Origin: a virus | Strand: one strand, 5' to 3' | DNA: 44,028 bases | IMG/VR virus record: IMGVR_UViG_3300017971_000422 | Location: 1-44,028 of that record | In this document: positions 1 through 44,028 of the stretch, piece after piece | Layout of the letters: each line of letters opens with the position of its first letter | Numbering within the stretch: the stretch's first letter is position 1 | Position numbers and translations under genes: made by a program | The notes under the pieces: model-generated | What the model was told of the DNA's origin: nothing | What the model saw: the letters and a program-made list of their open reading frames with translations, nothing else | Database searches by the model: none

Positions 1-528
1 ACATGTTGGCATGGATCTGAACTGGTTGAAGAGCCCTACACTGGAAGAGTAACCTTAACATTTGAAGCTCAGGACATATGGAGGTGGAAAAATCAGATAG
101 AGAGATCTTACGAATCATTATCTAATGAAGAGCAGAATAGTGATCTTCAATGGGCATGGGAAGTGATGAGAACATTAGAAGCCATAAACCTAGCCTCTCT
201 CTTTCAATATGAGGTAAGAACTAGTTTTTATTCTGAGAGATACCCTATCTTTTTCAGCTTAATTAGAGAGAGTGATGAGACTGGTGTTTCTGGCACTGGT
301 GAGGTATTGAAGGGAGTAATCCTACCAGATGGTAGAACAATTATTGAATGGATCTCTGATATTAAGTCTACTACCATATACAAATCATTCTCAGATTTCC
401 TTCAAATCCATGTTATTAGACATCCTAACAACAATCATAGACTACATATTTTGAAGGGAACTCAATGGGAGAAAGTAATAATCAGTCAGAAAGAAATAGA
501 AAAAGGAGTATGGAAGTTACACATCTAA
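1..528 (+). CDS. Hypothetical protein, 5' end cut by the window edge
   Basis: The frame is open from base 1 to the stop at 526-528, so at least 175 residues are encoded and the true start lies outside the window. A GTG-ATG pair at 163-168 could be mistaken for a start, but the upstream 54 codons are open and protein-like (rich in W, E and R), so it is more likely internal. The C-terminal half looks like a beta-rich fold, with hydrophobic stretches such as VLKGVILPDGRTIIEW. I recognise no catalytic motif, zinc site or membrane segment. It sits directly upstream of the zinc-ribbon nuclease-like gene with a 12-base gap, so the two are probably co-transcribed. Function unknown. Confidence 0.6.
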   Translation, partial: TCWHGSELVEEPYTGRVTLTFEAQDIWRWKNQIERSYESLSNEEQNSDLQWAWEVMRTLEAINLASLFQYEVRTSFYSERYPIFFSLIRESDETGVSGTGEVLKGVILPDGRTIIEWISDIKSTTIYKSFSDFLQIHVIRHPNNNHRLHILKGTQWEKVIISQKEIEKGVWKLHI

Positions 529-540
529 TAGGTGATTAAT

Positions 541-1557
541 ATGGACAATGAAACGATGTTATGTTTGAGTTGTAAAAAGGTAGAGGTTCATGACAATATA
601 GCCAAAGGAGTAAATATTTGTAGGAACTGTGGCTTCATCAACCTAGAAGATCCTAATGATAGGGATGTAAAATATTATGTTGCTTATATTCAGGATGAGG
701 ACAAACTTAGCAAATACTATCCTAGAACCCAACAGAAAATCATCAATCGGTATAATGCTTCTCTAACTGAGTGGTGGATTTGTAAGAATGATGAATGTCA
801 AGCATGGAGCTTATGGGAAAATCTAGACAAGGGTTGTGGTAGTGTTAGATGCCCAAAGTGTGGTGAAATGAATCTACAAGGCAGTGTTAGGTTATTCAAG
901 GGATGTCCTATATGTGCTAAGTCCCTTGATAAACACTACATCCATAGAGATACAAAACAGAACTATGTCCTCTCTAATTCTTCTAAAGGAGATGACCCTG
1001 CCTGTTTTATCATCTATCCAACCAAAGCTGAACTAGAGGATTCTGAATATTTTGATAAAAAGAGGGATACAAACTTCATCATTATCGATCCATCAGCTAA
1101 AATGGACATGCCTACCATCATGATTAGAGGACATAAGTTCATGGACAATTACATCATAGATTTCTTTAATGAATGGGCTATATCAACTAAAGAACTTATA
1201 GAATATATTTCTAAAATAGCTGATGTATCTAATGATTACAATAGAAAATTAGAAATACATATAGAAAGTGGTGGGGTTGGCAGTATTTTCAAAGCAGAAT
1301 TAACCAAGAAACTATTTGGTTCAGAAATAATCAAGATAAAAAACAAACATGTTAAAATATTAGATAGTAAATTCTATTTCAAACATAAAATGAATCATTT
1401 AGATGATTATATATTAGATCATAGTTGGAGAGATGATAATAGAAGATGTATCTACTGTGGCAGATCAGCTCATAAGAGTTGGAGATGTTGTGATAACAAT
1501 GAATGTATAGCCAAAGAGTTACAATATGCCAAACAAGTTCATGAGGTTAGGAAGTAG
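541..1557 (+). CDS. Zinc-ribbon protein with a terminase-like RNase H nuclease core
   Basis: Start chosen at ATG 541, six bases after GGTG (531-534), rather than the in-frame GTG at 532; this gives 338 residues. Cysteine pairs at residues 8/11 and 27/30 form one ribbon. CKNDEC and CPKCG (81-108) form a second, CPIC lies near 122, and a C-terminal group has CIYCG and CC..C (303-322). Between them, residues 179-295 carry three acidic motifs in the order of the RNase H-like nuclease domain of large terminase subunits: FIIIDPSA (D183), IHIESGGVG (E242) and HLDDYILD (D288, D289, D293). The spacing of about 59 and 46 residues suits that fold. No Walker A or B motif is present, so this would be a nuclease without the packaging ATPase. 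The motifs are seen; the terminase link is inferred. A RuvC-like resolvase or a zinc-binding adaptor are alternatives. Confidence 0.55.
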   Translation: MDNETMLCLSCKKVEVHDNIAKGVNICRNCGFINLEDPNDRDVKYYVAYIQDEDKLSKYYPRTQQKIINRYNASLTEWWICKNDECQAWSLWENLDKGCGSVRCPKCGEMNLQGSVRLFKGCPICAKSLDKHYIHRDTKQNYVLSNSSKGDDPACFIIYPTKAELEDSEYFDKKRDTNFIIIDPSAKMDMPTIMIRGHKFMDNYIIDFFNEWAISTKELIEYISKIADVSNDYNRKLEIHIESGGVGSIFKAELTKKLFGSEIIKIKNKHVKILDSKFYFKHKMNHLDDYILDHSWRDDNRRCIYCGRSAHKSWRCCDNNECIAKELQYAKQVHEVRK

Positions 1558-1562
1558 ATTAA

Positions 1563-1832
1563 ATGACAGAACAATTGACAAATGAAGCCGACTGTGTTGC
1601 ATTTCAAAGTAAACTTGGATTAATAGGAAATGTAATTATGGAATTACCACTAGAAGAATATCTTGAGAAGGCTGAAAGGGCTACCACACTCGGACCAATT
1701 TTAGATCCTACCCTCTATATGAAAGGGGCTCCAAGTATGGATGAGTGGGTAGATGTAGCTAGAGCAATGAAGGAATGTAAAGACAAATTATTAAAAATTA
1801 GAGAAAAAGCTAAGAAAGAGAGAGGATTATAA
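1563..1832 (+). CDS. Small hypothetical protein
   Basis: This 89-residue gene begins five bases after the stop of the nuclease-like gene, and its TAA overlaps the next ATG (TAATG). The product looks mostly helical. A central stretch contains ELPLEEYLEKAERA, and the basic C-terminal helix (KDKLLKIREKAKKERGL) could bind nucleic acid or another protein. There is no cysteine cluster and no membrane segment. Not recognised; the tight coupling suggests it is made together with its neighbours. Confidence 0.7.
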   Translation: MTEQLTNEADCVAFQSKLGLIGNVIMELPLEEYLEKAERATTLGPILDPTLYMKGAPSMDEWVDVARAMKECKDKLLKIREKAKKERGL

Positions 1833-2275
1833 TGAAGAAAGATAAGAGAGAAATAAACTATCCAGTAATTAGAAGATGTCTCAACTATGTTACTGATCTA
1901 GGACATGTTCAGAGATCTCCAACATCGTCTTATAGCACCTTTAAACCAGATGATCCTTATGTAAAGAATCTTGATGAGAAAAAGGGAATGGACTTCAGGC
2001 TTTCTTTTTTAGGTGGATTAATAGCTGAAGATAGCCTAATCATGCCTAGAAAACTAATCTTCTTTGAAATGTTTGATATAACTCTACCTGTTGATGAGTA
2101 TAGGGATTATGTCACTCCTATCTGTTCTATGCCCGACTGTGACAAACAAGAATCATATCTAAGCACATGTATTTCTTGTGGTAAGAAAATCTGCTTCAGG
2201 TGTGAACATGAACATGTTGAAAACAACAGGTGTCCTTTCTGTTTTGAAAAATTTGAAGAAATAAAGGATGAGTAA
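1832..2275 (+). CDS. IBR/RING-like zinc-binding protein
   Basis: This is a 147-residue protein starting at a TAATG overlap, with GAGAGGAT as ribosome binding site. The first 95 residues are not recognised. Residues 98-137 are a dense metal site: C98-x4-C103-x9-C113-x2-C116-x4-C121-x2-C124, then H126 and H128, then C134-x2-C137. The order C-x4-C, C-x2-C-x4-C-x2-C, H, C resembles the in-between-RING (IBR) zinc domain of eukaryotic RBR ubiquitin ligases, and the final CPFC resembles the last pair of a RING finger. Structure-forming cysteines are seen; any ubiquitin-related role is not supported and convergence is quite possible. The tandem repeat at 2271-2290 begins at its stop codon. Confidence 0.65.
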   Translation: MKKDKREINYPVIRRCLNYVTDLGHVQRSPTSSYSTFKPDDPYVKNLDEKKGMDFRLSFLGGLIAEDSLIMPRKLIFFEMFDITLPVDEYRDYVTPICSMPDCDKQESYLSTCISCGKKICFRCEHEHVENNRCPFCFEKFEEIKDE

Positions 2276-2290
2276 CTACCAGTAACTACT
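2271..2290 (+). repeat. Two tandem copies of a 10-bp unit after the IBR-like gene
   Basis: The unit AGTAACTACC occurs at 2271-2280 and again, with the last base changed to T, at 2281-2290. The first copy overlaps the TAA stop of the upstream gene. The same unit occurs twice in tandem in the next gene gap (2532-2551). Short direct repeats in two consecutive gaps could be a protein binding site in DNA or mRNA; the function is unknown. Confidence 0.8.
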
Positions 2291-2310
2291 CACTCAGGAT
2301 GATGAAGTAA

Positions 2311-2526
2311 ATGACTAGCCATGAGTTAGAATGTAAGAATAAAGATATAATTCCAGAACTTGTAAGGATATATATTGATGGAGGTGGGGATGTATTTCTG
2401 AGTGATATGAGTGATATGCACTCCAGAGATATGATGATATATTATTGTCCTTATTGTGGAGAACTATTGAACAAATGTAAAGAATGTTTAGAAAAATTAA
2501 TCATAAAGGAAAACGAAAAGGATTAA
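2311..2526 (+). CDS. Small zinc-ribbon protein
   Basis: This is a 71-residue protein. The C-terminal half has CPYCG (about 46-50) followed by CKEC (about 56-59), two CxxC knuckles that can hold one zinc ion in a rubredoxin-type ribbon. The N-terminal half includes IYIDGGGDVFLSDMSDMH, with no recognised domain. It lies between the two copies of the tandem repeat pair. Such single-ribbon proteins are common in archaea and their viruses, often as transcription or replication accessories, but no specific role can be assigned. Confidence 0.7.
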   Translation: MTSHELECKNKDIIPELVRIYIDGGGDVFLSDMSDMHSRDMMIYYCPYCGELLNKCKECLEKLIIKENEKD

Positions 2527-2531
2527 ATACT

Positions 2532-2551
2532 AGTAACTACCAGTAACTACC
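2532..2551 (+). repeat. Second pair of the 10-bp tandem repeat
   Basis: Perfect copies of AGTAACTACC lie at 2532-2541 and 2542-2551, between the zinc-ribbon gene and the ribbon-helix-helix gene. The Shine-Dalgarno of the next gene (AGGTGA, 2556-2561) begins five bases later. Because that next gene encodes a likely DNA-binding protein, an operator for self-regulation is one possible reading; this is inference. Confidence 0.8.
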
Positions 2552-2566
2552 ATACAGGTGAATGAT

Positions 2567-2830
2567 ATGCCAAAGGCAGCAACAATTGGATTAACAACAG
2601 AAACGAAAAAACTATTGAGAGAATTGAAAGTAGGAGATCCGGGCTATGAGGATAGTTTTGAGGACACTGTATTACACCTCATTACCATAATCAAAGGTAT
2701 GGATGAAGCATTCAAAGTAGCAAGGGTAGAAGTGGATAAGTCTACTTTCAAGAAGATTGGGAAGAGGTTTAAAGAGAAGGTGAAAGGTAGAGCATTTGAG
2801 GTCTATCTAAAAATAGTGAGAGGTAAGTGA
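2567..2830 (+). CDS. Ribbon-helix-helix (CopG/Arc-type) DNA-binding protein
   Basis: Start set at ATG 2567, five bases after AGGTGA, instead of the in-frame GTG at 2558; 87 residues. The N-terminus (KAATIGLTTETKKLLRELK) has a short strand with alternating hydrophobic residues followed by a helix. A second helix follows (FEDTVLHLITIIKGM), which is the pattern of a ribbon-helix-helix repressor that binds the major groove as a dimer. The C-terminal part is very basic (KKIGKRFKEKVKGRA). The family is widespread in archaea and their viruses as small transcription regulators. The adjacent tandem repeats are candidate binding sites. Confidence 0.65.
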   Translation: MPKAATIGLTTETKKLLRELKVGDPGYEDSFEDTVLHLITIIKGMDEAFKVARVEVDKSTFKKIGKRFKEKVKGRAFEVYLKIVRGK

Positions 2831-2832
2831 GA

Positions 2833-3141
2833 ATGAGGAATATATTTGAAATAGTGGAAGCATTAAATAGTAACTATGGAATGAATATCAATACTCCAAA
2901 TGGTTCAATCTGGGATAAGGACTTACGAATTGATGTTAGAAGAGGCATCACAATTGAAGAGATACTCCTAATAGTAGAGGGATTGGTCAAGAACGGTTAC
3001 AAACCAAAACCACTAGAACTAGAAATAATCAATGGAAAAACAATCATTAATGATAGGAAGAAAGAAATAAAGACTACCATTGATATACTAATAGTAATAC
3101 CATTAAAGGATGAAATAGAGAATAGAGGAATACAGAAATGA
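2833..3141 (+). CDS. Hypothetical protein, tandem paralogue of the next gene
   Basis: Start taken at ATG 2833 (an in-frame GTG at 2827 is less well placed); 102 residues, overlapping the next gene by four bases. It contains ITIEEILLIVEGLVKNGYKP, which matches IDIEELMKFVEELRNNGYNV in the following protein. Both end in a strand-like segment with a PL or PI pair (IVIPLK, MVPIIK). The two therefore look like a tandem duplication. No metal site or membrane segment is visible. Unknown function. Confidence 0.65.
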   Translation: MRNIFEIVEALNSNYGMNINTPNGSIWDKDLRIDVRRGITIEEILLIVEGLVKNGYKPKPLELEIINGKTIINDRKKEIKTTIDILIVIPLKDEIENRGIQK

Positions 3142-3440
3142 AAGATATAACACAAATAATCAATGATTTCTTTGTTACTAAGAATGGATATGTATATGTT
3201 TCCAAAGTAACATTACACCTAAAGCCTCTAGCTGTAGAGTTTCCAGATGGAATAGACATTGAAGAACTAATGAAATTTGTTGAAGAATTGAGAAATAATG
3301 GCTATAATGTTAGACATATTACTTCTACAATTATAGGAAAACCAGAGACTATAAGGGAACCATTAGCTCATAGGTTTTCAATGAGTGTAAAATCAGCAGT
3401 AATGGTTCCAATAATCAAAATGGATAATGAGAAAAGATAA
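3138..3440 (+). CDS. Hypothetical protein, tandem paralogue of the preceding gene
   Basis: This 100-residue gene starts within the last four bases of its paralogue (ATGA overlap), so translation is probably coupled. The shared core is the helix IEELMKFVEELRNNGYNV (about 39-56). The N-terminal half (YVYVSKVTLHLKPLAVEFP) looks like two strands. Fold likely alpha/beta; function not recognised. Confidence 0.65.
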   Translation: MKDITQIINDFFVTKNGYVYVSKVTLHLKPLAVEFPDGIDIEELMKFVEELRNNGYNVRHITSTIIGKPETIREPLAHRFSMSVKSAVMVPIIKMDNEKR

Positions 3441-3463
3441 AAATAAATAGAGAGTGATTTATT

Positions 3464-4183
3464 ATGGCGTTTGAGGATTTTGAAGAAGATGATGAACTAC
3501 AAGAGAGAGAACAGAAAGAGTTAGCCAAACTAGAGGAAGAAGAGAAGAAGGCTAAAACTAAAAAGAAAAAACCTAAGAAGAAAAAGGCAACGGGTCCAAA
3601 ACCCGCACCTAAACCAACTGAGGTTAAAGATTCAACAGGTAGAGCAGATACCGTCAATGTAACTGAGGTTGAATGGGCATGGGAAGAACCAATCAAGAAC
3701 CTTCAAGAATCTGTAGCTGAACTCAAAGATCACGAAAAACAACTACAACAAATGATGAGGTCAGTTATGCAAAGAGCTGAAAAACTAGAAAATAGGGCTG
3801 AGACTTCTACAGTAGCTACCAGAACATTGAGACAATTTGTAGAATCCAATAAAGTAGATATTAATGAATATGCTGAATGTATCCACACACTTGAGCAGAG
3901 GATAACCAGCATTGAAGGGTTGGCATTACTAGAAGTTACTGAGGATACAACGATCATACCTAATCATGGTATAGTAATGACCAATCAAAATGACATCAAT
4001 GAGATATTAAAACTTGAAGAAGAATTCATAGACCTCATTGAACTGGTAAGGATTAGAAGGATGGATAGGATCAAAGAGTATGATGAAAAACATGGCACTA
4101 GCATTAAAACTACTGCTGGAGCTACAGCAGAACTTACCAAACTCTCCAGAAAGATCTTCAATATGATTAGGGAGTTGAAATAA
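3464..4183 (+). CDS. Acidic/basic low-complexity and coiled-coil protein
   Basis: This 239-residue protein has GTGAT placed five bases before its ATG. The first 30 residues are extremely acidic, followed by a lysine block (about 31-45: KTKKKKPKKKK) and a proline/lysine linker. Residues 75-160 are predicted coiled coil with regular leucine/isoleucine spacing (IKNLQESVAELKDHEKQL onward). The C-terminal third is helical. The shape suggests a nucleic-acid-binding or scaffolding protein, for example a clamp or packaging accessory, but no family is recognised. Its TAA overlaps the next ATG. Confidence 0.7.
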   Translation: MAFEDFEEDDELQEREQKELAKLEEEEKKAKTKKKKPKKKKATGPKPAPKPTEVKDSTGRADTVNVTEVEWAWEEPIKNLQESVAELKDHEKQLQQMMRSVMQRAEKLENRAETSTVATRTLRQFVESNKVDINEYAECIHTLEQRITSIEGLALLEVTEDTTIIPNHGIVMTNQNDINEILKLEEEFIDLIELVRIRRMDRIKEYDEKHGTSIKTTAGATAELTKLSRKIFNMIRELK

Positions 4184-4635
4184 TGGGAGAAAGAAAAACA
4201 GAGACTAGAACCATAGTCATAGAACTCGAATATACAGAGGGTCAGAGAGGGGAAACATTTGACTATGTATATGTTGGACTGGAAAAGTTGCTATGGGGAT
4301 TTAGAGGAGATCCAGATATTGATGTTACTGACATCTATCATGAAATTGGATCATTAACAGATCCAAAAGAATCAATAAAGAAGAAGGTAGAGAAGAAATC
4401 TGGTTATATGGAATCTCATCATTGTAAGTATTCTGAATTTAACTGTAACAGATGTAGGAGTAGAATCAAAACCAACTATGGTAGTGAAACTCATAAGACT
4501 GGTAGATGTCCTCCATGTAGAGGAGTGAAGGGTTCTGATAGGCTCTATTGTGATATATTTAAATTATTCCCTGACATTGAATATTGTCAAACTAACTGTC
4601 CTGTAGGAGATATATGCAAGTATATAAAGAGGTAA
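4183..4635 (+). CDS. Cysteine-rich zinc protein
   Basis: This is a 150-residue protein beginning at a TAATG overlap with a GGGAG binding site. The N-terminal 75 residues are alpha/beta (RTIVIELEYTEG). From residue about 82 there are at least nine cysteines plus histidines: HHCKYSEFNCNRCRSR, CPPCRG, then C...C..NCPVGDIC at the end. This suggests two zinc sites. The last 22 bases overlap an upstream in-frame extension of the next gene, but not its likely true start. Role unknown; DNA or RNA binding is plausible for such knuckles. Confidence 0.65.
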   Translation: MGERKTETRTIVIELEYTEGQRGETFDYVYVGLEKLLWGFRGDPDIDVTDIYHEIGSLTDPKESIKKKVEKKSGYMESHHCKYSEFNCNRCRSRIKTNYGSETHKTGRCPPCRGVKGSDRLYCDIFKLFPDIEYCQTNCPVGDICKYIKR

Positions 4636-4640
4636 TAGTA

Positions 4641-5291
4641 ATGGCTAATTGTATTCAATGTTGTTATCGTAGAGGGAATGATTGTATCCTAGATCATAAG
4701 CTAGAGGGTCATTGTCAGGATATGGGCAACGGTCTCTGGCTTACATGTCCTCATTGTGAGAAATGGGTAGACAATATCCCTCATAATCCTGAACATGTGT
4801 TTGATGATGCTAAAATGGAAATCATGTGTGCTGAATCTAATCTCTGTGGCTGTCACACCATGAAACCAGTGATAGACCATTACACCAGAGCAGAGCTTGT
4901 TAAGATGAGAGATGAAGAACCTCTCTTCTTTGCAGTGCATTATGAACATAATTTTAATGTATGGTATCTCATGGCGATCTATGAATATCCTCTAGATACT
5001 GGTAATCCAATCAGAGATAGAGGAAGGTGGATAAATCATCATCCTTTCATTAGACTTGATAGGAATGAACATGGTAGACCTTACTTTGAATTGGCTAGAG
5101 AGGTCATCAAAGCTAGGACTGAAAACATGTGTCCTCACAGAGTTAGACCTCATATCACCTTAGATGAAGATGGTTTCCAATGGACTAGAAAGAAGGTTGG
5201 TTGGATTTGTGTCTTAGAATCATCATGCAACTTTGGCGATGAATGTACTGAAGCTGACTATAAGTATTGTTATTTAGAAGGTAAAGAATAA
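4641..5291 (+). CDS. Cysteine/histidine-rich hypothetical protein
   Basis: Start set at ATG 4641, preceded by GAGGTAAT, rather than ATG 4614 inside the previous gene; 216 residues. The N-terminus (MANCIQCCYRRGNDC) and CPHCEKW (about 39-45) plus C..CGCH (about 70-76) form zinc-type clusters. The middle (about 90-150) looks alpha/beta with aromatic residues (FFAVHYEHNFNVWYLMAIY). A final group of cysteines (CVLESSCNFGDEC, then C near the end) may hold another metal ion. A role in nucleic-acid metabolism would fit its neighbours but is not shown. Confidence 0.65.
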   Translation: MANCIQCCYRRGNDCILDHKLEGHCQDMGNGLWLTCPHCEKWVDNIPHNPEHVFDDAKMEIMCAESNLCGCHTMKPVIDHYTRAELVKMRDEEPLFFAVHYEHNFNVWYLMAIYEYPLDTGNPIRDRGRWINHHPFIRLDRNEHGRPYFELAREVIKARTENMCPHRVRPHITLDEDGFQWTRKKVGWICVLESSCNFGDECTEADYKYCYLEGKE

Positions 5292-5452
5292 TGACTAAGG
5301 AATCTAAAGAACTGATAGATGTATTAGAAGAGCATACAGGTAACACGCCTGAAGCTGATACTATTCCCATTCCACCAAAGATGAGAGCATGGTTAATGAA
5401 TCAACCAGAATATAAGGAAGGATGTAGAAATGATGTCGAAGAGAGAGAATAG
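5291..5452 (+). CDS. Small hypothetical protein (53 residues)
   Basis: The gene starts at a TAATG overlap with the previous stop, and its 3' end overlaps the next gene by about 20 bases, the same close coupling as its neighbours. The product begins MTKESKELIDVLEEHTG, continues with a proline-rich linker (TIPIPPKMRAWLM) and ends in a charged tail. No motif is recognised. The start-stop coupling and protein-like composition support it as a real gene. Confidence 0.6.
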   Translation: MTKESKELIDVLEEHTGNTPEADTIPIPPKMRAWLMNQPEYKEGCRNDVEERE

Positions 5453-6152
5453 AATTCTATGGCTATTGGACAAGGAGTTTGATAGGATAGTAAAAGAGAG
5501 ATCATTCCTAGCTCATTTTGGTCATGAAAAGTATGATGCTGATAGGATGCTTATTACAATACAAGTAGGCACTGCCTTTGAAAATGATCTATTAGATCAA
5601 TTCTATGCTAAGGAAATGGTTATGGAGTTAAATGATATGCTTCCAGATACTAAGGATGATCTAGGGATTAAAATGATTACTCAGATTGCTCATTCATTGG
5701 TCAATAATGTAGAAAAGGAATTCATCATCAAGTTCATTGAGAAGTATCCTAAATCTTTTACTGGTAGATATAACTCATTACCAATATGTTTTACAGATAT
5801 GTCTAATAATGTGAATGGATTAAAAGACCTAATCATTATAGAACATCCTAAAATGAAAATGGAGTATATAAAGGATGCTTCATTTACAGGGACATATCAA
5901 GCACTATCTGAATGTGAGAAAGGAGCAAAATATCCTAGACTATATGGTGTTCCAGTAATTACTACTTGTAACTGTCCTGAAGATAAATTTGTGGTAATTC
6001 CTACAAAAGAATTGGATATATGGTATCGTTATTCTCAACCAGTTAGTTTCGATAGTCCTTATAATTCAAAGAGAAAGACTAGAATACAAAGTGATGGAAT
6101 ATTCAAGTATTATTTTATTCAATGGTGTTGGAGTTGTTTACATGACAGATAA
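5430..6152 (+). CDS. Hypothetical protein (240 residues)
   Basis: Two adjacent ATGs (5430 and 5433) follow AAGGAAGGA; either may be used. The first 110 residues are helical and charged (WLLDKEFDRIVKERSF). The second half is more beta-like, with GTYQALSECEKGAKYPRLYG and a CNC pair (about 185-187) followed by FVVIPTKELDIWYRY. I do not recognise a family. No catalytic triad, nucleotide-binding loop or membrane helix stands out. Confidence 0.65.
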   Translation: MMSKRENRILWLLDKEFDRIVKERSFLAHFGHEKYDADRMLITIQVGTAFENDLLDQFYAKEMVMELNDMLPDTKDDLGIKMITQIAHSLVNNVEKEFIIKFIEKYPKSFTGRYNSLPICFTDMSNNVNGLKDLIIIEHPKMKMEYIKDASFTGTYQALSECEKGAKYPRLYGVPVITTCNCPEDKFVVIPTKELDIWYRYSQPVSFDSPYNSKRKTRIQSDGIFKYYFIQWCWSCLHDR

Positions 6153-6570
6153 AATGAAATTGCGTAATATAGAATTGAGTATAGAACAGATCAAAGACTC
6201 TATAGCTGATATTAATACAAAATTATTGTCTCTACAGAACCAACCAATAATCATACAGGCTAAAGATCATTTTGAAGTCTATGAGAAGATGCAAAAGATG
6301 TTTACTGAACATGGAGCTAGTCCATTGAGACCATTAATCATATTCCCTTATGATGATGCTAGAGTAACAGACACACTCATGGTTGGTATTAATAATATAA
6401 ATAAAGAGTTAGATGAACCTAAACCTTGTCGTGATTGTGGTAAACTGACCGATCCAGTTACTAGATATGTAGAGGTTCAGTATGAGAACGGACAGCCAAT
6501 AGCAATACACTATTACTGTGGAGAGGCATGTAAGGATACCTTCTATATGTGTCAGTGGACAGATGAGTGA
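6142..6570 (+). CDS. Hypothetical protein with C-terminal zinc knuckles
   Basis: Start placed at ATG 6142 with GGAG upstream, giving 142 residues and an 11-base overlap with the previous gene; the longer frame from 6091 would overlap by 62 bases. The N-terminus (IELSIEQIKDSIADINTKLL) is a probable coiled coil. Near the C-terminus CRDCG and CGEAC are separated by about 30 residues, suggesting one zinc site. Unknown role. Confidence 0.65.
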   Translation: MTDKMKLRNIELSIEQIKDSIADINTKLLSLQNQPIIIQAKDHFEVYEKMQKMFTEHGASPLRPLIIFPYDDARVTDTLMVGINNINKELDEPKPCRDCGKLTDPVTRYVEVQYENGQPIAIHYYCGEACKDTFYMCQWTDE

Positions 6571-6575
6571 TTGTA

Positions 6576-7124
6576 ATGAAAGATGGAGAAAGGTTCAGAT
6601 ATACAGGAAAACAGTCAACTTTTGACTTAGACCAGTTTGAACTCACTGCTGGTCAAAAGTTAATGGTCAAATCATATTTGGTGATATTTGGTCAGGTATT
6701 CCTATTTAAGAATGATAGAGATGAATGGGAAGTAATTAGTCCATTAGAATTTCAGATGGAGATGTTTACTGACAGGGATCAAAATATAACAAGGAAGGAA
6801 TTGATATATAGGGCTAATATTGATTCTAATAAGGATCTTCCTAAAGGATATACCTGTTCTGAGTTTATAGTGGATGAAATGATTAAACTCCCAGATGATG
6901 TAATAGAGAAGTCAATAGAGATATATAACAATTTGATGAATAAGAGTTCTGGTTACAGTATTTCAGCCACTACTCCTAGTTCTGGTAAGGGTTATACTCC
7001 TATTCCCAATTGTAAGGATTATAATATGTCTAGCTTCCCTCATCCAATATGTGATGGTTGTTTCTATCATATAGACAATTTATGCTTGTATGTCCCTGAC
7101 AATGGAGCTGCTACTAGTGAGTGA
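6576..7124 (+). CDS. Hypothetical protein (182 residues)
   Basis: Start taken as ATG 6576 after GTGATT; a GTG at 6567 is in frame but overlaps that ribosome binding site. The N-terminal half contains strands such as KSYLVIFGQVFLF and an acidic stretch. The middle is helical (DDVIEKSIEIYNNLM). The C-terminus has C...C..C...C (CKDYN..., CDGCF, CLYV) that may bind metal. The 3' end overlaps the next gene by eight bases if that gene starts at GTG 7117. Not recognised. Confidence 0.65.
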   Translation: MKDGERFRYTGKQSTFDLDQFELTAGQKLMVKSYLVIFGQVFLFKNDRDEWEVISPLEFQMEMFTDRDQNITRKELIYRANIDSNKDLPKGYTCSEFIVDEMIKLPDDVIEKSIEIYNNLMNKSSGYSISATTPSSGKGYTPIPNCKDYNMSSFPHPICDGCFYHIDNLCLYVPDNGAATSE

Positions 7125-7449
7125 TAGATTGCCTGAAGACTGGAGACCACCATACCCTCTCCATTCAAGTCCATATTCAAGAAGGATTAAAGAAATAATC
7201 GAAAACCTACCAGAATTTAGAATGCTTTGTATCTATATTAGGATAGATCATAAAAAGGTAAATAAATTAGATATGTATGTTGATCTATCTACTAAAGGTA
7301 GTTCTGGTAAAGTAATATTGGTATCTAAGAATTGTCATGGTAAAGTAAATGCAATTACTAGATACCCCTTTAGAATAAAGAAACGCCTGTTCAGATCACC
7401 CAAAATAATATGGTCTAACATGATTGATAATAATTATGGTGAAGAATAA
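7117..7449 (+). CDS. Small hypothetical protein with an SDRLPEDW N-terminus
   Basis: GTG 7117 is preferred because GGAG (7104-7107) precedes it by nine bases. The resulting N-terminus, (M)SDRLPEDWRP, also matches MSDKLPEDWLP of the 57-residue membrane protein encoded at 33348-33521. An upstream in-frame ATG at 7090 would add nine residues. The 110-residue product is basic in its C-terminal half (RYPFRIKKRLFRSPK). No membrane segment, no cysteine cluster. The shared N-terminus may be a docking or targeting signal used by two proteins of the same virus. Confidence 0.6.
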   Translation: MSDRLPEDWRPPYPLHSSPYSRRIKEIIENLPEFRMLCIYIRIDHKKVNKLDMYVDLSTKGSSGKVILVSKNCHGKVNAITRYPFRIKKRLFRSPKIIWSNMIDNNYGEE

Positions 7450-7772
7450 TGACAATTATGACAATGAAAGAGTTTGTAAGAATATTACAGAGAAATAAAC
7501 ATACCTATAGTCCTAATGATTTAGGAATAATTCAAGATATGATTGATAATGAGTTCGATATTGAAGATGCCCAAAGCCTTATAGAAGTCAATGTTCATAT
7601 TGGTGATGTCCAGAATAGGACTCACTATGTTAAGAAGGCTAATCATATTGTTATGGATGATATTAGATGTATATTAAGTATCAAATATCGGAAGACTGTA
7701 GAAGATATGAAGAAGTTACAAGAGAAGAAAATGAAGATAGCTCGACAAATGAAAGTTATGAGAGGTAAATAA
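7449..7772 (+). CDS. Small helical protein
   Basis: This is a 107-residue product starting at a TAATG overlap, with GGTGAAG as binding site. It is almost entirely helical, with the acidic middle section DMIDNEFDIEDAQSLIE and a strongly basic C-terminal helix (DMKKLQEKKMKIARQMK). It sits immediately before the PD-(D/E)XK nuclease gene (three-base gap) and may act with it. Family not recognised. Confidence 0.65.
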   Translation: MTIMTMKEFVRILQRNKHTYSPNDLGIIQDMIDNEFDIEDAQSLIEVNVHIGDVQNRTHYVKKANHIVMDDIRCILSIKYRKTVEDMKKLQEKKMKIARQMKVMRGK

Positions 7773-7775
7773 ACG

Positions 7776-9068
7776 ATGCCATATAAAATAGGAGATAAAG
7801 AATATCATAGGGTTACTGAGGTAACTGGTGCAGGAGAATGTCTTGCTACTGCCAAAGGCGTAAAAGAGGGTGATGTCAAGGTAGCCACAACTACACCATT
7901 GGCTGGAACCCTAGTGCATTTACGAATAGAAAACTATCTTAGAAAGATGTGTGACCTACACCCAAAACCATTATCATTTGGAGAACCAACCAATCTGATA
8001 TGGAGAAAGGTTAGAGAGAACCACATTAGACAAAAGAAGAAAAATAAAGACGCTATCACATCATACGAAGCTATAATGAAGAAGGCTGGTAAATGTTGGG
8101 AGAATTTTCTGGACTTTATGAATGATTACTCATCATTTAGACCAGTTTGTGAACATATTGAGAGTAAAGTATACAGTGATAAACTAGAATATGCTGGAAC
8201 TGCTGACATCATCTTCGTTATGCCATTGAAGGGTAAGAGAAGGTCATTCAGTCATGATAAAACGGGTCCGACCAAAGAATTCAAGTCTTATGAGTATTTC
8301 TTAGAGTGTGACAGAGATCAGAAATATAAAAAAGAGAAGGACAAGAGATGTCCTAAGTATGAAGGTTCTGGAAAGAATAAAATACTATTACCTGAATGTG
8401 ATTGTCAATGGGAAATGGTTATAACTTTAGGAGACTGGAAGACAAGTTCTAGAAAACAGGCAGGTCATGAAAGACAGCTTAGTGCCTATCATCAGGCTTG
8501 TGAAGAGATGGGTATTTGGGATAAGTTTAGAAACATGGGCAAAGATAGTGGCGGTGAAGGTTATACCATTAATTGGGAGTGTTGGTCACTCTTATTAGGA
8601 GACCATAATGTTAAGTCGGTAGATGAGAACTACAGATTATTTAGGTATGAGCCATACATCAACGGTTTTTTAGTGTCCTCAAGGAGTTTTCAAGATCCAA
8701 GAGATATATCAATAAACGAAAGGGGAGATATAGGACTAAAAGGAAGATGTATGTTCTGCAACCACGTTCTAACATGTCCAGATCGGGTCATATGGTCAAA
8801 CATGGAGAAACGTCAGCTATCTTTGAACCCTCTGACACCAGAAGAGATCAAGAAAGGATTAGCAATCTTAGAAGGACTAGAAAGAAAAGGCGTTCTGGTA
8901 GAAGACCTAGTAAGTAAATTTAAAAGGATGAAAAGAGTAAACGATGTGATAGCTTCTTTAGAAGACCTTGATGATGAGATAATTAGAGATCTTACCAATT
9001 TCTGTGAGATACCTAATGACCATTGGACCGATTCAGAGGAAATGGAAATAGAAGAAGTGGAAGAATAA
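7776..9068 (+). CDS. Cas4/AddB-like PD-(D/E)XK nuclease with Fe-S cysteines
   Basis: This 430-residue protein carries the motifs of RecB-family nucleases in order. H48 lies in GTLVHLRIE, D144 in AGTADIIF, D220-x-K222 in LGDWKTSS, and Q234/Y238 in RQLSAYHQ. C325-x2-C328-x5-C334 (CMFCNHVLTC) near the C-terminus plus C22 near the N-terminus reproduce the four-cysteine pattern that holds a 4Fe-4S cluster in Cas4 and AddB. Extra cysteines at 192, 208 and 210 may add a metal site in an insertion. Known relatives cut or resect DNA, so a role in recombination, replication or genome processing is likely. The last 60 residues are acidic. It is the final gene of the plus-strand block, facing the tail genes. 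Confidence 0.85.
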   Translation: MPYKIGDKEYHRVTEVTGAGECLATAKGVKEGDVKVATTTPLAGTLVHLRIENYLRKMCDLHPKPLSFGEPTNLIWRKVRENHIRQKKKNKDAITSYEAIMKKAGKCWENFLDFMNDYSSFRPVCEHIESKVYSDKLEYAGTADIIFVMPLKGKRRSFSHDKTGPTKEFKSYEYFLECDRDQKYKKEKDKRCPKYEGSGKNKILLPECDCQWEMVITLGDWKTSSRKQAGHERQLSAYHQACEEMGIWDKFRNMGKDSGGEGYTINWECWSLLLGDHNVKSVDENYRLFRYEPYINGFLVSSRSFQDPRDISINERGDIGLKGRCMFCNHVLTCPDRVIWSNMEKRQLSLNPLTPEEIKKGLAILEGLERKGVLVEDLVSKFKRMKRVNDVIASLEDLDDEIIRDLTNFCEIPNDHWTDSEEMEIEEVEE

Positions 9069-9097
9069 TAAAAAAGAAAAGGGAGAGAGGAGTTTTC
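9069..9097. terminator. Convergent intergenic region, T-rich on the minus strand
   Basis: Twenty-nine bases separate the stop codons of two convergent genes. Read on the minus strand, the stretch is pyrimidine-rich (CTCCTCTCTCCC then TTTTCTTTTT), which suits a U-tract type of transcription end for the late genes. The plus strand has only a short TTTTCTT tract. No strong hairpin is visible. Confidence 0.45.
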
Positions 9098-9913
9098 TTA
9101 AGCTGCTTTTAGATTTATAGTTCCAGCTTTAGGGAGCATAGAATCTGGCACATCAATTGTTTGACGTTGATTGAGCTGTGGAGTGGTCGTTACATTGAAA
9201 AGATCTAAAACACCACTTATGGCTCCTTTACTTATTTCAGCCTGTAGGAGAGGTAATTTAAACGAACTACCAAGACCAAGACCATTTATGTAGTTTTTTA
9301 TATATAAGATTGCTCTTGGTTCTACTTCTTTAAAATCCATTCCCTGAGCTAGACATAACTGACCAGCAAGGTTGATACTCATTGGTGTAGGCTCTATCAG
9401 GTTCATATTTATTCCCATAGGCTTAATAGCATCAATGGTCTCCTGAAGTATAGGAAGATGAATCATTGAGTTGTATAAACTACTAGGCTCTATCTTAATA
9501 TCTATTTCACCTACTCTTTCTACAACCTTAGCCACATCTATGAAAGCAAAAGATTGGAACAGTCTCTCTAAAGCTTCTTTAGATTTTAGTCCCTTATTCC
9601 TTTCAAGTAACCACATCCAATGTTGTTTTGGATTGAGATACATTGCTAGTCTTTTATATCCCTCAACACCAAGTAAGCCAGTAAATAAGCCCATAACAAA
9701 TCCCCATAATGGATTACTAGCTCCAAACAGGAGACCAGTTGCCATTGCTGAGATTGTCCAGCCTAACATATTAGCTATATCTTCTTTGAGAGATAGAGGG
9801 TTTGTATATAACTTTTTCCTTGTTTTATGTTGCCCCAATAGATGTAACAGTGAACCCAAGAGCCCACCTAAGCCACCAATCAAGGCTTGTATAAGGATTA
9901 CTTCTTGTATCAA
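9098..9913 (-). CDS. Membrane-associated protein at the end of the tail gene block
   Basis: The long frame begins with GTG at 9925, but that GTG is part of the Shine-Dalgarno AGGTGATT. TTG at 9913 is spaced correctly and gives about 271 residues starting MIQEVILIQ. Two hydrophobic glycine-rich regions follow: about 5-25 (LIQALIGGLGGLLGSLLHLL) and 50-85 (MLGWTISAMATGLLFG, then WGFVMGLFTGLLG). The remaining 170 residues look soluble and helical. Proteins encoded after tail fibres in tailed viruses are often for lysis or egress, so a holin-like or membrane-remodelling role is possible, but no family is recognised. It follows the hairpin at 9972-10000 and may be expressed at a lower level. Confidence 0.6.
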   Translation of the reverse strand: MIQEVILIQALIGGLGGLLGSLLHLLGQHKTRKKLYTNPLSLKEDIANMLGWTISAMATGLLFGASNPLWGFVMGLFTGLLGVEGYKRLAMYLNPKQHWMWLLERNKGLKSKEALERLFQSFAFIDVAKVVERVGEIDIKIEPSSLYNSMIHLPILQETIDAIKPMGINMNLIEPTPMSINLAGQLCLAQGMDFKEVEPRAILYIKNYINGLGLGSSFKLPLLQAEISKGAISGVLDLFNVTTTPQLNQRQTIDVPDSMLPKAGTINLKAA

Positions 9914-9971
9914 ATTTTTAATCACCTAGCTAGATAGTTGAGTACTCTAGCCAATAATACACCTAATCATT

Positions 9972-10000
9972 AAAAAAAGTTAGGAAAGGTTTTGTTCCTA
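9972..10000 (-). terminator. Hairpin plus T-tract after the tail fibre gene
   Basis: On the minus strand TAGGAA and TTCCTA can pair (six base pairs, eight-base loop), followed by AC and seven T. It begins a few bases beyond the fibre stop codon and precedes the membrane protein gene, so it probably reduces read-through into that gene. Confidence 0.55.
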
Positions 10001-10004
10001 GTAT

Positions 10005-11072
10005 TTATGTAGTTATAACCTTATCATGGGTATATGATACTGTAATATGGTAAGCCATACAATCTTGCGAACTGATTGATCCTGTAACACGAATCATTCT
10101 TATTTTGACATAATACATGTCTTCAACTGAATCATAACCATAGCTACCAAGTTTAGAGATAGTATGATTTATATTTTCGTTATACTTTACTGACCAATCC
10201 TCATCATTCCATTCCAATTCAGATATTAGAGTTTCTGTTCCCCCCCCATCATCAGTTCTAATTATTTGTAATTCAACAACCATTCCAGAAAGAGAAGCAT
10301 TATAAGCACTAGCCCTAGCACTAAAGGTCTTAATAATTGCCCCTTCAGGTATATTTAGAGGAACGTAAGCATAATTATTAACATTTAAAGTTGAAGGTGT
10401 AAAATCCCATTTATGGAAATCATTTTTAGCTATGACAAAATTAGGGCTCTGATTGTCCATATGAATTAGTGGTCCGTTCATTACGTTTATGAAGCATTTT
10501 ATAGGAGTTCCTATGTCTATACTATTAACATAGAGCTTATCCCATCTATTACCACTCTTTCCTAAATCAGAAGTAGCTCCTGAAGGATATAGTTCTTTAT
10601 TTTGTCCTAAAACCATATCTGTTCCATTATAATATAATATACCAGTAGATCCATCTGATTCATATAATCCAAGAAGAGATCCCGTTTTGAGTATTGGAGA
10701 GGCATCATTAATCCTCATAGCACCACAATAGACATTATTAAACTGTAAATTGTTAGTTCCAATATCAGATGTTCCAGTTATTTGAGGTAATAATGTTCCA
10801 GAAATTAAAAATGTAAACAAAGCACTAGTTGAGAATAAATTTCCACTAACATCACTTATTTCTCTAGTTCCAACCCATAGGCTACTTAATGTCTTTAAAT
10901 CACTATTAACAATAAGTTTACCATCTATTGATTGATCTGCTGGATTGGTCTTTGAAATCTTATCATCTAAGGTGGCATTGACATCCTGACCCCAAGCTGG
11001 TTCCATTTGTAAACCATAGATTGTGCTAGTATCCCATATGCTAGATATATTGTGATAGACTATTCCAGCCAA
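10005..11072 (-). CDS. Tail fibre / receptor-binding protein
   Basis: TTG start at 11072, preceded at five bases by GGGTGG; 355 residues. The middle contains two units typical of phage fibre shafts, TSDIGTNNLQFNNVYCG (about 119-136) and TSDLGKSGNRWDKLYVNSI (about 167-186), each a beta repeat of the form sDiG...nrw..lYv. The N-terminal 40 residues probably attach to the baseplate. The C-terminal 150 residues look like a beta-sandwich head that could bind the host surface. Its position after the baseplate genes supports a fibre role. The host target is unknown. Confidence 0.7.
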   Translation of the reverse strand: MAGIVYHNISSIWDTSTIYGLQMEPAWGQDVNATLDDKISKTNPADQSIDGKLIVNSDLKTLSSLWVGTREISDVSGNLFSTSALFTFLISGTLLPQITGTSDIGTNNLQFNNVYCGAMRINDASPILKTGSLLGLYESDGSTGILYYNGTDMVLGQNKELYPSGATSDLGKSGNRWDKLYVNSIDIGTPIKCFINVMNGPLIHMDNQSPNFVIAKNDFHKWDFTPSTLNVNNYAYVPLNIPEGAIIKTFSARASAYNASLSGMVVELQIIRTDDGGGTETLISELEWNDEDWSVKYNENINHTISKLGSYGYDSVEDMYYVKIRMIRVTGSISSQDCMAYHITVSYTHDKVITT

Positions 11073-11083
11073 TCAAACCACCC

Positions 11084-11109
11084 AAGAAAAAGAAAGAATT
11101 ATTATTCTT
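11084..11109 (-). terminator. Hairpin plus T-tract after the collar-like gene
   Basis: On the minus strand AAGAAT-aata-ATTCTT is a perfect six-base-pair stem with a four-base loop, followed directly by TCTTTTTCTT. It overlaps the stop codon end of the upstream gene by two bases and lies before the Shine-Dalgarno of the fibre gene. The form is that of an intrinsic terminator. Confidence 0.55.
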
Positions 11110-11788
11110 AGGTTAATGCACCTAGAGTAATAGTCCATCTCAATGTTAGTGCAAAGGAGCTTGATTTAGTGATTGTTCCAAAGGTTGTTCTGTTGAACAT
11201 CCTAGCAGATGAATCCTTTTCTCCAGTCGGAAAAGCAGTGCCGGGTGATACTCCAACTACAGCTACAGGTGCAGTTCCAATAAACACACCAGCCTCTTGA
11301 AGTGCTGCTGGATTGCTACCAGTCAATAAAGCCTCACTGGTGGCGAAGGTTGTTTCAAGAGTTATTTGATTGTCATTGCCAGAAACCCCAACATCAATAT
11401 CGGAGATTGTCTTATAATAACTAATCATATCGGTAGTGTCTAAAAGAGTATAATCATTCTGACCAACTGCTGTTCCACTCAACCCTACAGCAATTGTTGT
11501 TAATCCATTCTTTAGACTAGCAGAGGGTGTAGAAGCTCCCGGTGCATGAGCAGCGGCATCTACAGCACTATTGGCTAATAGTTCTGCTAATATAATCTCT
11601 CCACCGTCTACTACCGTATTGGGAGTGTGTCTTTCATCTACTATCTCATGAGTGATTGGATTCTTCAGATAGAGGTCTAACTTACCTTTTAGTTGAAGCC
11701 TCTCATCAAGGCTGGAGCCATATTGAGCTAATCCTAGAGCGAGTGCTAACCTTTCTTTCCAACTCATCTTTTGCTTTTGCTTCATCAT
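11108..11788 (-). CDS. Probable tail fibre or collar-type protein
   Basis: This is a 226-residue protein with two ATGs at 11788 and 11785; the second is better placed after GTGAT. After a basic N-terminal helix comes LDLYLKNPITHEIVDERH, then NTVVDGGEIILAELLAN. This resembles the opening of some phage tail proteins (strand, 'N-ivn-G', then 'la--la'). The rest is rich in A, S, T and G, with beta strands, as in fibre or collar proteins. The N-terminal coding region overlaps another frame (11706-11897) by 83 bases. Attachment to the baseplate or fibre is inferred from position. Confidence 0.6.
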   Translation of the reverse strand: MMKQKQKMSWKERLALALGLAQYGSSLDERLQLKGKLDLYLKNPITHEIVDERHTPNTVVDGGEIILAELLANSAVDAAAHAPGASTPSASLKNGLTTIAVGLSGTAVGQNDYTLLDTTDMISYYKTISDIDVGVSGNDNQITLETTFATSEALLTGSNPAALQEAGVFIGTAPVAVVGVSPGTAFPTGEKDSSARMFNRTTFGTITKSSSFALTLRWTITLGALT

Positions 11789-11897
11789 GAATCACATTTA
11801 TAACTTCTTTGGTTTCAGGATTTCTTAAAATGATTGAGAAGGAGTTATCTGAGACATTAACCTTCTCATTCCTTCCTTCTTCATTTGATTGTGACAT
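11706..11897 (-). CDS. Short overlapping frame with an LRNPETKEV motif (uncertain gene)
   Basis: This 63-codon frame has no good ribosome binding site (only T-rich sequence upstream of its ATG), and its last 28 codons overlap the next gene in another frame. In its favour, SIILRNPETKEVINVIHDE resembles LYLKNPITHEIVDERH at residues about 40-55 of the overlapping protein. This suggests either a small paralogue or a leader that is joined by frameshifting. It could also be a remnant. Low certainty. Confidence 0.35.
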   Translation of the reverse strand: MSQSNEEGRNEKVNVSDNSFSIILRNPETKEVINVIHDEAKAKDELERKVSTRSRISSIWLQP

Positions 11898-11956
11898 ATA
11901 AAAAAAATAAGGATGTGATTGTTTTTTAAGGTTGCTTAAGAAAATAAAGGAAGGGT

Positions 11957-12286
11957 TTAGGGCTTTATTGGTGCTGGTTCACTACTTGATTGAGCAGCTT
12001 TTTGTGCTTCAGCTTGAGCCCTAGCTAGTTGATCCTGTTGTTTAATATGTTCTGGGATTCTAGCCCAAAGGACATCTCCATTCGATCTATGCTCATGCCA
12101 ACGGATCACTTCTTGAATAGTTTGGATGAATGTTCTTCTCATCTCTTTGGTAAGTTTTTTCTCCTCATTGAGATCGGCTTGGAGTCCCATAAATAAATCC
12201 TTGAGCTGATCTATATGTTCTTGTAATTTCTTATTCTGATTTCTCAAATCATCAATTTCTGCTAGTATAGGATCGTTTTTATTCAT
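11957..12286 (-). CDS. Coiled-coil protein of the tail region
   Basis: Start set at ATG 12286 after AGAGGA, which removes ten residues from the longest frame; 109 residues. Residues 5-60 form a coiled coil with heptads (EIDDLRNQNKKLQEHIDQL). The C-terminal tail is alanine/glutamine-rich and ends in proline. It may be a fibre chaperone or trimerisation partner, since it sits between baseplate and fibre genes; inference only. Confidence 0.6.
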   Translation of the reverse strand: MNKNDPILAEIDDLRNQNKKLQEHIDQLKDLFMGLQADLNEEKKLTKEMRRTFIQTIQEVIRWHEHRSNGDVLWARIPEHIKQQDQLARAQAEAQKAAQSSSEPAPIKP

Positions 12287-12329
12287 ATTTATTCCTCTAA
12301 AATATATTAGGTTCACTAAAGAATGTAAG

Positions 12330-12362
12330 AAAAATTAGGGTTATAAGGGTTACTGAAAACCC
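12330..12362 (-). terminator. Hairpin and short T-run between two tail genes
   Basis: On the minus strand GGGTT and AACCC pair around a six-base loop (12347-12362), followed after twelve bases by five T. It lies just after the stop of the 76-residue gene. The T-run is short and not adjacent, so this is only a weak candidate. Confidence 0.35.
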
Positions 12363-12366
12363 ATTA

Positions 12367-12597
12367 CTATTCCAAGAGTGTCCAGTTAGGTTGAGATTCT
12401 AACGTAGACTCATTAGAACTATCATAACTAAGTTCTACTTGAAAATAATCTACTGATTCTATTGTTTCTTCTATTTTTACTTCATAATGTAAAATCAAAT
12501 CTCTAATATCACCCAAATTAGGTCTTCTTATTAGGTCGTCATCACCTATTACTTCATCTATCACAGGAACCCTCCAAAGTTTTCTAACCACTGTCAT
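12367..12597 (-). CDS. Small hypothetical tail-region protein
   Basis: This is a 76-residue acidic protein with a clear GGAG nine bases before the ATG. It starts TVVRKLWRVPVIDEVIGDD and ends in a serine/glutamate-rich tail. No domain is recognised. Its place between fibre-type genes suggests a minor tail component or assembly factor. Confidence 0.55.
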   Translation of the reverse strand: MTVVRKLWRVPVIDEVIGDDDLIRRPNLGDIRDLILHYEVKIEETIESVDYFQVELSYDSSNESTLESQPNWTLLE

Positions 12598-12615
12598 TTG
12601 TCTTAAACTCCTTCA

Positions 12616-13236
12616 TTAATTTGCTATAACCTCATACTCTATATATCCACCTAGTATTCTATGATCGTTAGCAGATCCAAAATCTAGATTGTCGAATTTT
12701 ATTAGATATGAATAATTATCAACCATATCATGTGATATGCTTAAGGTATATGAAAACACTGTTCCATTTTGAGCTACCCTACCAGTTTCAGTGACAGATG
12801 CTACCGATGACTCAGATCTGTTTATCGAAGTTGCTAGTGTTTCTCTTCTAGTCAATTCAAGTGTTCCTGTAAGCACTGATGCGTTACCATCATAAACCCA
12901 AAATTCTATTTTCTTTAAACGAACCGTCTTACCAGCAATCTTAGTATCAATGAGTTTGTTCAAATCCCAATACATACCACCATGATCTGCTGTAACAATG
13001 ATATACCTATCATCACCACCACCCCATGAATTTCCAGCACCACTCATGTTACTAGCCTTATCAGGAAATAATGGAATCCATTTTTTATATGTCCCAATAG
13101 GACTGTTTGCATGTAAATAATTAACAGTAGCAGCCAAATCATTCCACCCACTACCCCATGCACCACTACCAGAATGTAATGTATTAGTATCATCTAAAAA
13201 TGTATCCGTATGATCTCCCCTAACCGTTCCAGCCAT
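12616..13236 (-). CDS. Probable baseplate- or fibre-associated beta-rich protein
   Basis: This is a 206-residue protein rich in G, S, T and N. The first 60 residues have the glycine-tryptophan run GSGAWGSGWNDLAATVNYLH, and the rest looks like a beta-sandwich (strands around KKIEFWVYDG, TGTLELTRRE and FSYTLSISHD). GGAAATGATT precedes the ATG. It follows the gpI-like wedge genes, where fibre proteins usually lie. A carbohydrate-binding or fibre domain is plausible but not established. Confidence 0.55.
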   Translation of the reverse strand: MAGTVRGDHTDTFLDDTNTLHSGSGAWGSGWNDLAATVNYLHANSPIGTYKKWIPLFPDKASNMSGAGNSWGGGDDRYIIVTADHGGMYWDLNKLIDTKIAGKTVRLKKIEFWVYDGNASVLTGTLELTRRETLATSINRSESSVASVTETGRVAQNGTVFSYTLSISHDMVDNYSYLIKFDNLDFGSANDHRILGGYIEYEVIAN

Positions 13237-13249
13237 TATTAATCATTTC

Positions 13250-14977
13250 CTAATAATCTGTATGTGATCCACCAAATTTCATCTTGCCAAAGGTCGCTTC
13301 AGGATTACCGAACAACCAACTGACGAATGTAAGACTACTATCATCTAATGAATCATAAATGTTACTATCACTTATACTTTCTGAAAATGGATAAACCAAA
13401 TCATAATAGATATTGTCGGTTATCTGACCGACATATGATTCAGAAAGAGGTCTAATAACCTCAAGAAGTTCATCAATAGAACTAAAGAACAAATTGAATT
13501 GATAATTGAATTGTCCAAAAATATCATCTTGAATAGTAATACTTACTGACTCTTCTCTGGCTGTCTCCAGATCAAACGAATCACTTATAAGTTCAGAATA
13601 ATTTTCTAGAAACGAATCATTCATGGACCCGTCTAAAGAATCGGATATAGTAATGGTATATTCATCCGACATTAGACTTGAAATATCATCTAACTCATCT
13701 AATATTGTAATACTCACTAATTCTTCAGTAATTAAATTAAAATCTATGTTATCTATTAATGATGTTATTATATCTGGTGCGAATGATACTCCAACTAAGT
13801 CTAGAGAATCACTATTTCCACTCCCCTGACCACCAAACAACACCTGACCAAAGATAGCAGATGAACCAAAAGTCCATTGTTCTGATGATTCATATAAATT
13901 GATTTGAACATTTAAGAAATCGTCAAGAGTAATATCTATAAGCTCTACTGTAGCCAATCCTATCTTGTCTATTAAATCATCAACCAATGATAATATGTTC
14001 TCAATTAGGCTACCACTGACCGATCCATCAAGATCATCTAAAAAGTCAGCTATTATATCTGTATTTGTTATTATTGACGAACCAGTCAACTCATCCGTTA
14101 TGAATACTCCTATATCTTCTATATGCCAGATACCAAACAAATATTCATCTGTTATTGATATACTAATATAATCTTCGTCAATTGAATAATCCATTTCACC
14201 AGATATTACATCATCGTAAGAATCAAATATTTCTATTGGTATATATATTTTGACCAGATCTAATACATCTACATTTAAAATCGGTGTTGTTCCACCACTA
14301 CCAAATACAAACTGACCAAATACCATGTCATAACCAAAATCATAACGTTCTCCTGTGACGGTTATATCTGGATGTTCTTCTAAATATAACATTCCTGTAA
14401 ATCTTGAAATCTCACTAACAAAGGCTAACTCGTCAATAGAAAAAGTAAAATCTTCTATTTCAGATAGTATTAATGATACTCCAGCAGCTTTCACATTATC
14501 AAGCCTAACCTTTATAGTATTATAAATGCTATCGTATGCTACTGGTATTTTTACATCTACAACACCATAAGGAGTATATATTCCAAGAAGTTCTAAATAT
14601 TCCATGTCAAAGGGATCTTCGTCAAAATACTCTCTTATTTCTGGAATGTAACCATCGGTAAGTCTCTCCACCTCATCTTTCAATGCCTGTATGGTATTTC
14701 TCTCTGGTGGATTTAGTATCTCATATAATAATCTCTCCCTATAATCATTATCTGATTCATCTGTAATTCTAGGAATGGAAACGAGATTACCTATAAGATC
14801 TAATTCATATCCAATTGCTTTTGAGATTGATCTAGAGTCTACAATGTCAGTTATCCCATCAAATAGTTGATTAAGTTGTAACCCTATTGCTTGAGCTATA
14901 TACTTGATATTACTGCCTTCTCTATTTCTAGGAATTTGTGTAAACAAATCTAATAACTCTTCAACCTTATCTGACAT
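13250..14977 (-). CDS. gpI-like baseplate wedge protein with FG-repeat C-terminal region
   Basis: Residues about 50-117 (AIGYELDLIGNLVSIPR, ESDNDYRERL, RNTIQALKDEV, YIPEIRE) match the same region of the neighbouring 348-residue protein and the gpI/gp7-type wedge family. The 575-residue length is unusual for that family, because a long acidic C-terminal part follows. That part contains three copies of an FG motif: FGYDMVFGQFVFG (about 214-226), FGSSAIFGQVLFG (about 370-382) and FGNPEATFGKMKFG (about 556-569). They are separated by repeats rich in D, I, S and E. The FG units may be interaction points for fibres. GAGGAAT precedes the ATG. Confidence 0.65.
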   Translation of the reverse strand: MSDKVEELLDLFTQIPRNREGSNIKYIAQAIGLQLNQLFDGITDIVDSRSISKAIGYELDLIGNLVSIPRITDESDNDYRERLLYEILNPPERNTIQALKDEVERLTDGYIPEIREYFDEDPFDMEYLELLGIYTPYGVVDVKIPVAYDSIYNTIKVRLDNVKAAGVSLILSEIEDFTFSIDELAFVSEISRFTGMLYLEEHPDITVTGERYDFGYDMVFGQFVFGSGGTTPILNVDVLDLVKIYIPIEIFDSYDDVISGEMDYSIDEDYISISITDEYLFGIWHIEDIGVFITDELTGSSIITNTDIIADFLDDLDGSVSGSLIENILSLVDDLIDKIGLATVELIDITLDDFLNVQINLYESSEQWTFGSSAIFGQVLFGGQGSGNSDSLDLVGVSFAPDIITSLIDNIDFNLITEELVSITILDELDDISSLMSDEYTITISDSLDGSMNDSFLENYSELISDSFDLETAREESVSITIQDDIFGQFNYQFNLFFSSIDELLEVIRPLSESYVGQITDNIYYDLVYPFSESISDSNIYDSLDDSSLTFVSWLFGNPEATFGKMKFGGSHTDY

Positions 14978-14979
14978 GA

Positions 14980-16026
14980 CTATTCCTCATCAAACATCAT
15001 TGTAGCATTAGGAAATCCAGCACCGCCCCACTTAGTATCTGGAGTTCCCCAAAATCCTATTCCCCAATGTCCAGAACCTCTCTGTGTTGTTGTGGTTGGT
15101 AATGTAAATGGTTCAAGCCATATTTGATCTATACCTATTAATACATCAATAATTTCAGGGTTTTCCTCATCACCATAAATCCATGTATCAGTGTCATGAT
15201 AGATGTCTAGACTTGACTTAACTCCAGCAGTAGTATATTCATCTAGAACCCTCTCATAATATTCAAAGTCTTGTAAATTCCAATTTGTGTTGGCATCAAA
15301 ATCATATTGTAGTTCAAATTTTGTTCCCTTTGGAAATTTACCGTCAGGTCCACCTCCTAGAGCCTGTAATGTAACCACTCCAGTATTGTTATCATGAGAA
15401 GAATATACATTTGCATTATATTTCTCAAGTTGGGTTGTATATCCGATTAATGTTTCCTCTAATGATCTTAGCCAAGCTCCATTTGGAGGATCAAAAGAAT
15501 CTGATCTTAATGGATATTGTAATGCCTGAACTGTCAATCCATATCCAGAACCATCATCTATAACTCTAACAATTTCCTTAGCATGGGTTATCTTATATGG
15601 CAATCTACATTTAAATTGACCTAATAATATATGGGGCTGAACAACATCATCTTTACCATACACTTCAGTAGTCCATGCTTCTTCTATTTCTGGATAATGA
15701 CCAGATAAAGAATAGAACACATCTTTTATAACCTGAGTAGTATTCCTGTCTAATGATTGAATAAAGCTTATTATTCTAGTTCTGAATATCTCATCTGATT
15801 CCTGTGAAAACCTAAAAATATCCACTAATGATGATACTTTATCCAAATCAGAACCAATAGCAGTTCCTAAGTATTTTTCATTCTTAACTAGGTCTAATTG
15901 CTTTCTATATATCTCAGTCAAGTAATTATATATGACATCGGCTAAGTATTCTAGACTGCCACCACTCATCTTACAAAAATTGTGAAGATCTTCTACTATT
16001 GGATACCAAATGTCATCATTAGACAT
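14980..16026 (-). CDS. gpI-like baseplate wedge protein
   Basis: This 348-residue protein is encoded immediately after baseplate J, with a TAATG overlap, the standard place of phage P2 gpI-type proteins. Residues about 56-117 (AIGSDLDKVSSLVDIFR, QESDEIFRTRI, RNTTQVIKDVF, HYPEIEEA) are the conserved part shared with the next protein. The C-terminus is rich in W and G (GHWGIGFWGTPDTKWGG), resembling the FG units of its paralogue. It probably links the wedge to fibre components. Confidence 0.75.
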   Translation of the reverse strand: MSNDDIWYPIVEDLHNFCKMSGGSLEYLADVIYNYLTEIYRKQLDLVKNEKYLGTAIGSDLDKVSSLVDIFRFSQESDEIFRTRIISFIQSLDRNTTQVIKDVFYSLSGHYPEIEEAWTTEVYGKDDVVQPHILLGQFKCRLPYKITHAKEIVRVIDDGSGYGLTVQALQYPLRSDSFDPPNGAWLRSLEETLIGYTTQLEKYNANVYSSHDNNTGVVTLQALGGGPDGKFPKGTKFELQYDFDANTNWNLQDFEYYERVLDEYTTAGVKSSLDIYHDTDTWIYGDEENPEIIDVLIGIDQIWLEPFTLPTTTTQRGSGHWGIGFWGTPDTKWGGAGFPNATMMFDEE

Positions 16027-18248
16027 TACAGATCACTTTTCTTAACCATTTGTATTAATGATTCATCAGATATATTTCCTCTTTGAATAACAACTGTTGC
16101 TGAAGAATGATATACAGAAATCCTATAAGGAATTGTTTTAACTACAGCAGAATCATAATGATATTGATTTTCTGGATTAGGACCATCACCAGCAAAATAT
16201 TCATCAGAATAGAGTGGTGTAGGAGTTGTTGGATCTGTTGGTTGCCATAATACCTCTCCAGCTATAACTCCGTCTACTTCGTTTATTAGTTTTCCAACTA
16301 GATCAGAAAAGTGGAGATCCTTATTGATGTCAGTATTTTGGAAATAGTCAGATATTGAAGCCAATACCAATACCTTTATCTCATTCACTTGTCCAACAGT
16401 TGTATATATAGAATCATCATATACTAACTGTAGAATGAAATTGGCATATCTTATCAATGGAGTAAATACATCAGCTTTTATTCCAGCAGCTCTAGTATCA
16501 TCTATAACAGCAACTATTTCATCCTGTAAGGCTGGACTGACAGAGAATCCTTGAGACATCACATATACCTCAATTCTACCGGGATCTATTGAGGCATTAT
16601 CATCATGATCTGATACTTGACATCTATAGACACCATCAATATCAAGCACTGCTGCTCTTATAGCAACTTTTGTTCCCTTTGCTTGTAATTCACGTTCTAA
16701 CTTAGCCCTCTCTCTTAGAGCCTCATCATTTTCTCTATCTGTTCCACCTGAGATATTATTATAGAACCTATAATAAATGAATAAATAATTAGCCTCATCA
16801 TAATCAATAAAGAAATTTTCAGTATCATTATTATATCTCAGGCTGATCTTTTTCTGAGAATAGTTAACCAAATAGTTATCATTAGGCTTGGTTCCATTGT
16901 TATTTCCCTGACCATCAGCCTTTAATGTTCCAGAATCGTATACTTCTACTAAATCATGTCCTACTATTATAAAGTCTACAAATATGACAGATCCAGCCTC
17001 ATATGGAAATATCCTTAAATATTTAGCATTATTAACTGATGATGATATTAAATCATCCATTGTCCAGTTAGAATCGGTAAATGATATTATTTTACTCTCT
17101 ATAGATGACGTATCATCTTCTACTTCAATTTTGCATGTATTACCAGTAGTTCCTCTAACCCTAATCATTACCTTCTCATGTTTCGATAAATCAATTCCAT
17201 TGGCTAGAACATTTATTTGGATATATCCACTACCGTCAAATCCACTACTATTTTCAAGTCTAACAACTCCAGATTCAATTCCACCACCAACCTGAACTAG
17301 ACAATCTGTTGGTGTCCAATCAGATACATCTTCACTATAATATGCTGTTACCATAACCCTACCATTTTGTGATACAGTCCTAACTGGAGAGAATTCTAAT
17401 GAATAATTATATCTACCTTCTACTAAATCAATGAACTCATATTCATCAAAACTAATTGGATTGTCAACTCTGGAAGCAGAACTAGGAGACAAAATGTTAA
17501 TGATTGAATTGGGTCTAATGTTTCCAATAGCACCAGCATAAGGATCAGTTGCTTCTATTGGAGCCCTCACTGTCAAGAACCCATCTTGAAAGGTGACTAA
17601 TTCTGTTGTTTGGAACTCAACATGAGGTAGATTTGACTGTATCATAGTAGCTACTACTGTTCCAGCATCTACAGAGATATTATTTTCTGGATTATCTCTA
17701 TAAAATACCACAAATCCAGATGCCTTACTAGCAGCATTTCTCTCAACCCCAATCAATTTTACTAATTCATCTAGATCAGAACCTTCAGCAGTGTCAATCC
17801 ATCCACCATCTCTAATATTCTCTAGACCATTCCATACTTCAGCTATCCTTCTAGACACGGAAGCCATCATTACAGATATAACACTGTCAGGCTTTATATC
17901 AGAGATGCCACTAACAACCTTAGAATCATAATAATAAGATACATAGAAGTATGAACCATCATCAGGCTCTAACCCTATGTTAAATGTTATTGAGTTATTG
18001 TCATTGTCTATGATAAAATCAACATCTAGTATAAATTCATAGAAACTATTGTCCTTTATTCCATATATCCTTTCTATGTTTAACAAACTACTTGCGACAT
18101 CACCACACCCTAGAGTATATTCTAATGTTCCTGTAGAGAATAATATCTTCTCATCATGAACATATACATGTCCTCTAACTAGGTGATCCATTATAGCATT
18201 ATATATATCACCATATTCTTTCTTCTTGAATGGACTTTGTTCTGACAT
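16026..18248 (-). CDS. Baseplate J-like wedge protein
   Basis: Start chosen at ATG 18248, eight bases after AGGTGAT; about 740 residues. Typical J-family features are visible. There is a helical section ending in GSDLDELVKLIGVERNAASKA (about 160-180), then beta segments with VDAGTVVATM. GGTDRENDEALRERAKLERE is followed by ATRAAVL-type 'KVAIRAAVLDIDGVYRCQV' (about 495-545), and near the end AGIKADVFTP. This central part of the baseplate wedge is used by contractile tails and related injection machines. An inserted beta-domain (about 290-430) makes it longer than the shortest relatives. Confidence 0.85.
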   Translation of the reverse strand: MSEQSPFKKKEYGDIYNAIMDHLVRGHVYVHDEKILFSTGTLEYTLGCGDVASSLLNIERIYGIKDNSFYEFILDVDFIIDNDNNSITFNIGLEPDDGSYFYVSYYYDSKVVSGISDIKPDSVISVMMASVSRRIAEVWNGLENIRDGGWIDTAEGSDLDELVKLIGVERNAASKASGFVVFYRDNPENNISVDAGTVVATMIQSNLPHVEFQTTELVTFQDGFLTVRAPIEATDPYAGAIGNIRPNSIINILSPSSASRVDNPISFDEYEFIDLVEGRYNYSLEFSPVRTVSQNGRVMVTAYYSEDVSDWTPTDCLVQVGGGIESGVVRLENSSGFDGSGYIQINVLANGIDLSKHEKVMIRVRGTTGNTCKIEVEDDTSSIESKIISFTDSNWTMDDLISSSVNNAKYLRIFPYEAGSVIFVDFIIVGHDLVEVYDSGTLKADGQGNNNGTKPNDNYLVNYSQKKISLRYNNDTENFFIDYDEANYLFIYYRFYNNISGGTDRENDEALRERAKLERELQAKGTKVAIRAAVLDIDGVYRCQVSDHDDNASIDPGRIEVYVMSQGFSVSPALQDEIVAVIDDTRAAGIKADVFTPLIRYANFILQLVYDDSIYTTVGQVNEIKVLVLASISDYFQNTDINKDLHFSDLVGKLINEVDGVIAGEVLWQPTDPTTPTPLYSDEYFAGDGPNPENQYHYDSAVVKTIPYRISVYHSSATVVIQRGNISDESLIQMVKKSDL

Positions 18249-18249
18249 A

Positions 18250-18693
18250 TTAAACAATCACCTTGACTAATACTGAGTCTTCTATACCAACAACTGTAAC
18301 TGTTAAGCTTACAATCACTGAATTACGTCTATCCCCACTTTCTAATGATATATCCTGTATTCCTATAACATCTGGAACAGTAAGAGCAGTTTGAATGATT
18401 ATTGTCTTAAGTATGGCATCTGTAATATCCCCTCTACCTGCAAACTCAGTTAATACTGTTCCAAATGTAATATCTGGCTGTGTTGGATCTTCAGGATTGG
18501 GAAAGTATGATAAGGGAGTAACAAATGCTAATTGCAATTTCTGAGTGATTATTGCTGCCCTAGCCAGTTGTTTATTGATTAGACCTTGACCTACTGGAAC
18601 TATATCTCCACTAGGATCTAAAAATAGATCAACTGTTCCATCTGATTTGAAATTGAGCTTAATATCTGAATCGGTCTCATATTCCTCTGACAT
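18250..18693 (-). CDS. gp25/gpW-like baseplate wedge protein
   Basis: This is a 147-residue protein encoded between the spike tip and baseplate J. The usual gp25-family order is seen: an early strand region (DIKLNFKSDGTVDLFL), a helix after PVGQGLINKQLARAAIITQKL, a loop with a large aromatic patch (LSYFPNPEDPTQPD), a helix (ITDAILKTIIIQTAL) and a final strand (NSVIVSLTVTVVG). No lysozyme motif. AAGGAT lies ten bases upstream of the ATG. The assignment rests on context and secondary-structure pattern. Confidence 0.7.
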   Translation of the reverse strand: MSEEYETDSDIKLNFKSDGTVDLFLDPSGDIVPVGQGLINKQLARAAIITQKLQLAFVTPLSYFPNPEDPTQPDITFGTVLTEFAGRGDITDAILKTIIIQTALTVPDVIGIQDISLESGDRRNSVIVSLTVTVVGIEDSVLVKVIV

Positions 18694-18707
18694 AAATATT
18701 ACTATCC

Positions 18708-19019
18708 TTAACTTCCTTTTAAAACCTCTTGCGTTTCAGTTATGGTCATAGGACCAATATTAGTATTAACCACTGTGGTTTCCAATATGACACCTTCACC
18801 ATCTTTCTTTAGATTTAAAGCCTCACCAGTTATAGTAGCTATTGATGTGCATTTAGTTTGACTTGTGCATGTTGTTATTACCATACCAAGTATCTCAGAT
18901 TTTTTAATCACAGCAATACCATTCGCTTTTAATGATTCTGTTATAACTGCTGTTATTGGAACCACAAACTGGTGTGGACACTTAAATGTTGCAACCTTAG
19001 TTATAGCCTTGACTGTCAT
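18708..19019 (-). CDS. PAAR-like spike tip protein
   Basis: This is a 103-residue protein. C14 and H16 (KCPHQF), then IKKSEILGMVITTCTSQTKC (C51, C57) and the late strand DGEGVILETT match the general layout of the PAAR-like (DUF4280-type) tip family. In that family a small cysteine/histidine site sharpens the membrane-piercing spike. The start overlaps the stop of the spike gene (TAATG), as expected for proteins that assemble together. Confidence 0.7.
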   Translation of the reverse strand: MTVKAITKVATFKCPHQFVVPITAVITESLKANGIAVIKKSEILGMVITTCTSQTKCTSIATITGEALNLKKDGEGVILETTVVNTNIGPMTITETQEVLKGS

Positions 19020-20428
19020 TATGCACCAAAATCTCCTGTAGCACCAGTAACAGCACCAGTAACAGCCAAATCACCATTAATATCAACATTACCAGTTATA
19101 GTTATTTTCGTATCATTAACCACTATCTTCTTACCATTGGCATCTATTGTGATTTCTTTTCCTATACCATCAATGATTACATTAGTAGTGCCTACACTAA
19201 ATATTATTTTTCCTTTAACAGCATAATCAACCCAATCTGGTTTTTCAGGGCTGGTAGTAATAGAATCATCCTCATCATCATCTGGACATTCTATTCTTAT
19301 CCCATGAAACCCCATAGTTAATAGTCCAGCATTATCAATGACATTACCACCTGTAATCTTCATCATAGAGATAAATGTCGGTAGGTCTTCATTATCAGCA
19401 CCAGCTAGCCAGAATTTCAACTCTCCCCCAACTTCATCATGAGTGGGCATGACCATTCCATGTCCAAAATCATCAAGTGGGTCATAAGCCAAAACAAAGA
19501 CTGAACTGCCTATCATTTGTATTGAATTACGCTTAATTTGGCGTTCTTGTCCTACTCTATTGACATATAGTTGATACCCTGAATCTCCCATTAACATATA
19601 TTCTCCATTCTCAGGGCATGGTGGTTGTAGAAATCTTCCCTTTTCACTCAATCCTTTAGATGATGTTAGACTTGGCTCATAGACTATTAATGAACCATCC
19701 CATATACTCAAAATGTCATATGTAAATATCTCACCCCACTTCTTCGATTTTCCCTTCTCTGGATCAGTCTCATAATCCCAAGAGGGAGGAATGGTAACTT
19801 TTTCTTCAGGACTAGGGTTGAAGAAGGAATCATATGTATGAGAGTGTAGTCCAAATGGTAAGAATTTACCACCGAACAGTTCTACTCTCCTATTTCCTAG
19901 AGTGGTCATATGTCCTGTTGGTGGTGGAATATTATAGGTGGTTTTGACCTGTTCTCCATTTTGGGTTGTTACCATTTCTACTTCTTTTCTGGTCTTGTCT
20001 CCCCAAACATGATTGATATGAACCTTTGCACCAGATTCATCCAGCCACATCTTATCATATGGAAATATTCTAGGTCTATGACCTTCTCTATTACTTATTG
20101 TTCCTATGATTACTGCATTATCTATTTTGGTCATGCTTGACATGTCTTGTAGGTCTACCCTTCTTCTTATAGCTACTATTACAGCATCACCAACTCTTGG
20201 CAAATAAGTCATTCCTGAAGGGATTGATTTCATAGCATCATCAGTAAAAGTAACTCTTGGTTTGGCTTTATAATTTCCTGAATCATATACACTAGACTTT
20301 CCAAATGTAATACATAGTCTAGGATTTTCTATGTCAGGATACATGTCATCTACTTCTAATATTATTTTCTGTTCAATATAGTCAATCTTTGACACTATAC
20401 ATTCTATTATATCGGTAAATTTTTCCAT
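19019..20428 (-). CDS. Baseplate spike protein (gpV/gp5-like)
   Basis: ATG 20428 follows GGGTGA by five bases and is preferred to the in-frame GTG at 20437; 469 residues. The N-terminal section (about 60-115) has an OB-fold-like pattern around YLPRVGDAVIVAIRRR and DNAVIIGTISNREG. The C-terminus has a short beta-helix: KIIFSVGTTNVIIDGIG, ITIDANGKKIVVND, ITITGNVDINGDLAVTG. This is the membrane-piercing needle of contractile tails. No lysozyme domain, consistent with a host without a peptidoglycan wall. Confidence 0.75.
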   Translation of the reverse strand: MEKFTDIIECIVSKIDYIEQKIILEVDDMYPDIENPRLCITFGKSSVYDSGNYKAKPRVTFTDDAMKSIPSGMTYLPRVGDAVIVAIRRRVDLQDMSSMTKIDNAVIIGTISNREGHRPRIFPYDKMWLDESGAKVHINHVWGDKTRKEVEMVTTQNGEQVKTTYNIPPPTGHMTTLGNRRVELFGGKFLPFGLHSHTYDSFFNPSPEEKVTIPPSWDYETDPEKGKSKKWGEIFTYDILSIWDGSLIVYEPSLTSSKGLSEKGRFLQPPCPENGEYMLMGDSGYQLYVNRVGQERQIKRNSIQMIGSSVFVLAYDPLDDFGHGMVMPTHDEVGGELKFWLAGADNEDLPTFISMMKITGGNVIDNAGLLTMGFHGIRIECPDDDEDDSITTSPEKPDWVDYAVKGKIIFSVGTTNVIIDGIGKEITIDANGKKIVVNDTKITITGNVDINGDLAVTGAVTGATGDFGA

Positions 20429-20433
20429 ATTGT

Positions 20434-22587
20434 TCACCCTAAAGTATCCATACTAGCACCTATCTTCCTACCTATTGCTTGTTTCATAACACTGGATACT
20501 TCCTTGCTAAAGTTGATTGTAGGATCTCTTCTTTGATTAGAAAAATAAACCTTTGTTGTATATCCTGTATTAGATCCAAAATAATGTCTAGTTTTCCATA
20601 TATAGAAAATATTTGATTCGTCACCTGTTTTACTTGCTATGCCCATGTATGGAACCGTAGAAAGCTTCCAACCATAATTATCAATAATACTACTTCTAGT
20701 GCCAAACTTAGAAAATAGAGCAGCTTCAGCAGCTTTTATAGCATTAGCACCAAGTAATATGTTATCACTCCTCTTTCTACCATCCCTCATAAATATGATG
20801 TTTCTAGGAATGACATGATTGAAACCAACAATCATTGCCTCACCAGTTAGTCCACCGATAGCAAAATCGGTAATCATATTTATTGCTTCTTCTTGGTTAT
20901 CAGCTATATTATCTCTGGTAAATACTAATGTAGCAGGATAGGTATTTGGACCGAACAGTAAGAAGTCCTCTTGCATCATTCCTATTTCTTTACTTCTACT
21001 TCCACCACGCATGACACCCATGTTCTGCATTGTTGTATTGTATAGAATTCTTCTTAATGATCGTAATAACTCTATATCTGGATTTCCCTCTTCAACAGAT
21101 TCAATAGCTTCTACAGTATCCTTATCTAAGAATGGAAATCTATGGGTCTTGAGATGTCTTTTATTAATGATGTCTCCAGCAGATAAGGAGAATGGAATCT
21201 CATTAAAAATATTATCCCTATCCAATGTCAGCCAGAAATCCAAAACATTCTCACCAATTATACCATCTGGTATTGGTATATTCTGTTCTTCTCTGGATAC
21301 CCTATTAACCAAGTCCTTCATCTCTAGAAGCGGAAAAAATATAGGTCTAATTCCACCAACAAAAGTACTTGGTCTACCAGTTCTACCAGCATTTACAAGA
21401 TGGATTGGTTTTTTTGCAGTGCTACCAGCCATTAGAGCTGATTCATTAATGGATGAGCCCCCAAATTTACATCCAACCCCTTCTATTCTTGTTACTTCAA
21501 ATCTTGTGAAGGCATAGATATAATCCCATAAATTATTAAGTCTAAGATTTGATTTTATTGGTTTGGGTTTATATTTTGAGAAGAATGATACGGACTTATC
21601 ATCATCAAACGGTAGACCAGTTAGGTTAAAAATTGGTGGTTTTTCAAAATCAAATATTTGATAGTAGAATTGTCCACAAAAAAATGCTGGATATTCACCT
21701 ACTTTGAAAGGTGCATCCTCTCTAGCAATAAAATGATCTTCAAGACTTTGTGTTCCAGCATCCTTTACAATCTTCGCCCTTAATGGAACAACAGATTTCC
21801 ATATCTTGGTTAATGTATCAACAATATTGGTCTTCTCTAGATTAGATCTAACCAATCCCCAAACATCTTTTGGTTTATATGCTCTTACCCTTTTCAGTGC
21901 AAATGAAGGACCCCATGCAGTAAGTATTATTCTATCTCCACCTATACCAATATTCCTTGTAGCACTTACTATCTCACCAGAGAATAGATGAGGTGGTTCA
22001 AAGAAATTAAAATCAAGATCATCACTCATGAATACCGAACCACTACTAAGTCTATTTGTCAGGTTATCAAGTCTTGAAGTAACTCCACCCCTCTTTCCTA
22101 GAACAGTCCTCGAAGCATTAGCTAGGTTCTTAGCTGTTTGAGTATATGGACTTTCATAGTCTATCCATATATCAATCCAATGTCTATTAGCCAATATGCC
22201 TTCTCTTAGCCATTTTAACACAGTCTCATCCTTTGTTGGTGCATGAATCATCAATTGTATTTTATCTGGATCGTTTGGATTATCTGTTAGATCAATCCAT
22301 AACCCTACATGTCTATTTTCCTTATTCCATCCACCTTTGAATGTATTTATCAGTTCTGATCTAACTATATCTAATCTACTTTCATACATTCTTGGAAATG
22401 TAATCATTACTTTCAAATGAGGTTTTATTGCCTTTAAATTACTAGGTCTAACTGTTCTGATCTTATTATCATGAATTGATCCAAAATTGTCCTTCCAGTT
22501 AATATCTCGTTTTGCTGTTTGTAATAATTCACTGACAAATCCTTTAGAATATGCTCCAGCAGTACTGACAAATCCACTAATAGCCAA
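20434..22587 (-). CDS. Baseplate hub protein (gpD/gp27-like)
   Basis: This is the largest protein between tape measure and spike, about 717 residues. The frame opens with TTG at 22596, but TTG 22587 is better spaced from GGAG, so an unusual start is likely; both overlap the previous gene. Regions with tail-hub character include LKVMITFPRMYESRLD (about 60-75) and PPHLFSGEIVSATRNIGIGGDRI (about 198-220), which resemble two linked beta domains of hub proteins. A long middle region (290-500) is unusual. Near the end there is a lipoprotein-free C-terminus. Identity rests mostly on position and length. Confidence 0.6.
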   Translation of the reverse strand: MAISGFVSTAGAYSKGFVSELLQTAKRDINWKDNFGSIHDNKIRTVRPSNLKAIKPHLKVMITFPRMYESRLDIVRSELINTFKGGWNKENRHVGLWIDLTDNPNDPDKIQLMIHAPTKDETVLKWLREGILANRHWIDIWIDYESPYTQTAKNLANASRTVLGKRGGVTSRLDNLTNRLSSGSVFMSDDLDFNFFEPPHLFSGEIVSATRNIGIGGDRIILTAWGPSFALKRVRAYKPKDVWGLVRSNLEKTNIVDTLTKIWKSVVPLRAKIVKDAGTQSLEDHFIAREDAPFKVGEYPAFFCGQFYYQIFDFEKPPIFNLTGLPFDDDKSVSFFSKYKPKPIKSNLRLNNLWDYIYAFTRFEVTRIEGVGCKFGGSSINESALMAGSTAKKPIHLVNAGRTGRPSTFVGGIRPIFFPLLEMKDLVNRVSREEQNIPIPDGIIGENVLDFWLTLDRDNIFNEIPFSLSAGDIINKRHLKTHRFPFLDKDTVEAIESVEEGNPDIELLRSLRRILYNTTMQNMGVMRGGSRSKEIGMMQEDFLLFGPNTYPATLVFTRDNIADNQEEAINMITDFAIGGLTGEAMIVGFNHVIPRNIIFMRDGRKRSDNILLGANAIKAAEAALFSKFGTRSSIIDNYGWKLSTVPYMGIASKTGDESNIFYIWKTRHYFGSNTGYTTKVYFSNQRRDPTINFSKEVSSVMKQAIGRKIGASMDTLG

Positions 22588-23197
22588 GATTACCAAACTC
22601 CGAACCTAATTTTCCAGTTACACTACTTAATATTCTTGCTTCTAATGATGGTCCAGCTAGACCTCTAGAAGCCCATGATAACGGAGTTTTAGCAGCCCCA
22701 AATATGGCTCCTATGCCATGACCTATTAATCTTAGTTCTGTAGAATATTCTACTAGTTCTAATTTGTAATCGTATTTATTAGGTATTCCACCGTTCTCAA
22801 CAAATTCCATATCAGCAATCATTACTACAGTGAGAGGTGCAAAACTACATCCAAATATTAAGGGCTGACCCTGTTCATAGATTAGTTGCATATCCATCAC
22901 TCTGAGCCAATTCCAGCCAACACTATGTATTAGTGTATTAAGCATTGATAGTTGGATCTCATTTAGTCCAAACAAGTTCTTAGGCATATTCTCATAAATC
23001 CAAGAACCAGTAACGGTATATTTCACAGCCTTAGAACCCAAATCTTGGAGTGGATTTCCACTTCTACCGGGAACTTCTATCTCTGGTAATTTCCTTGTAA
23101 ATTTTGCCTTTACTATATTTGCCTGTAAGTCTAGAAACACTAGACCAGTAACAGGTCTTACTGTTGGTGTCAAAAATGGCATTAATATTGCTTTCAT
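22577..23197 (-). CDS. Tail-tube-to-hub adaptor (gpU/distal-tail-like)
   Basis: This is a 206-residue protein after the tape measure gene. It contains LPEIEVPGRSGNPLQDLG (about 37-54), which resembles the entry segment of distal-tail and gpU-type proteins. QPLIFGCSFAPLTVVMI and NKYDYKLELVEYS follow as strands. GGAGATTAATAG precedes the ATG. The function would be to connect the tube end with the hub. The C-terminal 50 residues are small and hydrophobic. Assignment moderate. Confidence 0.55.
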   Translation of the reverse strand: MKAILMPFLTPTVRPVTGLVFLDLQANIVKAKFTRKLPEIEVPGRSGNPLQDLGSKAVKYTVTGSWIYENMPKNLFGLNEIQLSMLNTLIHSVGWNWLRVMDMQLIYEQGQPLIFGCSFAPLTVVMIADMEFVENGGIPNKYDYKLELVEYSTELRLIGHGIGAIFGAAKTPLSWASRGLAGPSLEARILSSVTGKLGSEFGNLGY

Positions 23198-23200
23198 CTA

Positions 23201-25753
23201 TTAATCTCCTAATGCTCCTACAAATCCAGCCATAGCTACTCTTATGGCATCTCCTAATGCTATTGTATTTTCAGATAGTCTATCAATCATCAATTTAAGA
23301 TAATTTACATGACCAAGTAATATTTCTTGTTCACTCATATTCTCATCTCCCAATTTACTAATATGATCTTGAATTTCTTTTATTCTTGATTCTAATGATT
23401 TTATTTCCATTTTCCTAGTTGGTTCTGCTTCTTCAAAATATGATCTGGTAGAAGGAACCCTAATCATTGTTCTAGGAATTAATGCCTCACCCTCTCCTGA
23501 CTCACCCAATTCCTCAGCACTCATAAGACCAGCCATTGCTGTGAATTCTTTCCTCTCCTTCAATTTCTTCTTTCCTTCCTCCGTAAATATTTCTGATTCC
23601 TTAGCAGATATTGGAGAACCCATTTTTTTAGTCATTCTGGTGTATGCCTCTGATCCTAATACCCTTCTTGCCATACCCTCATCGGTTTCAGCTATCAATT
23701 CTTCAAGCTTGGCAGCACTTTTCATGGAATCATAGCCCTGAGCTATATCCCTGTTGCGAACAAGAACCATCTTGGTATAGCCTTCATTATATGCCATCCT
23801 GTTTATCTCGGTCATTATATCAGAATCGGATAATCCTTTCTCCTTTAATTTATTGACATATTTGTCAATAAACCCCATAGCCCAACCAGCCTCAAATCCA
23901 AATTTGGATATTCTATTAGCAGCAATTAATGAGGAAGTATCTAGTTCCCATTTGTCTATATCGAACTCTTCCCCTTCTTCCTCCTCTGGTGTCTCTGTTG
24001 GACTGGGAACATCTTCTTTTACGCTCTCTCTGGCTTTTCTCTCTTTTTCCCTTTTCTTCCTTTCCTTTTCAATCTTAATATCTTCTTGCATTATTTCAGC
24101 TATCTTATAGGTCTCTATATCATGTTCTAACGTTGTTTCATGTCTCACTGCCTTTCTCAGTCTCTTCATCCTATCTTTTTTACTTCCCTTACCACGTGCT
24201 ATATATTGATTGATTAAGAAGTTAAATATTTCTGGCTCTTCACTGACTGCATGAAATACCTCTTCATATAACTCATTCAGTTCAGCACCAGCCTCTAACC
24301 TTTCTAATTCTTTCTTCTCTTTTTTAGTTAATTTTTTCTTTTCACCTAGTTTAATAGATCTTCTAATTCTACTCTGCCAAGCAGTAAATTTTGTCAATCT
24401 TTTTACTGGTGGTTTTATCTTTGCTATCTCTTCAGTAGTTAAATCATCAATATCCTCTTTTTCTCTCTCTGCTGTAAACTGTTGTGCTTTTCTCATGGCT
24501 TTGGAAATATAGGGAAGACCACCATATGCAGCTCCAGCTCTAATCAATACTTCTGGATCTATCCCAATAAATGATCCCCATGCTTCAGCCCTTTCTCTAC
24601 TATGACTGATATGTTGTAGCGTCCATCCATATAGTTCGCTTTGCGATGGTAATTCACCAGCAGGATAGTTTCTTATCCTTTCTGAAATATCAGCCTGTAA
24701 TGATTGCATTAAACTCTGATCTACCTTAATCAACTCAGCCTGAAATGATGGCAACTGTTTCTCCATCTGCCCATAGGTCATCGGAACAAATTCTTCGTCT
24801 TCAATTTTTCCGAGCAAACCAGCAGCCATTAAATTCATGCCAAGTGTTTGAGCAATATAAGGTAGTTCAGCAGCAGCAGGTCCAGTCATCTTTCTCATTG
24901 ATAATACTCTTAATGGATGTATTGCTGGAGTGCCAGATTCAGGTCTTAATACGTCCATTAAACTAGCATAGGGAGCATCTGGAAACAATCTCTTACCTTC
25001 ATACATTCTTTCTCCAGCTCTATAAGCACGTATCCGTTGTAACACATCCGTTTGACCATACCTAGCTACCTGTGCTGCACCAGATATATTAAATTTTCCA
25101 GTTTTAAACTCATTAATCATTTGTGTTAATAAGTCTACTGCTCCTCCTCCCATCGGAGCCTCTGCCTTTGCACCAACTTCTCTACCAAGACTTTCAAAAA
25201 CTGCTCCAAGAATAGGGTGCATATCAGCCATTTTAAAGGTTGCAGATTGTAGTTCCTCTATTATTGATTGCATACCTCTTTCATAAATAGTGCCACCACT
25301 AGACACCATTCCACCAAATCTATAGAATACTTTATTCAATGCTGCCTCTGCTCTAGCATGAGCTGTAATTTTTTCTTCATCCTCTAGTGCATATCCTATT
25401 TGACCAAATGTTAATGGAACACCCTCTTCCGTTTCATATCCAGCAAATGGACTGAGTAATGTATCTAGCTCTGTCATAAAGTCTCTTATTAATTCTCTCC
25501 TAGTTCTCTCATTCACATCTCCAAAAGTTAACTGTCCTAACTGTTCTTGTAAAACATCAATAATCCTCTCCAAGTTCATCATATGATAGGGTGTTCCTAG
25601 AGGTTGTGCTACAGTTGATTCTATCCTTTCAAGTCTATTTTCTAAATCCTGAATGATCTCGTTATTGTCAAAGTTTATAACATCATCTAACACCTCTGAT
25701 GTGTCAATCTTTACCTTTACTTGGAGAGTAGAATCATTGTCACTAGGAGTCAT
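23201..25753 (-). CDS. Tail tape measure protein
   Basis: At 850 residues this is the longest protein, lying directly after the tail chaperone with its frameshift extension, the fixed position of the tape measure gene. It is mostly alpha-helical with long charged segments (KKEKKELERLEAGAELNELY; EREKEDIDDL; EKERKKREKERKARE). A Pro/Glu-rich linker lies at about 570-590 (SPTETPEEEEGEEFD). No transmembrane helices are obvious, unlike many tape measures. Using the known rule of about 0.15 nm per residue, the tail would be near 125 nm. The start overlaps the chaperone extension by 11 bases. Confidence 0.75.
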   Translation of the reverse strand: MTPSDNDSTLQVKVKIDTSEVLDDVINFDNNEIIQDLENRLERIESTVAQPLGTPYHMMNLERIIDVLQEQLGQLTFGDVNERTRRELIRDFMTELDTLLSPFAGYETEEGVPLTFGQIGYALEDEEKITAHARAEAALNKVFYRFGGMVSSGGTIYERGMQSIIEELQSATFKMADMHPILGAVFESLGREVGAKAEAPMGGGAVDLLTQMINEFKTGKFNISGAAQVARYGQTDVLQRIRAYRAGERMYEGKRLFPDAPYASLMDVLRPESGTPAIHPLRVLSMRKMTGPAAAELPYIAQTLGMNLMAAGLLGKIEDEEFVPMTYGQMEKQLPSFQAELIKVDQSLMQSLQADISERIRNYPAGELPSQSELYGWTLQHISHSRERAEAWGSFIGIDPEVLIRAGAAYGGLPYISKAMRKAQQFTAEREKEDIDDLTTEEIAKIKPPVKRLTKFTAWQSRIRRSIKLGEKKKLTKKEKKELERLEAGAELNELYEEVFHAVSEEPEIFNFLINQYIARGKGSKKDRMKRLRKAVRHETTLEHDIETYKIAEIMQEDIKIEKERKKREKERKARESVKEDVPSPTETPEEEEGEEFDIDKWELDTSSLIAANRISKFGFEAGWAMGFIDKYVNKLKEKGLSDSDIMTEINRMAYNEGYTKMVLVRNRDIAQGYDSMKSAAKLEELIAETDEGMARRVLGSEAYTRMTKKMGSPISAKESEIFTEEGKKKLKERKEFTAMAGLMSAEELGESGEGEALIPRTMIRVPSTRSYFEEAEPTRKMEIKSLESRIKEIQDHISKLGDENMSEQEILLGHVNYLKLMIDRLSENTIALGDAIRVAMAGFVGALGD

Positions 25754-25961
25754 TAGATTTTTCCTCTATGAATTCATCTTGCTTTAGTTCCATTCCCTCA
25801 AAGGGATTGAAACCCATATTCTCTAATGTATTCCCAATCAATAAAAATAATACCTTTGTGGTAGAAAACTCCCTAAGCTCCTCAATAGAAGAGAATTTAA
25901 CAAATTTAGAATGAAAGGTGTAATATGCCCACCCGTCAGGTGTTTGGAGATAGTCTAAGAC
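25743..25961 (-). CDS. Frameshift extension (T part) of the tail assembly chaperone
   Basis: From the slip at 25961 the -1 frame is open for 72 codons and ends in TAG at 25743-25745, inside the start of the tape measure gene. The peptide begins VLDYLQTPDGWAYYTFHSKF and includes ELREFSTTKVLFLLIGNTL and NPFEGMELKQDEFIEE. It is not preceded by its own well-placed start. The normal product would be the fusion of 142 residues of the chaperone with these 72. Lambda G/GT and many myophage chaperones work this way, with the long form present in minor amounts during tail assembly. Confidence 0.75.
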   Translation of the reverse strand, partial: VLDYLQTPDGWAYYTFHSKFVKFSSIEELREFSTTKVLFLLIGNTLENMGFNPFEGMELKQDEFIEEKSNDS

Positions 25962-26386
25962 TTTTTTTTAAAGAGCCTAGTAGATTTAGATAACGCTTCA
26001 ATTGCCTTACCAACAGAAACACACAACCCATAAGGCATACCTAATGCCTGTTCCATTGAAGGCACTGATGGATCTACCATTCCCTTCCAACATAGACAAG
26101 CTCTAAATGATCGTATATCTTCTCTATAGATCTGTCCTATGTCCTGAAGTTCCCCAAATGGTAGGGCTTTAATTTTTATTTTATATATCTTCCCCTCATA
26201 TTCAAATTCCCTCTCTACTATTTGATGTGACATCCTAAGTAAATCAGGGAAGCTAGGAACAATAGCAGCACTCTCAGGTTCAGATGTTTGAACATCAGAT
26301 TTGGTTCCAGCCTCAGATTGAACACTAGAAGGTTGAGGGTTTCTAGGATTAGGTATTAAATCCTTTCTATGGGGCTCTCTTGCCAT
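25955..26386 (-). CDS. Tail assembly chaperone (G part)
   Basis: ATG 26386 is preceded by GTGATTGTT; 143 residues (the in-frame GTG at 26395 is part of the ribosome binding site). A disordered N-terminus rich in P, S and E (about 1-45) is followed by DLLRMSHQIVEREFEYEGKI (strand region) and KIKALPFGELQDIGQIYRED, with a helix near the end. The C-terminus is SKSTRLFKKKS, and the KKK codons form the slippery heptamer. The product is found between tube and tape measure in tailed phages and keeps the tape measure soluble. Confidence 0.75.
   Translation of the reverse strand: MAREPHRKDLIPNPRNPQPSSVQSEAGTKSDVQTSEPESAAIVPSFPDLLRMSHQIVEREFEYEGKIYKIKIKALPFGELQDIGQIYREDIRSFRACLCWKGMVDPSVPSMEQALGMPYGLCVSVGKAIEALSKSTRLFKKKS
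25961..25967 (-). promoter_or_regulatory. -1 ribosomal frameshift site (A AAA AAG)
   Basis: The minus strand reads TTT AAA AAA AAG TCT TAG in the chaperone frame. This contains A AAA AAG in the correct phase, the same heptamer as the dnaX site of Escherichia coli. Slippage gives a 214-residue fusion product. A small CACC-TGACG-GGTG hairpin lies about 30 bases downstream; it is farther than usual and may not be the stimulator. Confidence 0.75.
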
Positions 26387-26445
26387 AACAATCACAAAGA
26401 AAAATAAGGATGATTAGGCTTATAAGGGTTGGGATGACGATGAGG

Positions 26446-27090
26446 CTAGGTTGGTTGTGTAGTCTCCCATCGAGCCCGTCTAGCTATGAAGTCCATATTA
26501 TTGATAACATATGATGTGCCACTTCTAACAGAAATAGTGCCACCATTAAGCAATGCTCCTATAGCTGTGACCTTATGAATCCTATCTCCAGCAACAGCAT
26601 CACCTACTATTTGTTGGTCAAGTCTATCCTTATTAACAACCAATGACATATTTACTGGATGTGGGAAGAAGTTGGTAGTCCTGTAAGAGTATTCTCCAGC
26701 AGCAGAACCATCAGATTTCAATGGAAATCCTCCTTTGTCCTGACTAACAATTGTCTTTACGTCTTCATCAACATAGGTAGCATAGTTAGGTTCTATCTCA
26801 CCCATACCACCAATAGCATACCCTCTATGTAGTCTATACATAGCTAGATTAACCAATGCTTGAGATATTCTACCATCTACCGATACTGGTCCAGTGAAGG
26901 TAGTTGGTGATGTCTTTCCACATTCTGTAAACCTACCTATATTATTGCTAACTCTAATAGAAGCATTTTCGACCTTAGCTAATATAAGTCCACCTACTGT
27001 TATCTCACCTTGAGTAACATGATAAACACCACTACCGGGTGCTAGTTCAGGCAGCTTACTAGCCCATACTTCAATTCCTGACCAACCCAT
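26446..27090 (-). CDS. Second tail tube-like protein
   Basis: This is a 214-residue protein with GGLILAKVENASIRVSNNIG (about 33-52) matching AGLALLRVESIRAVISNNIS in the preceding tube-like protein. The following EC-G and TF.GPV.VDGRI..ALVN agree as well. The similarity covers the first half; the second half has a longer insertion around DGSAAGEYSYRTTNFFPHP. A tail tube fold (beta-sandwich hexamer ring) is likely. Two tube-like genes in series suggest either a tube and a specialised ring (baseplate or neck end), or two tube components. Confidence 0.65.
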   Translation of the reverse strand: MGWSGIEVWASKLPELAPGSGVYHVTQGEITVGGLILAKVENASIRVSNNIGRFTECGKTSPTTFTGPVSVDGRISQALVNLAMYRLHRGYAIGGMGEIEPNYATYVDEDVKTIVSQDKGGFPLKSDGSAAGEYSYRTTNFFPHPVNMSLVVNKDRLDQQIVGDAVAGDRIHKVTAIGALLNGGTISVRSGTSYVINNMDFIARRARWETTQPT

Positions 27091-27121
27091 TTCTAATCAT
27101 CTCAATAATCATTTATTTTAA

Positions 27122-27730
27122 TTAGAATTTTTCTATTTTAAAGAAGGCATGTTCTCCTTCAGAAACTATCGGACCACTTGTTATGAGTCCTCTATTGTTA
27201 AAGTTCAGTCCAACTGTATCAATTAATATACCAGTCAATACCAGCCAAGACTTAGCACCAACCTGAGAGACTAATCCAGTATTAACATCGGTCATCCAAC
27301 CCTGATTTTTATTAAGCTCCATTTCTATTCTTGTCTTTATTGGGTAGGAGTTCTCAGTATCAATAGTTGTGATTGCTGGTAGGTTTACTCCAGATTCAGA
27401 AAGGTTATATTCCCCATCTACGTTTCCAACCATTACACCGGGAGTTCCGGGTCTAACCTTTGACGGATCTACTCCAAGAGCTAAACGCCATTCTGCACCA
27501 TTAACATAAGCCCTGTTGATAGTGCAAGAGACCCTATCATGTCCTCTGAATGGTTGCTGTTCCCTACTGCCAACTTCAGGATACCTAGAGATGTTATTTG
27601 AGATAACAGCCCTTATACTTTCTACTCGCAATAGAGCAAGTCCAGCTAGATATACAACAGCATTAGAGGAATCATAAACTCCTGCTACTGGAACCTTCTC
27701 TACTGTTTGATCTGCAAGGAATGATGACAT
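27122..27730 (-). CDS. Tail tube protein
   Basis: This is a 202-residue product directly after the sheath gene, the usual place for the tail tube. The start follows AGAGGTTAATACTAA. Residues about 27-50 (YLAGLALLRVESIRAVIS, then NNISRYPEVG) are shared with the next protein. The pattern of alternating strands and a central loop fits the tube beta-sandwich. The tube lies inside the sheath and forms the channel for DNA. Confidence 0.7.
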   Translation of the reverse strand: MSSFLADQTVEKVPVAGVYDSSNAVVYLAGLALLRVESIRAVISNNISRYPEVGSREQQPFRGHDRVSCTINRAYVNGAEWRLALGVDPSKVRPGTPGVMVGNVDGEYNLSESGVNLPAITTIDTENSYPIKTRIEMELNKNQGWMTDVNTGLVSQVGAKSWLVLTGILIDTVGLNFNNRGLITSGPIVSEGEHAFFKIEKF

Positions 27731-27750
27731 TTAGTATTAACCTCTTAGAT

Positions 27751-29457
27751 TTATTCTACCTTTATTCTTATCTTAATAAATTTGAGTATATAGACTGGCT
27801 GGACAGATACATCGACATATGCTATACCAGCGATCTCATCTGCTCTGGTTGCTGTCACCTGAAGATCGGTATAAGTGGTCAAAAATCCTCTTGTTACAGT
27901 TCTATCCAGAAATCTCTCCATAGTGGTTCTTAATGATTCTCTGGTTCTTGCATTGTTCAGTCTACCAATAAATGGTATTGCTGAACCCCTCATACCTTTA
28001 CGAACATAATCAATGATTTGTCGTATATTTATATCATGGAATGGATGTGTTGCATCGGTAAAAGATACACCATCTACGATAACATATGGAAGGGCAGCAG
28101 CAGCTCCCTTATACTCAATCAGGACTGCTCCGTTTTGGGTTAGTTTCCCAACATATCCATATTGGAATCTATATTGGGCATCCTCAAAAGCATAACCCGC
28201 CTGAGAAGGAGCCATATTGGTAATTCCCTCATGCCAGTCTCTACTAAGTAAACAACCAGCAATAAGAGCTACAGCATAAGAACCAGAAAGTATATCGAAC
28301 TCGGTAGGACTATACGATACTGGCTGGTCTCCATCGTAATATCTATTTAAATATTGAATTCCACCAGCCATCACAACAATTCTCCCATTTCCTTTTAACG
28401 CTAATAATGTAGTATCGGTTAGAAATCCACTAACACTGTCCATAAAGTCATCTACATCGTCATAATCGTTACTAGACCCAACCAACATAATACGTTCTTT
28501 ACTCTGGTTTAGTGCTTGATTGATATGGTCAGCCATTACACCAAAATAGGTATTATTCTCATGAGCGTCAGCTACCATCACATAATAGATCTCTTCTAAG
28601 AGTGATGTCTCCAAACATTGACCTACCACAATAGAATCTACTTCGCTACTATCATCTGTAGACCAATTGGTTCCTAATTGTGATCCAGTAGTTACAAAAT
28701 CAAAGAAACTCCATGAAGCAACTTCAGTGATGTATTCAGCAGCAGCAGCTCCATGTTGAATGATTTCAAAAAGTGTATCAAATCGGTATGACCCTTCAAA
28801 CCATCCACTAGACTCTATGATATATTCAGTATCAGTGCTAAGGAATGAGTTAGTCATGGCTTTGTAGAGTTGTGCTGGAACAATACCTAAAGTAGACGGA
28901 TCTGATTCAGTATAGTAACTGACATAAATAGCTTGGGTGAACTCGTCCATCATTTTTAGACCGTCAGCAGAGGGTAAATTGATATTAAATTCTGAATCTA
29001 CAGGGAATAATAATTCTAGTTTAATCTCCCACTGACCAGTAGTGATTAGGCTACTCGTCAGGCGATACTTGACATAATTGAAGAATGCTCCCTTTTCTTT
29101 CGCCTTAATAGCCATATATACTGTTGGTGCAGTATTAAAATCAAAATTACCGATCATTTCTTTGGCTGTCGGTTCTACAGCTCTGATACACCAAACGGCA
29201 CTATTAGTCAAAATAAACTCAGCAAACCTAACAAGAGTTAAAGGAATGCCAGAATTATCATCATAAGGGTCAGGAGCCCCAAAGACCTCATGTAATCGAG
29301 ATACACTATCAATTAAAACAAGTTCATTGGCAGGACCCTTACAGGCTGTTCCTACAACTAAGGGAGCCCTACCAGCTACCGTTGCTGGTCGTATAATACC
29401 ACTGGTATCTACATTGACCGATACACCGGGTATAACATCTTCATATATGCCGGGCAT
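27751..29457 (-). CDS. Tail sheath protein
   Basis: This 568-residue protein has the sheath pattern. The N-terminal MPGIYEDVIPGVSVNVDTSG is followed by APLVVGTACKGPANEL (about 30-45) and FGAPDPYDDN...LVRFAEFILTNSA. The C-terminal domain has ALPYVIVDGVSFTD, RQIIDYVRKGMRGSAIPFIG, LRTTMERFLD and the late strand segment AGIAYVDVSVQPVYILKFIK. These match contractile tail sheath proteins of myophages. It makes the tail contractile and identifies the virus as a myovirus type. Large middle insertions (about 150-400) distinguish it from short relatives. Confidence 0.9.
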   Translation of the reverse strand: MPGIYEDVIPGVSVNVDTSGIIRPATVAGRAPLVVGTACKGPANELVLIDSVSRLHEVFGAPDPYDDNSGIPLTLVRFAEFILTNSAVWCIRAVEPTAKEMIGNFDFNTAPTVYMAIKAKEKGAFFNYVKYRLTSSLITTGQWEIKLELLFPVDSEFNINLPSADGLKMMDEFTQAIYVSYYTESDPSTLGIVPAQLYKAMTNSFLSTDTEYIIESSGWFEGSYRFDTLFEIIQHGAAAAEYITEVASWSFFDFVTTGSQLGTNWSTDDSSEVDSIVVGQCLETSLLEEIYYVMVADAHENNTYFGVMADHINQALNQSKERIMLVGSSNDYDDVDDFMDSVSGFLTDTTLLALKGNGRIVVMAGGIQYLNRYYDGDQPVSYSPTEFDILSGSYAVALIAGCLLSRDWHEGITNMAPSQAGYAFEDAQYRFQYGYVGKLTQNGAVLIEYKGAAAALPYVIVDGVSFTDATHPFHDINIRQIIDYVRKGMRGSAIPFIGRLNNARTRESLRTTMERFLDRTVTRGFLTTYTDLQVTATRADEIAGIAYVDVSVQPVYILKFIKIRIKVE

Positions 29458-29519
29458 GATTATTCAATCCGATAAGTATAACATTCTACTCATATGCTTC
29501 AATTATTTATTAAACTTTG

Positions 29520-30023
29520 TTAGAAACCCCATTCAGCTTCTTTCTTTTCCCAACCTATTAGAGCCATATCCAACTCTCCAGCACTAATACTACCACCAGT
29601 GAAGGTAACTGTAACTGTTTTTTCAGAATAAGAGTGTCTTAGAATCACTGGAGCATCAAACTCAATCATATAATAATTAATTACATCATCGGTTCCTTCA
29701 AGCTTCTCATATATATTAGTCCTCTTACTTATTAACGATAATTGTCTAATGTCATCAATATTAATTGTCTTAACAGCAGAACCGTCAGCTTTGGGAAATG
29801 ATATGGTCAAGAACTTAGGTGTTGCTCCACCAGCTACAAATGAAAAGTCATGTGACTGTGACCATAATAGTCCCTTCACTCTTGTAACATAATTCTCCTC
29901 TGGAGTAAGAGTGAGAGGTGAATTGTCTAAACTATCCCATTTAGCAAATGTTGGAACAATGGGACTTCCTCTAGGCACGTTATCTCTATATATTTCATTA
30001 ATCTGGAAATTTTGATTACTCAT
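29520..30023 (-). CDS. Hypothetical tail or neck protein
   Basis: This is a 167-residue beta-rich protein between the tail terminator-like gene and sheath. The start is preceded by GGTGTAT. It contains segments such as KFLTISFPKADGSAVKTINI and TVTVTFTGGSISAGELDMAL, which look like beta-sandwich strands. No family recognised. Position suggests a neck or sheath-initiation component. Confidence 0.6.
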   Translation of the reverse strand: MSNQNFQINEIYRDNVPRGSPIVPTFAKWDSLDNSPLTLTPEENYVTRVKGLLWSQSHDFSFVAGGATPKFLTISFPKADGSAVKTINIDDIRQLSLISKRTNIYEKLEGTDDVINYYMIEFDAPVILRHSYSEKTVTVTFTGGSISAGELDMALIGWEKKEAEWGF

Positions 30024-30026
30024 TGT

Positions 30027-30797
30027 TTATACACCAATATTAAACCAATCAAGGTAAATATCCTCAGCATATAGATATTCCATACTAATGCCTAAAATAT
30101 CTTGCCATGTAAACTCATCCTTACCACCTAGAACTATCTGAGTGATTATACCCTCACCAGAGGGAGTTTCTTCTAACACAACATCAAATTTAGATTCTAA
30201 TACTACTAGATGTCTAAATACAGGTAAATTTAGAAAATTGGGATTATACATATAATTCCTAATAAAATCGAATCCAACATCTGCTCTACTCGAATATGTT
30301 ACATCAAACCTCTGGAATCCTCTCTGTAGAAGATAACCAGTCCTTCCCTCTATGTTAATATGGTCAGAGACATGTCCAGCAAGGTTATTAGCAGTCATCT
30401 TGGTCTTTGCCCAAACATCAATATTAATAGCAATCTTCTGAGTAAATCCCTTCAATACCCTCTTACCATCAGCCCATAACAACATTCCAAAATTGGCATC
30501 ATATGATTTACCTAACAATACATTTACAATGATTAATGGGACAGGCATATTAGAGAGGTTATCCTGATTAATGTTTTGTGGAAACTCAGCAGTAACAGTG
30601 ACTACATCATTTCCGTCACTATCCTTATCTGGAAACAATGTTCTAATATATTCTATGATGTGATCTGTTGCTCTAGTGATTGATGATCGCTTGCTAAGAA
30701 GGGTTAACTTTTTTAGTGCTGTCTCTGCCTCCGATTCAGCAAGCCCTATCAATAAATGTCTTATTTCTCCATCTACTACTGTCTCAACTAATGGCAT
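30027..30797 (-). CDS. Tail terminator-like protein
   Basis: The longest frame starts at ATG 30803, but ATG 30797 is six bases after GGAAGG and is preferred; about 256 residues. It lies between the gp10/gpG-like protein and the tail proteins, the usual slot for the tail terminator. It contains LPVFRHLVVLESKFDVVLEE and KIAINIDVWAKTKMTANNLAG, which fit the alpha/beta fold of minor tail terminator proteins (a helix, then strands with 'i-i-vw'). Moderate assignment from context. Confidence 0.6.
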   Translation of the reverse strand: MPLVETVVDGEIRHLLIGLAESEAETALKKLTLLSKRSSITRATDHIIEYIRTLFPDKDSDGNDVVTVTAEFPQNINQDNLSNMPVPLIIVNVLLGKSYDANFGMLLWADGKRVLKGFTQKIAINIDVWAKTKMTANNLAGHVSDHINIEGRTGYLLQRGFQRFDVTYSSRADVGFDFIRNYMYNPNFLNLPVFRHLVVLESKFDVVLEETPSGEGIITQIVLGGKDEFTWQDILGISMEYLYAEDIYLDWFNIGV

Positions 30798-30799
30798 AA

Positions 30800-31495
30800 T
30801 CATCCTTCCAATTCTATACTATCATTTCGTATTGAATCTCTCACAAATTCTAAATAGGGCATAAACATATTTGGTAATAGATCAACACCCCAACTACTAC
30901 TCTCCCATGAATCTCTTACATGTCTAAATGCTGGTAAAAAGAATGGTCTAGCTGGTATATTAATACTAGCACTCTCAGATTTACCCCTATCTATTATATG
31001 TTTTCCGGGTAGTCTCAGTCCACCAAACTCATGAAGTATAGCCAATCTAGAGCTTAATCCAACAGTGAGGGTATTAGATGTTACATGAAATATATTGCCT
31101 TCCCCGCCAATCATCAAAGCCTGTAATATCTTATTATATCCAAGATTAAGACCAGCATGTGGCATTAATCCTCTCTGCTGATAAGCAAGTTCAGTAGATG
31201 GTGCTAGAGGTGCAAAAGGTTCTGGTTCATTTCCAAAGAATCTAGTTCCAACATTTTCATAATAGAAACCAGCATTCTTACTAGCATATTCCAATATCTT
31301 TGTTCCAACAGTAGACAATGCCTCTCTTTTGATTGACGGATCTCTAAATGCCTTCTTCATATCGTTAATTCGTTTATTTAGCTTATCCTTATCTATAGTC
31401 CACCTACTTCTTCCTCTATTATCTACTACCTCTATTAGATCCTCTTTTCGTATCTTTATCTTAGCAGTAATACTATAATTGGTTATTAACCACAC
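30800..31495 (-). CDS. Neck / tail-completion protein (HK97 gp10/Mu gpG-like)
   Basis: This is a 231-residue protein. The central region GLSSRLAILHEFGGLRLPG (about 140-158) and INIPARPFFLPAFRHVRDSW (about 174-193) match the conserved 'HEFGg...iPaRpFl.pA' of HK97 gp10-type and Mu gpG-type neck proteins. The start overlaps the 3' end of the head closure gene by 23 bases and uses GTG, with a weak ribosome binding site. It takes part in joining the head to the tail. Confidence 0.8.
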   Translation of the reverse strand: MWLITNYSITAKIKIRKEDLIEVVDNRGRSRWTIDKDKLNKRINDMKKAFRDPSIKREALSTVGTKILEYASKNAGFYYENVGTRFFGNEPEPFAPLAPSTELAYQQRGLMPHAGLNLGYNKILQALMIGGEGNIFHVTSNTLTVGLSSRLAILHEFGGLRLPGKHIIDRGKSESASINIPARPFFLPAFRHVRDSWESSSWGVDLLPNMFMPYLEFVRDSIRNDSIELEG

Positions 31496-32012
31496 TTCCA
31501 GTAGTAAGTTGATAGGGATGTCTCTCTAATGATAATAAACAAAAGATAGGCTTTTTAACAATTCTAGGTAGAACTGATACTACTCTATATTCTACCTCTT
31601 CAAAAATGATTCCATCATTCTGCTTTACTCCATCTCTCTCTTCTGGATCACCTTCTGATTTCCAATATTTACCTTCTATGTAGCATGTTGCGTCAAAGGT
31701 CAAAGTTGGTCCAGCTTTGGTGTATAGGGTTTGATGATAGCCCTGACTCCTCTCTGCCTTTGTAAAAAGCATACCTCTAATGATTTTAGTTCTCCATTGG
31801 GTCACACTACCAGTCCCTTTACAAATTTCGCATAAGTCATCATATGTTTGATGATTAGCGTCAAAACAAGTGCATGTATTATCCTTTACCTGTTGTTTTA
31901 AGATCATATTACTTCCATAAGTTCTCAGAACAGTATCAAACTCCCTAGAAGTAATCATAGGAAGCATAGCACCTCCCATAGACCCTAAGAATTGCTGTCT
32001 ACCAACTGGCAT
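31473..32012 (-). CDS. Head closure protein with zinc knuckle
   Basis: This is a 179-residue protein. C47, C49, H54, C61 and C64 (NTCTCFDANHQTYDDLCEICK, then GTG) form a zinc knuckle with a CxxC.GtG ending that occurs in several phage head closure proteins. Strand-rich segments follow, and VEYRVVSVLPRIVKKPIF near the end. AGAGGTT precedes the ATG by seven bases. It lies after the connector gene, which supports the head closure role. Confidence 0.65.
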   Translation of the reverse strand: MPVGRQQFLGSMGGAMLPMITSREFDTVLRTYGSNMILKQQVKDNTCTCFDANHQTYDDLCEICKGTGSVTQWRTKIIRGMLFTKAERSQGYHQTLYTKAGPTLTFDATCYIEGKYWKSEGDPEERDGVKQNDGIIFEEVEYRVVSVLPRIVKKPIFCLLSLERHPYQLTTGSVVNNQL

Positions 32013-32023
32013 ATGTCTAACCT

Positions 32024-33001
32024 CTAGATCCTACTAAACACGTCAGAAAATGAATATCTTGCATCTTGCTTTGTAGGTCTTCCGATCACAAAATCAATTT
32101 TAATACCTATGATTGACATGTAACTCAAGAACATGTTATAATATTGTTTGAATAGTTCACCAGCAATCATACCCTCTCCCCAAAGCTTGGTTTGAATTTC
32201 AAACTCTTCCAGTCTAAAGTTATATCCCATTTGAGCTGCGTTAGCACCATTAATTACCAGAACACACATACAGATACATCTAGAAATGGCAAACATTTCC
32301 AGATTGTATTCTCTAACGGTAAAAACACTACCATAAGTGAATTCAAGATCTGTTCTACCAATGACCCATTTCTGAGAATCAAGCAATAATTGGTCAATAG
32401 TTGAGTCAGGAATACCTTCATGAAATGAGTAGGTTATGATTACGTCTTCATTCTCACTTGGTAGAGCAGTTCCAAGATAGATCTTACCTTTCATGGAATC
32501 ATAACCACCACCAGTATAATAATTGGTTCCAGTATGAGATGTATCTGACGCTAACCATACTCCAGTAACATCAGAAATTCTCCTGAAGTCAGTATAGACA
32601 GTAGAGTTATTAGCTGATGTTTGAACTTCATTAACAATTAAAGAAATCTTTTCCTCTCCAGCCTCACCTAATAATGCCCTAACTCTCTCAATAATACGAA
32701 TACCAAATCCTATCTCTCCAGCCTCAACTATAGTAAACTGGACTGGTGCTTCAATGTAAACACCATTAATAGTTCCTGACCATACTGCTGTCCAAGTCCC
32801 TAATTGAGCAGTGCTAGGAACATCATAATCATAATAATATTTCCCAAGTGATTCCCTAGTCGGCACTGCATCTACTACCACATCTGCACCACTAGGATCT
32901 CTTATCGTAAGTAGAGGATTCACAGGATCTACTAGACTTCCTCCACCATCTCTATATGTTGCCTCTAACCGTATGGTAGAGCCACGACCACCAGTAACCA
33001 T
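32024..33001 (-). CDS. Head-tail connector protein with N-terminal Ig-like domain
   Basis: This is a 325-residue protein. Residues 1-95 resemble an Ig-like domain (TIRLEATYRDGGGSLVDPV ... LGTWTAVWSGTING ... FTIVEAGE). From about 100 on, IRIIERVRALLGEAGEEKISLIV and later helices (TIDQLLLDSQKWVIGR, GEGMIAGELFKQYYNMFLSY) fit the adaptor type (HK97 gp6-like). The position between head and neck genes agrees. The extra Ig domain is unusual for that adaptor and may be exposed on the virion. AAAGGAG lies six bases before the ATG. Confidence 0.6.
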   Translation of the reverse strand: MVTGGRGSTIRLEATYRDGGGSLVDPVNPLLTIRDPSGADVVVDAVPTRESLGKYYYDYDVPSTAQLGTWTAVWSGTINGVYIEAPVQFTIVEAGEIGFGIRIIERVRALLGEAGEEKISLIVNEVQTSANNSTVYTDFRRISDVTGVWLASDTSHTGTNYYTGGGYDSMKGKIYLGTALPSENEDVIITYSFHEGIPDSTIDQLLLDSQKWVIGRTDLEFTYGSVFTVREYNLEMFAISRCICMCVLVINGANAAQMGYNFRLEEFEIQTKLWGEGMIAGELFKQYYNMFLSYMSIIGIKIDFVIGRPTKQDARYSFSDVFSRI

Positions 33002-33004
33002 TAT

Positions 33005-33166
33005 TTATTCTCCTTTTTCTTTCTTCTCGAATAATCCTTTAGTAAACTCAGTTATATCTCTTAGGGATTGCTCTTTAATAAGTTCTTCAATTAATTCCTT
33101 TCTCACTTTTTTATGCTCTGGAGTCTCTATTTCCAATTCATCAATCAGAGAATCGAACACTGTCAT
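33005..33166 (-). CDS. Small acidic/basic helical protein (53 residues)
   Basis: The gene lies between the 61-residue gene (four-base overlap) and the connector gene (three-base gap), so the run is fully coupled. The product starts MTVFDSLIDELEIETPEHKK and has LIEELIKEQSLRDI followed by a lysine-rich end (GLFEKKEKGE). Mostly helical. Its role is unknown; a small head assembly factor would fit. Confidence 0.6.
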   Translation of the reverse strand: MTVFDSLIDELEIETPEHKKVRKELIEELIKEQSLRDITEFTKGLFEKKEKGE

Positions 33167-33348
33167 TCAGAATCATCTTCTTGGAATTTAATTAGTCCAG
33201 CTTCCTTCTCTTGGTCTACTAACCTATCTACATATCCTTCTACATTCATTCTACCAGTTCTGGTTAGTTTATGAAGTTGTTTTACTATATGACCTATTCT
33301 ATCCTCTTTAACATCTTCAAATAATTGTGTGAGTTTGTCATCTGACAT
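33163..33348 (-). CDS. Small helical protein (61 residues)
   Basis: The gene begins at a TAATG overlap with the 57-residue membrane gene. The product, MSDDKLTQLFEDVKEDRIGH onward, is charged and helical (IVKQLHKLTRTGRMNVEGYVDRLV), without cysteine or membrane segment. It is probably expressed with its two small neighbours. Function unknown. Confidence 0.65.
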   Translation of the reverse strand: MSDDKLTQLFEDVKEDRIGHIVKQLHKLTRTGRMNVEGYVDRLVDQEKEAGLIKFQEDDSE

Positions 33349-33521
33349 TAGGAAGCACTACCTATGATTATTGCTGTGATAATACCTGTTAGTATATAAC
33401 AAAGTATGACTATTATTAAAATGATATAGTTTCCTCTATTACTTGGTTTACGAGTTCTGATAGGTATATGAGTGGTCATTCCATTTTCAGGCAACCAATC
33501 TTCAGGTAATTTGTCCGACAT
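33348..33521 (-). CDS. Small single-pass membrane protein (57 residues)
   Basis: The product has a soluble 30-residue start (MSDKLPEDWLPENG, then IRTRKPSNRG) and one long hydrophobic helix (NYIILIIVILCYILTGIITA, then III) with a short tail. Its MSDKLPEDWLP matches the N-terminus of the plus-strand gene at 7117. The stop overlaps the next start. A membrane protein within the head/neck genes is unusual; it might belong to lysis, virion entry or the host membrane. No family recognised. Confidence 0.7.
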   Translation of the reverse strand: MSDKLPEDWLPENGMTTHIPIRTRKPSNRGNYIILIIVILCYILTGIITAIIIGSAS

Positions 33522-33524
33522 GAT

Positions 33525-34148
33525 TCAAACCAGATGTGCTTCAGTTGTAATACTTCCCTGACCTGAAATAACTATCACTGCCATTGAATCATCTATTCCT
33601 TCAGATGTTCCTAATATGGTATATTGTCCCTCTGCTGTTGGAGCCCAATTATATTCATATACTCCAGAATTGCTCAGTTCTGTCATTGATTGGTCAACTA
33701 TGATCGGTGTTCCAGATTCAGCCAATACAGAGAATTTTACATCTGTTCTACCAGAGGGAGCTTTGAATTTTATTCTAAGAGTAGATAAAAGAGCAACTTT
33801 TGTATATTGAAGTATAAACCCATATCCACTCTCTTCTAGAACTACAGCAGCAGTGTCTACTTGGACTGCAAATGCACCTCTACCCTTGAATAAAATGCTA
33901 TTAAAATATGCTTTACTAATTACTAAATAATCACAATAAGGGTCAGTATCACCAATACTAAATTCATAAGAATACATCCCATCCTCTATTTTAGTTGTTA
34001 AACCATCAGAAATTATTTTAGAATATCCACCACCATTTTTAGCATAAATATCTACTGTTGGTGGTGAATCTGGTTCTATAAATATGCCAGCACTCTTCTT
34101 AACATTAACAAAGATAGTATGAATGTCTCCCCGATCATAAGAAGCCAT
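33525..34148 (-). CDS. Ig-like virion protein
   Basis: This is a 207-residue protein with two probable beta-sandwich units: residues 1-100 (DIHTIFVNVKKSAGIFIEPD ... GMYSYEFSIGDTDPYCDY) and 115-200 (LLSTLRIKFKAPSGRTDVKF ... GVYEYNWAPTAEGQYTILG). The second ends in SMAVIVISGQG, a typical Ig-strand. The N-terminal MASYDRGDIHTIFVNVKKSA resembles the type found in phage virion proteins with 'gd...ltv'. Probably exposed on the head or neck. Function unknown. Confidence 0.6.
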   Translation of the reverse strand: MASYDRGDIHTIFVNVKKSAGIFIEPDSPPTVDIYAKNGGGYSKIISDGLTTKIEDGMYSYEFSIGDTDPYCDYLVISKAYFNSILFKGRGAFAVQVDTAAVVLEESGYGFILQYTKVALLSTLRIKFKAPSGRTDVKFSVLAESGTPIIVDQSMTELSNSGVYEYNWAPTAEGQYTILGTSEGIDDSMAVIVISGQGSITTEAHLV

Positions 34149-34196
34149 GTTATATCACTATGCCCTCATTACTTATTAATGATTAGGATTTTATAA

Positions 34197-34568
34197 TTAG
34201 GTCTCATCACCAATGACTACTAGATCAACCCTATTTTCTCTAAATTCTAAATTTTTTACCTTAAATCGAAATTTATGTTTCCCATTTCCATCAAATTTAT
34301 AAAGTCCATCATTATACTCAGCAATAGTTAAAATACCATTTGTAGTAAGAACAATGATTGGAGAATCATCAACAGGATCGGTAAATGGGTTTTTCTTTGT
34401 TGTTCCATTTTCTAAATAAAAAATTTTAAGCCTAGCTTTTCCACTTGATGAAAAATAGATTTTGGTTAGATCTACTGTATTGTTATCTTTAATAATAAAA
34501 TCTTTTTTATCATTCTCTTCAGAAAGAATGTTCCAGTTGTTTTTATGTAATATATGGGTCTTGGTCAT
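34197..34568 (-). CDS. Small beta-rich protein
   Basis: This is a 123-residue product with GGAGGATATATA before its ATG. It overlaps the stop of the upstream gene (TAATG), so translation is coupled. The protein is beta-rich (ARLKIFYLENGTTKKN, SPIIVLTTNGILTIAEY, KHKFRFKVKNLEFR). No motif recognised. A small decoration or fibre component is plausible. Confidence 0.6.
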   Translation of the reverse strand: MTKTHILHKNNWNILSEENDKKDFIIKDNNTVDLTKIYFSSSGKARLKIFYLENGTTKKNPFTDPVDDSPIIVLTTNGILTIAEYNDGLYKFDGNGKHKFRFKVKNLEFRENRVDLVVIGDET

Positions 34569-35020
34569 TATATATCCTCCAAAAATCCTATTATTTCACC
34601 ATAGATAGTTCCATTAGTAGTATCTTTATATAACACAATTGTTTCTCCTTCACTATATTCAGAAGGGTTATTATCTGGATATGTAAATCCAAATTGAGGT
34701 GTTTGTGCTGAATTGACAAGTGAAAAAACTGTAACATCATTCTCTTGAACTAATACAACTCCTGTGTCACCAGTCACAATAACACCTTGAAATTGAAATT
34801 TCTTTCCTGAAGGAACAATATAAGAAACAATATTACCTTTTCCAGATCCTTTAGACCCCCTTTCATGAACCCTATTTGATGGATCAATGGGTTTTAATAC
34901 AAATTCAGAAACAATAACAGTTACTTGTCCATCCCACCAGATAGGATTGTCGTTTTCATCTCTAATAATCATGTAAGCTGATACTTGGTCGCCACCGATA
35001 CTATGATAACTACTGCACAT
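34568..35020 (-). CDS. Beta-rich virion protein
   Basis: This is a 150-residue protein after the T-rich stretch 35039-35065. It includes GQVTVIVSEFVLKPIDP and IVPSGKKFQFQGVIVTGDTG, with a final run of strands (SEYSEGETIVLYKDT, then YGEIIGFLED). The pattern resembles single-domain fibre or decoration proteins. The start region (MCSSYHSIGGDQ) is not well fixed. Function unknown. Confidence 0.55.
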   Translation of the reverse strand: MCSSYHSIGGDQVSAYMIIRDENDNPIWWDGQVTVIVSEFVLKPIDPSNRVHERGSKGSGKGNIVSYIVPSGKKFQFQGVIVTGDTGVVLVQENDVTVFSLVNSAQTPQFGFTYPDNNPSEYSEGETIVLYKDTTNGTIYGEIIGFLEDI

Positions 35021-35038
35021 AATCTAACCCTACCCTAT

Positions 35039-35065
35039 GATATAGAAAAGAAAAAAGAAAAAGGT
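35039..35065 (-). terminator. T-rich tract after the 33-residue gene
   Basis: The minus strand reads CCTTTTTCTTTTTTCTTTTC, a run of four T-clusters without a clear hairpin. Archaeal genes often end at such T-rich tracts. It lies between the 33-residue gene and the 150-residue gene. Confidence 0.4.
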
Positions 35066-35079
35066 TTGCCAAAAATTAT

Positions 35080-35181
35080 TTATCTTTTATTCTTATTTCT
35101 AGGTGGGTTACAGCCACCACGACCACGATTGGCTCTTTTTCCTCTACCAGAACCATCTCGTCTAGGTCTACCTCTAGCCAT
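35080..35181 (-). CDS. 33-residue arginine/glycine-rich protein with AT-hook-like core
   Basis: A strong GGAGGTGA nine bases before ATG 35179-35181 supports translation. The product starts MARGRPRRDGSGRGKRANRG, continues GRGGC, and ends in NPPRNKNKR. The GRP core flanked by arginine resembles an AT-hook that binds the minor groove, and the RG repeats could bind RNA or DNA. It lies in a region of head genes, so it could condense or guide viral DNA, or be packaged as an internal protein. No experimental family is known to me. Confidence 0.65.
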   Translation of the reverse strand: MARGRPRRDGSGRGKRANRGRGGCNPPRNKNKR

Positions 35182-35207
35182 GTCAAAAATCACCTCCATT
35201 ATAATTT

Positions 35208-35259
35208 ATAGATAAAAAGAGAAAAAAAAAGAGAATTATTTGGTTTAACCTTAGTTCTC
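35208..35259 (-). terminator. Possible hairpin and T9 tract after the repeat protein gene
   Basis: On the minus strand GAGAA (overlapping the stop codon) can pair with TTCTC, with a small GGT-taa-ACC stem inside, followed by nine T and a second T-rich run (CTCTTTTT). Termination or mRNA processing before the 33-residue gene is plausible. Confidence 0.45.
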
Positions 35260-37329
35260 ATACTTTAATTTGATTGTAGCGGTTGCTCCAAAGTTAACGC
35301 CATTCTCTATACCAATGACTACAGCACCAATGAGAGGAACATCAATTTTGGTCTCCGAGAAGAAGCCTAAATTCATCCTTCGTTTCCAGATCTTGGTCCC
35401 GTCAGGGTCTTGGATATATATGTCACCAACAGCAGTGCTATTACCAGCATCTATAATAAGCATGACACCTAAGTTGTTAGTAGCACCAGCCATAGTAGTA
35501 GTTCCTACCTGAGATCCAGCACCACCAGTTATCGCAACAGCAGCGTCTTTATACTCTGTATATTGGTCATCGGTAGTAATTGGATTCATTACCTTGACTT
35601 GTAAGGCATTGAGGGTTGAATCTACTAGAGCTTCATCTCCTTCATTGTCCTTGATACCGACATAGCCTATTTGGTTTGTTCCAGCAGGAAGAGCGGCAAC
35701 AATGTCTACTTGAGCTTCACTGCCAGAGACTATGTTATCCAATATTTGTATAGCAGTCTCAATGTTGGTTAAGGTAGTCTCTAGATCTGCTAGGGTATTT
35801 CCACCAGTAATAGCAGTAGCATCTACTATATCTACTTGCATTTCATTACCAGAAATGGCGTTATCAATGATTTCTACAGCAGTCTTAATAGCAGTAATGT
35901 CAGATTGGATTGGAGTGGATAATACATCAATCTGTAAATGACCAGCACTGTCAGTTGTGATCCTCTGGAAATTAGAACCATCATGACCATAGATAGTGAC
36001 TTCATCAGTGGTGTGGTCAAGATCAACAGTAATACTTGCTACTTCTACTATCAATTCACCATCAGTATTACATACAGGAATATAACTTGTCCCTGAACCG
36101 TCTTTTACTGTATTGACCCAAAATTCGATTGAGTCTTGGGTATATGATAGGTCTCGAATATCTAAATCGGTAGCAGTAATGTCAGGCATAGAAACAATGT
36201 CTACTTGCATTTCATTACCAGAAATAGCATTGTCTAAAATTTCTACTGCTGTTTTAATAGCAGTAATATCGCTCTCTACAGTGCCGGGCAAGGTAACAAT
36301 ATCTACATTACCAATGTTATTATCACCAGCAGGAAGGGTAGGTAAGGTCACTACATCTATCTGGAAATGACCAGCAGAATCAACTAATGGAACATACCAA
36401 GTGCCTGAACCATTAGGTGCAGTATTGGCAAAGATACCAGTCCTGAGATCATTAGGAGTATCTTGAAGAACTTCTACTGAATCACTAACAGAGGTTAGAT
36501 CTCTAATATCTAGATCAGTCGCACTAATAGGTTGAGCAGAATCAAATTGGACTGAGACTATACCAGCAGCAGTAGTCTTGAGGAAGGTATTATTAGAACC
36601 GTCCCAACCTACCTTCATTGCTTCCAGTGTCACAACTTCACCATCGAAGACTAATGAGGTCTCCGTCTTGATGGGTTGGGAGTTATCTAATGCAATGATT
36701 AGTTTACCATCAGAGGTTGTTTTGACCTGTGGTTCGGAAGGTGATACAGCACCAGTAGCAGCAGTGGCTAAGGTAGCTGTAACAGTTGAGGCTTCAGTAG
36801 TGGACAATACCATAGAGGTATTTTCAGTGGTAGAGAACTTTTCAGTTGTGGTAACGCTAGTGCTACCCTGTGGAATGGTATATTCAGTTACTTGATACTG
36901 ACCATACTCATTTATACCTCTGGTGGTGAAGGTCACATCAGCAGATGTGGTAGCACCACTTGTCAATGTATAAGTGATATAGGCAGGAGTAGTAGGTTGG
37001 TTTGTCGGTTCCTGATCTAAAGTCTCTATATTGCCAGCAGTTACCTGAATTGTATCAAGTGATTCGCCACCAGCATTAGCAGTGAGACCACCAAAGGCTC
37101 CATGAATGTCTACATCACCAGTAATACCAGTAATTGCAGCAACATCCACCAGTAACCCATTGGCACTCATCTCTAGGACTTGTCTCTCACCAGAACCATT
37201 TTTAGCTCCTATTGGAATAGGGGTTTCTACACCTAAGAAACATTCTTCTAGCCACACCCGCATTTCAGGGGCTCCATAGCTTCGAGATTGTTTGGTGTTT
37301 ACCGTATCAAATTGTAGGTCTTGAGCCAT
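35251..37329 (-). CDS. Repeat-containing fibre or decoration protein
   Basis: This is a 692-residue protein with a distinct N-terminus and a repetitive body. SDITAIKTAVEI-LDNAISGNEMQVDIV occurs almost identically twice, a degenerate copy is NIETAIQILDNIVSGSEAQVDIV, and the partial unit ATDLDIRDL occurs twice, with spacing segments of the type PAGDNNIGNVDIV. The units alternate a short helix with strands and are common in environmental virus head fibres. AAGGAT precedes the ATG. The end is a beta domain (TTDDQYTEYKDAAVAITGG onward). It is probably a capsid-attached fibre or decoration protein, since it follows the major capsid and 113-residue genes. Confidence 0.65.
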   Translation of the reverse strand: MAQDLQFDTVNTKQSRSYGAPEMRVWLEECFLGVETPIPIGAKNGSGERQVLEMSANGLLVDVAAITGITGDVDIHGAFGGLTANAGGESLDTIQVTAGNIETLDQEPTNQPTTPAYITYTLTSGATTSADVTFTTRGINEYGQYQVTEYTIPQGSTSVTTTEKFSTTENTSMVLSTTEASTVTATLATAATGAVSPSEPQVKTTSDGKLIIALDNSQPIKTETSLVFDGEVVTLEAMKVGWDGSNNTFLKTTAAGIVSVQFDSAQPISATDLDIRDLTSVSDSVEVLQDTPNDLRTGIFANTAPNGSGTWYVPLVDSAGHFQIDVVTLPTLPAGDNNIGNVDIVTLPGTVESDITAIKTAVEILDNAISGNEMQVDIVSMPDITATDLDIRDLSYTQDSIEFWVNTVKDGSGTSYIPVCNTDGELIVEVASITVDLDHTTDEVTIYGHDGSNFQRITTDSAGHLQIDVLSTPIQSDITAIKTAVEIIDNAISGNEMQVDIVDATAITGGNTLADLETTLTNIETAIQILDNIVSGSEAQVDIVAALPAGTNQIGYVGIKDNEGDEALVDSTLNALQVKVMNPITTDDQYTEYKDAAVAITGGAGSQVGTTTMAGATNNLGVMLIIDAGNSTAVGDIYIQDPDGTKIWKRRMNLGFFSETKIDVPLIGAVVIGIENGVNFGATATIKLKYEN

Positions 37330-37335
37330 TTTTTA

Positions 37336-37677
37336 TCATATCCTTTGTTTTACTTTTACTTTATATGAGGTCGCTTGACCAATTGTTTCTCTCTTAATAT
37401 TTAGATTATATGCACCTGTTAATGGAACATAAACTCCTAAGCTATTATAAGTTCCATTAGCCTCTCTCTTCCAATCGGTTATACCATCACCATTGATTAG
37501 TGACATAGTAAACCGTTTAAAATTATCATCGTTTGGGATTACCAATATCTGAACAGTCATCCCATTAAACACTTCTATAGGAAAATTCTGCTCCTGTTCA
37601 GCAGCAAGAAAGTTGACTGTTGCCGATTGGGTATGAAATATTCCAGCACCAGAGACTACTATATCTGTAACAGTCAT
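37336..37677 (-). CDS. Small beta-sandwich protein next to the capsid gene
   Basis: This is a 113-residue protein with clear beta character: ATVNFLAAEQEQNFPIEVF, TVQILVIPNDDNFKRFTMSL and GAYNLNIKRETIGQATSYKV. It may be a decoration protein or fibre base, since it lies between the major capsid protein and the repeat protein. The start follows GTGATGAAGA. Family not recognised. Confidence 0.6.
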   Translation of the reverse strand: MTVTDIVVSGAGIFHTQSATVNFLAAEQEQNFPIEVFNGMTVQILVIPNDDNFKRFTMSLINGDGITDWKREANGTYNSLGVYVPLTGAYNLNIKRETIGQATSYKVKVKQRI

Positions 37678-37719
37678 TCTTCATCACATTGCACCTATAG
37701 GCAAATAGATTTTAATGAT

Positions 37720-37741
37720 AAAAAAAATAAAGAAAGGGGTT
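37720..37741 (-). terminator. T-rich tract after the major capsid gene
   Basis: The minus strand reads CCCCTTTCTTTATTTTTTTT. It lies 19 bases after the capsid stop codon within an 82-base gap. No convincing hairpin was seen. A partial transcription end after the most needed gene would be useful, but this is inference. Confidence 0.45.
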
Positions 37742-37759
37742 TATTTATGTTTGTTTTCC

Positions 37760-38707
37760 CTAAGTTCCAGCTAAGTTACCAGATAGTCCAGTAATCATTG
37801 CAGCACCATTAGGATTAACTATGGCAGTTCCATATCTCTGAGTCATTACAACCAGATGAGATTGGTGGAGGATGTCTTTATCCTGTTCAGTTCTAAGAGG
37901 TCTACGTTCTCCAAAGATAGCATAGTTACTCTTATTTAAGAATAGGATTTTACCTATATGAGCATAGTTAGAGACATATATTTTCATACCTAGTATAGTG
38001 CCTAAGTTACCAGTAGCCATTTGGTTTTCTACTCTCTGAGGGAAGGTTTGGAATACACCAGTAGTAGCATCCCTAAATTGTTCCATTCGTAATAATTGGG
38101 CATGTTGGAAGGGGTGCATGACCATAGAATCAAAGGGATAGCCCTCTAATTGACCAATCTCGAAGACTTTGACAAAATCTTCCCATAGATCAGCACTAGC
38201 AGCGATAGAGTGATCTTTGTAAATCTCTCCTATAATTGTTGAACCATCAGGAACACCAGTATAGAGGGTTGAGATTATGTGATTGTCTTCATATCTGGTC
38301 ATGGCTAGGGTCGCTTGACGGGTTGCTCTTCCGACCAAATCCCATCTCTGATCTTCTAGCATATCATTGCTGAATTGTAGACCTACACCTACCTTTTTGG
38401 TGTGCATAGTAGATTTCTCATAGCGAGGCTTGGCAGTAGGAATTTCACCTAGCTCAGTGATCTCAGTTGCTTCAAATCCATGTTCCATGAGGAAACTTTC
38501 TACATCATTGTTGATACGGATTACATCAACTAATTCACGACCAACCCTTCTAGGCTCCGCATACATCTGTATTTGGCGATTGATTACTTCAGGCAAGAGA
38601 CCGATTAGGTCATCTCTGGTAATCATACCTTCTAGAGAGGCAGGAACTTCGATAAATGGTAGTCTTCTTTCTACTTCGTTAAATACTAATCCTTTAGCAG
38701 CACTCAT
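37760..38707 (-). CDS. Major capsid protein (HK97 fold)
   Basis: ATG 38707 follows GGTGAAAAAC and is preferred to ATG 38719; 315 residues. The sequence fits HK97-type capsid proteins. There is an N-terminal region with FIEVPASLEGMITRDDLIG, strand segments with ATEITELGEIPTAKP, and EKSTMHTKKVGVGLQFSNDM, the typical start of the P-domain helix. It continues with RYEDNHIISTLY, MVMHPFQHAQLLRME, GTILGMKIYVSNY and HQSHLVVMTQRYGTAIVNP (late strands). Cleavage of a scaffold segment is not obvious here; residues before about 20 might be processed. It follows the protease/scaffold and decoration genes. Confidence 0.85.
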   Translation of the reverse strand: MSAAKGLVFNEVERRLPFIEVPASLEGMITRDDLIGLLPEVINRQIQMYAEPRRVGRELVDVIRINNDVESFLMEHGFEATEITELGEIPTAKPRYEKSTMHTKKVGVGLQFSNDMLEDQRWDLVGRATRQATLAMTRYEDNHIISTLYTGVPDGSTIIGEIYKDHSIAASADLWEDFVKVFEIGQLEGYPFDSMVMHPFQHAQLLRMEQFRDATTGVFQTFPQRVENQMATGNLGTILGMKIYVSNYAHIGKILFLNKSNYAIFGERRPLRTEQDKDILHQSHLVVMTQRYGTAIVNPNGAAMITGLSGNLAGT

Positions 38708-38755
38708 GTTTTTCACCATTATAATTTGTAGTAATAATCTTTATTTTTATTCTCC

Positions 38756-39427
38756 TTAAGGTCTATTTACTTGGATAAGGACATAACCTATGTTTGGACT
38801 ACCAACAGCAGCACCAGCAGTAACTTGGTTACTAGCCCATTGTTCTGAACTTCTGGACGGTTCTTTGTAGACATTACTGACTGCTTGACCTACTTTGACT
38901 GATTCTGAATCTGTGCCGATTACGAAGTCTACAACTCCACCATCAGCATCGGTAGGATTAACTGTCTCTTGTGAGGGCTTCACAAAATCACCGGGATCAA
39001 CTGTGACAGGAGTTCCACCATTAGGCACTTTAATTTTAGCCCAAGTAAGTCCTCTATGCTTTACTGTAACTCCACCTTTAAGGAACTTTGTTACTGCTGT
39101 TTGGTCATCTAGAGGAATATTCCAATCATCAGGCACTTGCACTTCATAGCCCGGAACTCGATAGGGATAGTTAATCATGGCAAAGCCAAAATGTTTATAA
39201 TGTTCTGCTTTAGGGTTTCCAGTATCTTGACCAGCAGGACATCTACCAACCTCAAACAAGGATGTTGGTCTCATATGGTCTACTAGGTTCGTATCATCGC
39301 AATCTACCATATAGTCAGATTTGGCTTGGGTTTCTCCACTTAGGAATACGAGGTCGAATTGATCTATTTCAGGGTCAGCATCTCTTACTCTGCAAGAAAG
39401 CTGACGACCTAAATTTGGTATTGGCAT
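38756..39427 (-). CDS. Probable capsid decoration protein
   Basis: This is a 223-residue protein between scaffold and major capsid genes, the usual position of a head stabiliser. The C-terminal part (GDFVKPSQETVNPTDADGGV, VGQAVSNVYK, GYVLIQV) resembles decoration proteins that form trimers on the capsid. The N-terminal half (LSCRVRDADPEIDQFD, GRCPAGQDTG) has no recognised motif. Start follows GGAG. Confidence 0.55.
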   Translation of the reverse strand: MPIPNLGRQLSCRVRDADPEIDQFDLVFLSGETQAKSDYMVDCDDTNLVDHMRPTSLFEVGRCPAGQDTGNPKAEHYKHFGFAMINYPYRVPGYEVQVPDDWNIPLDDQTAVTKFLKGGVTVKHRGLTWAKIKVPNGGTPVTVDPGDFVKPSQETVNPTDADGGVVDFVIGTDSESVKVGQAVSNVYKEPSRSSEQWASNQVTAGAAVGSPNIGYVLIQVNRP

Positions 39428-39470
39428 TACTTTTTACTCCATTAATTTAATTTCTTTTATTTATTTTCCT

Positions 39471-40001
39471 TTATATTTTCGTTTTCCAGCGACCAGTCAC
39501 ATTATCGAAGTCAGTGAGGTTCTTATGTCCAGATTCACTTATTTTGCTTTCACCAAAGACTAATTCCTGTAACTTACGGGTCTTAGCCTCTTTTACAAGG
39601 GCTTCTTTAGGGATTCCAACAGGTGAGTTGGGAGACTGAGAGGTGCTTTCGGTCACTAAAGACTTGGAATTAGATGTGATTATGGCAGGAGTAGTATCCT
39701 TTGTGGCTTCATAGACCTCTTTTAGCACCTTCAGTCTTTCCTCTAACCTACCGTCATCCATTTCGGATAAGTCTAATTTTCTGAGATTTTTCTCAGTTTC
39801 AGGGATTTTACCCATCTTTATTTCAAGGTCCAAGACCTCTTCTACAATCTCTAATTTCCTCTTGGCTTCAGCTTCAGCTACTTGTTTCTTAAGTAACTCA
39901 TTCTGTTCTTTAATAGATTTTAGAGATTCGATTTCTTCTCTTAACAATTTTTCTCTTTCTAGAGCTTTTCTTAAATCATTATTATCTGGTTCTGCACTCA
40001 T
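39471..40001 (-). CDS. Possible nested scaffold product from an internal start
   Basis: In the protease/scaffold gene, codon 313 (ATG at 39999-40001, MSAEPDNNDLRK) follows GGAG at nine bases, in the same frame. The 176-residue product would be the coiled-coil scaffold alone, as seen with lambda C/Nu3. This is an inference from the ribosome binding site. Confidence 0.4.
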   Translation of the reverse strand: MSAEPDNNDLRKALEREKLLREEIESLKSIKEQNELLKKQVAEAEAKRKLEIVEEVLDLEIKMGKIPETEKNLRKLDLSEMDDGRLEERLKVLKEVYEATKDTTPAIITSNSKSLVTESTSQSPNSPVGIPKEALVKEAKTRKLQELVFGESKISESGHKNLTDFDNVTGRWKTKI

Positions 40002-40937
40002 TTTTGCATTCTCCATTTCTTGAATTTTTGTTTCACTAATTAAGTCATCACAGCTATATTGTTCTTCAGCAGAGGTGAGATATGATTGCCTATCATGATG
40101 CTCTTTGAAACTTTTCATATATATTTCATAGACAGATTCTTGTATTGATTGAGCAAAATTGAAGGTTGCTTTTGTATCTGCTGGTCTAGGTGTCAGAGTT
40201 AATTCTTCAAAAATTATTCCCTTCATGATTCCTTTGGCTATTTTTCCATCATACTTCTCCCCTAACCAGTGTTCATGATCCCAAGTCATTTTCTCATTGC
40301 ATATAGAACAGATGATCTCTTTCACATGCCCACCTACACTCACCCCATTAATATATTTGAGTTTGATTTTACGAGCTACTTCACTGAGCTTGTCTACGCC
40401 ACCGATGAATCTGATTGTTTTTACTGATTTGTCCCACCAAGATTCCTTGACCTTGCCATATGTGTGTTCAGTGTCTAGTCTATGATCTGTAACTATATGA
40501 GCATTTTTCAATGATTTGGTTGCAGGTTCTAGTTCTTCACCGAGATAAATGTGATGATTTTTAGTGGTTGTTTCGTTAATAGCTTTTCCAAAAATAGGGA
40601 TTTCTTCATCAAGGTTTAATCCTTTGACCTTTTTTAACTCATCTAATAGTTTTTTATTCTGCTTTTCACTAAAAACCTCTTCTTCGCCAAAGTCACACTC
40701 AACGAAGTATTTAAATTTAAGGTTCTCAATGTAGGAACTCTTAGCTGCCTGTTCAATTGTTGGGTTGCCATTTGGGTTAGGCATATGAGTATCCTCAGTT
40801 CCATGTGGCTTCTGACCAGTAGATTTAACGCATGTAGCCCAAGCAACCTGTTCAATCTTCTCATCTGACCAGTCAGGATGAGACTTCTTGAGAGATTTCT
40901 TAGTTTTTGCCACACAGCGTTCTAATTTCTCTGGCAT
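39471..40937 (-). CDS. Prohead protease fused to scaffold, with N-terminal ChaB-like segment
   Basis: This is a 488-residue protein. Residues 1-45 (LERCVAKTKKSLKKSHPDW, EQVAWATCVKSTG) resemble the ChaB-like or 'CV...AWA.C' leader found in phage proteases. Residues about 70-260 are the protease: H152 in IVTDHRLDTEHTYGKVKE and S200 in INGVSVGGHVKE fit the His/Ser pair of prohead proteases. A zinc knuckle, C210-x2-C213...H221-x-H223, follows. Residues 300-410 are a coiled-coil scaffold (EREKLLREEIESLKSIKEQ), and the tail is basic. The fusion fits other head-tailed phages. A start inside the scaffold part could make it separately. Confidence 0.75.
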   Translation of the reverse strand: MPEKLERCVAKTKKSLKKSHPDWSDEKIEQVAWATCVKSTGQKPHGTEDTHMPNPNGNPTIEQAAKSSYIENLKFKYFVECDFGEEEVFSEKQNKKLLDELKKVKGLNLDEEIPIFGKAINETTTKNHHIYLGEELEPATKSLKNAHIVTDHRLDTEHTYGKVKESWWDKSVKTIRFIGGVDKLSEVARKIKLKYINGVSVGGHVKEIICSICNEKMTWDHEHWLGEKYDGKIAKGIMKGIIFEELTLTPRPADTKATFNFAQSIQESVYEIYMKSFKEHHDRQSYLTSAEEQYSCDDLISETKIQEMENAKMSAEPDNNDLRKALEREKLLREEIESLKSIKEQNELLKKQVAEAEAKRKLEIVEEVLDLEIKMGKIPETEKNLRKLDLSEMDDGRLEERLKVLKEVYEATKDTTPAIITSNSKSLVTESTSQSPNSPVGIPKEALVKEAKTRKLQELVFGESKISESGHKNLTDFDNVTGRWKTKI

Positions 40938-40983
40938 TGGTTAGAAGTCCATAACTCATTTAATCATTATTTTACCCCTATTA

Positions 40984-40993
40984 TATATATAAA
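40984..40993 (-). promoter_or_regulatory. TATA-box-like promoter of the protease/capsid genes
   Basis: The minus strand has TTTATATATA with purine-containing sequence (AAGTC) upstream, in the 125-base gap before the protease gene. Transcription would start about 25 bases downstream, near 40960, leaving a leader of roughly 20 bases. This agrees with an archaeal TBP/TFB promoter but is not proof. Confidence 0.5.
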
Positions 40994-41019
40994 GACTTAC
41001 TAGGGTTTTGTTCCAAAAA

Positions 41020-41065
41020 TGGGGCTAAAATAGAGGAAAAAGGGCTAAAATGAGGTAAAAAATTA
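41020..41065 (-). terminator. Multiple T-tracts after the portal gene
   Basis: After the portal stop, the minus strand has TTTTTT, TTTT, TTTTT, TTTT and TTTTT clusters, with the decamer ATTTTAGCCC repeated twice. No stem is visible. Such clusters mark transcription ends in archaea; the promoter-like TATA box follows at once. Confidence 0.5.
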
Positions 41066-42703
41066 TTTAGGGGTTTTGGATTTATTGTTCTTTTCAGCAT
41101 CTCTATCTGATCGTTTTTGTTGTGGTTTTGTAGCAGTGTCTTTTCCACCCTTTGATCTGACAGTGCCACTTTTACTATCACCATCTCCACCCTCATTATC
41201 GGCTCCAGAAATGACACCTAACAGTTCCATATCTTTCTGGAACTCTTTGTCTTGGTCTAATACCAATTCACCTTCAGGTTTGGGTTGATAGCCCAAGTCC
41301 TTTCTGGTCTCCTCTCTGGTGGTTAGACCAAATCTGAACAAATTCTCCAGTCTTATACGATATTCCTCTTCAGATTCTATCGGATTCCAATGTAATTCAG
41401 GGATATAATCAATGGTTTCTGGAGTAATTTCTTCAACTCCACAAATCTGAGGGAACAATTTCATTTCTATTTCAGAACGGATATAACCCTGTATAGTCTT
41501 AATTAGACGTGAAAAGGCTTCTAATTGGGTTTTAGCAGTGGCTTCAGTGGTAGATTTGCCCTGACCCATGAGGATTTCAGGAACACCAAAGCCTAGCAAG
41601 ACATAGGACAATGCTATCTGGAAATATCCTTCCAAGTCCATTGTAGCCTTTCCAGCACTTAAAACCTCAGCCTGAACCAATGATGAGGTGATAATATGAG
41701 CATTAGACATTACATCAGCTACCAATTCACTTCTAATGTATTCTAGGGTCTCTGGTGTAGCTGGTATATCATCTGTCCCAACCCTGAAGAAGAAGGTCGG
41801 ACCTGCATAATTTCTTACAATGATACCTATATCTTCAAACATTCCTAGTAGCACTGCGATACCGTCTTTCATGGCTTCTAGAGGTGAATTTCCGTAGGCT
41901 TCAGAGGGCTTAGGATTCCATTTTAGATGTATAATTTCTTCAGGAGCAAACCAGATATAGCCTTTGTCTTTGGCATCCTTCATAAATACTTCTATTTGTT
42001 TGAATTTATCCTTACTATTATCGAATTTATATTCCTCGAATGGTGCTGATGGTGGTATTTGGACATAGGCTAGAACCGTTCCAGATTGGTCTCTAATAAC
42101 CCTCATCTGTTGTGGTTTGATAGGTTTGATCTGCTCGACCTTCCACCCCGACATTTTAGGGTAGCGTAAGTCCAGTAATTTCTTATGAGTAGGTGAGATA
42201 TTCTTGGGTATTTGTCCTTCCTTGACCACTTCAAAGAAGGAATCGCCATAAATCATGAGGTATTTGATTCCTAGACCTAGTTGTTTCACAAAGGAGGACG
42301 CTCTGATCCATTTCCGCAAGAGGATGATATTCTCCTTCAATTGTGGCACATCATCTTGGCTCTTGTCCTCTGAAATGAGGTGGTCAGGAGCTTTGATCTT
42401 GAACCCTGACTGCATGACCCAATCGCTCATAATGTCTACCGATCTCTGGCAAAATGGGATTCTCTCATACATTCGCTCATATGTCTCTTTGAAGTATTTT
42501 TGTTCCTCTACCTGAAAGAGCCACTTCATGGTGTCGTGATATTGTTGTGATCGGTTAAACATTGGATTATTAGTAGTGACTATCGCCTTCCCACTTTCTT
42601 GAAAGAATTGTCGTATTTTTTGTTGCTGGTAGACCATATTTGCCACATTTGGGGTCGGTGGCACTAGTTCATTCATCTTTGTTTGTGTTATATTTACAGC
42701 CAT
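41063..42703 (-). CDS. Portal protein
   Basis: This 546-residue protein has the portal pattern. It shows FCQRSVDIMSDWVMQSGFKI (about 74-93), YGDSFFEVVKEG, WFAPEEIIHLKWNPKPSEAYG followed by NSPLEAMKDGIAVLLGM (wing domain), IALSYVLLGFGVPEILMGQGKS with ATAKTQLEAFSRLIKTIQGY, and LHWNPIESEEEYRIRLENLF. This matches the stem, clip and wing arrangement of dodecameric phage portals. The C-terminal 60 residues are charged and disordered. AAGGATAAAAAA precedes the ATG. It docks the terminase and receives the DNA. Confidence 0.9.
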   Translation of the reverse strand: MAVNITQTKMNELVPPTPNVANMVYQQQKIRQFFQESGKAIVTTNNPMFNRSQQYHDTMKWLFQVEEQKYFKETYERMYERIPFCQRSVDIMSDWVMQSGFKIKAPDHLISEDKSQDDVPQLKENIILLRKWIRASSFVKQLGLGIKYLMIYGDSFFEVVKEGQIPKNISPTHKKLLDLRYPKMSGWKVEQIKPIKPQQMRVIRDQSGTVLAYVQIPPSAPFEEYKFDNSKDKFKQIEVFMKDAKDKGYIWFAPEEIIHLKWNPKPSEAYGNSPLEAMKDGIAVLLGMFEDIGIIVRNYAGPTFFFRVGTDDIPATPETLEYIRSELVADVMSNAHIITSSLVQAEVLSAGKATMDLEGYFQIALSYVLLGFGVPEILMGQGKSTTEATAKTQLEAFSRLIKTIQGYIRSEIEMKLFPQICGVEEITPETIDYIPELHWNPIESEEEYRIRLENLFRFGLTTREETRKDLGYQPKPEGELVLDQDKEFQKDMELLGVISGADNEGGDGDSKSGTVRSKGGKDTATKPQQKRSDRDAEKNNKSKTPK

Positions 42704-42761
42704 TTTTTTATCCTTCGCAGATGTTTTTTTTTATCCTTTTCAGGGCTTGGGGAGCATAAAC

Positions 42762-42790
42762 GATGAAATATTATTTGTATACATTTCATC
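42762..42790 (-). promoter_or_regulatory. Inverted repeat before the portal gene
   Basis: GATGAAAT (42762-42769) and ATTTCATC (42783-42790) are perfectly complementary, eight base pairs with a 13-base loop that contains the palindrome GTATAC. It lies in the 127-base gap between the 5' gene and the portal gene. It could act in mRNA stability, termination or regulation. Twice AAGGATAAAAAA follows before the portal start. Confidence 0.5.
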
Positions 42791-42830
42791 TACGGATGAC
42801 TTTTCTGGTATACAGCCTAATCTTTTTTCC

Positions 42831-43574
42831 TTAACCGACAGGGATGAGGGTGAGACCAGAAAGGAGAGGGTTGACCTGAGCGTTCATGACCAGTGTAGAG
42901 GGGAGAATGATATGATTGGTGTCTTTGCCTTTACTGACCACAATACTATATTTGAGGTCTTTAATAGAAGGCACTGGTGGGTAGCCAATCTCCTTAAAGA
43001 CATGTTGAAAATCGGGGGCTTCTAGGCATGATTCTACCTTCCCAACATAATCCCATTCATTGGATTTGTCGGGCTCGTAGTCTAGGGACTTTGGGGTTCC
43101 TTGCGTGGTATAATGTTCGGTAAGGTTGGGGTCTAGTTGGGGGGCGGTTTCCAAATTAGTAAACGATGTCCTATCATTTTCAACTTTTCCTCCACCGGAT
43201 TTTTTAGCTTTAGAGGTCTTGGCTTTAGACGAGACCTTAGAGGACTTTTCTTCTTCAGGAATGGCAAGGTCGGACAAAGTATTAATGCCAGAACGGATAT
43301 ACATATAGCGACCTAAGTAGGTATATTTCCTTCCTCTGATGGTGGTCGTTTGTTTGGGTCGGATACGTAGCCTGAAGTTCTTCATCAATTTTTTATTATA
43401 TTCTGCCAATGCCCTCTCATACTCCTGCACTTTGGCAAGAATAATTGGGGCTCCGTCAATGACTAGGTAGGCTCCTGCCTGTTGGAAGAATGCCTCCTGT
43501 TGCACCTTTTCTTCTTGGTATTGGGCTGTGCGGGGCTCCATACCTCTCAGGCTAGGGGTGTTTTTATAGGGCAT
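42831..43574 (-). CDS. Hypothetical protein upstream of the portal
   Basis: The frame opens at ATG 43598, but ATG 43574 after AAAGGATATAAT is more likely; 247 residues. The first 90 residues look helical, with the basic run LMKNFRLRIRPKQTTTIRGR. A low-complexity lysine/serine segment follows (SKVSSKAKTSKAKKSGGGK). The C-terminal part has alpha/beta pieces (IKDLKYSIVVSKGKDTNHII). The local GC (about 50 per cent in places) is higher than in most of the window. Its position before the portal fits a small terminase or packaging accessory, but no motif supports it. Family unknown. Confidence 0.55.
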   Translation of the reverse strand: MPYKNTPSLRGMEPRTAQYQEEKVQQEAFFQQAGAYLVIDGAPIILAKVQEYERALAEYNKKLMKNFRLRIRPKQTTTIRGRKYTYLGRYMYIRSGINTLSDLAIPEEEKSSKVSSKAKTSKAKKSGGGKVENDRTSFTNLETAPQLDPNLTEHYTTQGTPKSLDYEPDKSNEWDYVGKVESCLEAPDFQHVFKEIGYPPVPSIKDLKYSIVVSKGKDTNHIILPSTLVMNAQVNPLLSGLTLIPVG

Positions 43575-43598
43575 ATTATATCCTTTGGGTCCTTTCAT

Positions 43599-44028
43599 AT
43601 ATCAAGTTTACGCTATTTTTGGGGGCTTAACGTGTGTGGTGCTACTATTGAGAGGGACCAAGTGAGAGTGAGAGAGCCGATAAACTGGTCGCTGTGAAGG
43701 TATTACGTCTAATCTAGACATCTGCTCTATTATTCACATGAATGTATCATTTCTGTAAGTGATTATAAGATCTATACAAAATTTATTAAAGTAATATCAT
43801 ATCAACGCAATTAGATATATCAACTATTCAAATCATATATGATATATTGGAGAGAAGAACATTTCCAGGTAAAATAAAAGGATAGAAAGTAAATAAAGAA
43901 AGTAATATCTAATAACTTATTTATCTTTATACTCTCTTAGTTGAGAGACATTAAGGAAATATGTGGTTAAATAGTCAGGGAAAAGAGTATAACGTTATTA
44001 GAATAGCCTAGAGGGGTATTAGAACGCT
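43599..44028. other. Right-end region without a recognisable gene
   Basis: About 430 bases with stops in all frames and no open frame of useful length with a ribosome binding site. The region is very AT-rich at 43740-44000. It contains the palindrome at 43832-43843 and a weak CTCTC-ttagtt-GAGAG inverted repeat at 43932-43947. It probably carries the promoter of the minus-strand block and may hold further regulatory or replication signals. Confidence 0.6.
43832..43843. promoter_or_regulatory. Perfect 12-bp palindrome upstream of the late genes
   Basis: ATCATATATGAT reads the same on both strands and is followed by a TATATT stretch; GATATATC at 43814-43821 is a second short palindrome. Such AT-rich symmetric sites are typical operators for dimeric regulators, for example a ribbon-helix-helix protein. 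The palindrome is seen; the regulatory role is inferred. Confidence 0.45.

Follow-up and report, generated by a model that had tools for sequence, protein, structure and literature searches.

P0001, an orphan zinc-rich protein with a possible RNase H-like core, encoded by a contractile-tailed virus

RuvC-type Holliday-junction resolvases combine an IDP-type first motif with a D-E-D acidic triad, and the spacing between their first two motifs is similar to that in P0001, the viral protein described here. RuvC is not known to carry zinc ribbons, unlike P0001. Jumbo phages are described as sharing the two-domain large terminase subunit (TerL) without exception, and the nuclease domain of this protein as common to all tailed viruses (PMC7824862). 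In the Bastillevirinae, group I introns divide the TerL coding sequence into separate open reading frames (ORFs) (PMC11878797). Among the contigs compared in the present work, the 984-residue terminase of Bacillus phage KLEB27-3 (L006:5296-8247) holds an intein. The terminase of Staphylococcus phage S-CoN_Ph27 (L210:4366-5692) is annotated as 349 residues and its C-terminal part lies in another frame downstream; the gene is therefore frame-disrupted or misassembled.

We tentatively favour the view that P0001 is an orphan zinc-ribbon protein with a divergent RNase H-like core of the terminase-nuclease or RuvC type. This reading is drawn from sequence, and it is weighed below against three others.

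The virus fragment and its packaging genes

The window, by which we mean the whole stretch of DNA that was analysed, is a linear record of 44,028 bases representing a fragment of a virus. Small genes occupy the plus strand from 1 to 9068, and the minus strand carries late genes between 43598 and 9098. The virus is classed as contractile-tailed (a myovirus) on the basis of its portal, major capsid, sheath and baseplate genes. The genes on which the argument turns are as follows.

1..528, plus strand: upstream neighbour of P0001, truncated at its 5' end by the contig border; phrog_7499 domain (function not assigned)
541..1557, plus strand: P0001, zinc-rich orphan protein of 338 residues; ORF from ATG at 541 to stop at 1557, GGTGAT upstream
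7776..9068, plus strand: exonuclease-like gene at the end of the same-strand run that contains P0001; phrog_298, E = 2.1e-10
41063..42703, minus strand: portal protein; Pfam Phage_portal, E = 7.3e-12; phrog_9232, E = 7.9e-35
42831..43598, minus strand: 255-residue protein without assigned function, upstream of the portal, in the position of the terminase of halovirus relatives

The nearest named relatives of the portal are mostly from haloarchaeal viruses and those of the capsid from Bacillus, Moorella and Microbacterium phages, so an archaeal host is possible. Single-sequence searches with the portal and sheath proteins found no relatives of the virus and a portal scan of GTDB gave no matches. 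The closest virus relative found, through alignments, is contig L007 (35% identity in the portal, 41% in the capsid), which is only 5.9 kb long and has no gene upstream of its portal. Between the portal and capsid genes of the window, positions 39471-40937 (minus strand) encode a protein with the N terminus CVAKTKKSLKK..W..CVK-TGQ, conserved in L007:1744-3213; its PHROG matches are only weak, and it is probably a prohead protease or scaffold. Further along the late genes, the tail assembly chaperone gene (25955-26395 and 25743-25961, minus strand) has a run of eight A (25962-25969) immediately ahead of its stop codon. The -1 frame (VLDYLQTPDGW...EEKSNDS) is open as far as 25753, where the tape-measure gene starts, and a -1 frameshift in the chaperone gene is probable.

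The sequence-only reading had noted the lack of a conventional full-length terminase beside the portal, and within the fragment this holds: upstream of the portal lie the 255-residue protein, encoded by the first late gene, and then approximately 430 nt of non-coding DNA up to the contig end. In halovirus relatives a complete terminase directly adjoins the portal. No ORF of plausible size with a Walker A motif is present in the window, and the terminase ATPase profiles PF03237 and phrog_2 gave no match. P0001 was likewise correctly described as lacking an ATPase motor motif, having no Walker A. A motor ATPase is also missing directly upstream of it, where the neighbour, whose 5' end is off the contig, carries the phrog_7499 domain. 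Since the window is a linear 44-kb fragment that ends approximately 430 nt beyond the first late gene, a full terminase outside it is possible.

These observations bear on a reading in which the terminase of a tailed, possibly archaeal, virus is split into two proteins, a motor ATPase and a nuclease, with P0001 as the nuclease subunit, which its zinc ribbons would tether to the motor or to DNA. The lack of an ATPase or full terminase in the window and in the portal flank, where halovirus relatives have one, speaks for such a division, as does the identity of the family matched by P0001, which is a terminase family (see below). We nevertheless regard a split terminase as unlikely. The motor may belong to a complete terminase elsewhere, the window being a fragment, and the gene directly upstream of P0001 is not an ATPase. 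Moreover, within the fragment P0001 is not beside the portal (plus strand, 541-1557, versus minus strand, 41063-42703), but sits in the accessory small-gene run instead of the late operon. A terminase gene divided by an intron was considered separately and rejected: an Rfam scan of the window for intron RNA gave no match, and P0001 has its own start.

The P0001 ORF is a real gene, with an alternative GTG start at 532 and a ribosome-binding-like GGTGAT ahead of it. The run to which it belongs ends in the exonuclease gene, which we counted in favour of a nuclease. Other members of the run (1-9068, plus strand) are mostly without family matches, and CxxC pairs occur in 1832-2275, 2311-2526, 4183-4635 and 4614-5291. 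Zinc richness is thus a trait of this gene run, not of packaging enzymes. Two consecutive gaps between genes, located ahead of small zinc-protein and unassigned genes, each hold a head-to-tail pair of the 10-mer AGTAACTACC (2271-2290 and 2532-2551). The pair is a possible regulatory site, although single copies of AGTAACTACC do not exceed the number expected by chance.

Zinc clusters and acidic motifs of P0001

P0001 contains four Cys/His clusters and, between the third and the fourth, three acidic motif candidates.

562..630, plus strand: N-terminal zinc-ribbon-like cluster, C8-x2-C11-x15-C27-x2-C30; weak likeness to archaeal TFIIB and Spt4/RpoE2
781..861, plus strand: second zinc-ribbon-like cluster, C81-x4-C86 / C99 / C104-x2-C107; Zn_ribbon_3 and similar, below Pfam cut-offs
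904..945, plus strand: third cluster, C122-x2-C125-x6-H132-x2-H135, seen in the sequence
1075..1098, plus strand: acidic motif I candidate FIIIDPSA (D183), within the phrog_38 match (residues 166-276)
1255..1281, plus strand: acidic motif II candidate IHIESGGVG (E242), within the phrog_38 match
1396..1419, plus strand: acidic motif III candidate HLDDYILD (D288/D289), outside the phrog_38 match, 46 residues past motif II
1447..1506, plus strand: C-terminal zinc-binding-like cluster, C303-x2-C306 / H311 / C316/C317-x4-C322; sequence and a sub-threshold zinc-ribbon match

Cysteine clusters on both sides of the acidic motifs, three N-terminal and one C-terminal, are thereby located as originally proposed. 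Five CxxC pairs give P0001 the paired knuckles of zinc-ribbon proteins; recognition of the clusters as zinc ribbons by Pfam is below cut-offs throughout. The N-terminal cluster resembles the zinc fingers of archaeal TFIIB (E = 0.02, the best of 11 in a plasmid search) and of Spt4/RpoE2 (E = 0.015), both weakly. A zinc finger in the linker of terminases was the idea behind a test of the middle ribbon. This identification was rejected, as the WWxC...CPxCG pattern matched more than 100 stretches and none of the 39 in-frame ORFs was a recognisable terminase. A TnpB-type nuclease, in which a zinc ribbon lies between motifs II and III, was rejected because P0001 lacks an acidic motif III beyond its C-terminal ribbon.

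All three acidic motifs are present with the numbering originally given, D183, E242 and D288/D289. Their spacing, which had been described as that of the terminase nuclease, is not: motifs II and III are 46 residues apart in P0001 and 86 apart in three halovirus TerLs, a difference of 40 residues, while motifs I and II are separated by 59 residues compared with 68. The shortened segment could be read as a deletion, P0001 then being the decayed or truncated C-terminal half of a terminase that is no longer catalytic. We consider decay very improbable, given that the frame of 338 codons is intact and has a start of its own with GGTGAT upstream, and that elaborate zinc sites are present at both ends of the protein.

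A loose form of the three-motif spacing is found by chance in approximately 4% of sequences, both among unrelated ORFs (41 of 1097) and among shuffled versions of P0001 (875 of 20000). A strict form with D/E-xx-G-x-G, in which G-x-G is required after motif II, is much rarer, with no other unrelated ORF and 5 of 20000 shuffles containing it; this form was chosen after the P0001 sequence had been seen, and of 48 genuine TerLs just 1 conforms to it. By eye, IHIESGGVGSIF of P0001 was likened to D/E-xx-G-x-G-xx-F, a terminase signature that reads VVMDMTGVGQGF in HRTV-8. When the three motifs were written as a degenerate DNA pattern, six contigs were retrieved from IMG/VR, four of which encode copies of a single unrelated protein. 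None of the six encodes a relative of P0001, and motif spacing alone is therefore non-diagnostic.

The frequency of the loose spacing raises the question of whether P0001 is a nuclease at all. It may instead be a zinc-ribbon accessory protein that binds nucleic acid or protein, acting for example on host transcription, with acidic motifs that arose by chance. Several neighbours in the run are small CxxC proteins, the N-terminal cluster has the weak likeness to transcription-related zinc fingers given above, and similar Cys pairs are widespread among viral proteins other than terminases. This explanation is a serious one that we nonetheless hold to be rather unlikely, for the one notable match of P0001 outside zinc families is to the nuclease region of terminases, in register with two catalytic motifs.

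Homology searches and the predicted core

That match, to phrog_38 (terminase large subunit), is the sole terminase signal and a weak one, with E values of 0.0047 for whole P0001 and 0.0011 for the excised region. It aligns residues 166-276 with profile positions 542-653 and so covers motifs I and II only. D183 falls at approximately position 559 and E242 at 618, and the corresponding acidic residues of halovirus TerLs at approximately 558-561 and 618-625 (all interpolated), which suggests that the first two motifs of P0001 are in register with those of phrog_38 terminases. Reversed P0001 gave no terminase match, its best hit (E = 0.24) being to a family without assigned function. Other ORFs of the window reach E values of 0.007-0.01 against unrelated families, and an E value of 0.005 for P0001 is hence marginal. 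Two profiles of our own, one from approximately 40 terminases of halovirus-related contigs and one from 11 phrog_38-type terminases, did not detect P0001.

Nuclease relatives of P0001 were sought in Pfam, NCBIfam, PDB, phages (BLAST) and plasmids, and none was found; nor was there a match to a RuvC-type profile or PDB entry. Close relatives were absent from IMG/VR, GTDB contigs and phages, plasmids yielding zinc fingers only, and from 36 whole records of related viruses, in a search run without a positive control. As judged by these searches, P0001 is an orphan with no detectable close relative. It represents an orphan zinc-rich candidate nuclease from a virus lineage of which hardly any relatives have been sequenced.

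Two single-sequence AlphaFold models of P0001, made with no homologs as input, have pLDDT values of 33.7 and 36, too low for the models to be usable, and two Foldseek searches gave no match at E ≤ 0.001. The order of elements in a low-confidence model, E-E-E-H-E-H, is that of the RNase H fold, a weak indication.

If P0001 does have the RNase H-like core that we favour, residues ~170-297 would form a minimal, divergent version of this domain. Its predicted order is strand-strand-strand-helix-strand-helix-strand-helix, with D183, E242 and D288/D289 as the putative metal site. The core would cut or nick DNA with a divalent metal, and the flanking zinc modules may bind DNA or partner proteins and so position the cut. 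Packaging, recombination and branch removal are all candidate purposes of such cutting.

Comparison with known terminases

P0001 is most readily compared with phrog_38 TerLs (for example that of contig L053, of the Geobacillus phage GBK2 type), which it resembles in the weak match over residues 166-276, where motifs I and II line up. It differs from them in having no ATPase half, in its zinc clusters at both ends and in a much shorter segment between motifs II and III. Two short TerL profiles, phrog_5909 (285 positions) and phrog_5713 (143 positions), align to the part of halovirus TerLs that contains the nuclease, at the C terminus; these may be pieces of genes split by introns or by annotation, and P0001 matches neither. 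The split TerLs of the Bastillevirinae are spliced back together, whereas P0001 has its own start and no Rfam intron is found in the window.

Since phrog_5909 and phrog_5713 are already in PHROGs, a nuclease-only terminase ORF is in itself nothing new; the novelty would lie in a nuclease subunit that is unspliced and zinc-decorated. Were P0001 such a subunit, a natural two-subunit terminase would separate DNA pumping from cutting, making each testable alone.
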